Source: an uncultured Ruminococcus sp.
Lineage (GTDB): Bacteria > Bacillota > Clostridia > Oscillospirales > Ruminococcaceae
Reading direction: 5' to 3'
DNA: 39,305 bases
Assembly: GCA_902787365.1 (NCBI GenBank)
Contig: CADAGC010000025.1
Location: 1-39,305 of the forward strand
Below are positions 1 to 39,305 of the stretch, one piece after another. The notes under the pieces are model-generated. The model saw only the letters and a list, made by a program, of their open reading frames with translations. It did not search any database and was not told the origin of the DNA. Each line of letters opens with the position of its first letter. Position 1 is the first letter of the stretch. A program made the position numbers and the translations under genes.

Positions 1-2
1 CA

Positions 3-35
3 AGTGACTGGGGCTGGAACGGCGGAAATTTCTGA
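3..35 (+). CDS. possible C-terminal tail of a gene truncated by the window edge
   Basis: Reading from base 3, codons give SDWGWNGGNF followed by TGA at 33-35, directly before the hairpin at 50-79. It could be the last residues of a plus-strand protein, rich in Gly, Trp and Asn. A second frame (from base 1) is also open until TAA at 37-39, so the assignment is weak and no function can be named. Confidence 0.2.
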   Translation, partial: SDWGWNGGNF

Positions 36-49
36 ATAAAGAGAAAAGC

Positions 50-79
50 AAATGACCCGAGGGCGTTCTCGGGTCATTT
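50..79. terminator. bidirectional intrinsic terminator between convergent genes
   Basis: A 12-bp perfect stem pairs AAATGACCCGAG (50-61) with CTCGGGTCATTT (68-79) around a 6-nt loop. On the plus strand it is followed by TAGTTTTTC; on the minus strand by a weaker pyrimidine-rich tract. It overlaps the sigF stop codon (74-76), so it would end the minus-strand sporulation operon and any gene entering from the left. Confidence 0.75.
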
Positions 80-733
80 TAGTTTTTCGTGGAGGGACTG
101 CATTATCTTCTTTTCCCGACGTGACACCTGCACCTGGGTCATACCGAGGGCGGCGGCGGTGGCGGACTGGGTCTTGTTCTCGAAATATCGCATAAATATC
201 AGCTTTCTGTCATTACTGTCAAGGCGTGAGAGTGCGTCATAGAGTGCAAGGCGGTCGGTTATCTCGGTATCGGGGGCGGGGGTAGGGATATCCGCCTGGT
301 GCTCGCCGTCGTCGTCCCACTCGGTCAGGCTGACGGCAGGGCGGGCGGAGGCTATGGCTTCGGTGACAGTTTCCTCGCTCTCGCCAAGGGCGGCGGCAAG
401 CTGGGCGACGGTCGGCTCGGTGCCGTTTTGGTGCAGGGCGTGCTCACGCTCTCTCATTATCTTAAGGGAGAGCTCTTTCAGCGGGCGGGAGACTTTGACC
501 TGACCGCCGTCACGGAAAAGCCGTCTTATCTCGCCCAAGATAACAGGCACGGCGTAGGTGGAGAATTTAACGCCCCTGCCCTCGTCAAAGCCCTTAGCAG
601 CCTTGACAAGACCGAGAGAGCCTGCCGAGAAAAGCTCATCATACTCGATACCCTTGCCACGCAGGCGGTTAGCGCACAGGTGGACAAGGCCGAGATTGTC
701 GCTCACCAGTCTATCGGCTTTTTTATCGCTCAT
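74..733 (-). CDS. sigF: RNA polymerase sporulation sigma factor SigF (SpoIIAC)
   Basis: This 219-residue sigma-70 family factor has region 2 at about residues 10-78 (core-binding DELFSAGSLGLVKAAKGFD, then FSTYAVPVILGEIRR), region 3 at about 84-140 and region 4 at about 165-217, with the C-terminal helix-turn-helix ending VQVSRREKKIM. That last motif is typical of the SigF/SigG group. It is the last gene after spoIIAA and spoIIAB, overlapping spoIIAB by an ATGA junction, and this gene order defines it as SigF rather than SigG. In spore formers SigF is the first forespore-specific sigma factor and is held inactive by SpoIIAB. It is somewhat shorter than the Bacillus protein (about 255 residues), with the shortening at the N-terminus. 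The SpoIIE phosphatase is not in the window. Confidence 0.93.
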   Translation of the reverse strand: MSDKKADRLVSDNLGLVHLCANRLRGKGIEYDELFSAGSLGLVKAAKGFDEGRGVKFSTYAVPVILGEIRRLFRDGGQVKVSRPLKELSLKIMREREHALHQNGTEPTVAQLAAALGESEETVTEAIASARPAVSLTEWDDDGEHQADIPTPAPDTEITDRLALYDALSRLDSNDRKLIFMRYFENKTQSATAAALGMTQVQVSRREKKIMQSLHEKLK

Positions 734-1173
734 GGCTCGTTCCTTTTATATATGTATTTTTCCATAGTGACGGTGGTGCCTTTATGTGGAGTGCTTTTGA
801 CTTTGAGCTTATCGCAGAAGCTTTGCATGATAGCAAAGCCCAAGCCTGCACGCTCCTCCTCGGGGGCGGTGGTGAAAAGCGGTTCCATAGCCTTTTCGAT
901 ATCCTCGATACCTGCGCCCTTATCCTTTATAAATATCCGAACACGGCCGCTTGACAGTAGTTTTATCTCAAGGGTAACAAGGCCGAAGCTGTTACGGTAG
1001 CCGTGGACGATAGCGTTAGTCACCCCCTCGGAAACGGCAGTCTTAAGTTCGGCTATGACGCTTACATCGGCGCCCGAGCCTGCCAAGAAGCCGCTGACGG
1101 CAAGTCTTGCGAGGGCTTCGTTCTCGGAAAGGGAGGGGAATATGAGTTTGAGGTGGTTTTTTACGTTTTTCAT
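730..1173 (-). CDS. spoIIAB: anti-sigma F factor / serine kinase SpoIIAB
   Basis: A GHKL-fold ATPase of 147 residues. It shows the N box (ELKTAVSEGVTNAIVHGY, about residues 42-59, with catalytic Glu49 and Mg-binding Asn53), the G1 box DKGAGI (about 84-89) and the glycine-rich lid and G2 region around ERAGLGFAIM. The family binds SigF and phosphorylates SpoIIAA on serine. ATG at 1173 is preferred because AAAGGAG lies 8 bases upstream and the protein then begins MKN, as in Bacillus; GTG 1182 and ATG 1179 are in frame but too close to that ribosome-binding site. It sits between spoIIAA and sigF with end overlaps, so the three are co-translated. Confidence 0.95.
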   Translation of the reverse strand: MKNVKNHLKLIFPSLSENEALARLAVSGFLAGSGADVSVIAELKTAVSEGVTNAIVHGYRNSFGLVTLEIKLLSSGRVRIFIKDKGAGIEDIEKAMEPLFTTAPEEERAGLGFAIMQSFCDKLKVKSTPHKGTTVTMEKYIYKRNEP

Positions 1174-1178
1174 GGTCA

Positions 1179-1520
1179 TCACTCCTTTACAGATGCGGTA
1201 TGGGCGGTATAGACTATACGCACGAGCTTATCAATGGACGCAAGGCGCATAAGCTTTTCGACCTGCGGGGGAGGGTTAGCTATCAGCACATCGGCACGAA
1301 GCTCCTGCATACGCTTATAGCGCCCCATAACAAGGCCGATGCCCGAGGAATCCATAAAGGTGACGGACGAAAAATCCAGCACGAGCAGGGCGGGGCGGTA
1401 TTTATTCAAGGCCATATCGCAAAGCTCCCGTGCGGGGCGGGCAGTATGGTGGTCGAGCTCGCCTTTTAAAAAAACGCTTAAGATACGCCGCTTAGCGCAG
1501 TATTCGGTGGTGGGAAGCAT
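1179..1520 (-). CDS. spoIIAA: anti-anti-sigma factor SpoIIAA (STAS domain)
   Basis: A single STAS domain of 113 residues. The motif FMDSSGIGLVMGRYK at residues 55-69 holds the conserved serine pair; Ser58 aligns with the serine that SpoIIAB phosphorylates in Bacillus. Unphosphorylated SpoIIAA displaces SigF from SpoIIAB. It is the first gene of the operon: AAAGGAG precedes the ATG at 1520, and the stop overlaps the start region of spoIIAB. The only room for its promoter is the gap above 1521, which is interrupted by the inverted-repeat element at 1548-1703. I found no convincing sigma-H promoter by eye. Confidence 0.94.
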   Translation of the reverse strand: MLPTTEYCAKRRILSVFLKGELDHHTARPARELCDMALNKYRPALLVLDFSSVTFMDSSGIGLVMGRYKRMQELRADVLIANPPPQVEKLMRLASIDKLVRIVYTAHTASVKE

Positions 1521-1547
1521 AGGGAAGACTCCTTTCTTATAATAGGG

Positions 1548-1703
1548 ACAGTTAATAGTTAACGGTTAAGGTATCGACGCATAGCGTCGATGATATGGAC
1601 CCTTACGAAACAGTTTGAACGGGCGAAATTTTCTACACAAAAGCCCGAATGGGCATATGCGCCGCAAGCGCACCACAACGGTTACCTGTTAAATATTAAC
1701 TGT
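1548..1703. repeat. small inverted-repeat (MITE-like) element upstream of spoIIAA
   Basis: Terminal inverted repeats ACAGTTAATA (1548-1557) and TATTAACTGT (1694-1703) are perfect over 10 bases and continue with one mismatch through GTTAAC. Inside are a perfect hairpin ATCGACGC-ATA-GCGTCGAT (1573-1591) and a GC-rich middle, with no open reading frame. The 156-bp length, ends and lack of coding content fit a non-autonomous miniature element or bacterial interspersed repeat. It starts about 28 bases upstream of the spoIIAA ATG, so it would lie in the leader of that operon. Confidence 0.5.
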
Positions 1704-2023
1704 TAACTTTTTCGGCACCGGCGGTGTCGAAAAATGTAAACGTTATCGCAAAAATGCAAGAATATGAAATAAGATCTGAAAATATTATACTGCCTGTACA
1801 GGCGGGTTTTGGTCGAAAACGGGGTGAAAAAACATGGGGTAATTGTAAATTTTTTGAAAAGTATTAAGAGTGTAGTAATCAAAAGGGCATTTTGACGGAG
1901 TTTCTTTGAAAACTTGTTTAAAGAGTTATTGCAAAATGCACAATTATTGTAAGTTGTGTATGTGCAAACGGCACAAAGGATAATTTCAATCAAAAAAAAT
2001 CCCACTAAAACGTTTACGCCGCC
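1704..2023. other. AT-rich intergenic stretch with palindromes, no gene
   Basis: No supported gene. It contains an A/T-flanked palindrome TTTTTCG...CGAAAAA with core GCACC/GGTGT (about 1708-1734), a perfect 12-bp palindrome GCCTGTACAGGC (1792-1803) just beside a minus-strand TATAAT (1789-1784), and a two-part hairpin at about 1929-1969 (TTGCA/TGCAA enclosing TGCACAA/TTGTGTA). The 100-codon open frame on the minus strand here is low-complexity and lacks a ribosome-binding site. Confidence 0.5.
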
Positions 2024-2052
2024 TTGACAAAAACTCTTGTAATTGGTATAAT
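2024..2052 (+). promoter_or_regulatory. consensus sigma-A promoter of the ABC-transporter locus
   Basis: TTGACA (2024-2029), a 17-bp spacer, and TATAAT (2047-2052) preceded by TGG, giving an extended -10. Both hexamers match consensus perfectly, so a strong vegetative promoter is expected with transcription starting near 2059. An inverted repeat, TTAAGATTAGC (2052-2062) and GCTAAATCTTAA (2089-2100), straddles the predicted start and could be an operator or an RNA structure. Confidence 0.85.
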
Positions 2053-2058
2053 TAAGAT

Positions 2059-2302
2059 TAGCTAAATAAGCCCTTTTTCCGGATTTTTGCTAAATCTTAA
2101 GTAAAAATCCACTAAGGAACAGCTTAAAATTTGAACATATTAACTATATCGGACGAGTACAGAGTTGTATCTCGGAAATATTGTACAAAATGCACAAGCG
2201 GCAGCTGCGGCAAAGACACGGTACGTCAATATTAATATGTACCGGATTTTTTAGCGGGCGAATGTGACAGACTGGTGTGCATTTAATGAGGGTCAACGGA
2301 AT
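2059..2302 (+). promoter_or_regulatory. long structured leader with terminator-like hairpin
   Basis: About 240 bases separate the predicted start from the first ATPase. The leader holds GGATTTTT (2081-2088) complementary to AAAAATCC (2103-2110), which encloses the right half of the start-site inverted repeat; a hairpin at 2154-2174 (CGAGTACA/TGTATCTCG); and an 8-bp stem, CGGTACGT (2219-2226) with ATGTACCG (2237-2244), followed by GATTTTTTAG. The last resembles an intrinsic terminator and is 59 bases upstream of the start codon, suggesting transcription attenuation. No known riboswitch motif was recognised. Confidence 0.45.
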
Positions 2303-3001
2303 ATGGCTAACACAAACTTACACAGTTCATGTCTGCTTGAGGCTAAAGACATCGGGCGTGACTTCAGGATCGGCGACGGCAGCGTGGTTTCTGCGCTAAA
2401 AGGCATAAACGCCGAGATAGAGAAGGGAACTCTTACAATATTAAGAGGGCGCTCGGGCAGCGGAAAGACGACGCTGATAAACATTCTCGGCGCACTTGAC
2501 AGACCCACCAAGGGAAGCGTTATATTTGACGGCAAGGACATAACCAAGCTTAGCGAAGGCAAGCGTGACGATCTGAGAAGATATGAAATGGCGTTTGTAT
2601 TCCAGTCGGTAGCTCTGATGTCGGGCATGACGGCTTACGAGAATGTGGAGTTTGGGCTGAGGCTTGCGGGATACCCTTATAAAATGAGGGACAAGCGAGT
2701 TAAAGAAGTGCTCGAAAACGTAGGGCTTGGCAAGAGAATGCACCACAGGCCGCCGGAAATGTCGGGCGGCGAGCAGCAGAGAGTTGCCATAGCGAGGGCG
2801 ATAGCCCACAACCCGAAGATAATATTTGCAGACGAGCCGACTGCCGAGCTGGACACTGCCACGGGGCTTCATGTAGTGAAGCTTTTCAAGGAGCTGGTGG
2901 CAAAGCACGGCATGACGATAATTATGACCACACATGACCCGAGCATGGTGGACATAGCCGACAAGGTTTACACTTTAGAGGACGGTGAGGTTGTTGAGTG
3001 A
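2303..3001 (+). CDS. ABC transporter ATP-binding protein, LolD/MacB-like
   Basis: A complete ABC nucleotide-binding domain of 232 residues. Walker A is GRSGSGKTT (49-57), the Q-loop glutamine is Gln101, the signature is MSGGEQQ (153-159), Walker B is IIFADEP (173-179), with D-loop AELD and switch His211 in THD. Sequence style and length match the LolD/FtsE/MacB group; there is no C-terminal TOBE/OB region as found in MalK/UgpC ATPases that normally power sugar importers. The ATG at 2303 is chosen because GAGGG lies 10 bases upstream; an in-frame GTG at 2264 has no comparable site. The second ATPase follows immediately, so the two probably form a heterodimer. No FtsX/MacB-type permease is nearby. 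Confidence 0.88.
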   Translation: MANTNLHSSCLLEAKDIGRDFRIGDGSVVSALKGINAEIEKGTLTILRGRSGSGKTTLINILGALDRPTKGSVIFDGKDITKLSEGKRDDLRRYEMAFVFQSVALMSGMTAYENVEFGLRLAGYPYKMRDKRVKEVLENVGLGKRMHHRPPEMSGGEQQRVAIARAIAHNPKIIFADEPTAELDTATGLHVVKLFKELVAKHGMTIIMTTHDPSMVDIADKVYTLEDGEVVE

Positions 3002-3011
3002 AGAGATCACC

Positions 3012-3944
3012 GTGAATGAAGAGATGACCGCCGATAACGGCGAATACATGATAAGGTGCGAGAACTTAGTTAAGATATACAAGACTGACGAAGTAGAGGT
3101 GGTTGCCTTACAGGGGCTTGACCTTGATGTTAAAAAGGGCGAGCTTATGGCGATAGTAGGCAACTCGGGAAGCGGCAAGTCAACGCTTCTGAATATGCTG
3201 GGCGGGCTTGACAGGCCGTCGGCAGGGAGCCTTTACATCGACGGGAAGAATCTATTAAAGTTCTCGGACAGGGACTATATGCAGTACAAGCGTGAGACTG
3301 TGGGGTTTGTATGGCAAAATAATGCGAGAAACCTCATACCTTATCTTACCGCACAGCAGAATGTGGAGATGCCCATGATACTCTCATCTAAAAAGGAGAG
3401 GAAAGCGAGGGCGGCGCAGCTGCTTGAAAAGGTAGGGTTATCTCACAGGAAAAATTCAAGGCTTGATCAGATGTCGGGCGGTGAGCAGCAGCGAGTGGCG
3501 ATAGCTATAGCGCTTGCGAACAACCCAAGACTTCTGCTTGCAGACGAGCCGACAGGCTCAGTCGATACAAAGACCTCGAACATGATACTTGATATCTTCA
3601 AGGAGCTGAACAAGAGTGAGGGCATCACGGTTGTGATAGTTACCCACGATGTCAAGCTTGCAAACCACATTGACCGTGTGGTGGCTATCAGGGACGGGAG
3701 AACGAGTTCGGAGATCGTCAGGAAACGTTCCTACAAGGCCGAGCTTGACGAAATGGGCGATATGCTCGCACCCGATGAAGAGGGCGGTGAGCAGACGCAC
3801 GAAGAGCTGGCGGTACTCGACCGCTCGGGAAGGCTTCAGATACCCAAGGAACACCTTGAGGCTATGGGGCTGCACGGGGGCGACAGAGTAAAGGTCGAGC
3901 TCGATGATGACGGAAAGGGGATAAGGCTGATACCGCCGTCATAG
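3012..3944 (+). CDS. ABC transporter ATP-binding protein with C-terminal AbrB-like domain
   Basis: Residues 1-235 are a second LolD/MacB-like ATPase: Walker A NSGSGKST (51-58), Q-loop VWQNN, signature MSGGEQQ (154-160), Walker B LLLADEP (174-180), switch His in THD (211-213). Residues about 266-308 read LAVLDRSGRLQIPKEHLEAMG followed by GDRVKVELDDDGKGIRLIP, which looks like an AbrB/SpoVT-type swapped-hairpin domain, joined by an acidic linker (about 245-265). Such domains normally bind DNA or dimerise; here one takes the place of the TOBE domain of sugar-importer ATPases. The start is uncertain: GTG 3012 has GAAGAG 6 bases upstream, while GTG 2985 (overlapping the previous gene) and ATG 3024 are alternatives. 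Confidence 0.85.
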   Translation: MNEEMTADNGEYMIRCENLVKIYKTDEVEVVALQGLDLDVKKGELMAIVGNSGSGKSTLLNMLGGLDRPSAGSLYIDGKNLLKFSDRDYMQYKRETVGFVWQNNARNLIPYLTAQQNVEMPMILSSKKERKARAAQLLEKVGLSHRKNSRLDQMSGGEQQRVAIAIALANNPRLLLADEPTGSVDTKTSNMILDIFKELNKSEGITVVIVTHDVKLANHIDRVVAIRDGRTSSEIVRKRSYKAELDEMGDMLAPDEEGGEQTHEELAVLDRSGRLQIPKEHLEAMGLHGGDRVKVELDDDGKGIRLIPPS

Positions 3945-3968
3945 CAAGAGGCAGACATTGCACCTTGC
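3944..3968 (+). other. weak intercistronic hairpin between ATPase and binding-protein genes
   Basis: GCAAG (3944-3948) pairs with CTTGC (3964-3968) and GCA (3951-3953) with TGC (3959-3961) around a short loop. There is no following T-run, so it is not a classical terminator; it could be a processing or stability element that sets the higher expression expected for the downstream binding protein. Confidence 0.25.
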
Positions 3969-4035
3969 GATCAATCAAGGAATATACCGTTTGGGTGATA
4001 TATCAGCAAATCAAGTAAGAAAGGTGGACTAAACA

Positions 4036-6975
4036 TTGAAACACACAAGGTTTAGGCGTATTGCTTCATCGGCTTTAGCGGCGGCACTTGTGCTTTCCAT
4101 GGCGCCCTCGGCGCTTGCGGACAACAAGTCTGCGAGCAGCGAAGCGTCGGCAGATGCGGTAGATGCTGCCAAAAGGGAAAACACCTACAGTGCGTATCTG
4201 AAAAGATATGCAGACGCAGAGCGTCCTGACGAGGAAGCAACAGTCTACGGCAAAGATTTCAAGGCTGTAGAGGGCTCGGACATCAGCTGTTCCGTAGAGT
4301 CGGTAGACGGAAAGGACAGCGTATTCAAATGGGCGAGCCAGACAGGTCAGGTAGACTTTACCGTAAACATACCCAAGACAGGACTTTATTTCGCACAGAT
4401 AAGCTACGAGGCGCTCGAGGGCACAACTTCGGACGTTGAGTTTGCGCTGCGCATTGACGGAAAGAGCCCCTATGCAACGGCAGAGCGTATAACTATGCCG
4501 AAGGTATGGGTAAACGAATCCGGCGATGAGATACAGAAGGACTCGAAGGGCAACGACATTCGTCCCGGACAGAGGGAAGAGGTAATGTGGCAGTTAAAGG
4601 ACATCGAGGACATCGACGGCCTTTCAAACGACCCGCTGGCATTCTACATGGAGGCCGGTGAGCACACTATCACTCTTGATTCCGAGAAGGCACAGTTTGC
4701 TATCGAGTACATCAAGTTCTACAACCACAAGCCGTTAAAGAAATATGACGTAACAGAGCCGAACTTCACACAGGCTACAGGCAAGAGGATAACTCTTGAG
4801 GGTGAGCTTGCCAAGTACAAGTCGGCAAAGACGCTGTTCCCCACATCGGACAACACATCTTATCTTACTTCCTCCTCAAACGGCTCTTCACCCACAAAGG
4901 AGAAGTACAACACGATAGGCGGCCAGGGCAACTGGAACAAATCTACCGAATCAATAACATGGGAGTTCAATGTTGACGCAGCAGGCTGGTACAAGATAGG
5001 CATAAGAGCCAGACAGGACCAGATGCGTGGTATGTACTCCAACAGAAGGCTTTACATAAACGGCGAAGTTCCTTACGAGGAAGCTGACCAGATAAAGTTC
5101 TTCTACGACACCGAATGGAATGTAACATCACCCAAGTCCGGCGATGAGACAATGTACTTCTATCTTGAATCGGGCAAGAACACCCTCACACTTGAGGCTA
5201 TACCCGGCGAGATAGGCGAGATAATGGACGAGATAGACGACATCGTTTATAATACAAACAGCTATTACAGACAGATTCGTCAGATCACAGGTCCTTCACC
5301 CGACGAATACAACAACTACAACATAGACAAGGCTATACCCACCTGCATAGAGGACTTTGAGAAGTTCTCCAAGCAGCTGATAGATGCACAGAAGAAGATC
5401 GAGGATCTCGCAGGCACAGGCGGTACAGAGGCTGTAACGCTGAGAACTATGTCGATAATCCTTGACAAGTGCGTTGACAAGCCTGACAGAATACCTTCGA
5501 TGATGTCACAGATTAAGGACAACATCACAGCAGTATCTGCATGGGTAACGCAGTACCGCTTCCAGCCGCTCGAAGTTGACATGATCGAGCTTTGCACAGA
5601 GGACGAGGACTTCACATCTACCGACAGCTCGTTCTTCAAGGGCCTTTCTTACGGCTTCTCCAAGTTCATAGGCTCATTCTTTGAGGACTACAACTCACTT
5701 TCAGACCTTGATGAGAATTCAAGCGACGTTATGACAGCCTGGATAACAACAGGCCGTGACAACGCAAAGATAGTTACAAACCTTATCAACAACGACTACA
5801 ACCTTAACGCAAGAACAAAAATCAACGTTAAGCTCGTTGTCGGCGGTATCGTTGAGGCGACATTCTCGGGCAAGGGTCCTGACATCGCTCTGTTCTTGGG
5901 CGGTGACTACCCGATACAGTTGGCGGCACGTGATGTCTTGGTAGACTTGTCGAAGATGGACGGGTTTGATGATGTTATCAAGAACTTCTCGAAGGACGCA
6001 ACGGTGCTCTACCAGTACAACGGCGGCACCTACGGCATACCGCTCGAGCAGCAGTTCCCGATGCTCTTCTACCGCTCGGATATCCTTGAGGAATACAGCA
6101 TCGACCCCAAGACAGACCTTACAACATGGGACGGTCTTATAAACGTTCTTCCCGCACTTCAGCGTAACTACATGGAGGTTGGCCTGATACTTGCTCAGAT
6201 GGGCTCGGCAGGCGTTACACAGATCTCGGCTACTACCGAGGCCGGCAACACCTTTGCTATGCTTCTCTTACAGCAGGGCATAAACTACTACAACGAGGAT
6301 CAGACCAAGACGAACTTCGACACTAACGAGGCAGTAAACGCATTCGACAAGTGGACAAAGTTCTACACCACATACAGCTTCTCGCAGACATATGATGCAT
6401 TCACACGTTTCAGAATGGGTGATATGCCTATCATAATCAACAACTACGGCTTCGCTAACCAGTTAGCAACAGCTGCACCCGAGATCAAGGGCTGCTGGGA
6501 CTTCCAGCCTGTTCCCGGAACAGTTCAGCCCGACGGCTCGATCAACCACGCAGCAAGCTCGGCAGGCGCAGGTGTCGTAGTATTCAAGAAGGCACCCAAC
6601 GTTGACGATGCCTGGGATTTCGTAAAGTGGTTCACATCTACAGAAGTTCAGACCTCTTACGGTCAGGACATAGAAGCAGTTCTCGGCACACTCGGTCGTT
6701 ACGCTTCTGCAAACGTTGAGACATTAGGTCAGCTCTCATGGACGAGCACAGAGTACAAGAAGCTCAGAGAGCAGCTCGATTCTCAGGTAGAGATACCCGT
6801 TATACCCGCTTCTTACGGTGTAACAAGAAACCTTATGAACGCATTCAGGCAGGTAGTTAATGATGCTGACAATGCAAGAGACACACTCTTCTGGTACAAC
6901 AAGGACATCAACGATGAGATCGAGCGTAAGCTTGAAGACCTTGATATGTACGATTACGAGAGCAGTAATAAATAA
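4036..6975 (+). CDS. very large extracellular solute-binding protein with two N-terminal beta-sandwich modules
   Basis: 979 residues, more than twice the usual length for a family 1 sugar-binding protein. Residues 1-29 are a signal peptide ending SALAD; there is no lipobox cysteine, so it is not an obvious lipoprotein. About 70-230 and 250-410 each look like carbohydrate-binding, CBM6/35-style jelly rolls (patterns such as GLYFAQISY...ALRIDGK and GWYKIGIRA...LYINGE). About 425-545 is helical. About 555-950 is the periplasmic-binding fold, with FSGKGPDIALF, NGGTYGIPLEQQFPMLFYR and the WDFVKWFTS segment near the end. The start is TTG with AAGGTGG 8 bases upstream. It is the only binding protein in the locus, just before two permeases, and presumably captures an extracellular glycan. 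How it is held at the cell surface is not clear. Confidence 0.85.
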   Translation: MKHTRFRRIASSALAAALVLSMAPSALADNKSASSEASADAVDAAKRENTYSAYLKRYADAERPDEEATVYGKDFKAVEGSDISCSVESVDGKDSVFKWASQTGQVDFTVNIPKTGLYFAQISYEALEGTTSDVEFALRIDGKSPYATAERITMPKVWVNESGDEIQKDSKGNDIRPGQREEVMWQLKDIEDIDGLSNDPLAFYMEAGEHTITLDSEKAQFAIEYIKFYNHKPLKKYDVTEPNFTQATGKRITLEGELAKYKSAKTLFPTSDNTSYLTSSSNGSSPTKEKYNTIGGQGNWNKSTESITWEFNVDAAGWYKIGIRARQDQMRGMYSNRRLYINGEVPYEEADQIKFFYDTEWNVTSPKSGDETMYFYLESGKNTLTLEAIPGEIGEIMDEIDDIVYNTNSYYRQIRQITGPSPDEYNNYNIDKAIPTCIEDFEKFSKQLIDAQKKIEDLAGTGGTEAVTLRTMSIILDKCVDKPDRIPSMMSQIKDNITAVSAWVTQYRFQPLEVDMIELCTEDEDFTSTDSSFFKGLSYGFSKFIGSFFEDYNSLSDLDENSSDVMTAWITTGRDNAKIVTNLINNDYNLNARTKINVKLVVGGIVEATFSGKGPDIALFLGGDYPIQLAARDVLVDLSKMDGFDDVIKNFSKDATVLYQYNGGTYGIPLEQQFPMLFYRSDILEEYSIDPKTDLTTWDGLINVLPALQRNYMEVGLILAQMGSAGVTQISATTEAGNTFAMLLLQQGINYYNEDQTKTNFDTNEAVNAFDKWTKFYTTYSFSQTYDAFTRFRMGDMPIIINNYGFANQLATAAPEIKGCWDFQPVPGTVQPDGSINHAASSAGAGVVVFKKAPNVDDAWDFVKWFTSTEVQTSYGQDIEAVLGTLGRYASANVETLGQLSWTSTEYKKLREQLDSQVEIPVIPASYGVTRNLMNAFRQVVNDADNARDTLFWYNKDINDEIERKLEDLDMYDYESSNK

Positions 6976-6994
6976 AGGAGGGAGTTATTGATTT

Positions 6995-7942
6995 ATGGCT
7001 AAAAACAATGCCGGCGGACAGCAGGTCCCGATGAACAAGGCAGGAAAATGGGCATATACATGGCACATGGTCAAGGTCAACAAGGCCGCTTACGGACTTC
7101 TGGCTCCCTTTATGATACTGTTCATTATATTCCTGATAGTGCCTATAGTAATGAGTCTTCCTATAGGCTTTACAAACTTCAACATGGTTCAGTTCCCGAA
7201 ATTCGTGGGGCTGTCAAACTTCAAGACTCTGTTCCTCAATGATGATGTATTCCTTATAGCTATAAGAAATACTCTCATATTCGCAGTATTTACCGGCCCC
7301 TTCTCCTACATACTGAGCTTCATACTTGCATGGCTCATAAACGAGATGCACCCGGTACTCAAAACATTCTTTACATTCGTATTCTATGCGCCTTCAATGA
7401 CCACATCGGTTTACGTTATCTGGCAGCTGATCCTTTCGGGCGACGCTAACGGTTACATAAACTCGGTAATGATGGACATAGGCATATTCACACAGCCTGT
7501 TCAGTTCCTTACAGACACCAAGTACATTCTTGGCGTATGTATAGTAGTTCAGCTGTGGATCTCGATGGGTGCGGGCTTCCTTGCACTTCGTGCGGGCTTC
7601 CAGAACATCGACCCCTCGATGTACGAGGCAGGCGCTATCGAGGGCATCAAGAACAGATGGCAGGAGCTGTTTATGATAACCATTCCTTCAATGGGTCCTC
7701 AGCTTCTCTTCGCAGCTGTTCTTCAGATCTCCTCTTCATTCACGGTAGGTGCGGTTGGTCAGGCACTTGTAGGTCTTCCTTCATCTGACTATGCAGCACA
7801 CACCATTATGAACCACGCAACTGACTACGGCTACATCCGTTTCGAGATGGGCTACTCGGCGGCAATATGCTTTGTACTGTTCGCAGCCATGCTGCTTGCA
7901 AACAAGGGCATCAATTCGTTGCTTGCCAAGTATCTTGACTAA
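6995..7942 (+). CDS. ABC sugar permease, MalF/UgpA-like (pair 1)
   Basis: A 315-residue inner-membrane permease with about six hydrophobic helices, the first at about 35-57. The cytoplasmic EAA loop reads EAGAIEGIKNRWQELFMITIP, the segment that docks on the ATPase. The family forms a heterodimer with a MalG-like partner, which is the next gene. A strong AAAGGAGGGAG precedes the ATG. The gene lies 19 bases after the binding-protein stop, consistent with one transcript. Confidence 0.92.
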   Translation: MAKNNAGGQQVPMNKAGKWAYTWHMVKVNKAAYGLLAPFMILFIIFLIVPIVMSLPIGFTNFNMVQFPKFVGLSNFKTLFLNDDVFLIAIRNTLIFAVFTGPFSYILSFILAWLINEMHPVLKTFFTFVFYAPSMTTSVYVIWQLILSGDANGYINSVMMDIGIFTQPVQFLTDTKYILGVCIVVQLWISMGAGFLALRAGFQNIDPSMYEAGAIEGIKNRWQELFMITIPSMGPQLLFAAVLQISSSFTVGAVGQALVGLPSSDYAAHTIMNHATDYGYIRFEMGYSAAICFVLFAAMLLANKGINSLLAKYLD

Positions 7943-7959
7943 GGAGGTGAGTATACGAA

Positions 7960-8856
7960 ATGGCAAGAAAAAGAAGAAAGGTCTCGATAGAGAAGCTTAA
8001 GGTAAAGGACAAGAAAAAGAACGTCAACAAATCGCTCGGAGGCGATATTGCGATATTCATTTTCCTGTGTCTGCTCGGCTCATTCATGCTGTTCCCTCTG
8101 TATTACTCACTGGTACAGTCGATAAAGCCTGTTGAAGAGCTGTTCGTATTCCCGCCTAAGCTCTACGTTCTCAACCCCACGAGCAAGAACTTCTCAGACC
8201 TTGTAAACATAGCTTCAAATATGTGGGTACCGCTTTCAAGATACATCTTCAACTCGGTATTCATCACAGTAGTTGTTTGCGTATGCAACGTATTCGTAAG
8301 CTGCTGTGCAGCATTCGCACTTGCAAAGTGCCGTTTCCCCGGCGCAAACTTCCTCAACAAGCTGATAGTAACCGCCCTGCTTTTCTCATCGCAGGCAACA
8401 TGGATCATGACATTCCTCGTACTTTCAAAGCTTGGCCTTATCGATACATACGGCGCACTTATTCTCCCGAATATTGCAACGCCTCTCGGTCTGTTCCTTA
8501 TGAGACAGAGTATGTCAACGATACACGATTCAATGATAGAGGCTGCCAAGATGGACGGCGCAGGCCTCTTCAGGATATGCTGGCAGATAGTTGTTCCCAA
8601 CTCGAAGCCTGCGATAATGACACTTATTATCTTCGCATTCCAGGGTGCCTGGAATATGCAGGGCGGCGTGCTCATCTACTCTGAAGAGCTCAAGACCCTG
8701 CCTACGATAGTTCAGCAGATCTCAATGACCGGTCTTTCCCGTCAGGGCGCTGTTTACGCAGCAGCAGTTGTACTGCTCATCCCGCCGCTGGTTGTATTCC
8801 TCCTCGCACAGAGCCAGGTTATGGAAACAATGGCTAACTCGGGTATCAAGGATTGA
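7960..8856 (+). CDS. ABC sugar permease, MalG/UgpE-like (pair 1)
   Basis: A 298-residue permease with a basic, lysine-rich N-terminus (about 1-30), six predicted membrane segments and the EAA loop EAAKMDGAGLFRICWQIVVP. It begins 17 bases after the MalF-like gene with AAGGAGG as ribosome-binding site, and should be its heterodimer partner. Substrate cannot be read from sequence; the family handles oligosaccharides and glycosides. Confidence 0.92.
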   Translation: MARKRRKVSIEKLKVKDKKKNVNKSLGGDIAIFIFLCLLGSFMLFPLYYSLVQSIKPVEELFVFPPKLYVLNPTSKNFSDLVNIASNMWVPLSRYIFNSVFITVVVCVCNVFVSCCAAFALAKCRFPGANFLNKLIVTALLFSSQATWIMTFLVLSKLGLIDTYGALILPNIATPLGLFLMRQSMSTIHDSMIEAAKMDGAGLFRICWQIVVPNSKPAIMTLIIFAFQGAWNMQGGVLIYSEELKTLPTIVQQISMTGLSRQGAVYAAAVVLLIPPLVVFLLAQSQVMETMANSGIKD

Positions 8857-8899
8857 TAACAGACCCTAACACATTATTAAAAGGAAAAAGGTGAAACGA

Positions 8900-10507
8900 A
8901 TGTCAATAAGAAAAAAGATCAAAAGAATCCTCACTCTTGCTTTGACAGCCTCACTTTGCTCGGTCATGACGATAACGGCATTTGCTGATGAGCCTTACAA
9001 TTCATACAGCTACGATTCCTGGGAACAGCCTATACCCTCACAGAGTGCGTACAGGATCTCGGCAACGATAACAGGCTATGAACTCGGGCTCAGCCAGCTG
9101 CGTGACCCCTCAAGTCCTTACTATGTAAGTGATGACGCTGTGGTGACGCTTTCCGGTGCAAAGGATCTTTTCTGTGACGAGGACGCCAGAGAATTCTGGA
9201 TAGCCGACACGGGCAATCACAGAATATTAAGAACCAACGAGGACTTCAAGCTCATCGGCGTATACTACGGCGTGAGCGGTGACAGCGAGATAAACAAGGA
9301 CGAAGCCACAGGGCTCTCAAACTTCAACGAGCCTATGGGCTTATACGTCAAGACAAGTATGTATACCAACGAAAAGATGGTCTACATAGCTGACAACAAG
9401 AATGCAAGAGTAGTTAAGGCAAAACTTACTACAGCAAATACTCTTGAGCTTGTTCAGGAATACACAAAGCCTGAGAAGGAGCTCTACACACAGACTACTT
9501 TCAACCCCTCGAAGGTTATCGCAGACAATGCAGAGAACGTATACTGCGTTGTAACATCGGTAAACACCGGTGCGGTAATGTTTGCAAGAGACGGCTCGTT
9601 CACGGGCTTCTACGGCGCAAACAGAGTTGAAGTAACAGCTAAGGTTATAGCTCAGACGCTCTGGAGAAAGATAGCGTCTAACGACCAGATAAACGCTATG
9701 GAGCGTAACGTTCCGGCAGAGTTCAACAACTTTGACATCGACTCGGAAGGCTTCATCTACACAGTAACTGAAAAGGGCAACACCTCGACAGACGCTGTAA
9801 AGAAGCTCAACTCCGCAGGCTACAACATCTGGGACAACAATGCGGGCAACGAGTACAAGTTCGGTGATATCACAGACGCCGTTTGGGACTCGGTATCAAA
9901 CAAGAAGCACAACAAGATGCTGACCGACATAGTTATCGACAAGTTCGGCAGGATGAACGTGCTCGACTTTGAAACGGGAAGAGTTTTCCAGTATGACAAG
10001 AATGCAAACCTTATATGCATCTTCGGTACAAAGACCTCCTCGGCAGACCAGAGAGGCTCGTTCTCACAGCCCAACGCTGTTGAGACTCTCGGCGAGAACG
10101 TTTATGTAATAGACGGCTCGAAGAACGACATCACAGTATTCACAACGACCACATTCGGTCAGCAGGTACACAAGGCTGTTAACCTCTATGATGAGGGTAA
10201 ATACACAGAGGCTGTTCCTTACTGGAACAACGTTATGGACAGAGACGGCCTTTACACACTCGCATACATAGGCATGGGCAAGGCTTCCCTCAACCAAGAG
10301 AAGTACACAGAGGCTCTCGACTACTTCAAGACAGCATACGACAGAAAGGACTATGACAAGGCCTTCAAGTATGCAAGAGAGGACTTCCTGAGAGAACACT
10401 TCACGGCAATAATAATCATAATCCTGGTTCTTATAGCACTCCTGATAGTAAGAAAGATTCTTATTCACAAGGGTATTATAGTGATCCACGAGCGTGAGAG
10501 AATTTAA
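8900..10507 (+). CDS. secreted NHL-repeat beta-propeller with TPR and C-terminal membrane anchor
   Basis: An N-terminal signal peptide ends near AFADE. About 50-425 contains NHL-type repeats (for example FWIADTGNHRILR, MVYIADNKNARVVKA, NVYVIDGSKNDITVF), which fold as a beta-propeller. About 425-500 has TPR-like helices (YDEGKYTEAVPYWNNVM, LNQEKYTEALDYFKTAY). A membrane helix near the C-terminus (IIIIILVLIALLIVRKI) leaves a short basic cytoplasmic tail. It is therefore probably an extracytoplasmic scaffold or sensor anchored beside the transporter. ATG 8900 fits AAAAAGG at 8 bases; GTG 8891 is an alternative adding three residues. No enzymatic motif was recognised. Confidence 0.8.
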   Translation: MSIRKKIKRILTLALTASLCSVMTITAFADEPYNSYSYDSWEQPIPSQSAYRISATITGYELGLSQLRDPSSPYYVSDDAVVTLSGAKDLFCDEDAREFWIADTGNHRILRTNEDFKLIGVYYGVSGDSEINKDEATGLSNFNEPMGLYVKTSMYTNEKMVYIADNKNARVVKAKLTTANTLELVQEYTKPEKELYTQTTFNPSKVIADNAENVYCVVTSVNTGAVMFARDGSFTGFYGANRVEVTAKVIAQTLWRKIASNDQINAMERNVPAEFNNFDIDSEGFIYTVTEKGNTSTDAVKKLNSAGYNIWDNNAGNEYKFGDITDAVWDSVSNKKHNKMLTDIVIDKFGRMNVLDFETGRVFQYDKNANLICIFGTKTSSADQRGSFSQPNAVETLGENVYVIDGSKNDITVFTTTTFGQQVHKAVNLYDEGKYTEAVPYWNNVMDRDGLYTLAYIGMGKASLNQEKYTEALDYFKTAYDRKDYDKAFKYAREDFLREHFTAIIIIILVLIALLIVRKILIHKGIIVIHERERI

Positions 10508-10522
10508 GGGGGGGAAAATTAT

Positions 10523-11152
10523 ATGTATGAATATTCCACTATAGGGTGGCTCAAGCATTGTATTTTCCATCCTGTTGAAGGGTTTGAGGATCTTCGCTGG
10601 AAGAAGAAAGGCTCAATATCCGTAGCAATTACAATAGTAGCATTCCTGTTCATAGCAATGGTCGTTGACCACCAGCTCACAGGCTTTGCTTACAACGAAA
10701 ACTATGTTAAGGTATTCAACGTTGTACCTCTCTTGGTACAGTCGGTAGTATACTTCATAACATGGGTAGTCGGCAACTGGGCGCTTTGTACGCTGTTCGA
10801 CGGTGAGGGTACATTCAAGAGGATCTTCATCTACTCGGCATATGCGCTGGTTCCCTACATTGTCTGCACGTTTATAGCAGTTATTCTTTCAAACGTGCTG
10901 GTAACTGAAGAAGCTATCTGGATAACAGCTGTTCAGTGGCTGGGTCTTGGCTGGTCGCTCATACTGATGATTCAGGCTATGAGAGCTGCTCACCAGTACT
11001 CATTCACAAAGACACTTATCTCGATGATATTTACAGTAGTGGTAATGCTTCTTATACTTTTCCTTGCTGTACTTCTCATCTCGCTGTTCCAGCAGCTTTA
11101 CGTATTCATCTATCAGATATACACGGAAATACTTTACAGAGTCAGAGGCTAA
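10523..11152 (+). CDS. Yip1-family integral membrane protein
   Basis: A 209-residue protein with about five hydrophobic segments and an N-terminal WLKHCIFHPVEGFEDLRWKKKGS, the characteristic entry into the Yip1 domain. GNWALCTLFDGEGTFKRIFIYSAYALVPYIVC is also typical of bacterial Yip1 members. Function in bacteria is unknown. It follows the NHL protein by 15 bases with a GGGGGG-type ribosome-binding site, and precedes the DUF5696 gene by 26 bases, so it is part of the same operon; an assembly or lipid-environment role for the transporter is speculation. Confidence 0.82.
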   Translation: MYEYSTIGWLKHCIFHPVEGFEDLRWKKKGSISVAITIVAFLFIAMVVDHQLTGFAYNENYVKVFNVVPLLVQSVVYFITWVVGNWALCTLFDGEGTFKRIFIYSAYALVPYIVCTFIAVILSNVLVTEEAIWITAVQWLGLGWSLILMIQAMRAAHQYSFTKTLISMIFTVVVMLLILFLAVLLISLFQQLYVFIYQIYTEILYRVRG

Positions 11153-11178
11153 CTTACAGAAACGGTGGTGTAAAATAA

Positions 11179-13623
11179 ATGCATAACAGAGAATTTAAAA
11201 AGGCTATGGTTTTTGCGTTAGTTCTTACAATGCTGATGCCTCTGGGCTCGGTGGTCGCTTCTTCATCTGATGACAGTGCATCTGATGAGGCAGTAGCAGC
11301 AAATGCTGCGGACGACAAGACCGAAAAGAGTGATGACGCCAAGGAAGGCGACGACGCCAAGGACGAGGACGAAAAGGAAGATAAGGCTGACAAGAATGAT
11401 GATGAGGAAGTAAAGCCCATCACCGACGAGGAAGCTATCAAACCTGAATCCTGCGAGAAGGCGGCGGAGAACGACAAGTTCATACTCTATTCGGACAAGG
11501 ACAACGAAAGAATAGGCCTTTATGTAAAGGAAAGCGGCCAGTACTGGTGGTCAAGCCCCATAAACACATGGGCAGATCAGTCGATCGTTGATGAGGGCAA
11601 GGGCTCGACCATGAAGAAGGCACAGAGAAAGCAGGTTTCATCAAGCCTTGTGATCTCATACGCTGACCTTTTACAGAGCAAGAGAAATGTTACCGATGTA
11701 TACTCGGCTAACGCAACAAGAAATTTCAAGACGAACAATAAGGGCGTCGTAGTTACATACAAGTTCAACAAGTCGAGCGGCGGCTTCAAGATCCCCGTTC
11801 ACTACGAGCTTGATGACAAGGGTCTTTACGTATATGTTGATACTAAGGACATTGACGAGCCCGACACAAACTCTATCGACGGCAAGATTCTCACAAGGAT
11901 AAGCTTTGCACCGTACTTCGGCGCACAGGCACCTGCCGAGATAGACGGAACGCCCATAAACGGCTACATGATAGTTCCTGACGGAAGCGGTGCTGTAATC
12001 AACTACAACAACGGCAAGTCGAACTACGCCGACTATGAGCAGGTAGTATACGGAAGGGACTACACTCCCGTTCCGCTGTCTGCACCGAGAGTTACACAGC
12101 AGTCATTCATGCCTGTTGCGGCTACGGTAAAGGGCAGAGACGGCCTTGTACTTGTAGCAACTGACGGTGACTCATACGTTACCACAAACGCACAGGTTAC
12201 AGGTCAGAACAAGCAGTCATTCAACAGCGTGAACTTCACCTTTACGGTAAGGAGCACCGACCAGTTCTACATGAGCGGCGACTCGACCAACAGGCTGACG
12301 GTTTACGAAAAGGGCGACATAAAGACTGAGCGTGTAGGCGTTCGCTACTACCCCGTGACTGCCGCTGAGGGCGAGCAGGTAAACTACGCAGACTGTGCGG
12401 CGGTTTACAGAGATTACCTCATTGAGAACAAGGGTCTTGAAAAGAAGACCGAGCAGGGCAAGACCCCGCTTTACGTAGACCTCTACGGCGGCGTTCTCAA
12501 GCAGACATCTATCTTAGGTCTGCCTTTCGATCTCAAGACTGAGATCACAGGCTTCAAGCAGGCAGGCGAGATCGTTGACAAGTTAAAGGAAGAGAGCATT
12601 GACGACATAGTTGTTAACTACAACGACTGGACAAATGACTCGATCAAGAAGAAGATATCGACTGATGCAGATGCTTCGGGCACTCTGGGCGGTCAGGACG
12701 ACTTCAAGGACTTCCTCGGAACAGACGGCGTGACAGTTTACCCGTCGATGAACAACAACACATTCGATTCAAGCTCCTGGGGCTACATGACCCTGACGAG
12801 CACAGCGATAAGAATATCTAACGCTTATTCAAGACAGAGCAAGTATTCCTACGCATTCGGTGTTGCAGAGGTAGGCGTTTCACCCGCACTTCTCTCACCC
12901 TCAAAGTACAGTCAGGTATTTGACGAGATGCTCACAAGCTACAAGGACGAGAGCGTTGACAACATAGGCTTCGGCGACTTCTCATACAAGCTTTCGAGCG
13001 ATTTCTCGACAAAGAACACCTCTGTAAGAGACACAACAATGAAGACTCTCATAGAGGGCTATGAAAAGGCTAAGGGCGACATGGGCAGCGTTATAACCGA
13101 TTCGGCAAACGCTTATGTAATTCCCTACACCGATCATATCACAAATGTTCCCGTATACTCGAGCGGCTTCAACATAACCGATTACGACATACCTTTCTAT
13201 CAGATGGTAGTTCACGGCTATGTACCTTACTCGGGCAAGCCTATCAACGCAAGCTCCAACAGCGACGAGATGTTCATGTTAAGCTTAGCGGCAGGCTCGA
13301 ACGTTCATTACGATATGATCTACGAAGATGCAGATGTGCTTCAGGATACTGAGTACAACGATCTCTACTACGCACACTATTCGGGCTGGGTTCCCCACGC
13401 TGCGAAGGAATACGAGATCACCAAGCAGGTGCTTTCGGGCGTCAGCGGCATGACTATCAAGAAGTATGAAAGAAGCGCTGACGGCAACGAGCTGAAGACT
13501 GTTTACACAGACGGCTCGAAGGACGTTGAGATAAGAGTTAACATGACAAACGCTACTGCAACCGTTGACGGTGTGACTTACGATCTCAGCGAAGCATTAA
13601 GTGAAGGAGGGTTGAACGGCTGA
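11179..13623 (+). CDS. DUF5696-family secreted protein, possible glycoside-hydrolase-like enzyme
   Basis: 814 residues with an N-terminal signal peptide (1-27, ending VVASS), then a very acidic, low-complexity linker of D, E, K and A (about 28-85). The body carries family-typical segments: KESGQYWWSSPINTWADQ, YMIVPDGSGAVINYNNGK, VVYGRDYTPVP, and AHYSGWVPHAAKEYEITKQVL close to the end. I recognise the DUF5696 pattern but no characterised activity. The order of a beta-rich N-half and a later region with VDLYGGVL and DDIVVNYNDWTND is compatible with a glycosidase-type beta-domain plus barrel, which is inference only. It overlaps the next permease gene by one base (TGATG), so it is translationally coupled to transport. 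Confidence 0.78.
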   Translation: MHNREFKKAMVFALVLTMLMPLGSVVASSSDDSASDEAVAANAADDKTEKSDDAKEGDDAKDEDEKEDKADKNDDEEVKPITDEEAIKPESCEKAAENDKFILYSDKDNERIGLYVKESGQYWWSSPINTWADQSIVDEGKGSTMKKAQRKQVSSSLVISYADLLQSKRNVTDVYSANATRNFKTNNKGVVVTYKFNKSSGGFKIPVHYELDDKGLYVYVDTKDIDEPDTNSIDGKILTRISFAPYFGAQAPAEIDGTPINGYMIVPDGSGAVINYNNGKSNYADYEQVVYGRDYTPVPLSAPRVTQQSFMPVAATVKGRDGLVLVATDGDSYVTTNAQVTGQNKQSFNSVNFTFTVRSTDQFYMSGDSTNRLTVYEKGDIKTERVGVRYYPVTAAEGEQVNYADCAAVYRDYLIENKGLEKKTEQGKTPLYVDLYGGVLKQTSILGLPFDLKTEITGFKQAGEIVDKLKEESIDDIVVNYNDWTNDSIKKKISTDADASGTLGGQDDFKDFLGTDGVTVYPSMNNNTFDSSSWGYMTLTSTAIRISNAYSRQSKYSYAFGVAEVGVSPALLSPSKYSQVFDEMLTSYKDESVDNIGFGDFSYKLSSDFSTKNTSVRDTTMKTLIEGYEKAKGDMGSVITDSANAYVIPYTDHITNVPVYSSGFNITDYDIPFYQMVVHGYVPYSGKPINASSNSDEMFMLSLAAGSNVHYDMIYEDADVLQDTEYNDLYYAHYSGWVPHAAKEYEITKQVLSGVSGMTIKKYERSADGNELKTVYTDGSKDVEIRVNMTNATATVDGVTYDLSEALSEGGLNG

Positions 13624-14699
13624 TGAGTAATGAAATTAAAGAAAACGAAATACTCGATGATGTAAACGAGGCTACCGAAGCTACTGAGGAAGCAGCAGAG
13701 CAGATCGAGGAAGCAGCCGAGGAGACACCCGAGGTCACGGCGAGTGAGCAGGAGTTTGAGAGCAAGATCTCATCAAGCGCTGCACCCGCCAAGCAGAAGG
13801 GCATGAAGATACCCTACGAAAGAAGAAAGGCGCTTTACGGCTACGGCTTTATAGCACTCTGGTTCATAGGCACGATATACTTCTTCATCGTTCCGCTGAT
13901 CGAGTCACTTGTTTACTCGTTCAACAAGACACAGCCTGTAAATGGCGAGATGAAGCTTGAATATGTAGGCCTTGACAACTACATCTATGCGTTCAGAAAG
14001 GACGTTGACTATTCACCCGCCCTTGTTGCAATGCTCAAGGACACGGCACTTAAGACACCGCTTATACTTATCTTCTCGATATTCGTAGCGGTAATACTCA
14101 ACCAGAAGTTCAAGGGAAGAACTCTTGCAAGAGCTATATTCTTCCTGCCCGTTATCATAGCTACAGGTCCTGTTATCGACATCATCAACGGTAACATGAG
14201 CACAGGTGGTTATGCAGGCGGTTCCGAGCAGTTCTCCTCAATGTTCGAGGCTAACCTCGTTGATGAACTTCTCAACTTCTTAGGCGTTTACAACATTTCT
14301 GACTCACTCACCGAGATCATAAGCTCGGTAGTAAGCGACATCATGAACCTTGTATGGAACTCAGGTATCCAGATACTCCTCTTCCTGTCGGCATTACAGG
14401 GTATTCCTACCTCTGCTAAGGAAGCTGCAAACATGGAAGGTGCTACCGCATGGGAGTACTTCTGGAAGATAACCATTCCCTACATAAGCCCTATGATACT
14501 TGCAAGCATAGTTTATACGGTTGTTGACTCATTCGTTGACCCTTCAAACGATGTCATGCTGTTGGTTCTTACCAAGTCATCGAGCTGGGAGCACGGTATG
14601 ATGGCGGCTATGGCGTGGAGCTACTTTGCGATTGTCGGCGTAGTGCTCGGTATAGTTGTTATCATAGTAAACAAGGTCGTTTACTACGAAGTAGAGTAA
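13623..14699 (+). CDS. ABC sugar permease, MalF/UgpA-like (pair 2)
   Basis: 358 residues. The first 55 or so form an unusual acidic, Glu/Ala-rich cytoplasmic extension (EATEATEEAAEQIEEAAEE), followed by a basic segment and about six membrane helices beginning near residue 75. The EAA loop is EAANMEGATAWEYFWKITIP. AGGAGG lies about 10 bases before the ATG, which overlaps the DUF5696 stop. It pairs with the next gene. A second MalF-like permease in one locus with a single binding protein is unusual. Confidence 0.9.
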   Translation: MSNEIKENEILDDVNEATEATEEAAEQIEEAAEETPEVTASEQEFESKISSSAAPAKQKGMKIPYERRKALYGYGFIALWFIGTIYFFIVPLIESLVYSFNKTQPVNGEMKLEYVGLDNYIYAFRKDVDYSPALVAMLKDTALKTPLILIFSIFVAVILNQKFKGRTLARAIFFLPVIIATGPVIDIINGNMSTGGYAGGSEQFSSMFEANLVDELLNFLGVYNISDSLTEIISSVVSDIMNLVWNSGIQILLFLSALQGIPTSAKEAANMEGATAWEYFWKITIPYISPMILASIVYTVVDSFVDPSNDVMLLVLTKSSSWEHGMMAAMAWSYFAIVGVVLGIVVIIVNKVVYYEVE

Positions 14700-14712
14700 G
14701 GGGGTGGAGTAA

Positions 14713-15747
14713 TTGGCAACTAAAAAAGAAGAAAAGCAGTTTGAAAAAGAGCGCAAAAAGGCTCGCAAAGAACGTCTTAAGCGCATGAAGGAAGAGGGCA
14801 TAGAGAAATACCTTACCCCCGACCAGATACGCTACAACAGACGTAAGGCGCTGATAGACTCCATCTGGCCTATATTCAGATTCCTTATTCTGTTCGGCCT
14901 TGGATTTATCATACTCTACCCGATGATATTCATGATCTCTACGGCATTCAGACCCAGCGAGCAGATGAACGACCCGTCGATCATCTGGCTGCCCAAGAGT
15001 CTGACTATGGATAACATCAACGACGTATGGAAGGTTATGGACTTCGGCAACACAGCTATCAACACAGTTATACTCAACCTTGTGGCTTCGGTACTGGAAG
15101 TTCTCTCCTGCTCGATAACAGGTTACGGCTTCGCAAGATTCAAGTTCAAGTTCAAGGGGTTACTGTTTGCTATAGTTACTCTTATGATCATAGTTCCGCC
15201 GCAGATCATCACGATACCGCTGTTCATGCAGTACTCGTTCGGCTGGATAACTGTTTTAAAGGGCGGCGAGTCGCTCATAAACAGCCCGCTTACCATGTAT
15301 CTGCCCGCTATATTTGCTAACGGCATAAGAGGCGGTCTGTTCATCTACATCTTCCGTCAGTTCTTCAGAGGACTTCCCAAGGAACTTGAGGACGCTGCCT
15401 ATCTTGACGGCTGCGGCCCGCTTAGAACTTACGTACAGGTAATGGTTCCTAACGCTAAGACTTCATTCCTTACGGTTTTCCTTTTCGCAATAGTTTGGTA
15501 CTGGAACGACTTCTACATTTCGTCCTCGTACTTCACAAGAAACGATACCGTTGCGCTGATGCTCAAGAACCTGAATGCAACTCTTATTCAGGAACTCTTC
15601 TCGGGTCAGCAGGTTGGTATCAGACAGATAATAGTTTGGCTTGAAGCTGGCTGTATCCTGTCGATAACGCCGATACTTATCATGTATGTATTCCTGCAAA
15701 GGTACTTCATCGAGGGTGTTGAGCGTTCGGGTATCACAGGTATCTGA
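14713..15747 (+). CDS. ABC sugar permease, MalG/UgpE-like (pair 2)
   Basis: 344 residues, starting at TTG with GGGGGTGGAG upstream. A highly charged Lys/Glu-rich cytoplasmic N-terminus (about 1-40) precedes six predicted membrane segments. The EAA loop is DAAYLDGCGPLRTYVQVMVP, with Asp in place of the usual Glu. It is the last gene of the locus and is followed by a strong terminator at 15762. Confidence 0.9.
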   Translation: MATKKEEKQFEKERKKARKERLKRMKEEGIEKYLTPDQIRYNRRKALIDSIWPIFRFLILFGLGFIILYPMIFMISTAFRPSEQMNDPSIIWLPKSLTMDNINDVWKVMDFGNTAINTVILNLVASVLEVLSCSITGYGFARFKFKFKGLLFAIVTLMIIVPPQIITIPLFMQYSFGWITVLKGGESLINSPLTMYLPAIFANGIRGGLFIYIFRQFFRGLPKELEDAAYLDGCGPLRTYVQVMVPNAKTSFLTVFLFAIVWYWNDFYISSSYFTRNDTVALMLKNLNATLIQELFSGQQVGIRQIIVWLEAGCILSITPILIMYVFLQRYFIEGVERSGITGI

Positions 15748-15761
15748 TATTTCAAAACTTC

Positions 15762-15792
15762 AAACCGCTCCCATTTCGGGGGCGGTTGTTTT
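15762..15792 (+). terminator. intrinsic terminator of the ABC locus
   Basis: A ten-base-pair stem AACCGCTCCC (15763-15772) with GGGGGCGGTT (15778-15787), loop ATTTC, followed by GTTTTG. It lies 15 bases after the last permease stop. Confidence 0.85.
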
Positions 15793-15871
15793 GTTGGCCA
15801 TAAATGTAAATATGCCTAAAAAAGGGAGTTGTGTTCGGTGAAAATTCTGCTTGCTATTTATCATAAAACAC

Positions 15872-15900
15872 TTGAAATAAATCATAAAATGTGTTATGAT
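15872..15900 (+). promoter_or_regulatory. extended -10 promoter for the SGNH/DUF4358 genes
   Basis: TTGAAA (15872-15877), 17-bp spacer, TATGAT (15895-15900) with TGT just upstream (extended -10). Transcription should start near 15907, about 29 bases before the ATG at 15936. Confidence 0.7.
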
Positions 15901-15935
15901 TAGAATGATTGGAAAATAAGGAAAGGGGCATACTA

Positions 15936-16781
15936 ATGGCAGAGCAGAGAGCACCCTCGCCGGCGATAAGGGCGAGAAACCAGCAAAGTGTCATATCACT
16001 GTTCTGTGTGTGCGCTGCGGTGGCGGCGTTTGTGTGGCTGATCATGACGGGAATGAGCTTTGAAAAGATGCCCGCAGGTGATGACAGCAGCGAAGAGGTC
16101 GTAGCTGTTGACAAGAAAGACAGCGACGTTGATAAAGATACAAGCAGCGATTCCGACAGCTCGGACGGCGACTCACAGCCCGACGAATCGGAGCCTGACA
16201 ACATAGAGCACGGCCCTGCGGATTTCTCGGACGCTTGCTTTATAGGCGACTCGAGAACAGTCGGCCTTTCATACAACTCGGGCAAGCCTATGGCTACATT
16301 CTACTGTGCGACGGGTCTTAACGTCTCCTCGGCGCTTGATGAGGCAAACATTGAGCTTGACAACGGCAACATGGGCAACGTAGCAGATGCTTTGGGGCAG
16401 AGGCAGTTTGAGAGAATATATGTAAACTTCGGTATCAACGAGGTAGGCTGGCCTGATATAGACAGCTTCCAGAGGGAATACGAGGAACTGCTTAATGCTG
16501 TGAAGACTGCACAGCCAAACGCCAAGATATACGTTGAGGGAATAATCCCCGTAACGGCTTCAAAGGACGCAGAGGGTTATCCGTTCACGAATGCGAACAT
16601 AGCTGATTTCAACACGGCGGTAAAGGCTGCGGCTGATAACTGCGGCTGCATTTACATTGATGTAAGCCCCGCACTTGTTGATGCAAACGGCTGCCTGCCC
16701 GAAGATGCGGCGACAGATGGTATACACATGACAAAGGATTACCTTGTCAAGTGGATAGAATACTTAGAGAAGAACACATAA
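15936..16781 (+). CDS. membrane-anchored SGNH/GDSL hydrolase
   Basis: 281 residues. A signal-anchor helix at about 18-40 is followed by a long Asp/Ser-rich extracellular linker, then an SGNH hydrolase domain. Block I is CFIGDSRTVGL (nucleophile serine in GDS), a later block reads YVNFGINEVGW (with the Gly-x-Asn element), and the Asp-His pair is in TDGIHMTKDY. The family removes acyl groups from polysaccharides or peptidoglycan. ATG 15936 is chosen over TTG 15909 because AAAGGGG sits 8-9 bases upstream. A DUF4358 lipoprotein, an MBOAT acyltransferase and a DHHW protein follow, suggesting polymer O-acetylation or de-acetylation at the cell surface. Confidence 0.88.
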   Translation: MAEQRAPSPAIRARNQQSVISLFCVCAAVAAFVWLIMTGMSFEKMPAGDDSSEEVVAVDKKDSDVDKDTSSDSDSSDGDSQPDESEPDNIEHGPADFSDACFIGDSRTVGLSYNSGKPMATFYCATGLNVSSALDEANIELDNGNMGNVADALGQRQFERIYVNFGINEVGWPDIDSFQREYEELLNAVKTAQPNAKIYVEGIIPVTASKDAEGYPFTNANIADFNTAVKAAADNCGCIYIDVSPALVDANGCLPEDAATDGIHMTKDYLVKWIEYLEKNT

Positions 16782-16799
16782 AAGAAAGGGAAGATAAAA

Positions 16800-17306
16800 A
16801 TGAAAAAGAAGATAGCACTTATTCTTGCGGTAATGACAATATTCGGCTGCGGGCTGACAGCCTGCGGTGATGAAAGTTCATCATCAGGCGGCAGCGGCAG
16901 CTCGGCTTCACAGAGCGAGGGCGAAAGCGGCAAGAGCGTTATAGAAGTAGCAGACGAGCTGAAAAACGGCATTGAGTTCAAGGATCAGCTCAACGAGCTT
17001 GGTCATGGTATGTACGACAAGCTTTATGGTCTTACCGACGATATGTACAAGGAAGGCAAGATATACATCGGCTCGGGCGGTGCAACTGCCGAGGAGATTG
17101 CCTGCTTTGAGGCAAAGGACGCTGACGGCGCTGCAAAGATCAAGGAATGCTTTGAGAAGAGAGTCGAGGATCAGAAGAAGGCTTTTGAGAACTACGTTCC
17201 CGAAGAGCTTGACAAGCTTGGCTCGGCAGTAATAGTTACAAAGGGCAACAGCGTTTATATGTGCATCTCGAATGACGATGCAAAGGCAAAAGAGATAATA
17301 GGCTAA
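16800..17306 (+). CDS. DUF4358-family lipoprotein
   Basis: 168 residues with a lipoprotein signal peptide (lipobox LTAC, Cys about 22), a Ser/Gly-rich linker (about 25-47) and a compact domain. IYIGSGGATAEEIACFEAKD and the terminal YMCISNDDAKAKEII match the DUF4358 pattern. Members are often found beside MBOAT and SGNH genes, as here; the role is unknown, perhaps as an accessory to acyl transfer. AAAGGGAAG precedes the ATG and the gene is 18 bases after the hydrolase. Confidence 0.8.
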   Translation: MKKKIALILAVMTIFGCGLTACGDESSSSGGSGSSASQSEGESGKSVIEVADELKNGIEFKDQLNELGHGMYDKLYGLTDDMYKEGKIYIGSGGATAEEIACFEAKDADGAAKIKECFEKRVEDQKKAFENYVPEELDKLGSAVIVTKGNSVYMCISNDDAKAKEIIG

Positions 17307-17318
17307 ACAGATATTTCA

Positions 17319-17357
17319 GAGGTAAGGGGTCAATTTCCGGCCTCTTGCCTTTTTGTT
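17319..17357 (+). terminator. intrinsic terminator after the DUF4358 gene
   Basis: AGGTAAGGGGTC pairs, with some G-T pairs, with GGCCTCTTGCCT, followed by TTTTTGTTG. It separates the SGNH/DUF4358 pair from the MBOAT gene, which nevertheless starts only about 40 bases later. Confidence 0.6.
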
Positions 17358-17394
17358 GTATTAGTACGAATGATCTTAAGGGGAGTTAACGCTT

Positions 17395-18810
17395 ATGCTT
17401 TTTAGCAGTAATGTGTTTTTATATATGTTTTTGCCGCTTTGTCTGGGGCTTTACTTTTTAGTGCCGAGAAAGCTCAAAAACTTTGTGCTGCTTGTATTCA
17501 GCCTTGTGTTCTACGCATGGGGCGAGCCTAAGTATGTGCTGATAATGCTTGCAAGTATTACTGTCGCATTCATAACGGGGCTTTTTGCAGATCAGAAGCG
17601 CTACAAGACAAACGGCAGGCGCAAGGCTATGATATCAATGATAATAGCCATTGTATGGAACTTAGGGTTTCTGTTCTTTTTCAAATACACAAACCTCTTT
17701 ATCAAGACGGCAAATGACATCGGCGGCTTTGGCATAAAGGCGCTGGAGATAGCGCTGCCGATAGGCATATCGTTTTACAGCTTTCAGACGCTGTCGTATG
17801 TTATTGACGTATACAAGGGCGAGGTAAAGCCGCAGAGAAACATCTTAAATCTTGCAACGTATGTGGCGCTCTTCCCGCAGCTGATAGCGGGGCCGATAGT
17901 TCGCTATCAGACGATAGAGGAGCAGCTGACCGAGCGGCACGAGAACTTTTTACTCTTTTCGCAGGGTGTAAAGCGCTTTAGCTACGGCTTAGCAAAGAAA
18001 GTAATCCTTGCAAACTCGGCGGGAGCTTTATTTGAAGAGCTTTCCAATATGCCCGGCAGCGAACTCTCGGTCACGGCGGCGTGGCTTGGGATAATCGCTT
18101 ACACATTCCAGATATTCTTTGACTTCTCGGGCTATTCCGACATGGCGATAGGTCTTGGCAAGATGTTCGGCTTTGAGTTTTTGGAGAACTTTGAATACCC
18201 CTACATCTCAAAGAGCATAACCGAGTTCTGGCGGCGCTGGCACATATCGCTCTCGACATGGTTTCGTGATTACGTATACATTCCCCTTGGCGGCAACCGC
18301 AAGGGCAAGGGCAGGCAGGTGCTCAACATCATGATAGTCTGGGCGCTCACAGGCTTCTGGCACGGCGCAAGCTGGAACTTCATGGGCTGGGGCGTATACT
18401 TCGGCATACTGCTGCTTCTTGAAAAGTTCATATGGGGCAAGGGGCTGCAAAAGGCACCTGCGGTCATTCAGCACATCTACGCCATGTTCTTTGTGGTGAT
18501 AGGCTGGGCGCTGTTCGCTTTTGATGACACGGACAAGCTGATAAACAACCTTAAGAATATGTTCGGTTCGAACGGTCTGCCGATAATAAATGACATGACG
18601 GTATCGAAGCTGATAGGCTTTGCGGTGACGTTTGTGATACTCGTTATCGCATCGACCCCGCTTTGCAAGTGGGCAGGCGCCAAAATAAAGGGCAAAAGCG
18701 AGAGGGCGTATGACGTTATCGAGGTCATATCCATACCGTTACTGCTTATCTTAAGTGCGGCATATTTAGTCAGCAGTTCGTACAATCCGTTTTTGTATTT
18801 CAGGTTTTAA
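17395..18810 (+). CDS. MBOAT-family membrane O-acyltransferase (AlgI/DltB-like)
   Basis: 471 residues with about ten membrane segments. The N-terminus (MLFSSNVFLYMFLPLCLGLY) is typical of AlgI-like proteins. The signature FWRRWHISLSTWFRDYVYIPLGG (around residues 280-302) and the catalytic histidine in ALTGFWHGASWNF (around 320) are both intact. The family moves acyl groups across the membrane onto extracellular polymers. AAGGGGAG lies upstream of the ATG. The DHHW/AlgX-like protein after it (12 bases downstream) is its usual partner, completing the transfer to polymer. Confidence 0.93.
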   Translation: MLFSSNVFLYMFLPLCLGLYFLVPRKLKNFVLLVFSLVFYAWGEPKYVLIMLASITVAFITGLFADQKRYKTNGRRKAMISMIIAIVWNLGFLFFFKYTNLFIKTANDIGGFGIKALEIALPIGISFYSFQTLSYVIDVYKGEVKPQRNILNLATYVALFPQLIAGPIVRYQTIEEQLTERHENFLLFSQGVKRFSYGLAKKVILANSAGALFEELSNMPGSELSVTAAWLGIIAYTFQIFFDFSGYSDMAIGLGKMFGFEFLENFEYPYISKSITEFWRRWHISLSTWFRDYVYIPLGGNRKGKGRQVLNIMIVWALTGFWHGASWNFMGWGVYFGILLLLEKFIWGKGLQKAPAVIQHIYAMFFVVIGWALFAFDDTDKLINNLKNMFGSNGLPIINDMTVSKLIGFAVTFVILVIASTPLCKWAGAKIKGKSERAYDVIEVISIPLLLILSAAYLVSSSYNPFLYFRF

Positions 18811-18821
18811 GGGGGGCAGGA

Positions 18822-19952
18822 ATGATGAAAGCAAAAATAATAACCCTTACATTCCTGCTTTTCATATTCGGCTTCGGGATAGCGGGGCTGGTGCTTGATG
18901 ACAGGGAGTTTTCCGACATGGAGAACAGGCTGCTGGCGCAGTCGCCCGAGGTGACATACGATGCGGTGATGAAAGGCGAGTTTCAGGACAAGCTGGAGAG
19001 CTACCTCTCAGACCAGATGCCGATGCGTGACGGGCTGTATTCGCTAAAAGTCGATTACGAGCGGCTGATGATGAAGACATATCAAAACGGCGTATACTTT
19101 GCAGACGACGGGTATCTTATTCAGGAATACAAGGAAAACCCCATGCAGATAAGCAGGAACGTGCAGTATATAAACGACTTTGCGCAGAATGTCGATGTGC
19201 CGATAACCTTTATGCTCGTACCAACGGCAACGGCGGTCTTGAATGACAAGCTGCCTGCGGGGTGTCTCAACGACGACCAGATGAAGAGCATAGACAAGGT
19301 GAGAGAGAGCCTTGATGACAAGATAAACCTTGTAGTGCCTGATGAAAAACTCAAACAGGCGGCAGGGAGCGAGCAGATATTCTACCGCACCGACCACCAC
19401 TGGACGGCGCAGGGTGCTTATGCAGGCTATGAAGCGCTTATGGAATCCCTTGGCAAACCCAAAGCACGGGCAAAGTATGAATACGACACCTTTAAGGGCG
19501 AGTTTTACGGCACGCTGTATTCAAAGGCACCCTCGGCATTACAGGAGTCTGACAGCTTCACAGCGCCCAAGAACAAAGAGGGCAATTATGCGGTGAGCTT
19601 TGCAAAGGAGCAGGAAAACCCACGCACGCTCATTGGTATGTACGACCCCACAAAGCTTGAGACCAAAGACAAGTATGCAACGCTTTTCGGCGGCAACTTC
19701 TCGCACTTTACAATTCACACTAATGCTCAGAACAAAGAGCGCATACTGGTGATAAAAGACTCTTACGCAAACGCCGTGCTTCCCTTTCTTGCAGACAGCT
19801 ATGCGACAATTGAAGTTATAGATATGCGTTACTATCACATGGAGCAGCAGACAGTCTCGGAGCTTATAAAGAGCGAGGGCGTTTCGCAGGTAGTGCTGCT
19901 TTACAATATGGATTTCTTTAATTCAGACAATAATTTCCTGTGGCTTGATTAA
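18822..19952 (+). CDS. DHHW/AlgX-like secreted acetyltransferase-associated protein
   Basis: 376 residues with an uncleaved or cleavable N-terminal hydrophobic segment (about 4-24). The motif YRTDHHWTAQGAY (around 185-197) defines the DHHW family and corresponds to the catalytic region of AlgX/AlgJ SGNH-like proteins; VIKDSYANAVLPF near 310 carries the typical DSY serine. LLYNMDFFN follows near the end. It should act outside the membrane with the MBOAT protein. GGGGGGCAGG precedes two adjacent in-frame ATGs; the first is given. Confidence 0.88.
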   Translation: MMKAKIITLTFLLFIFGFGIAGLVLDDREFSDMENRLLAQSPEVTYDAVMKGEFQDKLESYLSDQMPMRDGLYSLKVDYERLMMKTYQNGVYFADDGYLIQEYKENPMQISRNVQYINDFAQNVDVPITFMLVPTATAVLNDKLPAGCLNDDQMKSIDKVRESLDDKINLVVPDEKLKQAAGSEQIFYRTDHHWTAQGAYAGYEALMESLGKPKARAKYEYDTFKGEFYGTLYSKAPSALQESDSFTAPKNKEGNYAVSFAKEQENPRTLIGMYDPTKLETKDKYATLFGGNFSHFTIHTNAQNKERILVIKDSYANAVLPFLADSYATIEVIDMRYYHMEQQTVSELIKSEGVSQVVLLYNMDFFNSDNNFLWLD

Positions 19953-19960
19953 GCTATACG

Positions 19961-19991
19961 GCCTCTCTCGTTTCGGGGGAGGCTTTTTTGT
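19961..19991 (+). terminator. intrinsic terminator after the DHHW gene
   Basis: GCCTCTCTCG (19961-19970) pairs with CGGGGGAGGC (19974-19983), loop TTT, followed by TTTTTTG. Confidence 0.88.
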
Positions 19992-20028
19992 TTATGCTTG
20001 GGGGCGGTGCCTTTTTTTATATCGGCTA

Positions 20029-20057
20029 TTGTATTTTAGCGGTGAATATGTTATAAT
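20029..20057 (+). promoter_or_regulatory. promoter of nadE
   Basis: TTGTAT (20029-20034), 17-bp spacer, TATAAT (20052-20057). The predicted start (about 20064) coincides with the left edge of the 172-bp palindromic element, so the element forms nearly the whole nadE leader. Confidence 0.75.
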
Positions 20058-20065
20058 CTAATTAA

Positions 20066-20237
20066 GGCAACACCGTTGGGTCACCGGCTTGCGCCTTTGT
20101 GTGCCATATACTTGCCGAATTTCCGTCATAGCACCCAATTTTGCCTTGTCTTACGCCAGTAAAACTGCGGCAAAAATGGGCACTCTGACGAAAATTCGGA
20201 CGGCGTATCTGACACACAATGACCCAGCGGTGTTGCC
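20066..20237 (+). mobile_element. 172-bp palindromic MITE-like element, copy 1
   Basis: The element runs from GGCAACACCG to CGGTGTTGCC and is flanked on both sides by TTAA (20062-20065 and 20238-20241), as expected of a 4-bp target duplication. The arms pair repeatedly: GTTGGGTCA with TGACCCAGC, TTGTGTG with CACACAA, CCGAATTTCCGTCA with TGACGAAAATTCGG, and CCCAATTTTGCC with GGCAAAAATGGG, leaving a central CTTGTCTTACG...AGTAAAACTG region. No open frame. It has the same length, orientation to the gene and central sequence as the copy at 31628-31799. Confidence 0.85.
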
Positions 20238-20263
20238 TTAACAATTTATAAAGGAATGATTCT

Positions 20264-22288
20264 ATGAAGGACGGATTTATCAAGGTCGCAGCCTGCACGC
20301 CCGAAATAAAGGTAGCAGACGTGGCTTTTAACAAAGAAAGCATAATAAAAATGATAGACGAGTGCAGGGCTAAGGGGGTAAGGCTTGCGGTGTTCCCCGA
20401 GCTTTGCCTGACGGGCTACACCTGCCAGGACTTATTCTTCCAGGGGGTGCTGTTAGATGCGGCTATGCAGGCGGCGGTGGATATTGCCCTCTACTCAAAG
20501 GACTATGATATGCTCATAGCAGTCGGCCTGCCCGTAAAGGCAAGGGGCAAGGTATACAACTGCGCCGCAGTTATGCAGCACGGCGAGATAAGCTTAGTGC
20601 CCAAGACACACCTACCGAATTACAACGAATTCTACGAAGCAAGGCACTTTGCGCCATACCGTGGCGGCAGCGTGCAGATAGACATATCGCCATATTACAA
20701 TGACGGCAAGATGCACTTTGTAACTATGCGGCAGGAGGTTTTTGCCCTTGACTGCTGGATTGACGAGGGCTATGAGGCCTCGGCTAAGGGAGGTGACGAG
20801 CTGATAGTGGGCTTTGAACTGTGCGAGGACTTATGGGTGGCTGACCCTGTATCGAATTATCTTGCCAAGTCGGGGGCTAACATCATCTGCAACCTATCTG
20901 CAAGCGACGAGGTAATAGGCAAGGACGATTACCGCAGGGCTTTAGTTTCAAACCAGTCGGCAAGGCTTGTGTGCGGCTACATCTACGCCTCGGCAGGCGA
21001 CGGCGAGTCAACGCAGGATATGGTATTCTCAGGGCACAACATCATAGCCGAGAACGGCACGATACTTGCGCAGAGCAGGCTTTTTGAAAACGGCATAACA
21101 GTTTCGGAAATTGATGTGAGCCGCCTTGCGTTTGAGAGGCGCAAGATGTCAACATACCCCGAGAGCAGGAACGCATATGACGACCCTGCAAGCAACTACA
21201 AGCCACATTTTCTTGACAGCCTGCCGCTATCGACATTCTGCATGGGCAGGTATGACACAGAGCTTACAAGGAAATTCGCACGCACGCCGTTTATCCCCTC
21301 TGATGACAGGGAGAGAAACAAGAGGTGCGACCTTATCTTAAATATGCAGTCACACGGGCTGATGAAGCGCCTGACACACACCTGGTCAAAGACGCTTGTT
21401 ATAGGCATATCGGGTGGGCTTGACTCAACACTTGCTCTGCTTGTGAGCATTATGGCGCTTGACAAGCTGAACAGACCCCACAGCGATATCGTGGCGGTGA
21501 CTATGCCCTGCTTTGGCACGACAAAGCGCACAAGGGGCAACGCCGAGATTCTCTGCGAGGCTTTAGGCGTAACATTCAGAGAAGTAAACATCACAAAGAG
21601 CGTATTACAGCACTTTGAAGACATAGGGCACGATGTGAACGACCACAGCGTGGTGTTTGAAAACGGGCAGGCGAGAGAGCGCACCAAGGTGCTTATGAAC
21701 ATAGCAAATCAGGTGGGCGGCCTTGTTGTCGGCACGGGGGACTTGTCGGAGCTGGCACTCGGCTGGGCGACCTATAACGGCGACCATATGTCGATGTACG
21801 GCGTGAATGCTTCCGTTCCCAAAACGCTGGTAAGACACATTGTAAGGTACTATGCCGACACCTGCACAAGCGACAAGTTAAGAGAGGTACTGTATGATAT
21901 TCTGGACACGCCTGTATCGCCCGAGCTGCTGCCGACAGACGAGACGGGAAACGAGATAACACAGAAGACTGAGGACCTTGTAGGGCCTTACGAGCTGCAC
22001 GATTTCTTCCTCTACTACGGCATACGCTGGGGCTTTGCGCCGAAAAAGGTCTACCGCATAGCAAGGCTTGCCTTTGAGGGAGCTTATGATGATAAGACGA
22101 TACTCAAATGGCTTAGCACTTTCTACCGCAGGTTTTTCTCGCAGCAGTTCAAGCGCAGCTGCCTGCCTGACGGGGCGAAGATAGGCTCTGTTACCCTCTC
22201 ACCGAGGGGCGACTGGAGAATGCCCTCGGACGCCTGCGCCACACTCTGGCAGGCCGAGATAAAAGAACTGGAGGGTGAGGAGAAATGA
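20264..22288 (+). CDS. nadE: glutamine-dependent NAD+ synthetase
   Basis: 674 residues in two domains. The N-terminal nitrilase-type glutaminase shows the catalytic triad: Glu46 (FPELCLTGYTC), Lys114 (VPKTHLPNYNEF) and Cys187 (GFELCEDLW). The C-terminal NAD synthetase has the PP-loop SGGLDST (383-389) and TTKRTRGNAEILCEALG. It makes NAD from nicotinic acid adenine dinucleotide with glutamine as nitrogen donor in the cytoplasm. AAAGGA lies upstream of the ATG, immediately after the palindromic element. The stop overlaps the next gene (ATGA), an unexpected coupling with a secreted protein. Confidence 0.96.
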   Translation: MKDGFIKVAACTPEIKVADVAFNKESIIKMIDECRAKGVRLAVFPELCLTGYTCQDLFFQGVLLDAAMQAAVDIALYSKDYDMLIAVGLPVKARGKVYNCAAVMQHGEISLVPKTHLPNYNEFYEARHFAPYRGGSVQIDISPYYNDGKMHFVTMRQEVFALDCWIDEGYEASAKGGDELIVGFELCEDLWVADPVSNYLAKSGANIICNLSASDEVIGKDDYRRALVSNQSARLVCGYIYASAGDGESTQDMVFSGHNIIAENGTILAQSRLFENGITVSEIDVSRLAFERRKMSTYPESRNAYDDPASNYKPHFLDSLPLSTFCMGRYDTELTRKFARTPFIPSDDRERNKRCDLILNMQSHGLMKRLTHTWSKTLVIGISGGLDSTLALLVSIMALDKLNRPHSDIVAVTMPCFGTTKRTRGNAEILCEALGVTFREVNITKSVLQHFEDIGHDVNDHSVVFENGQARERTKVLMNIANQVGGLVVGTGDLSELALGWATYNGDHMSMYGVNASVPKTLVRHIVRYYADTCTSDKLREVLYDILDTPVSPELLPTDETGNEITQKTEDLVGPYELHDFFLYYGIRWGFAPKKVYRIARLAFEGAYDDKTILKWLSTFYRRFFSQQFKRSCLPDGAKIGSVTLSPRGDWRMPSDACATLWQAEIKELEGEEK

Positions 22289-23874
22289 GATTTAAAAGGA
22301 TAATAAGCGCCGCCCTCGGCGTTATCACGGCGCTTTCGGCAACGATGAGCGCATATGCGCAGGCGGCAGAAATGCCTGAAGAGCAGCTGGCGGTGATAGA
22401 GATAACCCTGCCTGCATATGAGGCAGAAATGCCCGAAGAGCCGCCGCAGGATGATAGCGGTGTTACAAGCAGCGTGACCACAACCACAACGCCCAAGGTG
22501 ACGACCAAGGCCACGACTACCACAAAGGCCGCCGTCACCACCAAAAAGACCACCACGACCACCAAGAAAGTCACCCCTGCTGCAAAGACGGTAAAGCTGA
22601 CACAGAACATCATTCTCTACAAGGGCGAGAAGCGCAAGCTCGACATCGTGGGCGGCAGCAAGGGCAAGGTGACTGTAAAGACGGCGAACAAGAAGATAGT
22701 AGCTGTCAGCGGGTTGATGCTTACTGCAAAGAAAAGCGGAAGCACCAAGGTGACAGTTACCGTCAAGAACGGGCGCAACACCTACATCGTGACGGTGAAT
22801 ATCACAGTCAAGGTATCAAGCTATGACAGCAGCGTCAGCTACAAGGCCACAAAGACCTCGGCCTCGCAGAAAGCGCCTGCGCTGGTATGGCACAAGGCGG
22901 TCAAGGCGGGCAACAGCTTTGACTTGAAGCTGACCGGCTATGACAAAGTGAGCTTTACATCATCAAACAAGAATGTAGCGACTGTTACCTCAAAGGGCAA
23001 GGTGACTGCCAAGAAAAAGGGCACGGCGCTTATCAAAGCCAAGGTCACGGCAGGGGGCTTAAGCTACACATTCTACACAAGAGTACACGTATACACCGAA
23101 AAGGCCGCACCTGTGATAACGCAGGCGCAGGTCGACAAGTTCATAGGAGAGTCGGGCTTTATAGGAAGCTCTATCGGCGTGGGGCAGCAGATGTATTTTG
23201 ATGCGCAGGGCTACAGCTTCTTAGGCCACCCGACCATGATGGTAAGGGGCTGCTACGCCTTCCACAACGACGGCGGCGCAAACGGCTCGCAGTATCAGAT
23301 AGGTGTCGGCGGCTACACGGGGCCTGCAAGATATGTGGTGCAGCGCTCGGGCGTCAAGAGGGTGTTCATCAACATGGGCACGAATGACATGGTAGGAAGC
23401 GCTGAGTATGTTTACGGCAATTATGTTGACTACATAAGCGGCATAAGAGCCACAAACCCGAACGTGCCTATCTACATTGAGGCCATGACACCTGTATATG
23501 CAGGCGGCGAGAGGGGCAACCTCAACAACGCAAACGTAAACGCCCTCAACTCAATGCTCAAAGCCTACTGCAAAAAGCAGAGCGATATGTATTTCATCGA
23601 CATAAACACGCCCCTGAAAGCAGGCACGGGTGCGCTGCCTGCGGCGTATTCGTCAGACAATTACGTTCACCTGACCTTTGCGGCATATGCTGTGTGGACA
23701 AACACGGTGGTTGACTTTGTCAAAAAGCAGATGATAGCCGAGCAGCGTGCAAAGGACGCTGTGACGACCTACACCGAGAGCAAGACGGCGGCTAACCTGA
23801 AGGCTGCCAAAAAGGCTGTGAACAAGCTTGAAGCCTCGGCGCTAAAGACAAAGCTTTTGAAAAAGCTCAAATAG
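22285..23874 (+). CDS. secreted protein with Thr-rich linker, Ig-like (Big_2) repeats and SGNH-like hydrolase domain
   Basis: 529 residues. A signal peptide (1-27) is followed by an acidic stretch, a Thr/Lys-rich linker (about 60-98), two Big_2-type Ig-like domains (about 100-175, KLDIVGGSKGKVTVKTANK; about 200-270, VSFTSSNKNVATVTSKGKV) and an SGNH-like domain (about 275-490). The latter has FINMGTNDM and SSDNYVHLTFAAY (Asp...His). Block I reads GFIGSSIGVGQ, with Ser where GDS normally has Asp. The C-terminus is a charged helical tail ending in KTKLLKKLK. It overlaps nadE by four bases. Its likely target is a cell-wall or plant polysaccharide ester; this is inferred. Confidence 0.83.
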   Translation: MRFKRIISAALGVITALSATMSAYAQAAEMPEEQLAVIEITLPAYEAEMPEEPPQDDSGVTSSVTTTTTPKVTTKATTTTKAAVTTKKTTTTTKKVTPAAKTVKLTQNIILYKGEKRKLDIVGGSKGKVTVKTANKKIVAVSGLMLTAKKSGSTKVTVTVKNGRNTYIVTVNITVKVSSYDSSVSYKATKTSASQKAPALVWHKAVKAGNSFDLKLTGYDKVSFTSSNKNVATVTSKGKVTAKKKGTALIKAKVTAGGLSYTFYTRVHVYTEKAAPVITQAQVDKFIGESGFIGSSIGVGQQMYFDAQGYSFLGHPTMMVRGCYAFHNDGGANGSQYQIGVGGYTGPARYVVQRSGVKRVFINMGTNDMVGSAEYVYGNYVDYISGIRATNPNVPIYIEAMTPVYAGGERGNLNNANVNALNSMLKAYCKKQSDMYFIDINTPLKAGTGALPAAYSSDNYVHLTFAAYAVWTNTVVDFVKKQMIAEQRAKDAVTTYTESKTAANLKAAKKAVNKLEASALKTKLLKKLK

Positions 23875-23879
23875 TAAAC

Positions 23880-23915
23880 AAAGACTGCTGCATAAGGTGC
23901 GGCAGTCTTTTTTGC
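23880..23915 (+). terminator. intrinsic terminator after the Ig-like/SGNH gene
   Basis: AAAGACTGCTGC (23880-23891) pairs with GCGGCAGTCTTT (23899-23910), loop ATAAGGT, continuing into TTTTT. Confidence 0.88.
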
Positions 23916-23963
23916 ATAATACAGCACTTTCGTGAGATAATAAGCGTGAATGGAGGGGTAAAA

Positions 23964-24401
23964 ATGCAGCTTACCAAGGAAGAATACAGCAAGATGTACG
24001 AGGGGCAGGGCGACAAGACAAAGTGGTGGGTGACGTTCCCGAAAGCGTTTATTATCGGCGGTGGGATATGCGTACTGGGGCAGGGGTTGACAGACCTTTA
24101 CAAAGCCGTTGGCGCTGACGAAAAGGCGGCGGGCACCCTTGCAACGGTCACGCTCATATTCATATCGGCGCTGATGACGGCGCTGGGGCTTTACCACAAG
24201 CTTGCACGCCACGCAGGGGCAGGCACGCTCGTTCCCGTCACGGGCTTTGCAAACTCCGTCGCCGCACCTGCGGTTGAGTTTCGCAGCGAGGGGTATATAA
24301 CGGGGCTTGGGGCGAAGATATTCATTATAAGCGGGCCTGTCATTCTATACGGCATACTTGCAAGCGTGGCGGCGGGGGTGTTTTACTACATTACAGGATA
24401 A
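23964..24401 (+). CDS. spoVAC: stage V sporulation protein AC (SpoVAC) homologue
   Basis: 145 residues with about four hydrophobic segments. KEEYSKMYEGQGDKTKWWVTFPKAFIIGGGICVLGQ and LARHAGAGTLVPVTGFANSVAAPAVEFRSEG are diagnostic of SpoVAC, part of the channel that moves dipicolinic acid into and out of spores. ATG 23964 has GGAGGGG 6-8 bases upstream; GTG 23946 is in frame but weaker. The usual partners spoVAD and spoVAE are absent here; a terminator lies on either side, so the gene stands alone. GCATA (23914-23918) and GATAATA (23936-23942), 17 bases apart, faintly resemble a forespore sigma promoter. Confidence 0.88.
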   Translation: MQLTKEEYSKMYEGQGDKTKWWVTFPKAFIIGGGICVLGQGLTDLYKAVGADEKAAGTLATVTLIFISALMTALGLYHKLARHAGAGTLVPVTGFANSVAAPAVEFRSEGYITGLGAKIFIISGPVILYGILASVAAGVFYYITG

Positions 24402-24438
24402 AAAGAAAAAGAGGGCTGATGCGCATCACATCAGCCCT
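24398..24438 (-). terminator. terminator of the minus-strand dockerin operon
   Basis: AGGGCTGATG (24412-24421) pairs with CATCAGCCCT (24429-24438). On the minus strand the stem is followed by CTTTTTCTTTTT, a clear U-run; the plus-strand side has no T-run, so it mainly serves the minus-strand genes. Confidence 0.85.
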
Positions 24439-24445
24439 GCTTGGC

Positions 24446-26064
24446 TTATTTAAGAGTTACATTCCATTTTGCGAGATACTGCTTTAGCAAGGTGAGGTCT
24501 TTTATGCTCACGCTGCCGTCGCCGTCAACATCGCAGTTATTAAGGTTTATTGTCACGTTCCATTTTGCAGGGTCACGTCCTTGATATTCACTTCGCCGTC
24601 GTCATTTGCGTCGCCGGGGATACGTGCTTTACCGAATGCCGTGGGGTCATCGGGGTCAAGGGTATAGAGCACGGGCGAGCTGCCGCTTGCGGTATACCAC
24701 CTTACCATTGAGTCAGAGCAGAGTATCGGCTCGCAGTCGGAGAGGGATATCTTGTCGCTCTCCATTACCTTGCCGATAAGCTTGCCGCTGGCGTTGATTA
24801 CGGCTATCTTGGTCGTGCCGTCGTTGTTGTCAGAGGTGCTCCACCAGTATGATGAGCCTGTGCATTCTCTCCACATAACAATAAATCTGTTATCGTTCAC
24901 CTTGACTACCTTAGGCGCCGAGTTTCTCCTGACCTTAGAGCCTTCGTTCTGGTCTTTATCGGCATAGTTTGTAAGATTTACAAGCGTTGCCTTTGCCGAA
25001 GTGCCTATGCTGGCTTTAGGGTAAACAAGAATGTATATATCTTTGAGGTCATAGTAATCATCAAGGGTGGTTTGGCTCATATCTGCCATTTTTACGCCTA
25101 TGAGCACATTGTCTTTTGAGAGTGCCATACCGCCTGTAAGAACGCTTGTGTAGTTGTAGTGAGATTTTGCGTCAGGGATATCGACTATTTCGCTGTCTGA
25201 ACGGCTTTTGGCGGAAAGGTCATATCTGCTGAGGGCGAGGGCTCTTGGGTAAGCGTCGCCGCTGTCGTAGGAATAGACCGCCTCATCATCAGCTATAAGG
25301 AACTGGTCAAACGAATGGCTTACATAATCGAATGGGTCGGAAGAGTAATGCCATTGCACATCGTAATATTCACGCTCAAATTCAAGGGATTCCTCATCAA
25401 CAACAAATGACATATTCATCTGGTGGCGCAGGCCGTCATCTGACTTATACACCTGATGACAGGTATGTATATACAGCTTGCCGCCTGCTTCGGCCATTTT
25501 GCAAGAGCCTGCCTTAAACGGGATATAGGTATTGCGTCCTTTAAGAATTTTGGTCTTATAGCTTTTAAAGTCTTTGGTTATCCTTGTTACGGCGATGACT
25601 TTCTGGTCGTCGCTCTCGCTTGTGTTTTCCTGACCTGTGACGATATAGTTATACTTTTCGCCTGCAAAGAAACCGCCGAACAGCGGCAGGAAAACCGACT
25701 CGCTAAGATCGAGCTTTCTGCTTTTTATCAGCTTGCCTGTTTTCATATCAACATCCTCGGCAAGCACATAGCCTGTGTTAAGATCGTACAGATCAACGGT
25801 CTTGGTCGAGGTGGTAATGAATTCTACTCTTGTGAGGGTATTTTCTCCGCTTTGATAGAGGTATGATTTTACCGTCTTATCCTGATTGCCGTAGATATGG
25901 TAGCCGGTATAGACCGAGTTATCCGAACTTTCACACCCGTCTGTCTGGGTTATCGCACCTGCGGCGTGGGCTATGGGCACAGTCGATACGCCCGACTGCC
26001 CGAGGACGCACGCCCCTGCAAGGGCAAAGGCACACAGGAATGCGGTTATTCTCTTTGTAAACAT
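24446..26064 (-). pseudogene. secreted beta-propeller-like protein with frameshifted C-terminal dockerin
   Basis: The intact frame (26064 down to TGA at 24553) encodes 503 residues: a signal peptide (to AHAAG), a large region of beta-rich repeats suggestive of a propeller (LYDLNTGYVLAED, KLYIHTCHQVYKSDDG, RFIVMWRECTG, PILCSDSMVRWYTA), then GDANDDGEVNIKDVTL, the first dockerin calcium loop, and an abrupt QNGT stop. The next frame continues without a stop as AKWNVTINLNNCDVDGDGSVSI then KDLTLLKQYLAKWNVTLK to TAA at 24446, exactly the missing helix end and second dockerin repeat. About 16 bases, encoding the first dockerin helix, appear lost near 24566-24572. AAGGAGG precedes the ATG. Without the frameshift the protein would attach to a cohesin scaffold. 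Confidence 0.8.
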
Positions 26065-26111
26065 AAAATGACCTCCTTTGAGTAGTGTGGGCTATCGCCG
26101 CAAACACATAT

Positions 26112-27338
26112 TTATACTACCTGAAACAGATAAAACTTCAGATAATCAGTCTCCTCAACGCCCATAAGGATAGGGTGGTCGGGGGACTGGCGGCGGGCTT
26201 CGATAAGGCGCAGACTGACACCTGCGTCGTCGGCCGCACTTTTTACCATTTTAAGAAAACGCTCTGAATCCATAAAATGCGAGCAGGAGCAGGTGGCAAG
26301 AAAGCCGCCCCTCGGCAGAAGCTTCATCGCACGCAGGTTTATCTCCTTGTAGCCACGCTCGGCGCTGCCTATCGTCTTGCGGCTCTTGGTGAATGCGGGC
26401 GGGTCGAGGATTATGTAGTCATACTTTGCGCCCTGCTCTTTGAGCTTGGGAAGCAGTTCAAAAACGTCCTCGCAGACAAAATCCATAGTGCCATGCAAGC
26501 CGTTGCGCTCGGCGTTGGCTCTTGCTGTATCGACTGCAAGCTGTGAAACGTCAACAGCCGTAACGTGCGCTGCACCGCCCTTTGCGGCGTTAAGTGCGAA
26601 CGAGCCTGTGTGCGTGAAGCAGTCGAGCACACGCCTGCCCTTAGCTATCTTTGCGGCGGCAAGGCGGTTGTATTTCTGGTCTAAGAAAAAGCCTGTTTTC
26701 TGGCCGTTTAGCACATCTACCTCGTAGATGATGCCGTTTTCGACTATCTCGGTAACGGGCGAGGGGGGCGTGGGCAGGAAGTCTGCTTCATACCAGCCCT
26801 TGTACTGGGTCAGCCCTTCAAGCTCACGGATTGCAACGTCATTTCGCTCCATTATGCCACGCACCGTGACGCCCTTTGCGGCAAGCTCGGTGACAAGAGC
26901 TTTATATATTATGTCCTTTACACGCTCGATGCCTACAGATAGCACCTGCACCGAGAGAATGTCGCCGTACTTATCCACCGTCAGCCCGGGCAGTCTGTCA
27001 GCCTCGCCGAAAACAAGGCGGCAGCAGGAAAAATCATCGCCCATAACTGCAAGGCGGTAGTCTATCGCATACCTCACGGCACGCTGCCAGAAGCTTTCGT
27101 CAAAGCGGTCGTTGGCGTTGGTGGTGAGCAGGCGTATGCGTATCTTGCTTTTCTCGCTCACAAGCCCCGAGCCTAAGTACGTGCCCTTTTGCGACAGCAC
27201 ATCAACGACCGAGCCGTTTTCGCAAACATCGGGGGCGCTTTCTATCTCGTTGTCATATACCCACGGGTGCCCGGCTCTGAGCTTGTTCTCGCTCTTTTTC
27301 GACACGGTGAATACGGGGAGTTGTCTTGGTGTTTTCAT
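26112..27338 (-). CDS. rlmI: class I SAM-dependent rRNA cytosine methyltransferase, RlmI-like
   Basis: 408 residues. The N-terminal PUA-type domain includes RAGHPWVYDNEI (about 21-32). FGEADRLPGLTVDKYGD marks the central EEHEAD-like domain. The Rossmann methyltransferase has motif I LDCFTHTGSFALNAAKGG and acidic VTAVD, motif IV ILDPPAFTKS, and LATCSCSHFM with a candidate catalytic cysteine. RlmI methylates a cytosine of 23S rRNA; related proteins may modify other rRNA positions. It is 47 bases upstream of the dockerin gene on the same strand, and 51 bases after the DUF2461 gene. Confidence 0.85.
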   Translation of the reverse strand: MKTPRQLPVFTVSKKSENKLRAGHPWVYDNEIESAPDVCENGSVVDVLSQKGTYLGSGLVSEKSKIRIRLLTTNANDRFDESFWQRAVRYAIDYRLAVMGDDFSCCRLVFGEADRLPGLTVDKYGDILSVQVLSVGIERVKDIIYKALVTELAAKGVTVRGIMERNDVAIRELEGLTQYKGWYEADFLPTPPSPVTEIVENGIIYEVDVLNGQKTGFFLDQKYNRLAAAKIAKGRRVLDCFTHTGSFALNAAKGGAAHVTAVDVSQLAVDTARANAERNGLHGTMDFVCEDVFELLPKLKEQGAKYDYIILDPPAFTKSRKTIGSAERGYKEINLRAMKLLPRGGFLATCSCSHFMDSERFLKMVKSAADDAGVSLRLIEARRQSPDHPILMGVEETDYLKFYLFQVV

Positions 27339-27389
27339 ATATTACCTCTCTTAGTTATGCACGTTCTTTGTATGTCTGCGGCGAGTGCT

Positions 27390-28124
27390 TTACCACATGA
27401 ACTCAACGCTCGGTGCTTTTGCCATCGGCGTGTTCATAGGGTCATCAAAGGAGACTTCCTTTTGAGCCTTGTTTATGCCGTCTTGTATGATAAGCTTTTG
27501 GAAATACTCCTCCAGCTCGAAAAGCTGGGCGAAAGCTTCAAGTATGCGGTCTTTGAGCTTCTTTGAATAGAGTGTTCTGCCGTCGGTCAGGCGGGTATGA
27601 ACGCTTATGCTGCGGATATTGAACCACCGCTCGTTGAATGGCTGTGCGCCTGCTTTGGGGCGCTTATAGCTCTCGGTGAGTATCTCAAAGCCCTGCTGTT
27701 CGGCTCTGCCTATCAGCTCAAAGAACGGGTCGCTCTCATCGCTTATCTGACTGCGAAAAAGCTCTAAAGCCGATGCGTCGGGCTTTTGCAGCCTGAAGCC
27801 GTAGACCGCCCCCTCTGGGGAAAGCTCAAAAAAGAAAGTGGGGGTCTTGTTCCACCAGTAGGCTTCGTGGCGGACGTATATCCACATTGTATCACGGTAG
27901 TGTATGTCAGGGGAAAGAAAGGGGTCTTTGTAGATGCGGCTTGCCTTGCTCATCATATCGTCGATATGCGAGTAGGGGGCGAGCAGTTCGTCGGCAAGCT
28001 CGCACAGCGGCTTATAGACCAGTTCTGTGTATATGCTTTTGTGCTCTTCAAACCACGCCTTGTTGTTGTTTGCCCTTATCCCCGATAAAAACTGTGTTGC
28101 GTCTTTGCTCAATCCTGTAAACAT
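27390..28124 (-). CDS. DUF2461 family protein
   Basis: 244 residues, matching DUF2461 (TIGR02453) throughout: FLSGIRANNNKAWFEEHKSIY at the N-terminus, RIYKDPFLSPD, YWWNKTPTFFFELSPEGAVYGFRLQKP and the C-terminal FELEEYFQKLI. No activity is established for the family. Its start overlaps the tsaB stop (TAATG), so it is translated with tsaB, though a functional link is not obvious. Confidence 0.88.
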   Translation of the reverse strand: MFTGLSKDATQFLSGIRANNNKAWFEEHKSIYTELVYKPLCELADELLAPYSHIDDMMSKASRIYKDPFLSPDIHYRDTMWIYVRHEAYWWNKTPTFFFELSPEGAVYGFRLQKPDASALELFRSQISDESDPFFELIGRAEQQGFEILTESYKRPKAGAQPFNERWFNIRSISVHTRLTDGRTLYSKKLKDRILEAFAQLFELEEYFQKLIIQDGINKAQKEVSFDDPMNTPMAKAPSVEFMW

Positions 28125-28828
28125 TACTGCTCCTTTGAATGTGCGAGGTCTTTCTGCGCCTTTGTGGGCTGGAGATAGCTTACCCCCAAGGCCGCAGGCG
28201 GTGTGATAAGGCTCTCATCATTCTCTACTGCAAAGCAGACAGATGATGCCCTTGCAACAGCACACGCAGCAGGCGCTGTGAGCACCCAGTCTTCGTCAGA
28301 CAGCTGTGCTTTGAGTTCATATGCATAGTCGCCTATCAGCATGGCTCTGCCGCCGTTTGCTTTTATCATAGCTATTATATCTGCCGACTCCATAAGGCAG
28401 TCATCATGCAGGCGTGACACCCTGCCGCCCTCTGCCTTAAATGCCGCAAAGTAGCAGATAGTGTTTCTCGCTTTATGTGCTGTATATATATGCCCCTCAA
28501 AGGCCGACACGTTATACGCAAGTGCCAAAAGTGTTGACACGCCCGCACATTTTAAGGCGGGGTTGCCAAGGCACATACCCTTTACCGCACCTATGCCGAT
28601 ACGCAGGCCCGTATATGAGCCGGGACCGTTGGCGGCGGCTATACAGTCGATCTGCGAGATATCAGTCTCACAGTCGGCAAGCAGGCGCTGCACCATCGGC
28701 AGAATCACCTGCGAATGTGTAAGTCTTGTAACTATGCTCGTTTCGCCAAGCAGCGCACCGTCTTTGGTGAGGGCGACGCTTGCGGTCTTACCCGAGCTGT
28801 CTATTGAGAGTATCGTCAAAGCGTTCAT
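28124..28828 (-). CDS. tsaB: tRNA threonylcarbamoyladenosine biosynthesis protein TsaB
   Basis: 234 residues of the ASKHA fold. ILSIDSSGKTASVAL is the phosphate-1 motif, LTHSQVILPMV and IAAANGPGSYTGLRIGIGAVKG are the TsaB hallmarks. It is the non-catalytic partner of TsaD in making t6A37 on ANN-decoding tRNAs. The gene overlaps tsaE by 41 bases, the common tsaE-tsaB arrangement; tsaD and rimI, often next, are not here. Confidence 0.94.
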   Translation of the reverse strand: MNALTILSIDSSGKTASVALTKDGALLGETSIVTRLTHSQVILPMVQRLLADCETDISQIDCIAAANGPGSYTGLRIGIGAVKGMCLGNPALKCAGVSTLLALAYNVSAFEGHIYTAHKARNTICYFAAFKAEGGRVSRLHDDCLMESADIIAMIKANGGRAMLIGDYAYELKAQLSDEDWVLTAPAACAVARASSVCFAVENDESLITPPAALGVSYLQPTKAQKDLAHSKEQ

Positions 28829-29243
28829 CTCCGTTTATGATTATTTTTCGTGTGTTATCGTCTATGCGCTCGAATGATATGGTTATGGCGTTATCGGGCA
28901 GCTCGTCGGATATATTCTCGCTCCATTCTATTGCAAGCACCGCATCATCTGCCATATAGTCAAAAAAGCCCGTAGTCTCCAGGTCCTCGGGGGAGAGTAT
29001 GCGGTACATATCAAAGTGTATCAGCGAAAGCTCACGTCCTCGGTACTCGTTTACAAGCGCAAAGGTAGGCGAGCTTACCTCGTCACCAAGGCCGAGCCCC
29101 TGCGATATACCTCTTGTGATAGTTGTTTTTCCGCAGCCGAGGCCGCCGATATAGGCGATAACATCGCCGCCTTTTAGCAGTTTTCCTATCCTCTCGCCGA
29201 GGGCTATCGTTTCCTCGGGGGAGTGGGTGATTATTTCTGTCAT
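28788..29243 (-). CDS. tsaE: tRNA threonylcarbamoyladenosine biosynthesis ATPase TsaE
   Basis: A P-loop ATPase of 151 residues. Walker A is GGLGCGKTT; SSPTFALVNEYRG (the Thr switch region) and LIHFDMYRI (Walker B-like), then LAIEWSENI, are family signatures. It drives turnover of the TsaB-TsaD complex. ATG 29243 is preferred because GAGG lies 8 bases upstream; ATG 29249 would leave no spacing. The long 3' overlap with tsaB implies coupled translation. Confidence 0.94.
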   Translation of the reverse strand: MTEIITHSPEETIALGERIGKLLKGGDVIAYIGGLGCGKTTITRGISQGLGLGDEVSSPTFALVNEYRGRELSLIHFDMYRILSPEDLETTGFFDYMADDAVLAIEWSENISDELPDNAITISFERIDDNTRKIIINGDERFDDTLNRQLG

Positions 29244-29295
29244 TGTCATTCCTCGTTTTGGGAGATTTTTTTAGGTAACAGGTGAGGTGCCTTAA

Positions 29296-30063
29296 TTATG
29301 CATTCAATGCATACGCCACTATCAGGCATTTTTCCTCTTTCAGCAGCTCGCTTACGCTGTCAATCTTTGAGCGGGCGTCGATGTTGTTGTAGCGGTTGAG
29401 CACGAACTTATCCTCGCCGCCTGTTATGCACACGGTATGTATGCCGCTGAAATATGGCGTGCCTGTATAGAATGCAAAAATCAGCGCCTTGCCGTCACTA
29501 AGCGCCTTGTCGCAATCGGCAGGGGAGCCGAGAGTCTCATACTCATAGCCGTGGGCATCAAGGAGGAGGTTTATCTTCCTCGGGTCGCTGCCGAGCGAGC
29601 CGTCCTGCGCTGTGAGGGCGTTGCGCTCAAACTCGGTTATCAGCTTTGCCATATCCACCTGCTCGCCTTTGAGGGTGAGCATATTGTATGAAGCTATGAT
29701 CTCGCAGCCATTGTAGCCGAATTTGTAGTTGCCGAGATAAAGCTCGTTCTGCGGCTCGGTGTCCTGCCCTGCTTCTATCAGCTGACCTTGTATGCCGCTG
29801 TTTTTCCAAAGCTCGTCATTGTGGGCGTAGTTTTTTGCAGACCTGCTTTCGGGGTCAAGAGATGAGTAAAATTCATCAAACCCCTCCCAGCGCTTTTGCT
29901 CGGTGTCCGAGCTGCTTTCCTGTTCGGTGGCACTGCTCTCTGCTTTTGATGATGACTCTATCGCACGCTCTTTTGAGAAAAACTCGCTGTCGGAGCTTTC
30001 GCTGCTGCCGCAGGCTGTAAGCGTGAGTGTGAGCATTAAAATAAGTAAAGTAAGTCGTTTCAT
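29296..30063 (-). CDS. C39-like cysteine peptidase lipoprotein
   Basis: 255 residues. The signal peptide ends in the lipobox LTAC (Cys about 18), followed by a Ser/Glu-rich linker to about residue 58. The C-terminal domain resembles bacteriocin-processing-type C39 papain-like peptidases: the cysteine lies in YNGCEIIASYNMLTLKG, the histidine in SGIHTVCITGG, and the Asn/Asp region in FVLNRYNNID. The substrate is unknown. Its start overlaps the stop of the DUF3810 gene (TAATG), so the two extracytoplasmic proteins are made together. Confidence 0.8.
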   Translation of the reverse strand: MKRLTLLILMLTLTLTACGSSESSDSEFFSKERAIESSSKAESSATEQESSSDTEQKRWEGFDEFYSSLDPESRSAKNYAHNDELWKNSGIQGQLIEAGQDTEPQNELYLGNYKFGYNGCEIIASYNMLTLKGEQVDMAKLITEFERNALTAQDGSLGSDPRKINLLLDAHGYEYETLGSPADCDKALSDGKALIFAFYTGTPYFSGIHTVCITGGEDKFVLNRYNNIDARSKIDSVSELLKEEKCLIVAYALNA

Positions 30064-31205
30064 TATATCTCTTTCCCGCCCGAATAGTAATAGCCCAGCA
30101 ATAAATCGACCATTCTGCCGTATGAGTGCTTGCCGTCTTCGACGCCGTTTAGTTTGAGCGAGGTGTCCATAGCCTTGTCGGATATCTCTGCGACCTCTTC
30201 GCTGTCAAACAAGCCCTCGTCGCTTTCCTGCACATCGTCCCAGTATTTGCGGTTGCCTGTGATGTCGAGCCACACGTTTTCGTTGACACGCTCGTAAAGC
30301 TCGTTCTCCTTGTCCTCGCCGCAGTATTCGCCCACCTTGCCGAGAACGTATTTAAGGGTGCTGAGATAGCCTGAATAGTTGTAGTCTTTATTATCGCTTT
30401 TAGCGCAGGCGAGGAAAGCGATGAAATTCGCCTCGTCTTCTAAAATAAAGCCCTTGGTATGGGTCAGCTCATGAGTGACCGTCTCGGGCATATTCACCTC
30501 ATACATCTCCTGATTGTAGTTGGCTTCCATTGTAAAGGGGAAATATATGCCCATAAGATACTGCTGTGACATAAAGAATGAGTTTTTTATCTTCTTGGGG
30601 GTCACATAATAGCCGCTTAAGCGTGGGTATTCGTCGGCAAGATCGCTGACGGCTTTTTTTGCAGTCTCGTCAAGGTCGGCTGTGAGCACGAAATGCCCCT
30701 CGTCGTCACGCTTGACCTCATAGGAAAGCTCATTGGTGCGCTCGATAAGCACCTCGGCTACTTCTATCAGCTGTGCATCTGTGTGCTCGCCTGAGGGGAT
30801 ATCGTACATCTCGCCGAACGAGGAACAATGATAGAGTATAAAGCAGTTGAGCGTTTCGGTAACTAAGATGAATGCAAATATCCACCCGTATGTAAAAAGA
30901 TAGATGTGCCGTATCAGCTTGTGGTGGTTTTTAAAGCCTATCATCACTATCGGCAGGATAATGATAAGCGACACCAGCAGGAAGATAACGCCTATGATTA
31001 TAAGCACCTCGCCCAATGAAAAGGAAAGGAGCGAGGTCAGCCGCCCGTAGGTGCTCGTCCAGATAGGGAACACCTTGTCGGCATATTTATCCGAAAAGCC
31101 GTCAACCGTCCACGCAAGAACATTGAGGACTGCGCACAAGAGATAGATCAGTATAAGAGTTACGAGCTGCTTATGCTCGCCGAGTTTGCGCAAGTGTTTT
31201 CTCAT
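30063..31205 (-). CDS. DUF3810 family membrane protein with HExxH-like zinc motif
   Basis: About 380 residues with three N-terminal membrane segments (roughly 15-37, 62-98, 105-130), then an extracellular domain. VTHELTHTKGFILEDEANFIAF contains HExxH (about 255-259) and a downstream Glu/Asn set, as in gluzincin-type metallopeptidases; YFPFTMEANYNQEMYEVNMPET just before it is typical of DUF3810. Activity is unproven. ATG 31205 is preferred (GGTG 7-8 bases upstream); GTG 31214 is an in-frame alternative. It is the first gene of the minus-strand series ending at the dockerin gene. Confidence 0.83.
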   Translation of the reverse strand: MRKHLRKLGEHKQLVTLILIYLLCAVLNVLAWTVDGFSDKYADKVFPIWTSTYGRLTSLLSFSLGEVLIIIGVIFLLVSLIIILPIVMIGFKNHHKLIRHIYLFTYGWIFAFILVTETLNCFILYHCSSFGEMYDIPSGEHTDAQLIEVAEVLIERTNELSYEVKRDDEGHFVLTADLDETAKKAVSDLADEYPRLSGYYVTPKKIKNSFFMSQQYLMGIYFPFTMEANYNQEMYEVNMPETVTHELTHTKGFILEDEANFIAFLACAKSDNKDYNYSGYLSTLKYVLGKVGEYCGEDKENELYERVNENVWLDITGNRKYWDDVQESDEGLFDSEEVAEISDKAMDTSLKLNGVEDGKHSYGRMVDLLLGYYYSGGKEI

Positions 31206-31302
31206 TTTTTTCACCGCCGCTATGTATTAATTATAGTATACTTCTTTAATTTTATCACTTACGCCCCCAAATGTCAAGGAAATTACTATTAACAACATAT
31301 GG

Positions 31303-31335
31303 CAAAAGGCGCACTCTTAGCAAGCACGCCTTTTG
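31303..31335 (-). terminator. hairpin at the 3' end of the 58-residue gene
   Basis: CAAAAGGCG (31303-31311) pairs with CGCCTTTTG (31327-31335). It is two bases after the stop of the minus-strand small gene; on that strand the T-run is inside the stem, so termination is likely but not certain. Confidence 0.55.
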
Positions 31336-31337
31336 TC

Positions 31338-31514
31338 TTAAAGCTCTATATCATCTACCCATTTTTTAGCAAGGGCGGCGTTCTCGTCGCTTGCGGCGGT
31401 ATATTCGCCGTGGGTGATCGCAGGGTCGGTGATGATATTAGTCTGCCCCTGCGGCGAGAGAGCCTTTTTGGGGATATATATTTTCACTCCGTCCTGTGAG
31501 GTCTTTTTCTTCAT
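31338..31514 (-). CDS. small hypothetical protein (58 residues)
   Basis: Begins MKKKTSQDGVKIYIPKKAL and ends ALAKKWVDDIEL, with AAAGGAAG 6-8 bases before ATG 31514 and a hairpin right after the stop. It is basic at the start and acidic at the end, with no membrane segment. I do not recognise a family. Longer in-frame starts up to 31640 would run back into the promoter of the opposite gene and are unlikely. Confidence 0.55.
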   Translation of the reverse strand: MKKKTSQDGVKIYIPKKALSPQGQTNIITDPAITHGEYTAASDENAALAKKWVDDIEL

Positions 31515-31592
31515 AGCTTTCTTCCTTTCATCGCTTGTGAGGTTATTATGTGCAGCTTTCGTGTGTTTAGCAGATGAAAAATTTTCAAAAAC

Positions 31593-31621
31593 TTGAAAAA
31601 GCCTGCGGTTTATGCTATAAT
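31593..31621 (+). promoter_or_regulatory. extended -10 promoter running into palindromic element copy 2
   Basis: TTGAAA (31593-31598), 17-bp spacer, TATAAT (31616-31621) preceded by TGC. Transcription should begin at about 31627, again at the left edge of a 172-bp element, so that the element is the leader of the gene at 31831. Confidence 0.8.
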
Positions 31622-31627
31622 TATTTA

Positions 31628-31799
31628 GGCAACACCGCACGACTACCGCCTACCGGCTTTGCACATCATAAACTTGCATATTTTCCGTCTTAACACCCAA
31701 ATTCACCTTGTCTTACGCAAGTAAAACTGCGGTGAATATGGGCATTCTGACGAAAAATCTGACTTCGTTTCTGATGTGCAATAGTCGTGCGGTGCTGCC
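31628..31799 (+). mobile_element. 172-bp palindromic MITE-like element, copy 2
   Basis: Bounded by GGCAACACCG and CGGTGCTGCC and flanked by TTTA on both sides (31624-31627 and 31800-31803). It aligns without gaps to copy 1. The arms differ from copy 1 but pair within this copy: GCACGACTA with TAGTCGTGC, TTGCACATCA with TGATGTGCAA, and ATTTTCCGTC with GACGAAAAAT. The central CTTGTCTTACGCAAGTAAAACTG (with one base different) is shared. No open frame. Confidence 0.85.
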
Positions 31800-31830
31800 T
31801 TTAGTAAAAATATTTTAGTGAGGTATTACG

Positions 31831-32385
31831 ATGAAAACAAATGCCGACAAGAAAAAAATACTGCTCATAGCCCTTGCAAAGTGGGCTGAGTGTGAGCTTT
31901 TCTGCATAATAACCTTTATATTCTACGCCGTGGTCGAGGGGGCTATGGGCAAGGGGGCGCACATACTCTTTGCACTTGTGTGCTTTTTGCTGGTCTTCTG
32001 CCTTATGGCTGACTTCGGGCTTAAAACAGGCTACTCCGCCCACAAGGGTGTCGAAGCAGGCACGCTGTCAAAATGCCGAAACTTCGGGGCGCTTATGGGG
32101 CTTGCGGCGACCCTGCCGACGTATATATGCTTTATATTCTTAGCACTTTCTGCAAACGGAGTGATCGGCAACTTCTACCCCGCATACAAGATAATAAACT
32201 CAATGTTCGCCCCCGCTGTCAACATCTTTGCATCTACTGCACAGGCGGCAGAGCTTTCGACAGGGCAGCTGATAGTCATAGGCGCTATACCGCTTTATAT
32301 TCCCGTGGCGTGCTGGTTTGCGTTCAGGCTCGGGTATGATGATACCGATTTGGCGAAGAAGTTTGTTTATAAGAGCAAGAAGTGA
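31831..32385 (+). CDS. four-helix integral membrane protein of unknown function
   Basis: 184 residues with four clear hydrophobic segments (about 11-32, 43-65, 85-110, 145-168), Lys-rich ends, and a loop KTGYSAHKGVEAGTLSKCRNFG between the second and third. I do not recognise the family. The leader is the palindromic element copy 2. TGAGG lies about 8 bases before the ATG. A distinct, smaller membrane-anchored protein follows after 47 bases. Confidence 0.65.
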   Translation: MKTNADKKKILLIALAKWAECELFCIITFIFYAVVEGAMGKGAHILFALVCFLLVFCLMADFGLKTGYSAHKGVEAGTLSKCRNFGALMGLAATLPTYICFIFLALSANGVIGNFYPAYKIINSMFAPAVNIFASTAQAAELSTGQLIVIGAIPLYIPVACWFAFRLGYDDTDLAKKFVYKSKK

Positions 32386-32422
32386 CAATGCACAATTAAG
32401 GTGCGCCTGTTCGGGCGAGTTG
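32386..32422. repeat. remnant of an interspersed repeat
   Basis: AATGCACAATTAAGG (32388-32402) followed by a short hairpin CGCCT/GGGCG. The reverse complement, with one mismatch, occurs as CCTTAATTATGCATT at 29290-29304 next to the C39-like gene. This looks like a fragment of a dispersed element. Confidence 0.4.
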
Positions 32423-32426
32423 GTGA

Positions 32427-32867
32427 ATGGTTATGAGGATCAAGCAAATAAAAGGCAAGGGCGTTATAGCATTTATCGTTATACTGCTGGCGGCTGTTGC
32501 GGCGGTGTATCTGTATCTCACAAAGGACATAAGATACACCAAAAGCTTATATGAGCAAAACGCCGAGCTGCTCGAAAGTGTTGCGAATGAATATGAAAAC
32601 GGCAGTCGTGAGACAGACAATGTCGCCACCGAGCTTATGCTTAAAGACACAGACGGCGGCGAAAAGAGCGCTGAGGTATACGGCTTTTATGACGAGGGGA
32701 AGCTTTGTGTTATTTGCAAGGTAAGCTCAAAAGCTATCGGCGATCGGCAGAAGGAACAGTGGTGTCTTGTGTATAAGGGCATAGATAATAACAGCTCAGC
32801 CTGGAGCAAATTTGATGACATAAACGACAACTGGTCGGTATGGCGGTACAGGGGAGACATAGGGTAA
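32427..32867 (+). CDS. membrane-anchored hypothetical protein
   Basis: 146 residues (144 if the second ATG, 32433, is used). A basic N-terminus and one membrane helix (about 12-32) precede a soluble extracellular region with coiled-coil tendency (SLYEQNAELLESVANEYENG) and a C-terminal beta-rich part (EVYGFYDEGKLCVICKVSS, EQWCLVYKGIDN) with three cysteines. No family recognised. The ribosome-binding site is weak (GTTGGTGA). No terminator separates it from the gene before it. Confidence 0.6.
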   Translation: MVMRIKQIKGKGVIAFIVILLAAVAAVYLYLTKDIRYTKSLYEQNAELLESVANEYENGSRETDNVATELMLKDTDGGEKSAEVYGFYDEGKLCVICKVSSKAIGDRQKEQWCLVYKGIDNNSSAWSKFDDINDNWSVWRYRGDIG

Positions 32868-32908
32868 TGCATTTCAAAAAAATCCAAAGGTTTTTTTGAC
32901 AAAACCCC

Positions 32909-32937
32909 TTGCAAAATGAAAAATAATGTAGTATAAT
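32909..32937 (+). promoter_or_regulatory. promoter of malQ
   Basis: TTGCAA (32909-32914), 17-bp spacer, TATAAT (32932-32937). The leader then forms an 8-bp hairpin, GGTACTGT (32943-32950) with ACAGTACC (32978-32985), just before the ribosome-binding site, probably a 5' stability or translation-control structure. Confidence 0.7.
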
Positions 32938-33001
32938 AGAAAGGTACTGTAACGCTTTAAAGTGAAAAATAGCAAAAACAGTACCGGAAAGGGTGAGATC
33001 A

Positions 33002-34480
33002 TTGAGAGCAAGCGGCATTTTAATGCACATTTCAAGCCTGCCTAACAGCTACGGCATAGGCAAGCTGGGTAAAGAGGCCTACGCATTTGCGGATTTTCTG
33101 AAAAAGGCAGGCCAGCGATATTGGCAGATACTGCCTATTTCCCCGACAAGCTACGGTGATTCGCCCTATCAGAGCTTCTCGATCTATGCGGGCAACCCCT
33201 ATTTTATTGACTTTGAGACACTTGAAAAAGAGGGGCTGTTAAAGGCTAATGAATACAAGAAGGTAGACTTCGGCAAGGATAGCGAGAGCGTTGACTTCGG
33301 AACACTTTACAAGACTGTTTTCAAAGTGCTCAAAAAGGCCTACAAGCGCTTTGAGCCTGATTTTGACTTCAAGAGATTTGAGTCAAACAACAAGTGGCTC
33401 GACAACTATGCGCTGTTTATGGCGCTAAAGGACGCTCACGGCGGCAAGGCGTGGGAGCACTGGGAAAAGCCCATAAGAAACTACGAAAAGGCCGCAGTAA
33501 AGGAAGCCAAGGAAAAATACAAGGCCGACATCGGCTTTTATAAATTCGTGCAGTATGAGTATTTCAAGCAGTGGATAGCCTTCAAGGAGTATGTTAACTC
33601 CCTCGGAATAAAGATAATAGGCGACATACCGATATATGTAGCCTACGACAGCGCCGATGTGTGGGCTGACCCGAAATACTTCCTGCTTGATGAGAACAAG
33701 ACGCCCATTGACGTGGCAGGCTGCCCGCCCGATGTTTTTGCGGCAAAGGGTCAGCTCTGGGGCAACCCCCTCTATCGGTGGGACGTTATGAAAGAAGAAA
33801 ACTACCGCTGGTGGATTTCACGCATACGCTCGGCGGCAGAGACTTATGATGTAGTCAGGATAGACCATTTCAGAGGGTTTGAGAGCTACTACTGCATACC
33901 CTACGGCAGAGAGGACGCCGTAATTGGCGAGTGGCGCAAAGGCCCCGATGCTGAGCTTTTCAAGGAAGTAAAGAGACAGCTCGGCAAGCTTGACATAATC
34001 GCTGAGGACCTGGGCTTCTTAACACCCAAGGTAAACAAGATGCTAAAGGCCTGCGGCTACCCCGGCATGAAGGTGCTGGAGTTTGCCTATGACCCCGAAT
34101 ACAAGAGCGGCTATCTGCCCCACAACTTCAAAAACGGCAACAACATCTGCTACACAGGCACTCACGACAATGAGACTCTTGTGGGCTGGGTTAACAGCTT
34201 AAAGAGAAAGGAAGCAAAGTTCTTCCGTGACTACCTGGGTGTCAGCAGGAACAGGGATATCCCCTGGGCGATGATACGCCTTGCGTGGTCAAGTGTCAGC
34301 GATACGGCGATAGCGCAGATGCAGGATTTCTTAGAGCTTGGCAGCAATGCGAGAATGAACATTCCCTCGACTCTCGGCGGCAACTGGCAGTGGAGAGCCA
34401 AGGAGGGCGTATTCACAGACGAGCTGGCAGAGCGCATACTTTCGCTGACTGAGATGTATAACAGGCTTGGCGAAGCTTAA
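33002..34480 (+). CDS. malQ: 4-alpha-glucanotransferase (amylomaltase, GH77)
   Basis: 492 residues, the normal size for a bacterial amylomaltase. RASGILMHISSLPNSYGIG opens the barrel, SPYQSFSIYAGNP is the sugar-binding loop, VRIDHFRGFESYY holds the catalytic Asp nucleophile, IAEDLGFLTP the acid/base Glu, and YTGTHDNETLVGW the transition-state Asp. It transfers maltosyl units between alpha-glucans in the cytoplasm. TTG 33002 is chosen because AAAGGG ends 8 bases upstream and the protein then begins at the conserved RASGIL; GTG 32993 overlaps the ribosome-binding site. The aldolase-like gene follows after 38 bases. Confidence 0.95.
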   Translation: MRASGILMHISSLPNSYGIGKLGKEAYAFADFLKKAGQRYWQILPISPTSYGDSPYQSFSIYAGNPYFIDFETLEKEGLLKANEYKKVDFGKDSESVDFGTLYKTVFKVLKKAYKRFEPDFDFKRFESNNKWLDNYALFMALKDAHGGKAWEHWEKPIRNYEKAAVKEAKEKYKADIGFYKFVQYEYFKQWIAFKEYVNSLGIKIIGDIPIYVAYDSADVWADPKYFLLDENKTPIDVAGCPPDVFAAKGQLWGNPLYRWDVMKEENYRWWISRIRSAAETYDVVRIDHFRGFESYYCIPYGREDAVIGEWRKGPDAELFKEVKRQLGKLDIIAEDLGFLTPKVNKMLKACGYPGMKVLEFAYDPEYKSGYLPHNFKNGNNICYTGTHDNETLVGWVNSLKRKEAKFFRDYLGVSRNRDIPWAMIRLAWSSVSDTAIAQMQDFLELGSNARMNIPSTLGGNWQWRAKEGVFTDELAERILSLTEMYNRLGEA

Positions 34481-34518
34481 TATAAAACAAAAAACCAAAA
34501 CGGAAAGGATAATCATAA

Positions 34519-35508
34519 ATGAGAAACGATAAACTTACCCCTGCCCAGCTTATGGGCTTCAGAGAGCAGATAAAGGTGCTCGATGCAACAGTCAGAGACG
34601 GCGGACTTGTAAACAGCTTCCGCTTTTCGGATGAGTTTGTAAAGGACTTATACAAGACAAACGTAAAAGCAGGCGTTGACTACATGGAGCTTGGCTACAA
34701 GGCTGACAAGACTATCTTCAATGAGGACGACTTCGGCAAGTGGAAGTTCTGCAATGAGGACGACATAAGAGACATAGTAGGCGACAACGACACAGACCTT
34801 AAGCTTTCTATTATGGCAGACGTTGGCAGATGCGACTACAAAAACGACATAATCGACCGCTCGAACAGCGCACTTGACATGATAAGGGTTGCTACATACG
34901 TTACCACAATGCCTGCGGCTATCGACATGATAGAAGACGCCGCAAAGAAGGGCTACGAGACTACCTGCAACATCATGGCTATATCCAATGCGCAGGAGGC
35001 TGACATAGACATAGCCCTCGATATGTTGGGCAAATCACCTGTAAACGGCGTATACATCGTTGACAGCTTCGGCTCGCTGATACCCGAGCAGGTAAAGAGA
35101 ATATGCAACAAGTACCTTGACATGGCCGACAAATACGGCAAGCAGATAGGCATTCACGCACACAACAACCAGCAGCTTGCCTTTGCAAACACGATAGAGG
35201 CGCTCTCAGAGGGCGTAAACCTCATAGATGCAACATACGACGGCATGGGCAGAGGTGCAGGCAACTGCCCTATGGAGCTGCTCTTGGGCTTCCTGAAAAA
35301 CCCGAAATACAAGCTCTTCCCTGTTATAAAGTTCATCGAGCAGCACATGAACAAGCTGCGTGAGGACGGCGTACTCTGGGGCTATGGCATACCTTACATG
35401 ATAACAGGCCAGTTCAACCAGCACCCGAGAGAGGCTATCGCATACAGCGAGGCTCACAGAAAGGATTATGCCGAGTTCTACAAGCACATACTCGACATCA
35501 ACTCTTGA
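34519..35508 (+). CDS. DRE-TIM metallolyase (HMGL-like aldolase), substrate unknown
   Basis: 329 residues with a TIM-barrel HMGL-like core. LDATVRDGGLVNSF (21-34) carries the DRE-TIM active-site Asp and Arg-Asp; VDYMELGYK, GVYIVDSFGSL and GIHAHNNQQLA (metal-binding histidines), then YDGMGRGAGNCPMELLL, complete the set. The closest described activities are 4-hydroxy-2-oxovalerate aldolases, but the partner acetaldehyde dehydrogenase is missing, so the substrate is open. AAAGGA precedes the ATG and it is probably co-transcribed with malQ. Confidence 0.85.
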   Translation: MRNDKLTPAQLMGFREQIKVLDATVRDGGLVNSFRFSDEFVKDLYKTNVKAGVDYMELGYKADKTIFNEDDFGKWKFCNEDDIRDIVGDNDTDLKLSIMADVGRCDYKNDIIDRSNSALDMIRVATYVTTMPAAIDMIEDAAKKGYETTCNIMAISNAQEADIDIALDMLGKSPVNGVYIVDSFGSLIPEQVKRICNKYLDMADKYGKQIGIHAHNNQQLAFANTIEALSEGVNLIDATYDGMGRGAGNCPMELLLGFLKNPKYKLFPVIKFIEQHMNKLREDGVLWGYGIPYMITGQFNQHPREAIAYSEAHRKDYAEFYKHILDINS

Positions 35509-35577
35509 AGGGATCAATGCGCCACGGTGGAGGGCGGCGAGCTGCTCTACAGCGCATTCCAAATCTGACAGATATTA

Positions 35578-35618
35578 CAAAGGCCGAAGGCGTTATGCTT
35601 TCGGTCTTTGCTTTTTTT
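35578..35618 (+). terminator. intrinsic terminator after the aldolase-like gene
   Basis: AAAGGCCGAAGGC (35579-35591) pairs with GCTTTCGGTCTTT (35597-35609), loop GTTAT, followed by GCTTTTTTT. Confidence 0.88.
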
Positions 35619-35628
35619 ATATTTCCTC

Positions 35629-35657
35629 TTGCAAAATCGTAACAAATGTGATATAAT
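35629..35657 (+). promoter_or_regulatory. extended -10 promoter of the phosphoribosyltransferase-like gene
   Basis: TTGCAA (35629-35634), 17-bp spacer, TATAAT (35652-35657) preceded by TGA. The start should be near 35664, about 34 bases before the ATG. Confidence 0.75.
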
Positions 35658-35697
35658 ATATTCACAAGAAAAATTATATCACGGGAGGCTGATAATA

Positions 35698-36327
35698 ATG
35701 GAAGAACGTATGCAGACCATTGAATCCGCAAAGAATAAAAAGGTCAAGATCGGCGTTATACCCGGTCACTATGCAACTAACCACTCACACATCAACTACT
35801 ACGTTGCCATGACCGAGATAAAGTCAAGCTTCAAAATGGCTAAAGAGGCAGCGAGCGAGCTGGCGCTCACCTATGCAAGCACTCATATCGAGACTATAAT
35901 CTGCATGGAGGGCACAGAGATACTCGGCGCATTCTTAGCGCAGGAGCTTTCTGCAAGCGGTATAAACAAGGGCGAGGACATAAGCGTTGTTACCCCCGAG
36001 CTTAACGCCGTTAATCAGATGATATTCAGAGACAACACACAGAAGGCTATATGGGGCAAGCAGGTGCTGCTGCTCATATCCTCGGCTTCTACAGGCAAGA
36101 CCATAAACAGGGCTGTTGACTGCCTGCACTACTACAGCGGCAATCTTGCTGCTGTGGCTGCCATATTCTCGGCTATCAACGAGATAGACGGTATGAAGGT
36201 ACACGCCCTCTTCACCGAGAAGGATATGCCCGATTACAAGAACTACGCCCCCGCCGAGTGCCCTATGTGCAAGGCCGGCAAGAAGGTCGATGCGCTTGTT
36301 AACAGCTTCGGCTATTCCAAGATCTGA
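35698..36327 (+). CDS. orotate-phosphoribosyltransferase-like protein
   Basis: 209 residues. IETIICMEGTEILGAFLAQELS (65-86) resembles the OPRT nucleotide-binding strand, and the C-terminal ECPMCKAGKKVDAL is typical of OPRT-like proteins in Clostridia. The PRPP-binding loop, normally VDDVxTTG, reads VLLLISSASTGKT (123-135): the two acidic residues are Ser-Ser. It may bind a phosphoribosyl ligand without normal transferase activity, or use another substrate. No other pyrimidine gene is near. ATG 35698 has GGGAGG 8-10 bases upstream. It is monocistronic between its own promoter and terminator. Confidence 0.75.
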   Translation: MEERMQTIESAKNKKVKIGVIPGHYATNHSHINYYVAMTEIKSSFKMAKEAASELALTYASTHIETIICMEGTEILGAFLAQELSASGINKGEDISVVTPELNAVNQMIFRDNTQKAIWGKQVLLLISSASTGKTINRAVDCLHYYSGNLAAVAAIFSAINEIDGMKVHALFTEKDMPDYKNYAPAECPMCKAGKKVDALVNSFGYSKI

Positions 36328-36334
36328 TGATATC

Positions 36335-36366
36335 AAGGCCGCTTCCGTGAGGGGGCGGCTTTTTTG
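36335..36366 (+). terminator. intrinsic terminator after the OPRT-like gene
   Basis: GGCCGCTTCC (36337-36346) pairs with GGGGGCGGCT (36351-36360), loop GTGA, followed by TTTTTTG. Confidence 0.88.
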
Positions 36367-36466
36367 TAGTATCTTACAAGAATTTTGCGGCTTGTTTGAT
36401 AATATAGACGAGTGTGACAAATTGCGAGAAAACAAATGAACAAATTGTAAAGATTACAAAATGCTA

Positions 36467-36495
36467 TTGACAACGGCGCTGATTTGTGATAAAAT
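36467..36495 (+). promoter_or_regulatory. tRNA operon promoter
   Basis: TTGACA (36467-36472), 17-bp spacer, TAAAAT (36490-36495) preceded by TGA (extended -10). The first tRNA begins 33 bases after the -10. The region 36367-36466 is AT-rich and shows no gene. Confidence 0.8.
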
Positions 36496-36528
36496 ATTTT
36501 ATGTTGCGAAACACAAAACAAACACTAC

Positions 36529-36604
36529 GCTGGTGTAGCTCAGTTGGTAGAGCAGCTGATTTGTAATCAGCAGGTCGGGGGTTCGAGTCCGTCCACCAGC
36601 TCCA
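36529..36604 (+). tRNA. tRNA-Thr (UGU)
   Basis: Acceptor stem GCTGGTG/CACCAGC with discriminator T and encoded CCA (36602-36604). D-stem GCTC/GAGC, anticodon stem GCTGA/TCAGC with loop TTTGTAA giving anticodon TGT (36562-36564), and a T-loop GTTCGAGTC. All arms are intact, 76 bases in total. Confidence 0.96.
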
Positions 36605-36622
36605 TTTTTTAATTTAATACCT

Positions 36623-36707
36623 GGGAGAGTTCCCGAGTGGCCAAAGGGGGCAGACTGTAAATCTGTTGCTTCTAGCTTCGATGGTTCGAATCCATCCTCT
36701 CCCACCA
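36623..36707 (+). tRNA. tRNA-Tyr (GUA)
   Basis: Acceptor stem GGGAGAG/CTCTCCC, discriminator A and encoded CCA. The anticodon loop CTGTAAA gives GTA. The extra arm TGCTTCTAGCTTCG is long, as expected for a bacterial class II tyrosine tRNA. It is 18 bases after tRNA-Thr, a common pairing in Firmicutes. Confidence 0.96.
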
Positions 36708-36831
36708 GAAACGCCCTCGTCGCTGATGCGACGGGGGCTTAGTTAATAGTGAAGAGTGAATAGTGAATAGTTTCAAGAGGGCGTTTCTGTACTATTCATT
36801 ATTCACTCTTCACTTTTCACTATTCACTAAA
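36707..36831. repeat. interlocked inverted repeats downstream of tRNA-Tyr
   Basis: AGAAACGCCCTC (36707-36718) is matched exactly by GAGGGCGTTTCT (36777-36788). Between and after these, a GTGAATA-type array (AGTGAAGAGTGAATAGTGAATAG, about 36748-36770) is mirrored by CTATTCATTATTCACTCTTCAC (about 36792-36813) and further CACTATTCAC. The order is a-b-a'-b'. A third hairpin, GCCCTCGTCGC/GCGACGGGGGC (36713-36738), may end the tRNA transcript. Heptad repeats like these are typical of dispersed non-coding elements. Confidence 0.65.
36713..36738 (+). terminator. terminator-like hairpin after the tRNA pair
   Basis: An 11-bp stem, GCCCTCGTCGC with GCGACGGGGGC, loop TGAT. It is followed by TTAGTTAA rather than a T-run, so it may act with processing or Rho. 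Confidence 0.5.
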
Positions 36832-36845
36832 AAGGAATGAATAAA

Positions 36846-37199
36846 ATGGATAGTCCAATATTAGAAAAATCATTAAAGCTTGCTGCAAGGATAGTAAGGT
36901 TATATCAATACCTTGTAAAAGAGAAAAAAGAAAGCATTATTTCTAAGCAGATCATCAGAAGCGGGACTTCGATCGGTGCAAATGCTAATGAAGCAGTTTA
37001 CGGCGTTAGTTCTGCCGACTTTATTTCAAAACTGCAAATATCTCTTAAAGAGTGTGCCGAGACCGAATACTGGCTAAAGCTTCTGATACTGTCTGAATAC
37101 ATTGAAAAAGAACACGGCGAATCAATGCTTAATGACTGCCTTGAGATCAAGAGGATACTTATAGCTTCGCTTAAAACTGTAAAGGACAACAAAAAATAA
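36846..37199 (+). CDS. four-helix-bundle protein (S23 rRNA-IVP-like family)
   Basis: 117 residues, all helical. LARIVRLYQYLVKEKKESIISKQIIRSGTSIGANANEA and FISKLQISLKECAETEYWLKLL are the hallmark of the TIGR02436/S23 four-helix-bundle family, first known from intervening sequences in 23S rRNA genes and now found scattered in bacterial accessory regions. Function is unknown. ATG 36846 is used (AAAGGA 9-10 bases upstream); ATG 36837 touches that site. The gene lies right after the tRNA-linked repeat and is AT-richer than the core genes. Confidence 0.85.
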   Translation: MDSPILEKSLKLAARIVRLYQYLVKEKKESIISKQIIRSGTSIGANANEAVYGVSSADFISKLQISLKECAETEYWLKLLILSEYIEKEHGESMLNDCLEIKRILIASLKTVKDNKK

Positions 37200-37205
37200 T
37201 GTCAT

Positions 37206-37245
37206 CTTTTTTGCACTGGAGTCACATGACTGCCCAGCAAAAAAG
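37206..37245. other. nested palindrome between two accessory genes
   Basis: CTTTTTTGC (37206-37214) pairs with GCAAAAAAG (37237-37245), enclosing CTGG/CCAG and GTCA-CA-TGAC (37221-37230). Without a following T-run it is not a clear terminator; it could be a binding site or an end of a mobile repeat. Confidence 0.45.
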
Positions 37246-37296
37246 TGATAGCACTGACAATGCGATATTCATCAAAAATGATTGGAGTGGAATGAA

Positions 37297-38220
37297 ATGA
37301 AAAAGATTGTATTGATACTAATGTTGATTTGTTCAATTCAACTGTGTGGTTGTTCAGACAACAGCATCAGCGGCAGCTCAGATTACTCAAATCAAAACAG
37401 TTCATCAGTTTCTGATGATAATATCATATCAAACCCAAAGAATGAAGTTGGAAACGGCTACATTATAATCAATGACGAGTTAGATTATCCTTCTTGTCTC
37501 AAAGACTTCCGGTATGATTGCGGAGATAAGGTGATTGATTATTGGGGGAATGAGGTTTTCTCTGTCTCCGAAAATGATTTGATGTTCAGTTGTGGTGTTT
37601 CGGCGCATAAGTTTGAAAATGGTCTTTATGGCTACATTGACAAAAATGGTAAAACTGTTATCGAACCTGTTTTCAGTGAAGCTCGTCCATTTGTAAATGG
37701 AAGTGCCTTGGTAATGCAGAATGATGAAAGCTATTATATCGACCTGAACGGAAACAAAAGTGAAGATAAAACGCATGAAGGGTATCACGGCGACTTGACA
37801 AAGCATGACTATTACAGTACATTTACAGGACAATACTTGATCTATCAAGATGCAGATGCGGAAAACACCGGCGTAAACTATGGTTATTCAGATGCAAATG
37901 GTCAAGACACCGATATGCCGAATATAACAAAAGCATTTTCATTTATCAATGGATTCGCCTTAGTTGAAGCTACTGAAAACAACAGGAAGGAATATTATTT
38001 TATTGATGAGAATCTTCAACGTGTAACTGATTTCCCGGATGAGATTGAAGACCGCATTTATTTTCGCAATAATATGGAAACCATTCATCTGGAAGGTGAA
38101 CTGTTGCTTGGACTTGAATACATATATGGTGACGGATACTTTGTTGTCAACACGGGTACTGCAAGAGAACCAAAATTTGAACTTTATAAGATTATTCCTG
38201 AATTGTATCAGCCGAGATAG
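37297..38220 (+). CDS. WG-repeat lipoprotein
   Basis: About 307 residues. The signal peptide ends with the lipobox LCGC (Cys about 19), followed by a Ser/Asn-rich linker. YGYIDKNGKTVIEPVFSEARPFVNGSALV and related stretches (YYIDLNGNK, YGYSDANGQD, FINGFALVEA, YYFIDENLQRV) are WG-type repeats predicted to form beta-hairpin units. Function is unknown; such proteins are common surface accessory proteins. ATG 37297 has GGAGTGG upstream; TTG 37282 is less likely. Base composition and codon use (many AAT, TAT, GAT, ATT) differ sharply from the GC-richer core genes, suggesting recent acquisition. Confidence 0.8.
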   Translation: MKKIVLILMLICSIQLCGCSDNSISGSSDYSNQNSSSVSDDNIISNPKNEVGNGYIIINDELDYPSCLKDFRYDCGDKVIDYWGNEVFSVSENDLMFSCGVSAHKFENGLYGYIDKNGKTVIEPVFSEARPFVNGSALVMQNDESYYIDLNGNKSEDKTHEGYHGDLTKHDYYSTFTGQYLIYQDADAENTGVNYGYSDANGQDTDMPNITKAFSFINGFALVEATENNRKEYYFIDENLQRVTDFPDEIEDRIYFRNNMETIHLEGELLLGLEYIYGDGYFVVNTGTAREPKFELYKIIPELYQPR

Positions 38221-38233
38221 TGATAGAAGTAAC

Positions 38234-38267
38234 CCAAACTGAACCACAGAGTTCAGTTTGGTTTTTT
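38234..38267 (+). terminator. intrinsic terminator after the WG-repeat gene
   Basis: A perfect 11-bp stem, CCAAACTGAAC (38234-38244) with GTTCAGTTTGG (38251-38261), followed by TTTTTTC. Confidence 0.92.
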
Positions 38268-38558
38268 CTTATGCCAAAACATATTGTTAATATGCTATTT
38301 CCCGGCTTTGAGCGTTTTGGGAGAATCAAATGTTATACAAAACCGTGAAATCTTCTATCGCCGTGTCAGGGAGTATGAACTCCGTCACGGCATCACCGAG
38401 CCGACCTCTGCTTGATATATAGCAATATAGTTTGTTGAGTATGCACATTTTTTCGCAGTCCTTTTATGCAATCCTTCAAAGTTGTAATGTTGCCATTGAC
38501 AACTCAACGTTTGCACGATATACTGATATCAGAAAGTTGAAACGGTAGTGTTTACAAC
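38268..38558. other. intergenic stretch with a short coding remnant
   Basis: No complete gene. Codons from about 38341 read NREIFYRRVREYELRHGITEP and end at TGA near 38416, without start or ribosome-binding site; this looks like a tail fragment of a lost gene. A hairpin CCGTG/CACGG with GAGT/ACTC lies inside it. The remainder is AT-rich. Confidence 0.35.
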
Positions 38559-38587
38559 TTTACAAATCACCAAAATCATGTTATAAT
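38559..38587 (+). promoter_or_regulatory. promoter-like sequence immediately before the pseudogene
   Basis: TTTACA (38559-38564), 17-bp spacer, TATAAT (38582-38587) with TGT upstream. The ribosome-binding site AGGAGG starts only two bases after the -10, so a transcript started here at the normal distance would lack it. Confidence 0.55.
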
Positions 38588-38602
38588 CAGGAGGTACCTA
38601 TT

Positions 38603-39127
38603 ATGAAAATCGCAGTAGTTTGTGCAAATGGCAAGGCAGGTCAGCTTATCGTGAAATAGGCTGTTGACAGAGGGCTTGATGTTACCGCAGTTGTCAAGGG
38701 CGACAACAAGTCCGTTGCTCAGAATGTTATCGTGAAAGATCTGTTCGACCTGACCGCAGCAGACCTTGCAGACTTTGACGCAGTTGTGGATGCTTTCGGC
38801 GCATGGACACCCGAGACACTTCCTCAGCACTCCACTTCACTTGCTCACCTATGCGACATTCTTTCGGGAACTGACACAAGACTTCTCGTTGTCGGCGGTG
38901 CAGGAAGCCTGTATGTGAACGCTGAGCATACCGCCTGTGTTTCTGACGGTGCTGATTTCCCCGAAGTGTTCAAGCCGCTGGCTTCTGCTATGGCAAAGGC
39001 GCTGGGTGAACTCCGTCAGAGAAATGACGTAAAGTGGACATGTTCCGTCTGCGGAGGTATCATCTGTGTCCACACAGGTGTGTGCAGCGATTGTGGTAAG
39101 CAGTGCGCCGGTTCAATGAAGCACTGA
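38603..39127 (+). pseudogene. broken NmrA/NAD(P)-binding oxidoreductase fused to a DUF3795-like tail
   Basis: AGGAGG precedes ATG 38603. Codons read MKIAVVCANGKAGQLIVK, the Rossmann start of an NAD(P)H-binding (pfam13460-like) protein, then TAG at 38657-38659 followed in the same frame by AVDRGLDVTAVVKGDN and the rest of the family pattern (FDAVVDAFGAWTPETLPQHS, LLVVGGAGSLYV, LRQRNDVKWT). A single G-to-T change of a GAG codon would explain the stop. After KWT the expected C-terminus is replaced by CSVCGGIICVHTGVCSDCGK, a cysteine pattern resembling the end of DUF3795 proteins. A deletion therefore seems to have joined two genes. Confidence 0.78.
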
Positions 39128-39146
39128 TGCAAAGAGGGAGATTGGA

Positions 39147-39305
39147 ATGCAGGAAATCACATTTGAAAAAGGAAACGAACTGTATCTGAAGGATTGCAGG
39201 GACGCACTATGTCAGTCCATACTCGGCGAAAGATACTTTTCTTCGCCTGGAAGTGCGGAAGACGCGATCCTTGAAGGGATCCGCCAAGAGAATTTGTATG
39301 TGGCG
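39147..39305 (+). CDS. GNAT-family acetyltransferase, N-terminal part (runs off the window)
   Basis: The first 53 codons: MQEITFEKGNELYLKDCRDA, then LCQSILGERYFSSPGSAEDAI and LEGIRQENLYVA. The N-terminal strand, helix and second strand, with the Leu-Gly-x-x-Tyr-Phe element, match a GNAT subgroup of Clostridia. AGAGGGAG sits 6 bases before the ATG. The acetyl-CoA motif lies beyond the window, so family placement is provisional. Confidence 0.6.
   Translation, partial: MQEITFEKGNELYLKDCRDALCQSILGERYFSSPGSAEDAILEGIRQENLYVA

Follow-up and report, generated by a model that had tools for sequence, protein, structure and literature searches.

The window, i.e. the complete analysed stretch of 39,305 nt, contains a block of ten tandem open reading frames (2264/2303-15747), all of which are located on the plus strand and are separated by spacings of -16 to +92. 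Together with the flanking signals, the block comprises the following features:

2024..2052, plus strand: promoter-like site, TTGACA-17-TATAAT with TG before the -10 element, 12 of 12 consensus bases
2303..3001 (also open from GTG at 2264), plus strand: ATP1, ABC ATPase of the LolD/MacB type by profiles, most likely part of an MFP-FtsX system
2985..3944, plus strand: ATP2, ABC ATPase of the LolD/MacB type with a C-terminal AbrB/MazE-like tail by profiles, most likely part of an MFP-FtsX system
4036..6975, plus strand: giant binding protein, 979 aa, with N-terminal CBM35/CBM6-like beta domains, a helical linker and C-terminal SBP_bac_8/SBP_bac_1 (profile matches, low-confidence model)
6995..7942, plus strand: F1, MalF/UgpA-like permease with EAA loop (UgpA model 4.6e-12)
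7960..8856, plus strand: G1, MalG/UgpE-like permease with EAA loop (profile matches)
8891..10507, plus strand: NHL beta-propeller and TPR protein, hydrophobic at the N-terminus and with a membrane helix at the C-terminus (profiles, helix scan)
10523..11152, plus strand: Yip1-domain membrane protein (E 4.2e-18)
11179..13623, plus strand: DUF5696 protein with hydrophobic N-terminus and GH129-type fold, probably non-catalytic (DUF5696 E 2e-159; predicted model)
13623..14699, plus strand: F2, MalF/UgpA-like permease with EAA loop (profile matches)
14713..15747, plus strand: G2, MalG/UgpE-like permease with EAA loop (profile matches)
15763..15787, plus strand: terminator-like hairpin, 10 pairs

Eleven genes had been counted in a previous, sequence-only reading of this DNA, a number to be corrected to ten. 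Its description of a single strand, close spacing, a consensus promoter (2024) and a terminator (15762) was recovered, with the hairpin spanning 15763-15787, and profile matches agree with the families that it had named (two LolD/MacB-like ATPases, a giant binding protein, two MalF/MalG-like pairs, NHL-TPR, Yip1 and DUF5696). Over positions 1500-20300, promoter-like sites (20 seen, 22.0 expected) and terminator-like sites (21 seen, 15.6 expected) occur at densities near chance, so that only the perfect promoter score at 2024-2052 stands out.

Downstream of the ATPase genes, the locus encodes an import cassette composed of the CBM-bearing giant binding protein, MalF/MalG pair 1, NHL-TPR, Yip1, DUF5696 and MalF/MalG pair 2. 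The second half of the giant binding protein matches SBP_bac_8 (E 5.5e-25) and SBP_bac_1 (E 1.2e-18), and its N-terminal half gives weak CBM35 and golvesin-type matches, which had been overlooked before. Structure matches point to CBM35, CBM6 and CBM22 for the beta domains and to binding proteins of the CbpB type for the rest, with a Cry protein at rank 1 and very low TM-scores; given a mean pLDDT of 59 for the predicted structure, these matches serve as hints only. An EAA loop is present in all four permeases F1, G1, F2 and G2, including F1, for which no Pfam match was obtained up to 0.1. A C-terminal helix was called in 102 of 111 NHL proteins; a lipobox was seen in 10 of 95 sequences of the giant binding protein and in 25 of 113 DUF5696 proteins. 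Since this lipobox/helix scan was positive for only 16 of 45 classical binding proteins encoded in the same loci, and the membrane-helix scan called no hydrophobic segment in the giant binding protein of the window, the scan is too insensitive to carry an argument.

The conservation of the cassette was assessed in 117 loci, which consist of 100 chosen loci (60 of 83 strong rows of at least 199 bits from family genomes and 40 of 56 strong rows from a phylum-wide sample), 16 named loci and the window; 113 carry distinct DUF5696 sequences. All loci were collected via DUF5696, and the sample is confined to cassettes containing this gene. In each gene-order count only profile-matched genes on the same strand were considered, and loci too close to a contig end were excluded. 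Among the 113 distinct loci, the NHL gene is the next matched gene upstream of DUF5696 (Yip1 aside) in all 109 cases that could be tested, and pair 2 is found downstream of it in 108 of 109. Yip1 is found in 80 of 109 cassettes, including some without the ATPase pair (e.g. L072 and L102). In the phylum-wide sample, DUF5696 exceeds the cut-off in 39 of 398 genomes, two of them with short partial matches. Moreover, glycoside hydrolases are encoded near the cassettes (93/133 neighbour representatives scanned). Strong co-conservation and the nearby glycoside hydrolases thus bear out the previous proposal of an operon-like cassette for import that combines exoproteins with two permease pairs. The co-conservation search that had been suggested as a check gave a near-invariant NHL-DUF5696-pair 2 order and, in addition, revealed that the ATPase pair is absent from most cassettes. 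By sequence, the cassette looks like an ancient, conserved kind of CUT1 (MalF/MalG) carbohydrate importer with two permease pairs. In the literature searched, neither the cassette as a unit nor any paper on DUF5696 was found, and the conservation of the cassette points to an undescribed plant-glycan uptake route in Ruminococcaceae and elsewhere in the phylum.

Apart from DUF5696 itself and a weak Mltc_N match, the Pfam scan of the DUF5696 protein of the window returned nothing, and PF11308 (GH129) matched neither this protein nor any other in the same genome. The predicted model (mean pLDDT 74) displays the three-domain fold of GH129. When the DUF5696 profile was searched against PDB sequences, five matches were obtained, all of them short stretches of repeat-protein or ribosomal chains, which were taken as chance. 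The GH129-equivalent positions, which we take to be catalytic, were read off an alignment with L225, a clear PF11308 member (88.7 bits) that had itself been picked up because its genome contains a short DUF5696 match, and the alignment is weak just there. At the nucleophile column 600, D occurs in 42 of 113 sequences, the neighbouring column 599 being mostly G in the family and mixed outside, and the acid/base column 641 holds D in 42 and E in 21 of 113. The hhalign template comprises three sequences, two of which (L226 and L227) had come in as weak hits to DUF5696, so that template and family are not independent of each other. D486 is named in the title of the GH129 structure 8rzk. Of the 113 DUF5696 sequences, 100 retain D608 and 101 retain D668, so that another active site would be conceivable. 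Of the hydrolase that had been considered possible before, the glycosidase fold stands, whereas the variation at the GH129 catalytic positions speaks against its activity. For the same reason, we regard it as doubtful that DUF5696 is an active surface glycosidase which trims oligosaccharides for pair 2.

The best models of ATP1 and ATP2 are LolD, DevA, FtsE and MacB, all under the curated cut-offs; for the LolD equivalog, 202.7 and 240.5 bits compare with an NCBIfam cut-off of 307.75. The tail of ATP2 (AbrB/MazE-like, E 2.5e-7), likewise overlooked before, is also found in five cassette-free loci. Strong DUF5696 matches, with a threshold of about 199 bits, were obtained in 62 family genomes. 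ATP2 was undetected in 42 of these, one of them, G467, carrying a truncated copy at the edge of a contig; because most of the genomes are drafts, a missing or unlinked gene weighs less as evidence than a present one. ATP2 was detected in 32 of 197 family genomes, and all 32 encode an FtsX homologue, while 20 contain the cassette and 12 are without a strong DUF5696 match. In cassette-free relatives, ATP1-ATP2 are situated directly behind MFP-FtsX and end that operon. Wherever pair and cassette occur together in a sampled genome, they are linked (20 of 20 genomes, G432 via a contig with ATP2 and G1), as scored on the best 11 candidates per genome, a procedure which missed at least G489. A chance juxtaposition of two neighbouring gene groups was rejected on the basis of this linkage. 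In only three of the 20 genomes (G441, G461 and G544) is FtsX located directly behind the cassette, an arrangement that is also seen for MFP-FtsX in six public loci (L146, L152-L156) partly overlapping these three. In these genomes, the difference between 20/20 and 3/20 indicates some factor that associates the pair more closely with the cassette than with FtsX. The window indeed lacks an FtsX-like permease, as stated previously, but its genome does not: an MFP-FtsX pair at G000:C4, with the Pfam FtsX match covering part of the gene, lies there without such ATPases beside it. Judged by gene order and co-occurrence, ATP1 and ATP2 most likely belong to this different type of transporter, and the claimed custom engine of the cassette is therefore probably not one. 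Genomic rather than biochemical evidence thus points to what had been named as fatal to the original proposal, namely that the two ATPases serve another system.

The ten-gene operon encodes no MalK-type ATPase with an OB/TOBE domain. An orphan MsmX-type (OB_MalK) ATPase gene is found outside the operon in the genome of the window, which rules out that MsmX is missing there. OB_MalK was matched in 59 of the 62 cassette genomes; the remaining three (G446, G431 and G590) are 75%, 70% and 93% complete. Since MsmX has other CUT1 partners in most genomes, its presence alone proves little. In the relative G558, the cassette permeases are the only MalG-type ones detected, and MsmX is still kept. CUT1 systems with a shared ATPase likewise have no operon-encoded MalK-type ATPase, as described in PMC12710961.

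Gene order, co-conservation, co-occurrence, the predicted fold of DUF5696 and the presence of both MsmX and MFP-FtsX in the genome are the observations on which our explanation builds. We consider it probable that two systems are fused in this locus, a two-pair CUT1 cassette (4036-15747) running on MsmX and an ATPase pair (2303-3944) from another transporter, an unlinked MFP-FtsX. The giant binding protein, with its CBMs, and the GH129-fold DUF5696 protein may bind plant-glycan fragments, the putative substrate, outside the cell. NHL-TPR, anchored by its C-terminal helix, could tether or organise the capture proteins at the membrane, with Yip1 as a possible assembly helper. The giant binding protein would hand substrate to pair 1, pair 2 would receive it from DUF5696/NHL or from a separate binding protein, and both pairs would be energised by the shared orphan MsmX-type ATPase encoded elsewhere. 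ATP1 and ATP2, presumably co-transcribed with the cassette, would power the MFP-FtsX complex, which is MacAB/YknXYZ-like.

Alternatively, the operon and MFP-FtsX might constitute one surface pathway, in which FtsX-MFP together with Yip1 acts during glycan use, either by assembling or releasing the surface capture proteins or by exporting an effector. The location of MFP-FtsX directly behind some cassettes, as described above, is in line with this, and the Yip1 protein YknW modulates assembly of the YknXYZ MFP/FtsX complex, as stated in PMC4887032. However, Yip1 also occurs in cassettes without the pair and was not found in the stretches around standalone MFP-FtsX-ATP1-ATP2, and we regard such a pathway as unlikely. 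Less probable still is that ATP1 and ATP2 energise both MFP-FtsX and one cassette pair, with MsmX serving the other, and that the ATPase pair was captured by the cassette for this purpose. This would account for the constant FtsX partner as well as for the pair being linked more strictly with the cassette than with FtsX. Moreover, some positions flanking the EAA loops differ in cassettes with the pair (e.g. NAKTSF versus NAIPAF in G2), but the core is the same with and without it, and the flanking differences are not decisive since they may be explained by kinship and could also reflect another ATPase. To our knowledge, there is no precedent for one ATPase serving both transporter folds, which counts against this arrangement. 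We would give little credit to a more far-reaching scenario, in which a catalytically dead glycosidase, DUF5696, and the NHL propeller form an extracellular receptor that replaces the classical binding protein of a MalF/MalG-type pair in a two-pore importer, and in which the Ruminococcus importer has acquired an ATPase pair by capture, with the pair continuing to drive an FtsX complex as well.

The original proposal, a dedicated ATP1/ATP2 heterodimer driving both MalF/MalG-type pairs, could draw on the tight operon, the complete linkage to the cassette in shared genomes, the heterodimer-like divergence of the two sequences and ATP2 distances that track the permeases (0.942 with F2, which is uninformative because ATP2-FtsX reaches 0.938 and all correlations lie at 0.80-0.94), but it is highly improbable, given that the same pair ends standalone MFP-FtsX operons, that ATP2 co-occurs with FtsX in 32/32 genomes and is undetected in 42/62 cassette genomes (the copy of G467 being cut), and that MsmX is retained, even in G558.

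Operon position and system membership disagree at this locus, which cautions against assigning an ATPase to adjacent permeases; co-occurrence over genomes helps to tell the two apart. Comparison with known systems revealed likeness to CUT1 importers with a shared MsmX/MsmK, which also combine MalF/MalG-type permeases and EAA loops with an SBP_bac_1/8 protein, an orphan MsmX-type ATPase and nearby glycoside hydrolases. In contrast to these, the cassette has two permease pairs, an invariant order with NHL-TPR, Yip1 and GH129-fold proteins, and a giant binding protein with CBM-like domains. From the GH129 glycosidases ZgGH129 and NagBb, DUF5696 differs in that the nucleophile and acid/base positions are not conserved. 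The ATPase pair resembles MacAB/YknWXYZ, as LolD/MacB-like ATPases end MFP-FtsX operons in relatives; moreover, the operon of the window contains a Yip1 gene, and the Yip1 protein YknW works with YknXYZ, as described in PMC4887032. Unlike MacAB/YknWXYZ, the locus has two ATPase genes instead of one and an AbrB-like tail on ATP2, and in the genome of the window the ATPases are located apart from MFP-FtsX.

The operon in the window comprises ten tandem ORFs (n=10, 2264/2303 to 15747), laid out as follows:

2024, upstream of the operon: perfect match to a sigma-70-type promoter
2303-3001, + strand: ATP1, LolD/MacB-type ABC ATPase gene
2985-3944, + strand: ATP2, LolD/MacB-type ABC ATPase gene
4036-15747, + strand: cassette of giant binding protein, MalF/MalG pair 1 (F1/G1), NHL-TPR protein, Yip1, DUF5696 and MalF/MalG pair 2 (F2/G2)
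15763, downstream of the operon: terminator-like hairpin

The gene labels of the sequence-only reading agree with Pfam and NCBIfam, and its count of eleven genes is corrected to ten. Within the giant binding protein, weak CBM35- and golvesin-type matches precede the binding-protein half. The genome is Ruminococcus-like: the named loci closest to that of the window belong mostly to rumen Ruminococcus assemblies, including R. bicirculans 80/3. Divergent from the operon lies a spoIIA-like set (74-1520, - strand) of a STAS protein, a HATPase anti-sigma-like protein and a sigma-70 factor; a DUF3810 protein is encoded at 30063-31214 (- strand). The genes 3' of the operon (15909-19952, + strand), encoding a GDSL lipase-like protein, DUF4358, an MBOAT O-acyltransferase and a DHHW/AlgX-like protein, look like a surface glycan O-acetylation set. 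Counting the window, 6 of the first 97 loci have all four of these clusters behind the operon, with L092 and L148 alike on the map.

DUF5696 scored above the family cut-off in 39 of 398 phylum-sample and 76 of 197 family-sample genomes, counts which include short partial matches to other proteins (two among the 39, more among the 76); a strong match was obtained in 62/197 family genomes. Of the strong DUF5696 loci, 100 were fetched, together with 16 named ones, and annotated with profiles made from the window's proteins; with the window, 113 loci have distinct DUF5696 sequences. Upstream of DUF5696, the next matched gene is NHL, or Yip1 followed by NHL, in all 109 loci with enough sequence, Yip1 being interposed in 80 of them, and F2 and G2 follow DUF5696 in 108/109, the single exception being a frame-split F2; as loci were selected via DUF5696, these counts show that DUF5696 is not parted from NHL-F2-G2 and do not imply the converse. 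The giant binding protein, F1 and G1 precede NHL in 88/100 loci. The cassette is an old unit, a widespread two-permease arrangement that includes a likely pseudo-glycosidase (DUF5696); as a unit it was not found in the literature searched.

Some variants were observed. F2 of L190 is broken into two frames, by assembly error or decay. In L110-L113, L117, L120-L123 and L126, NHL-DUF5696-F2-G2 is present and giant binding protein-F1-G1 is absent from the fetched stretch; in the mapped ones (L110, L113, L117, L122) both proteins are longer, NHL at 717-772 aa and DUF5696 at 943-965 aa, and several genomes hold up to three such loci. Two proteins of ~640 residues (L226, 541-2481; L227, 1081-3000) match both the GH129 and DUF5696 profiles weakly and may form a bridge between these families.

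Of the 88 loci that reach 9.8 kb or more upstream, 28 open the cassette with ATP1-ATP2, all of them in one Ruminococcaceae group. The pair was not found in 40 wider-phylum loci, some of short upstream reach, L106 and L133 holding unrelated low-scoring ATPases. Downstream of the cassette, and on its strand, six public loci (L146, L152-L156) carry genes for a HlyD-type membrane fusion protein (MFP) and an FtsX/MacB-type permease of 936-995 residues. A profile of this permease detected FtsX at E 1e-60 or better in 36/197 family genomes, and a profile of ATP2 detected ATP2 at E 1e-90 or better in 32/197, all of them within the 36. A strong DUF5696 match is missing in 12 of the 32, and ATP2 went undetected by profile search in 42 of the 62 DUF5696 genomes. 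Four FtsX genomes lie outside the ATP2 set (G427, G467, G489, G575); of the two inspected, G489 carries MFP-FtsX-ATP1-ATP2 and G467 an ATP2 cut at the contig end. Cassette-free genomes display the order MFP-FtsX-ATP1-ATP2 (L178-L181, L183; L182 stops after ATP1). In 14 inspected cassette genomes with FtsX elsewhere (L164-L177, two on short contigs), among them the window's own genome (L164), no ATP1/ATP2-like gene was found near MFP-FtsX in the fetched stretch. Because of gene order in relatives and co-occurrence, ATP1/ATP2 can be assigned to MFP-FtsX, as the putative ATPase part of that system which now heads a sugar operon. The central proposal of the sequence-only reading, a dedicated MacB-type engine for the MalF/MalG-type pores, is probably wrong.

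Pair and cassette are linked in 20/20 sampled family genomes having both (19 on maps, G432 via a contig with ATP2 and G1), and FtsX was found behind the cassette in only 3 of these 20, which sits poorly with the assignment to MFP-FtsX. Something holds the pair to the cassette, and co-regulation is enough to explain the linkage. A second role, in which ATP1/ATP2 would additionally act at one permease pair, is less likely; protein-distance correlations give no help in deciding the partner.

ATP2, taken here as part of the MFP-FtsX system, ends in an AbrB/MazE-like tail (residues about 279-317). The tail is kept in 15/15 aligned cassette-linked homologues, the short G495 copy (243 residues) being left out, and in 5/5 cassette-free copies printed. 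If such a tail dimerises, it might, speculatively, link two transporters or act as a sensor. On contig G505:C25 an in-frame TAG lies within ATP2, reflecting assembly error or decay.

The EAA core is kept in all four permeases, with the pair (31 sequences) or without it (64-82), and flanking positions differ somewhat between both groups of loci, for example in G2. The genome of the window encodes one OB_MalK ATPase, of the MsmX type; in the 3.2 kb of unannotated sequence that was read, no permease is obvious beside it. OB_MalK ATPases occur in 59/62 cassette genomes versus 97/135 others (by-eye count; Fisher 1e-4). The sharpest case of MsmX kept in a genome with the cassette permeases is G558 (99% complete), which has just two MalG-type matches; apart from a PstC/PstA pair and a single amino-acid-type permease, its BPD-type matches are the four permeases of the cassette, and its MsmX orthologue, above the UgpC cut-off, is 87% identical to that of the window's genome. 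G470 and G560 likewise show just two MalG-type matches each; G470 also has one unassigned permease, besides proteins resembling PotC, PotA and SaoP. In Caldicellulosiruptor bescii, whose CUT1 systems are without ATPases of their own, published deletion work has shown that the shared MsmK is required for oligo- and polysaccharide use (PMC8579813); the same dependence is stated for a xyloglucan transporter in a later preprint (PMC12710961).

Classical binding proteins are added in 35 of the first 97 loci (45 proteins, mostly 430-600 residues; two representatives scanned) and a LacI-type cluster gene in 11 (one representative scanned). Domain scans of representatives revealed GH26-CBM35, GH95 and GH3 among the neighbour clusters, and GH43, GH5, GH10, GH28, GH130 and others were found near cassettes (93 neighbours scanned). 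The picture as a whole agrees with uptake of diverse fragments of plant glycans and points to no single substrate.

YknW, a Yip1 protein of Bacillus, modulates how the MFP-FtsX-ATPase complex YknXYZ is assembled (PMC4887032). Here, Yip1 is a cassette member also where the ATPase pair is absent, and no Yip1 match was found in the stretches around standalone MFP-FtsX-ATP1-ATP2 operons. The Yip1 protein described here is therefore not simply a YknW.
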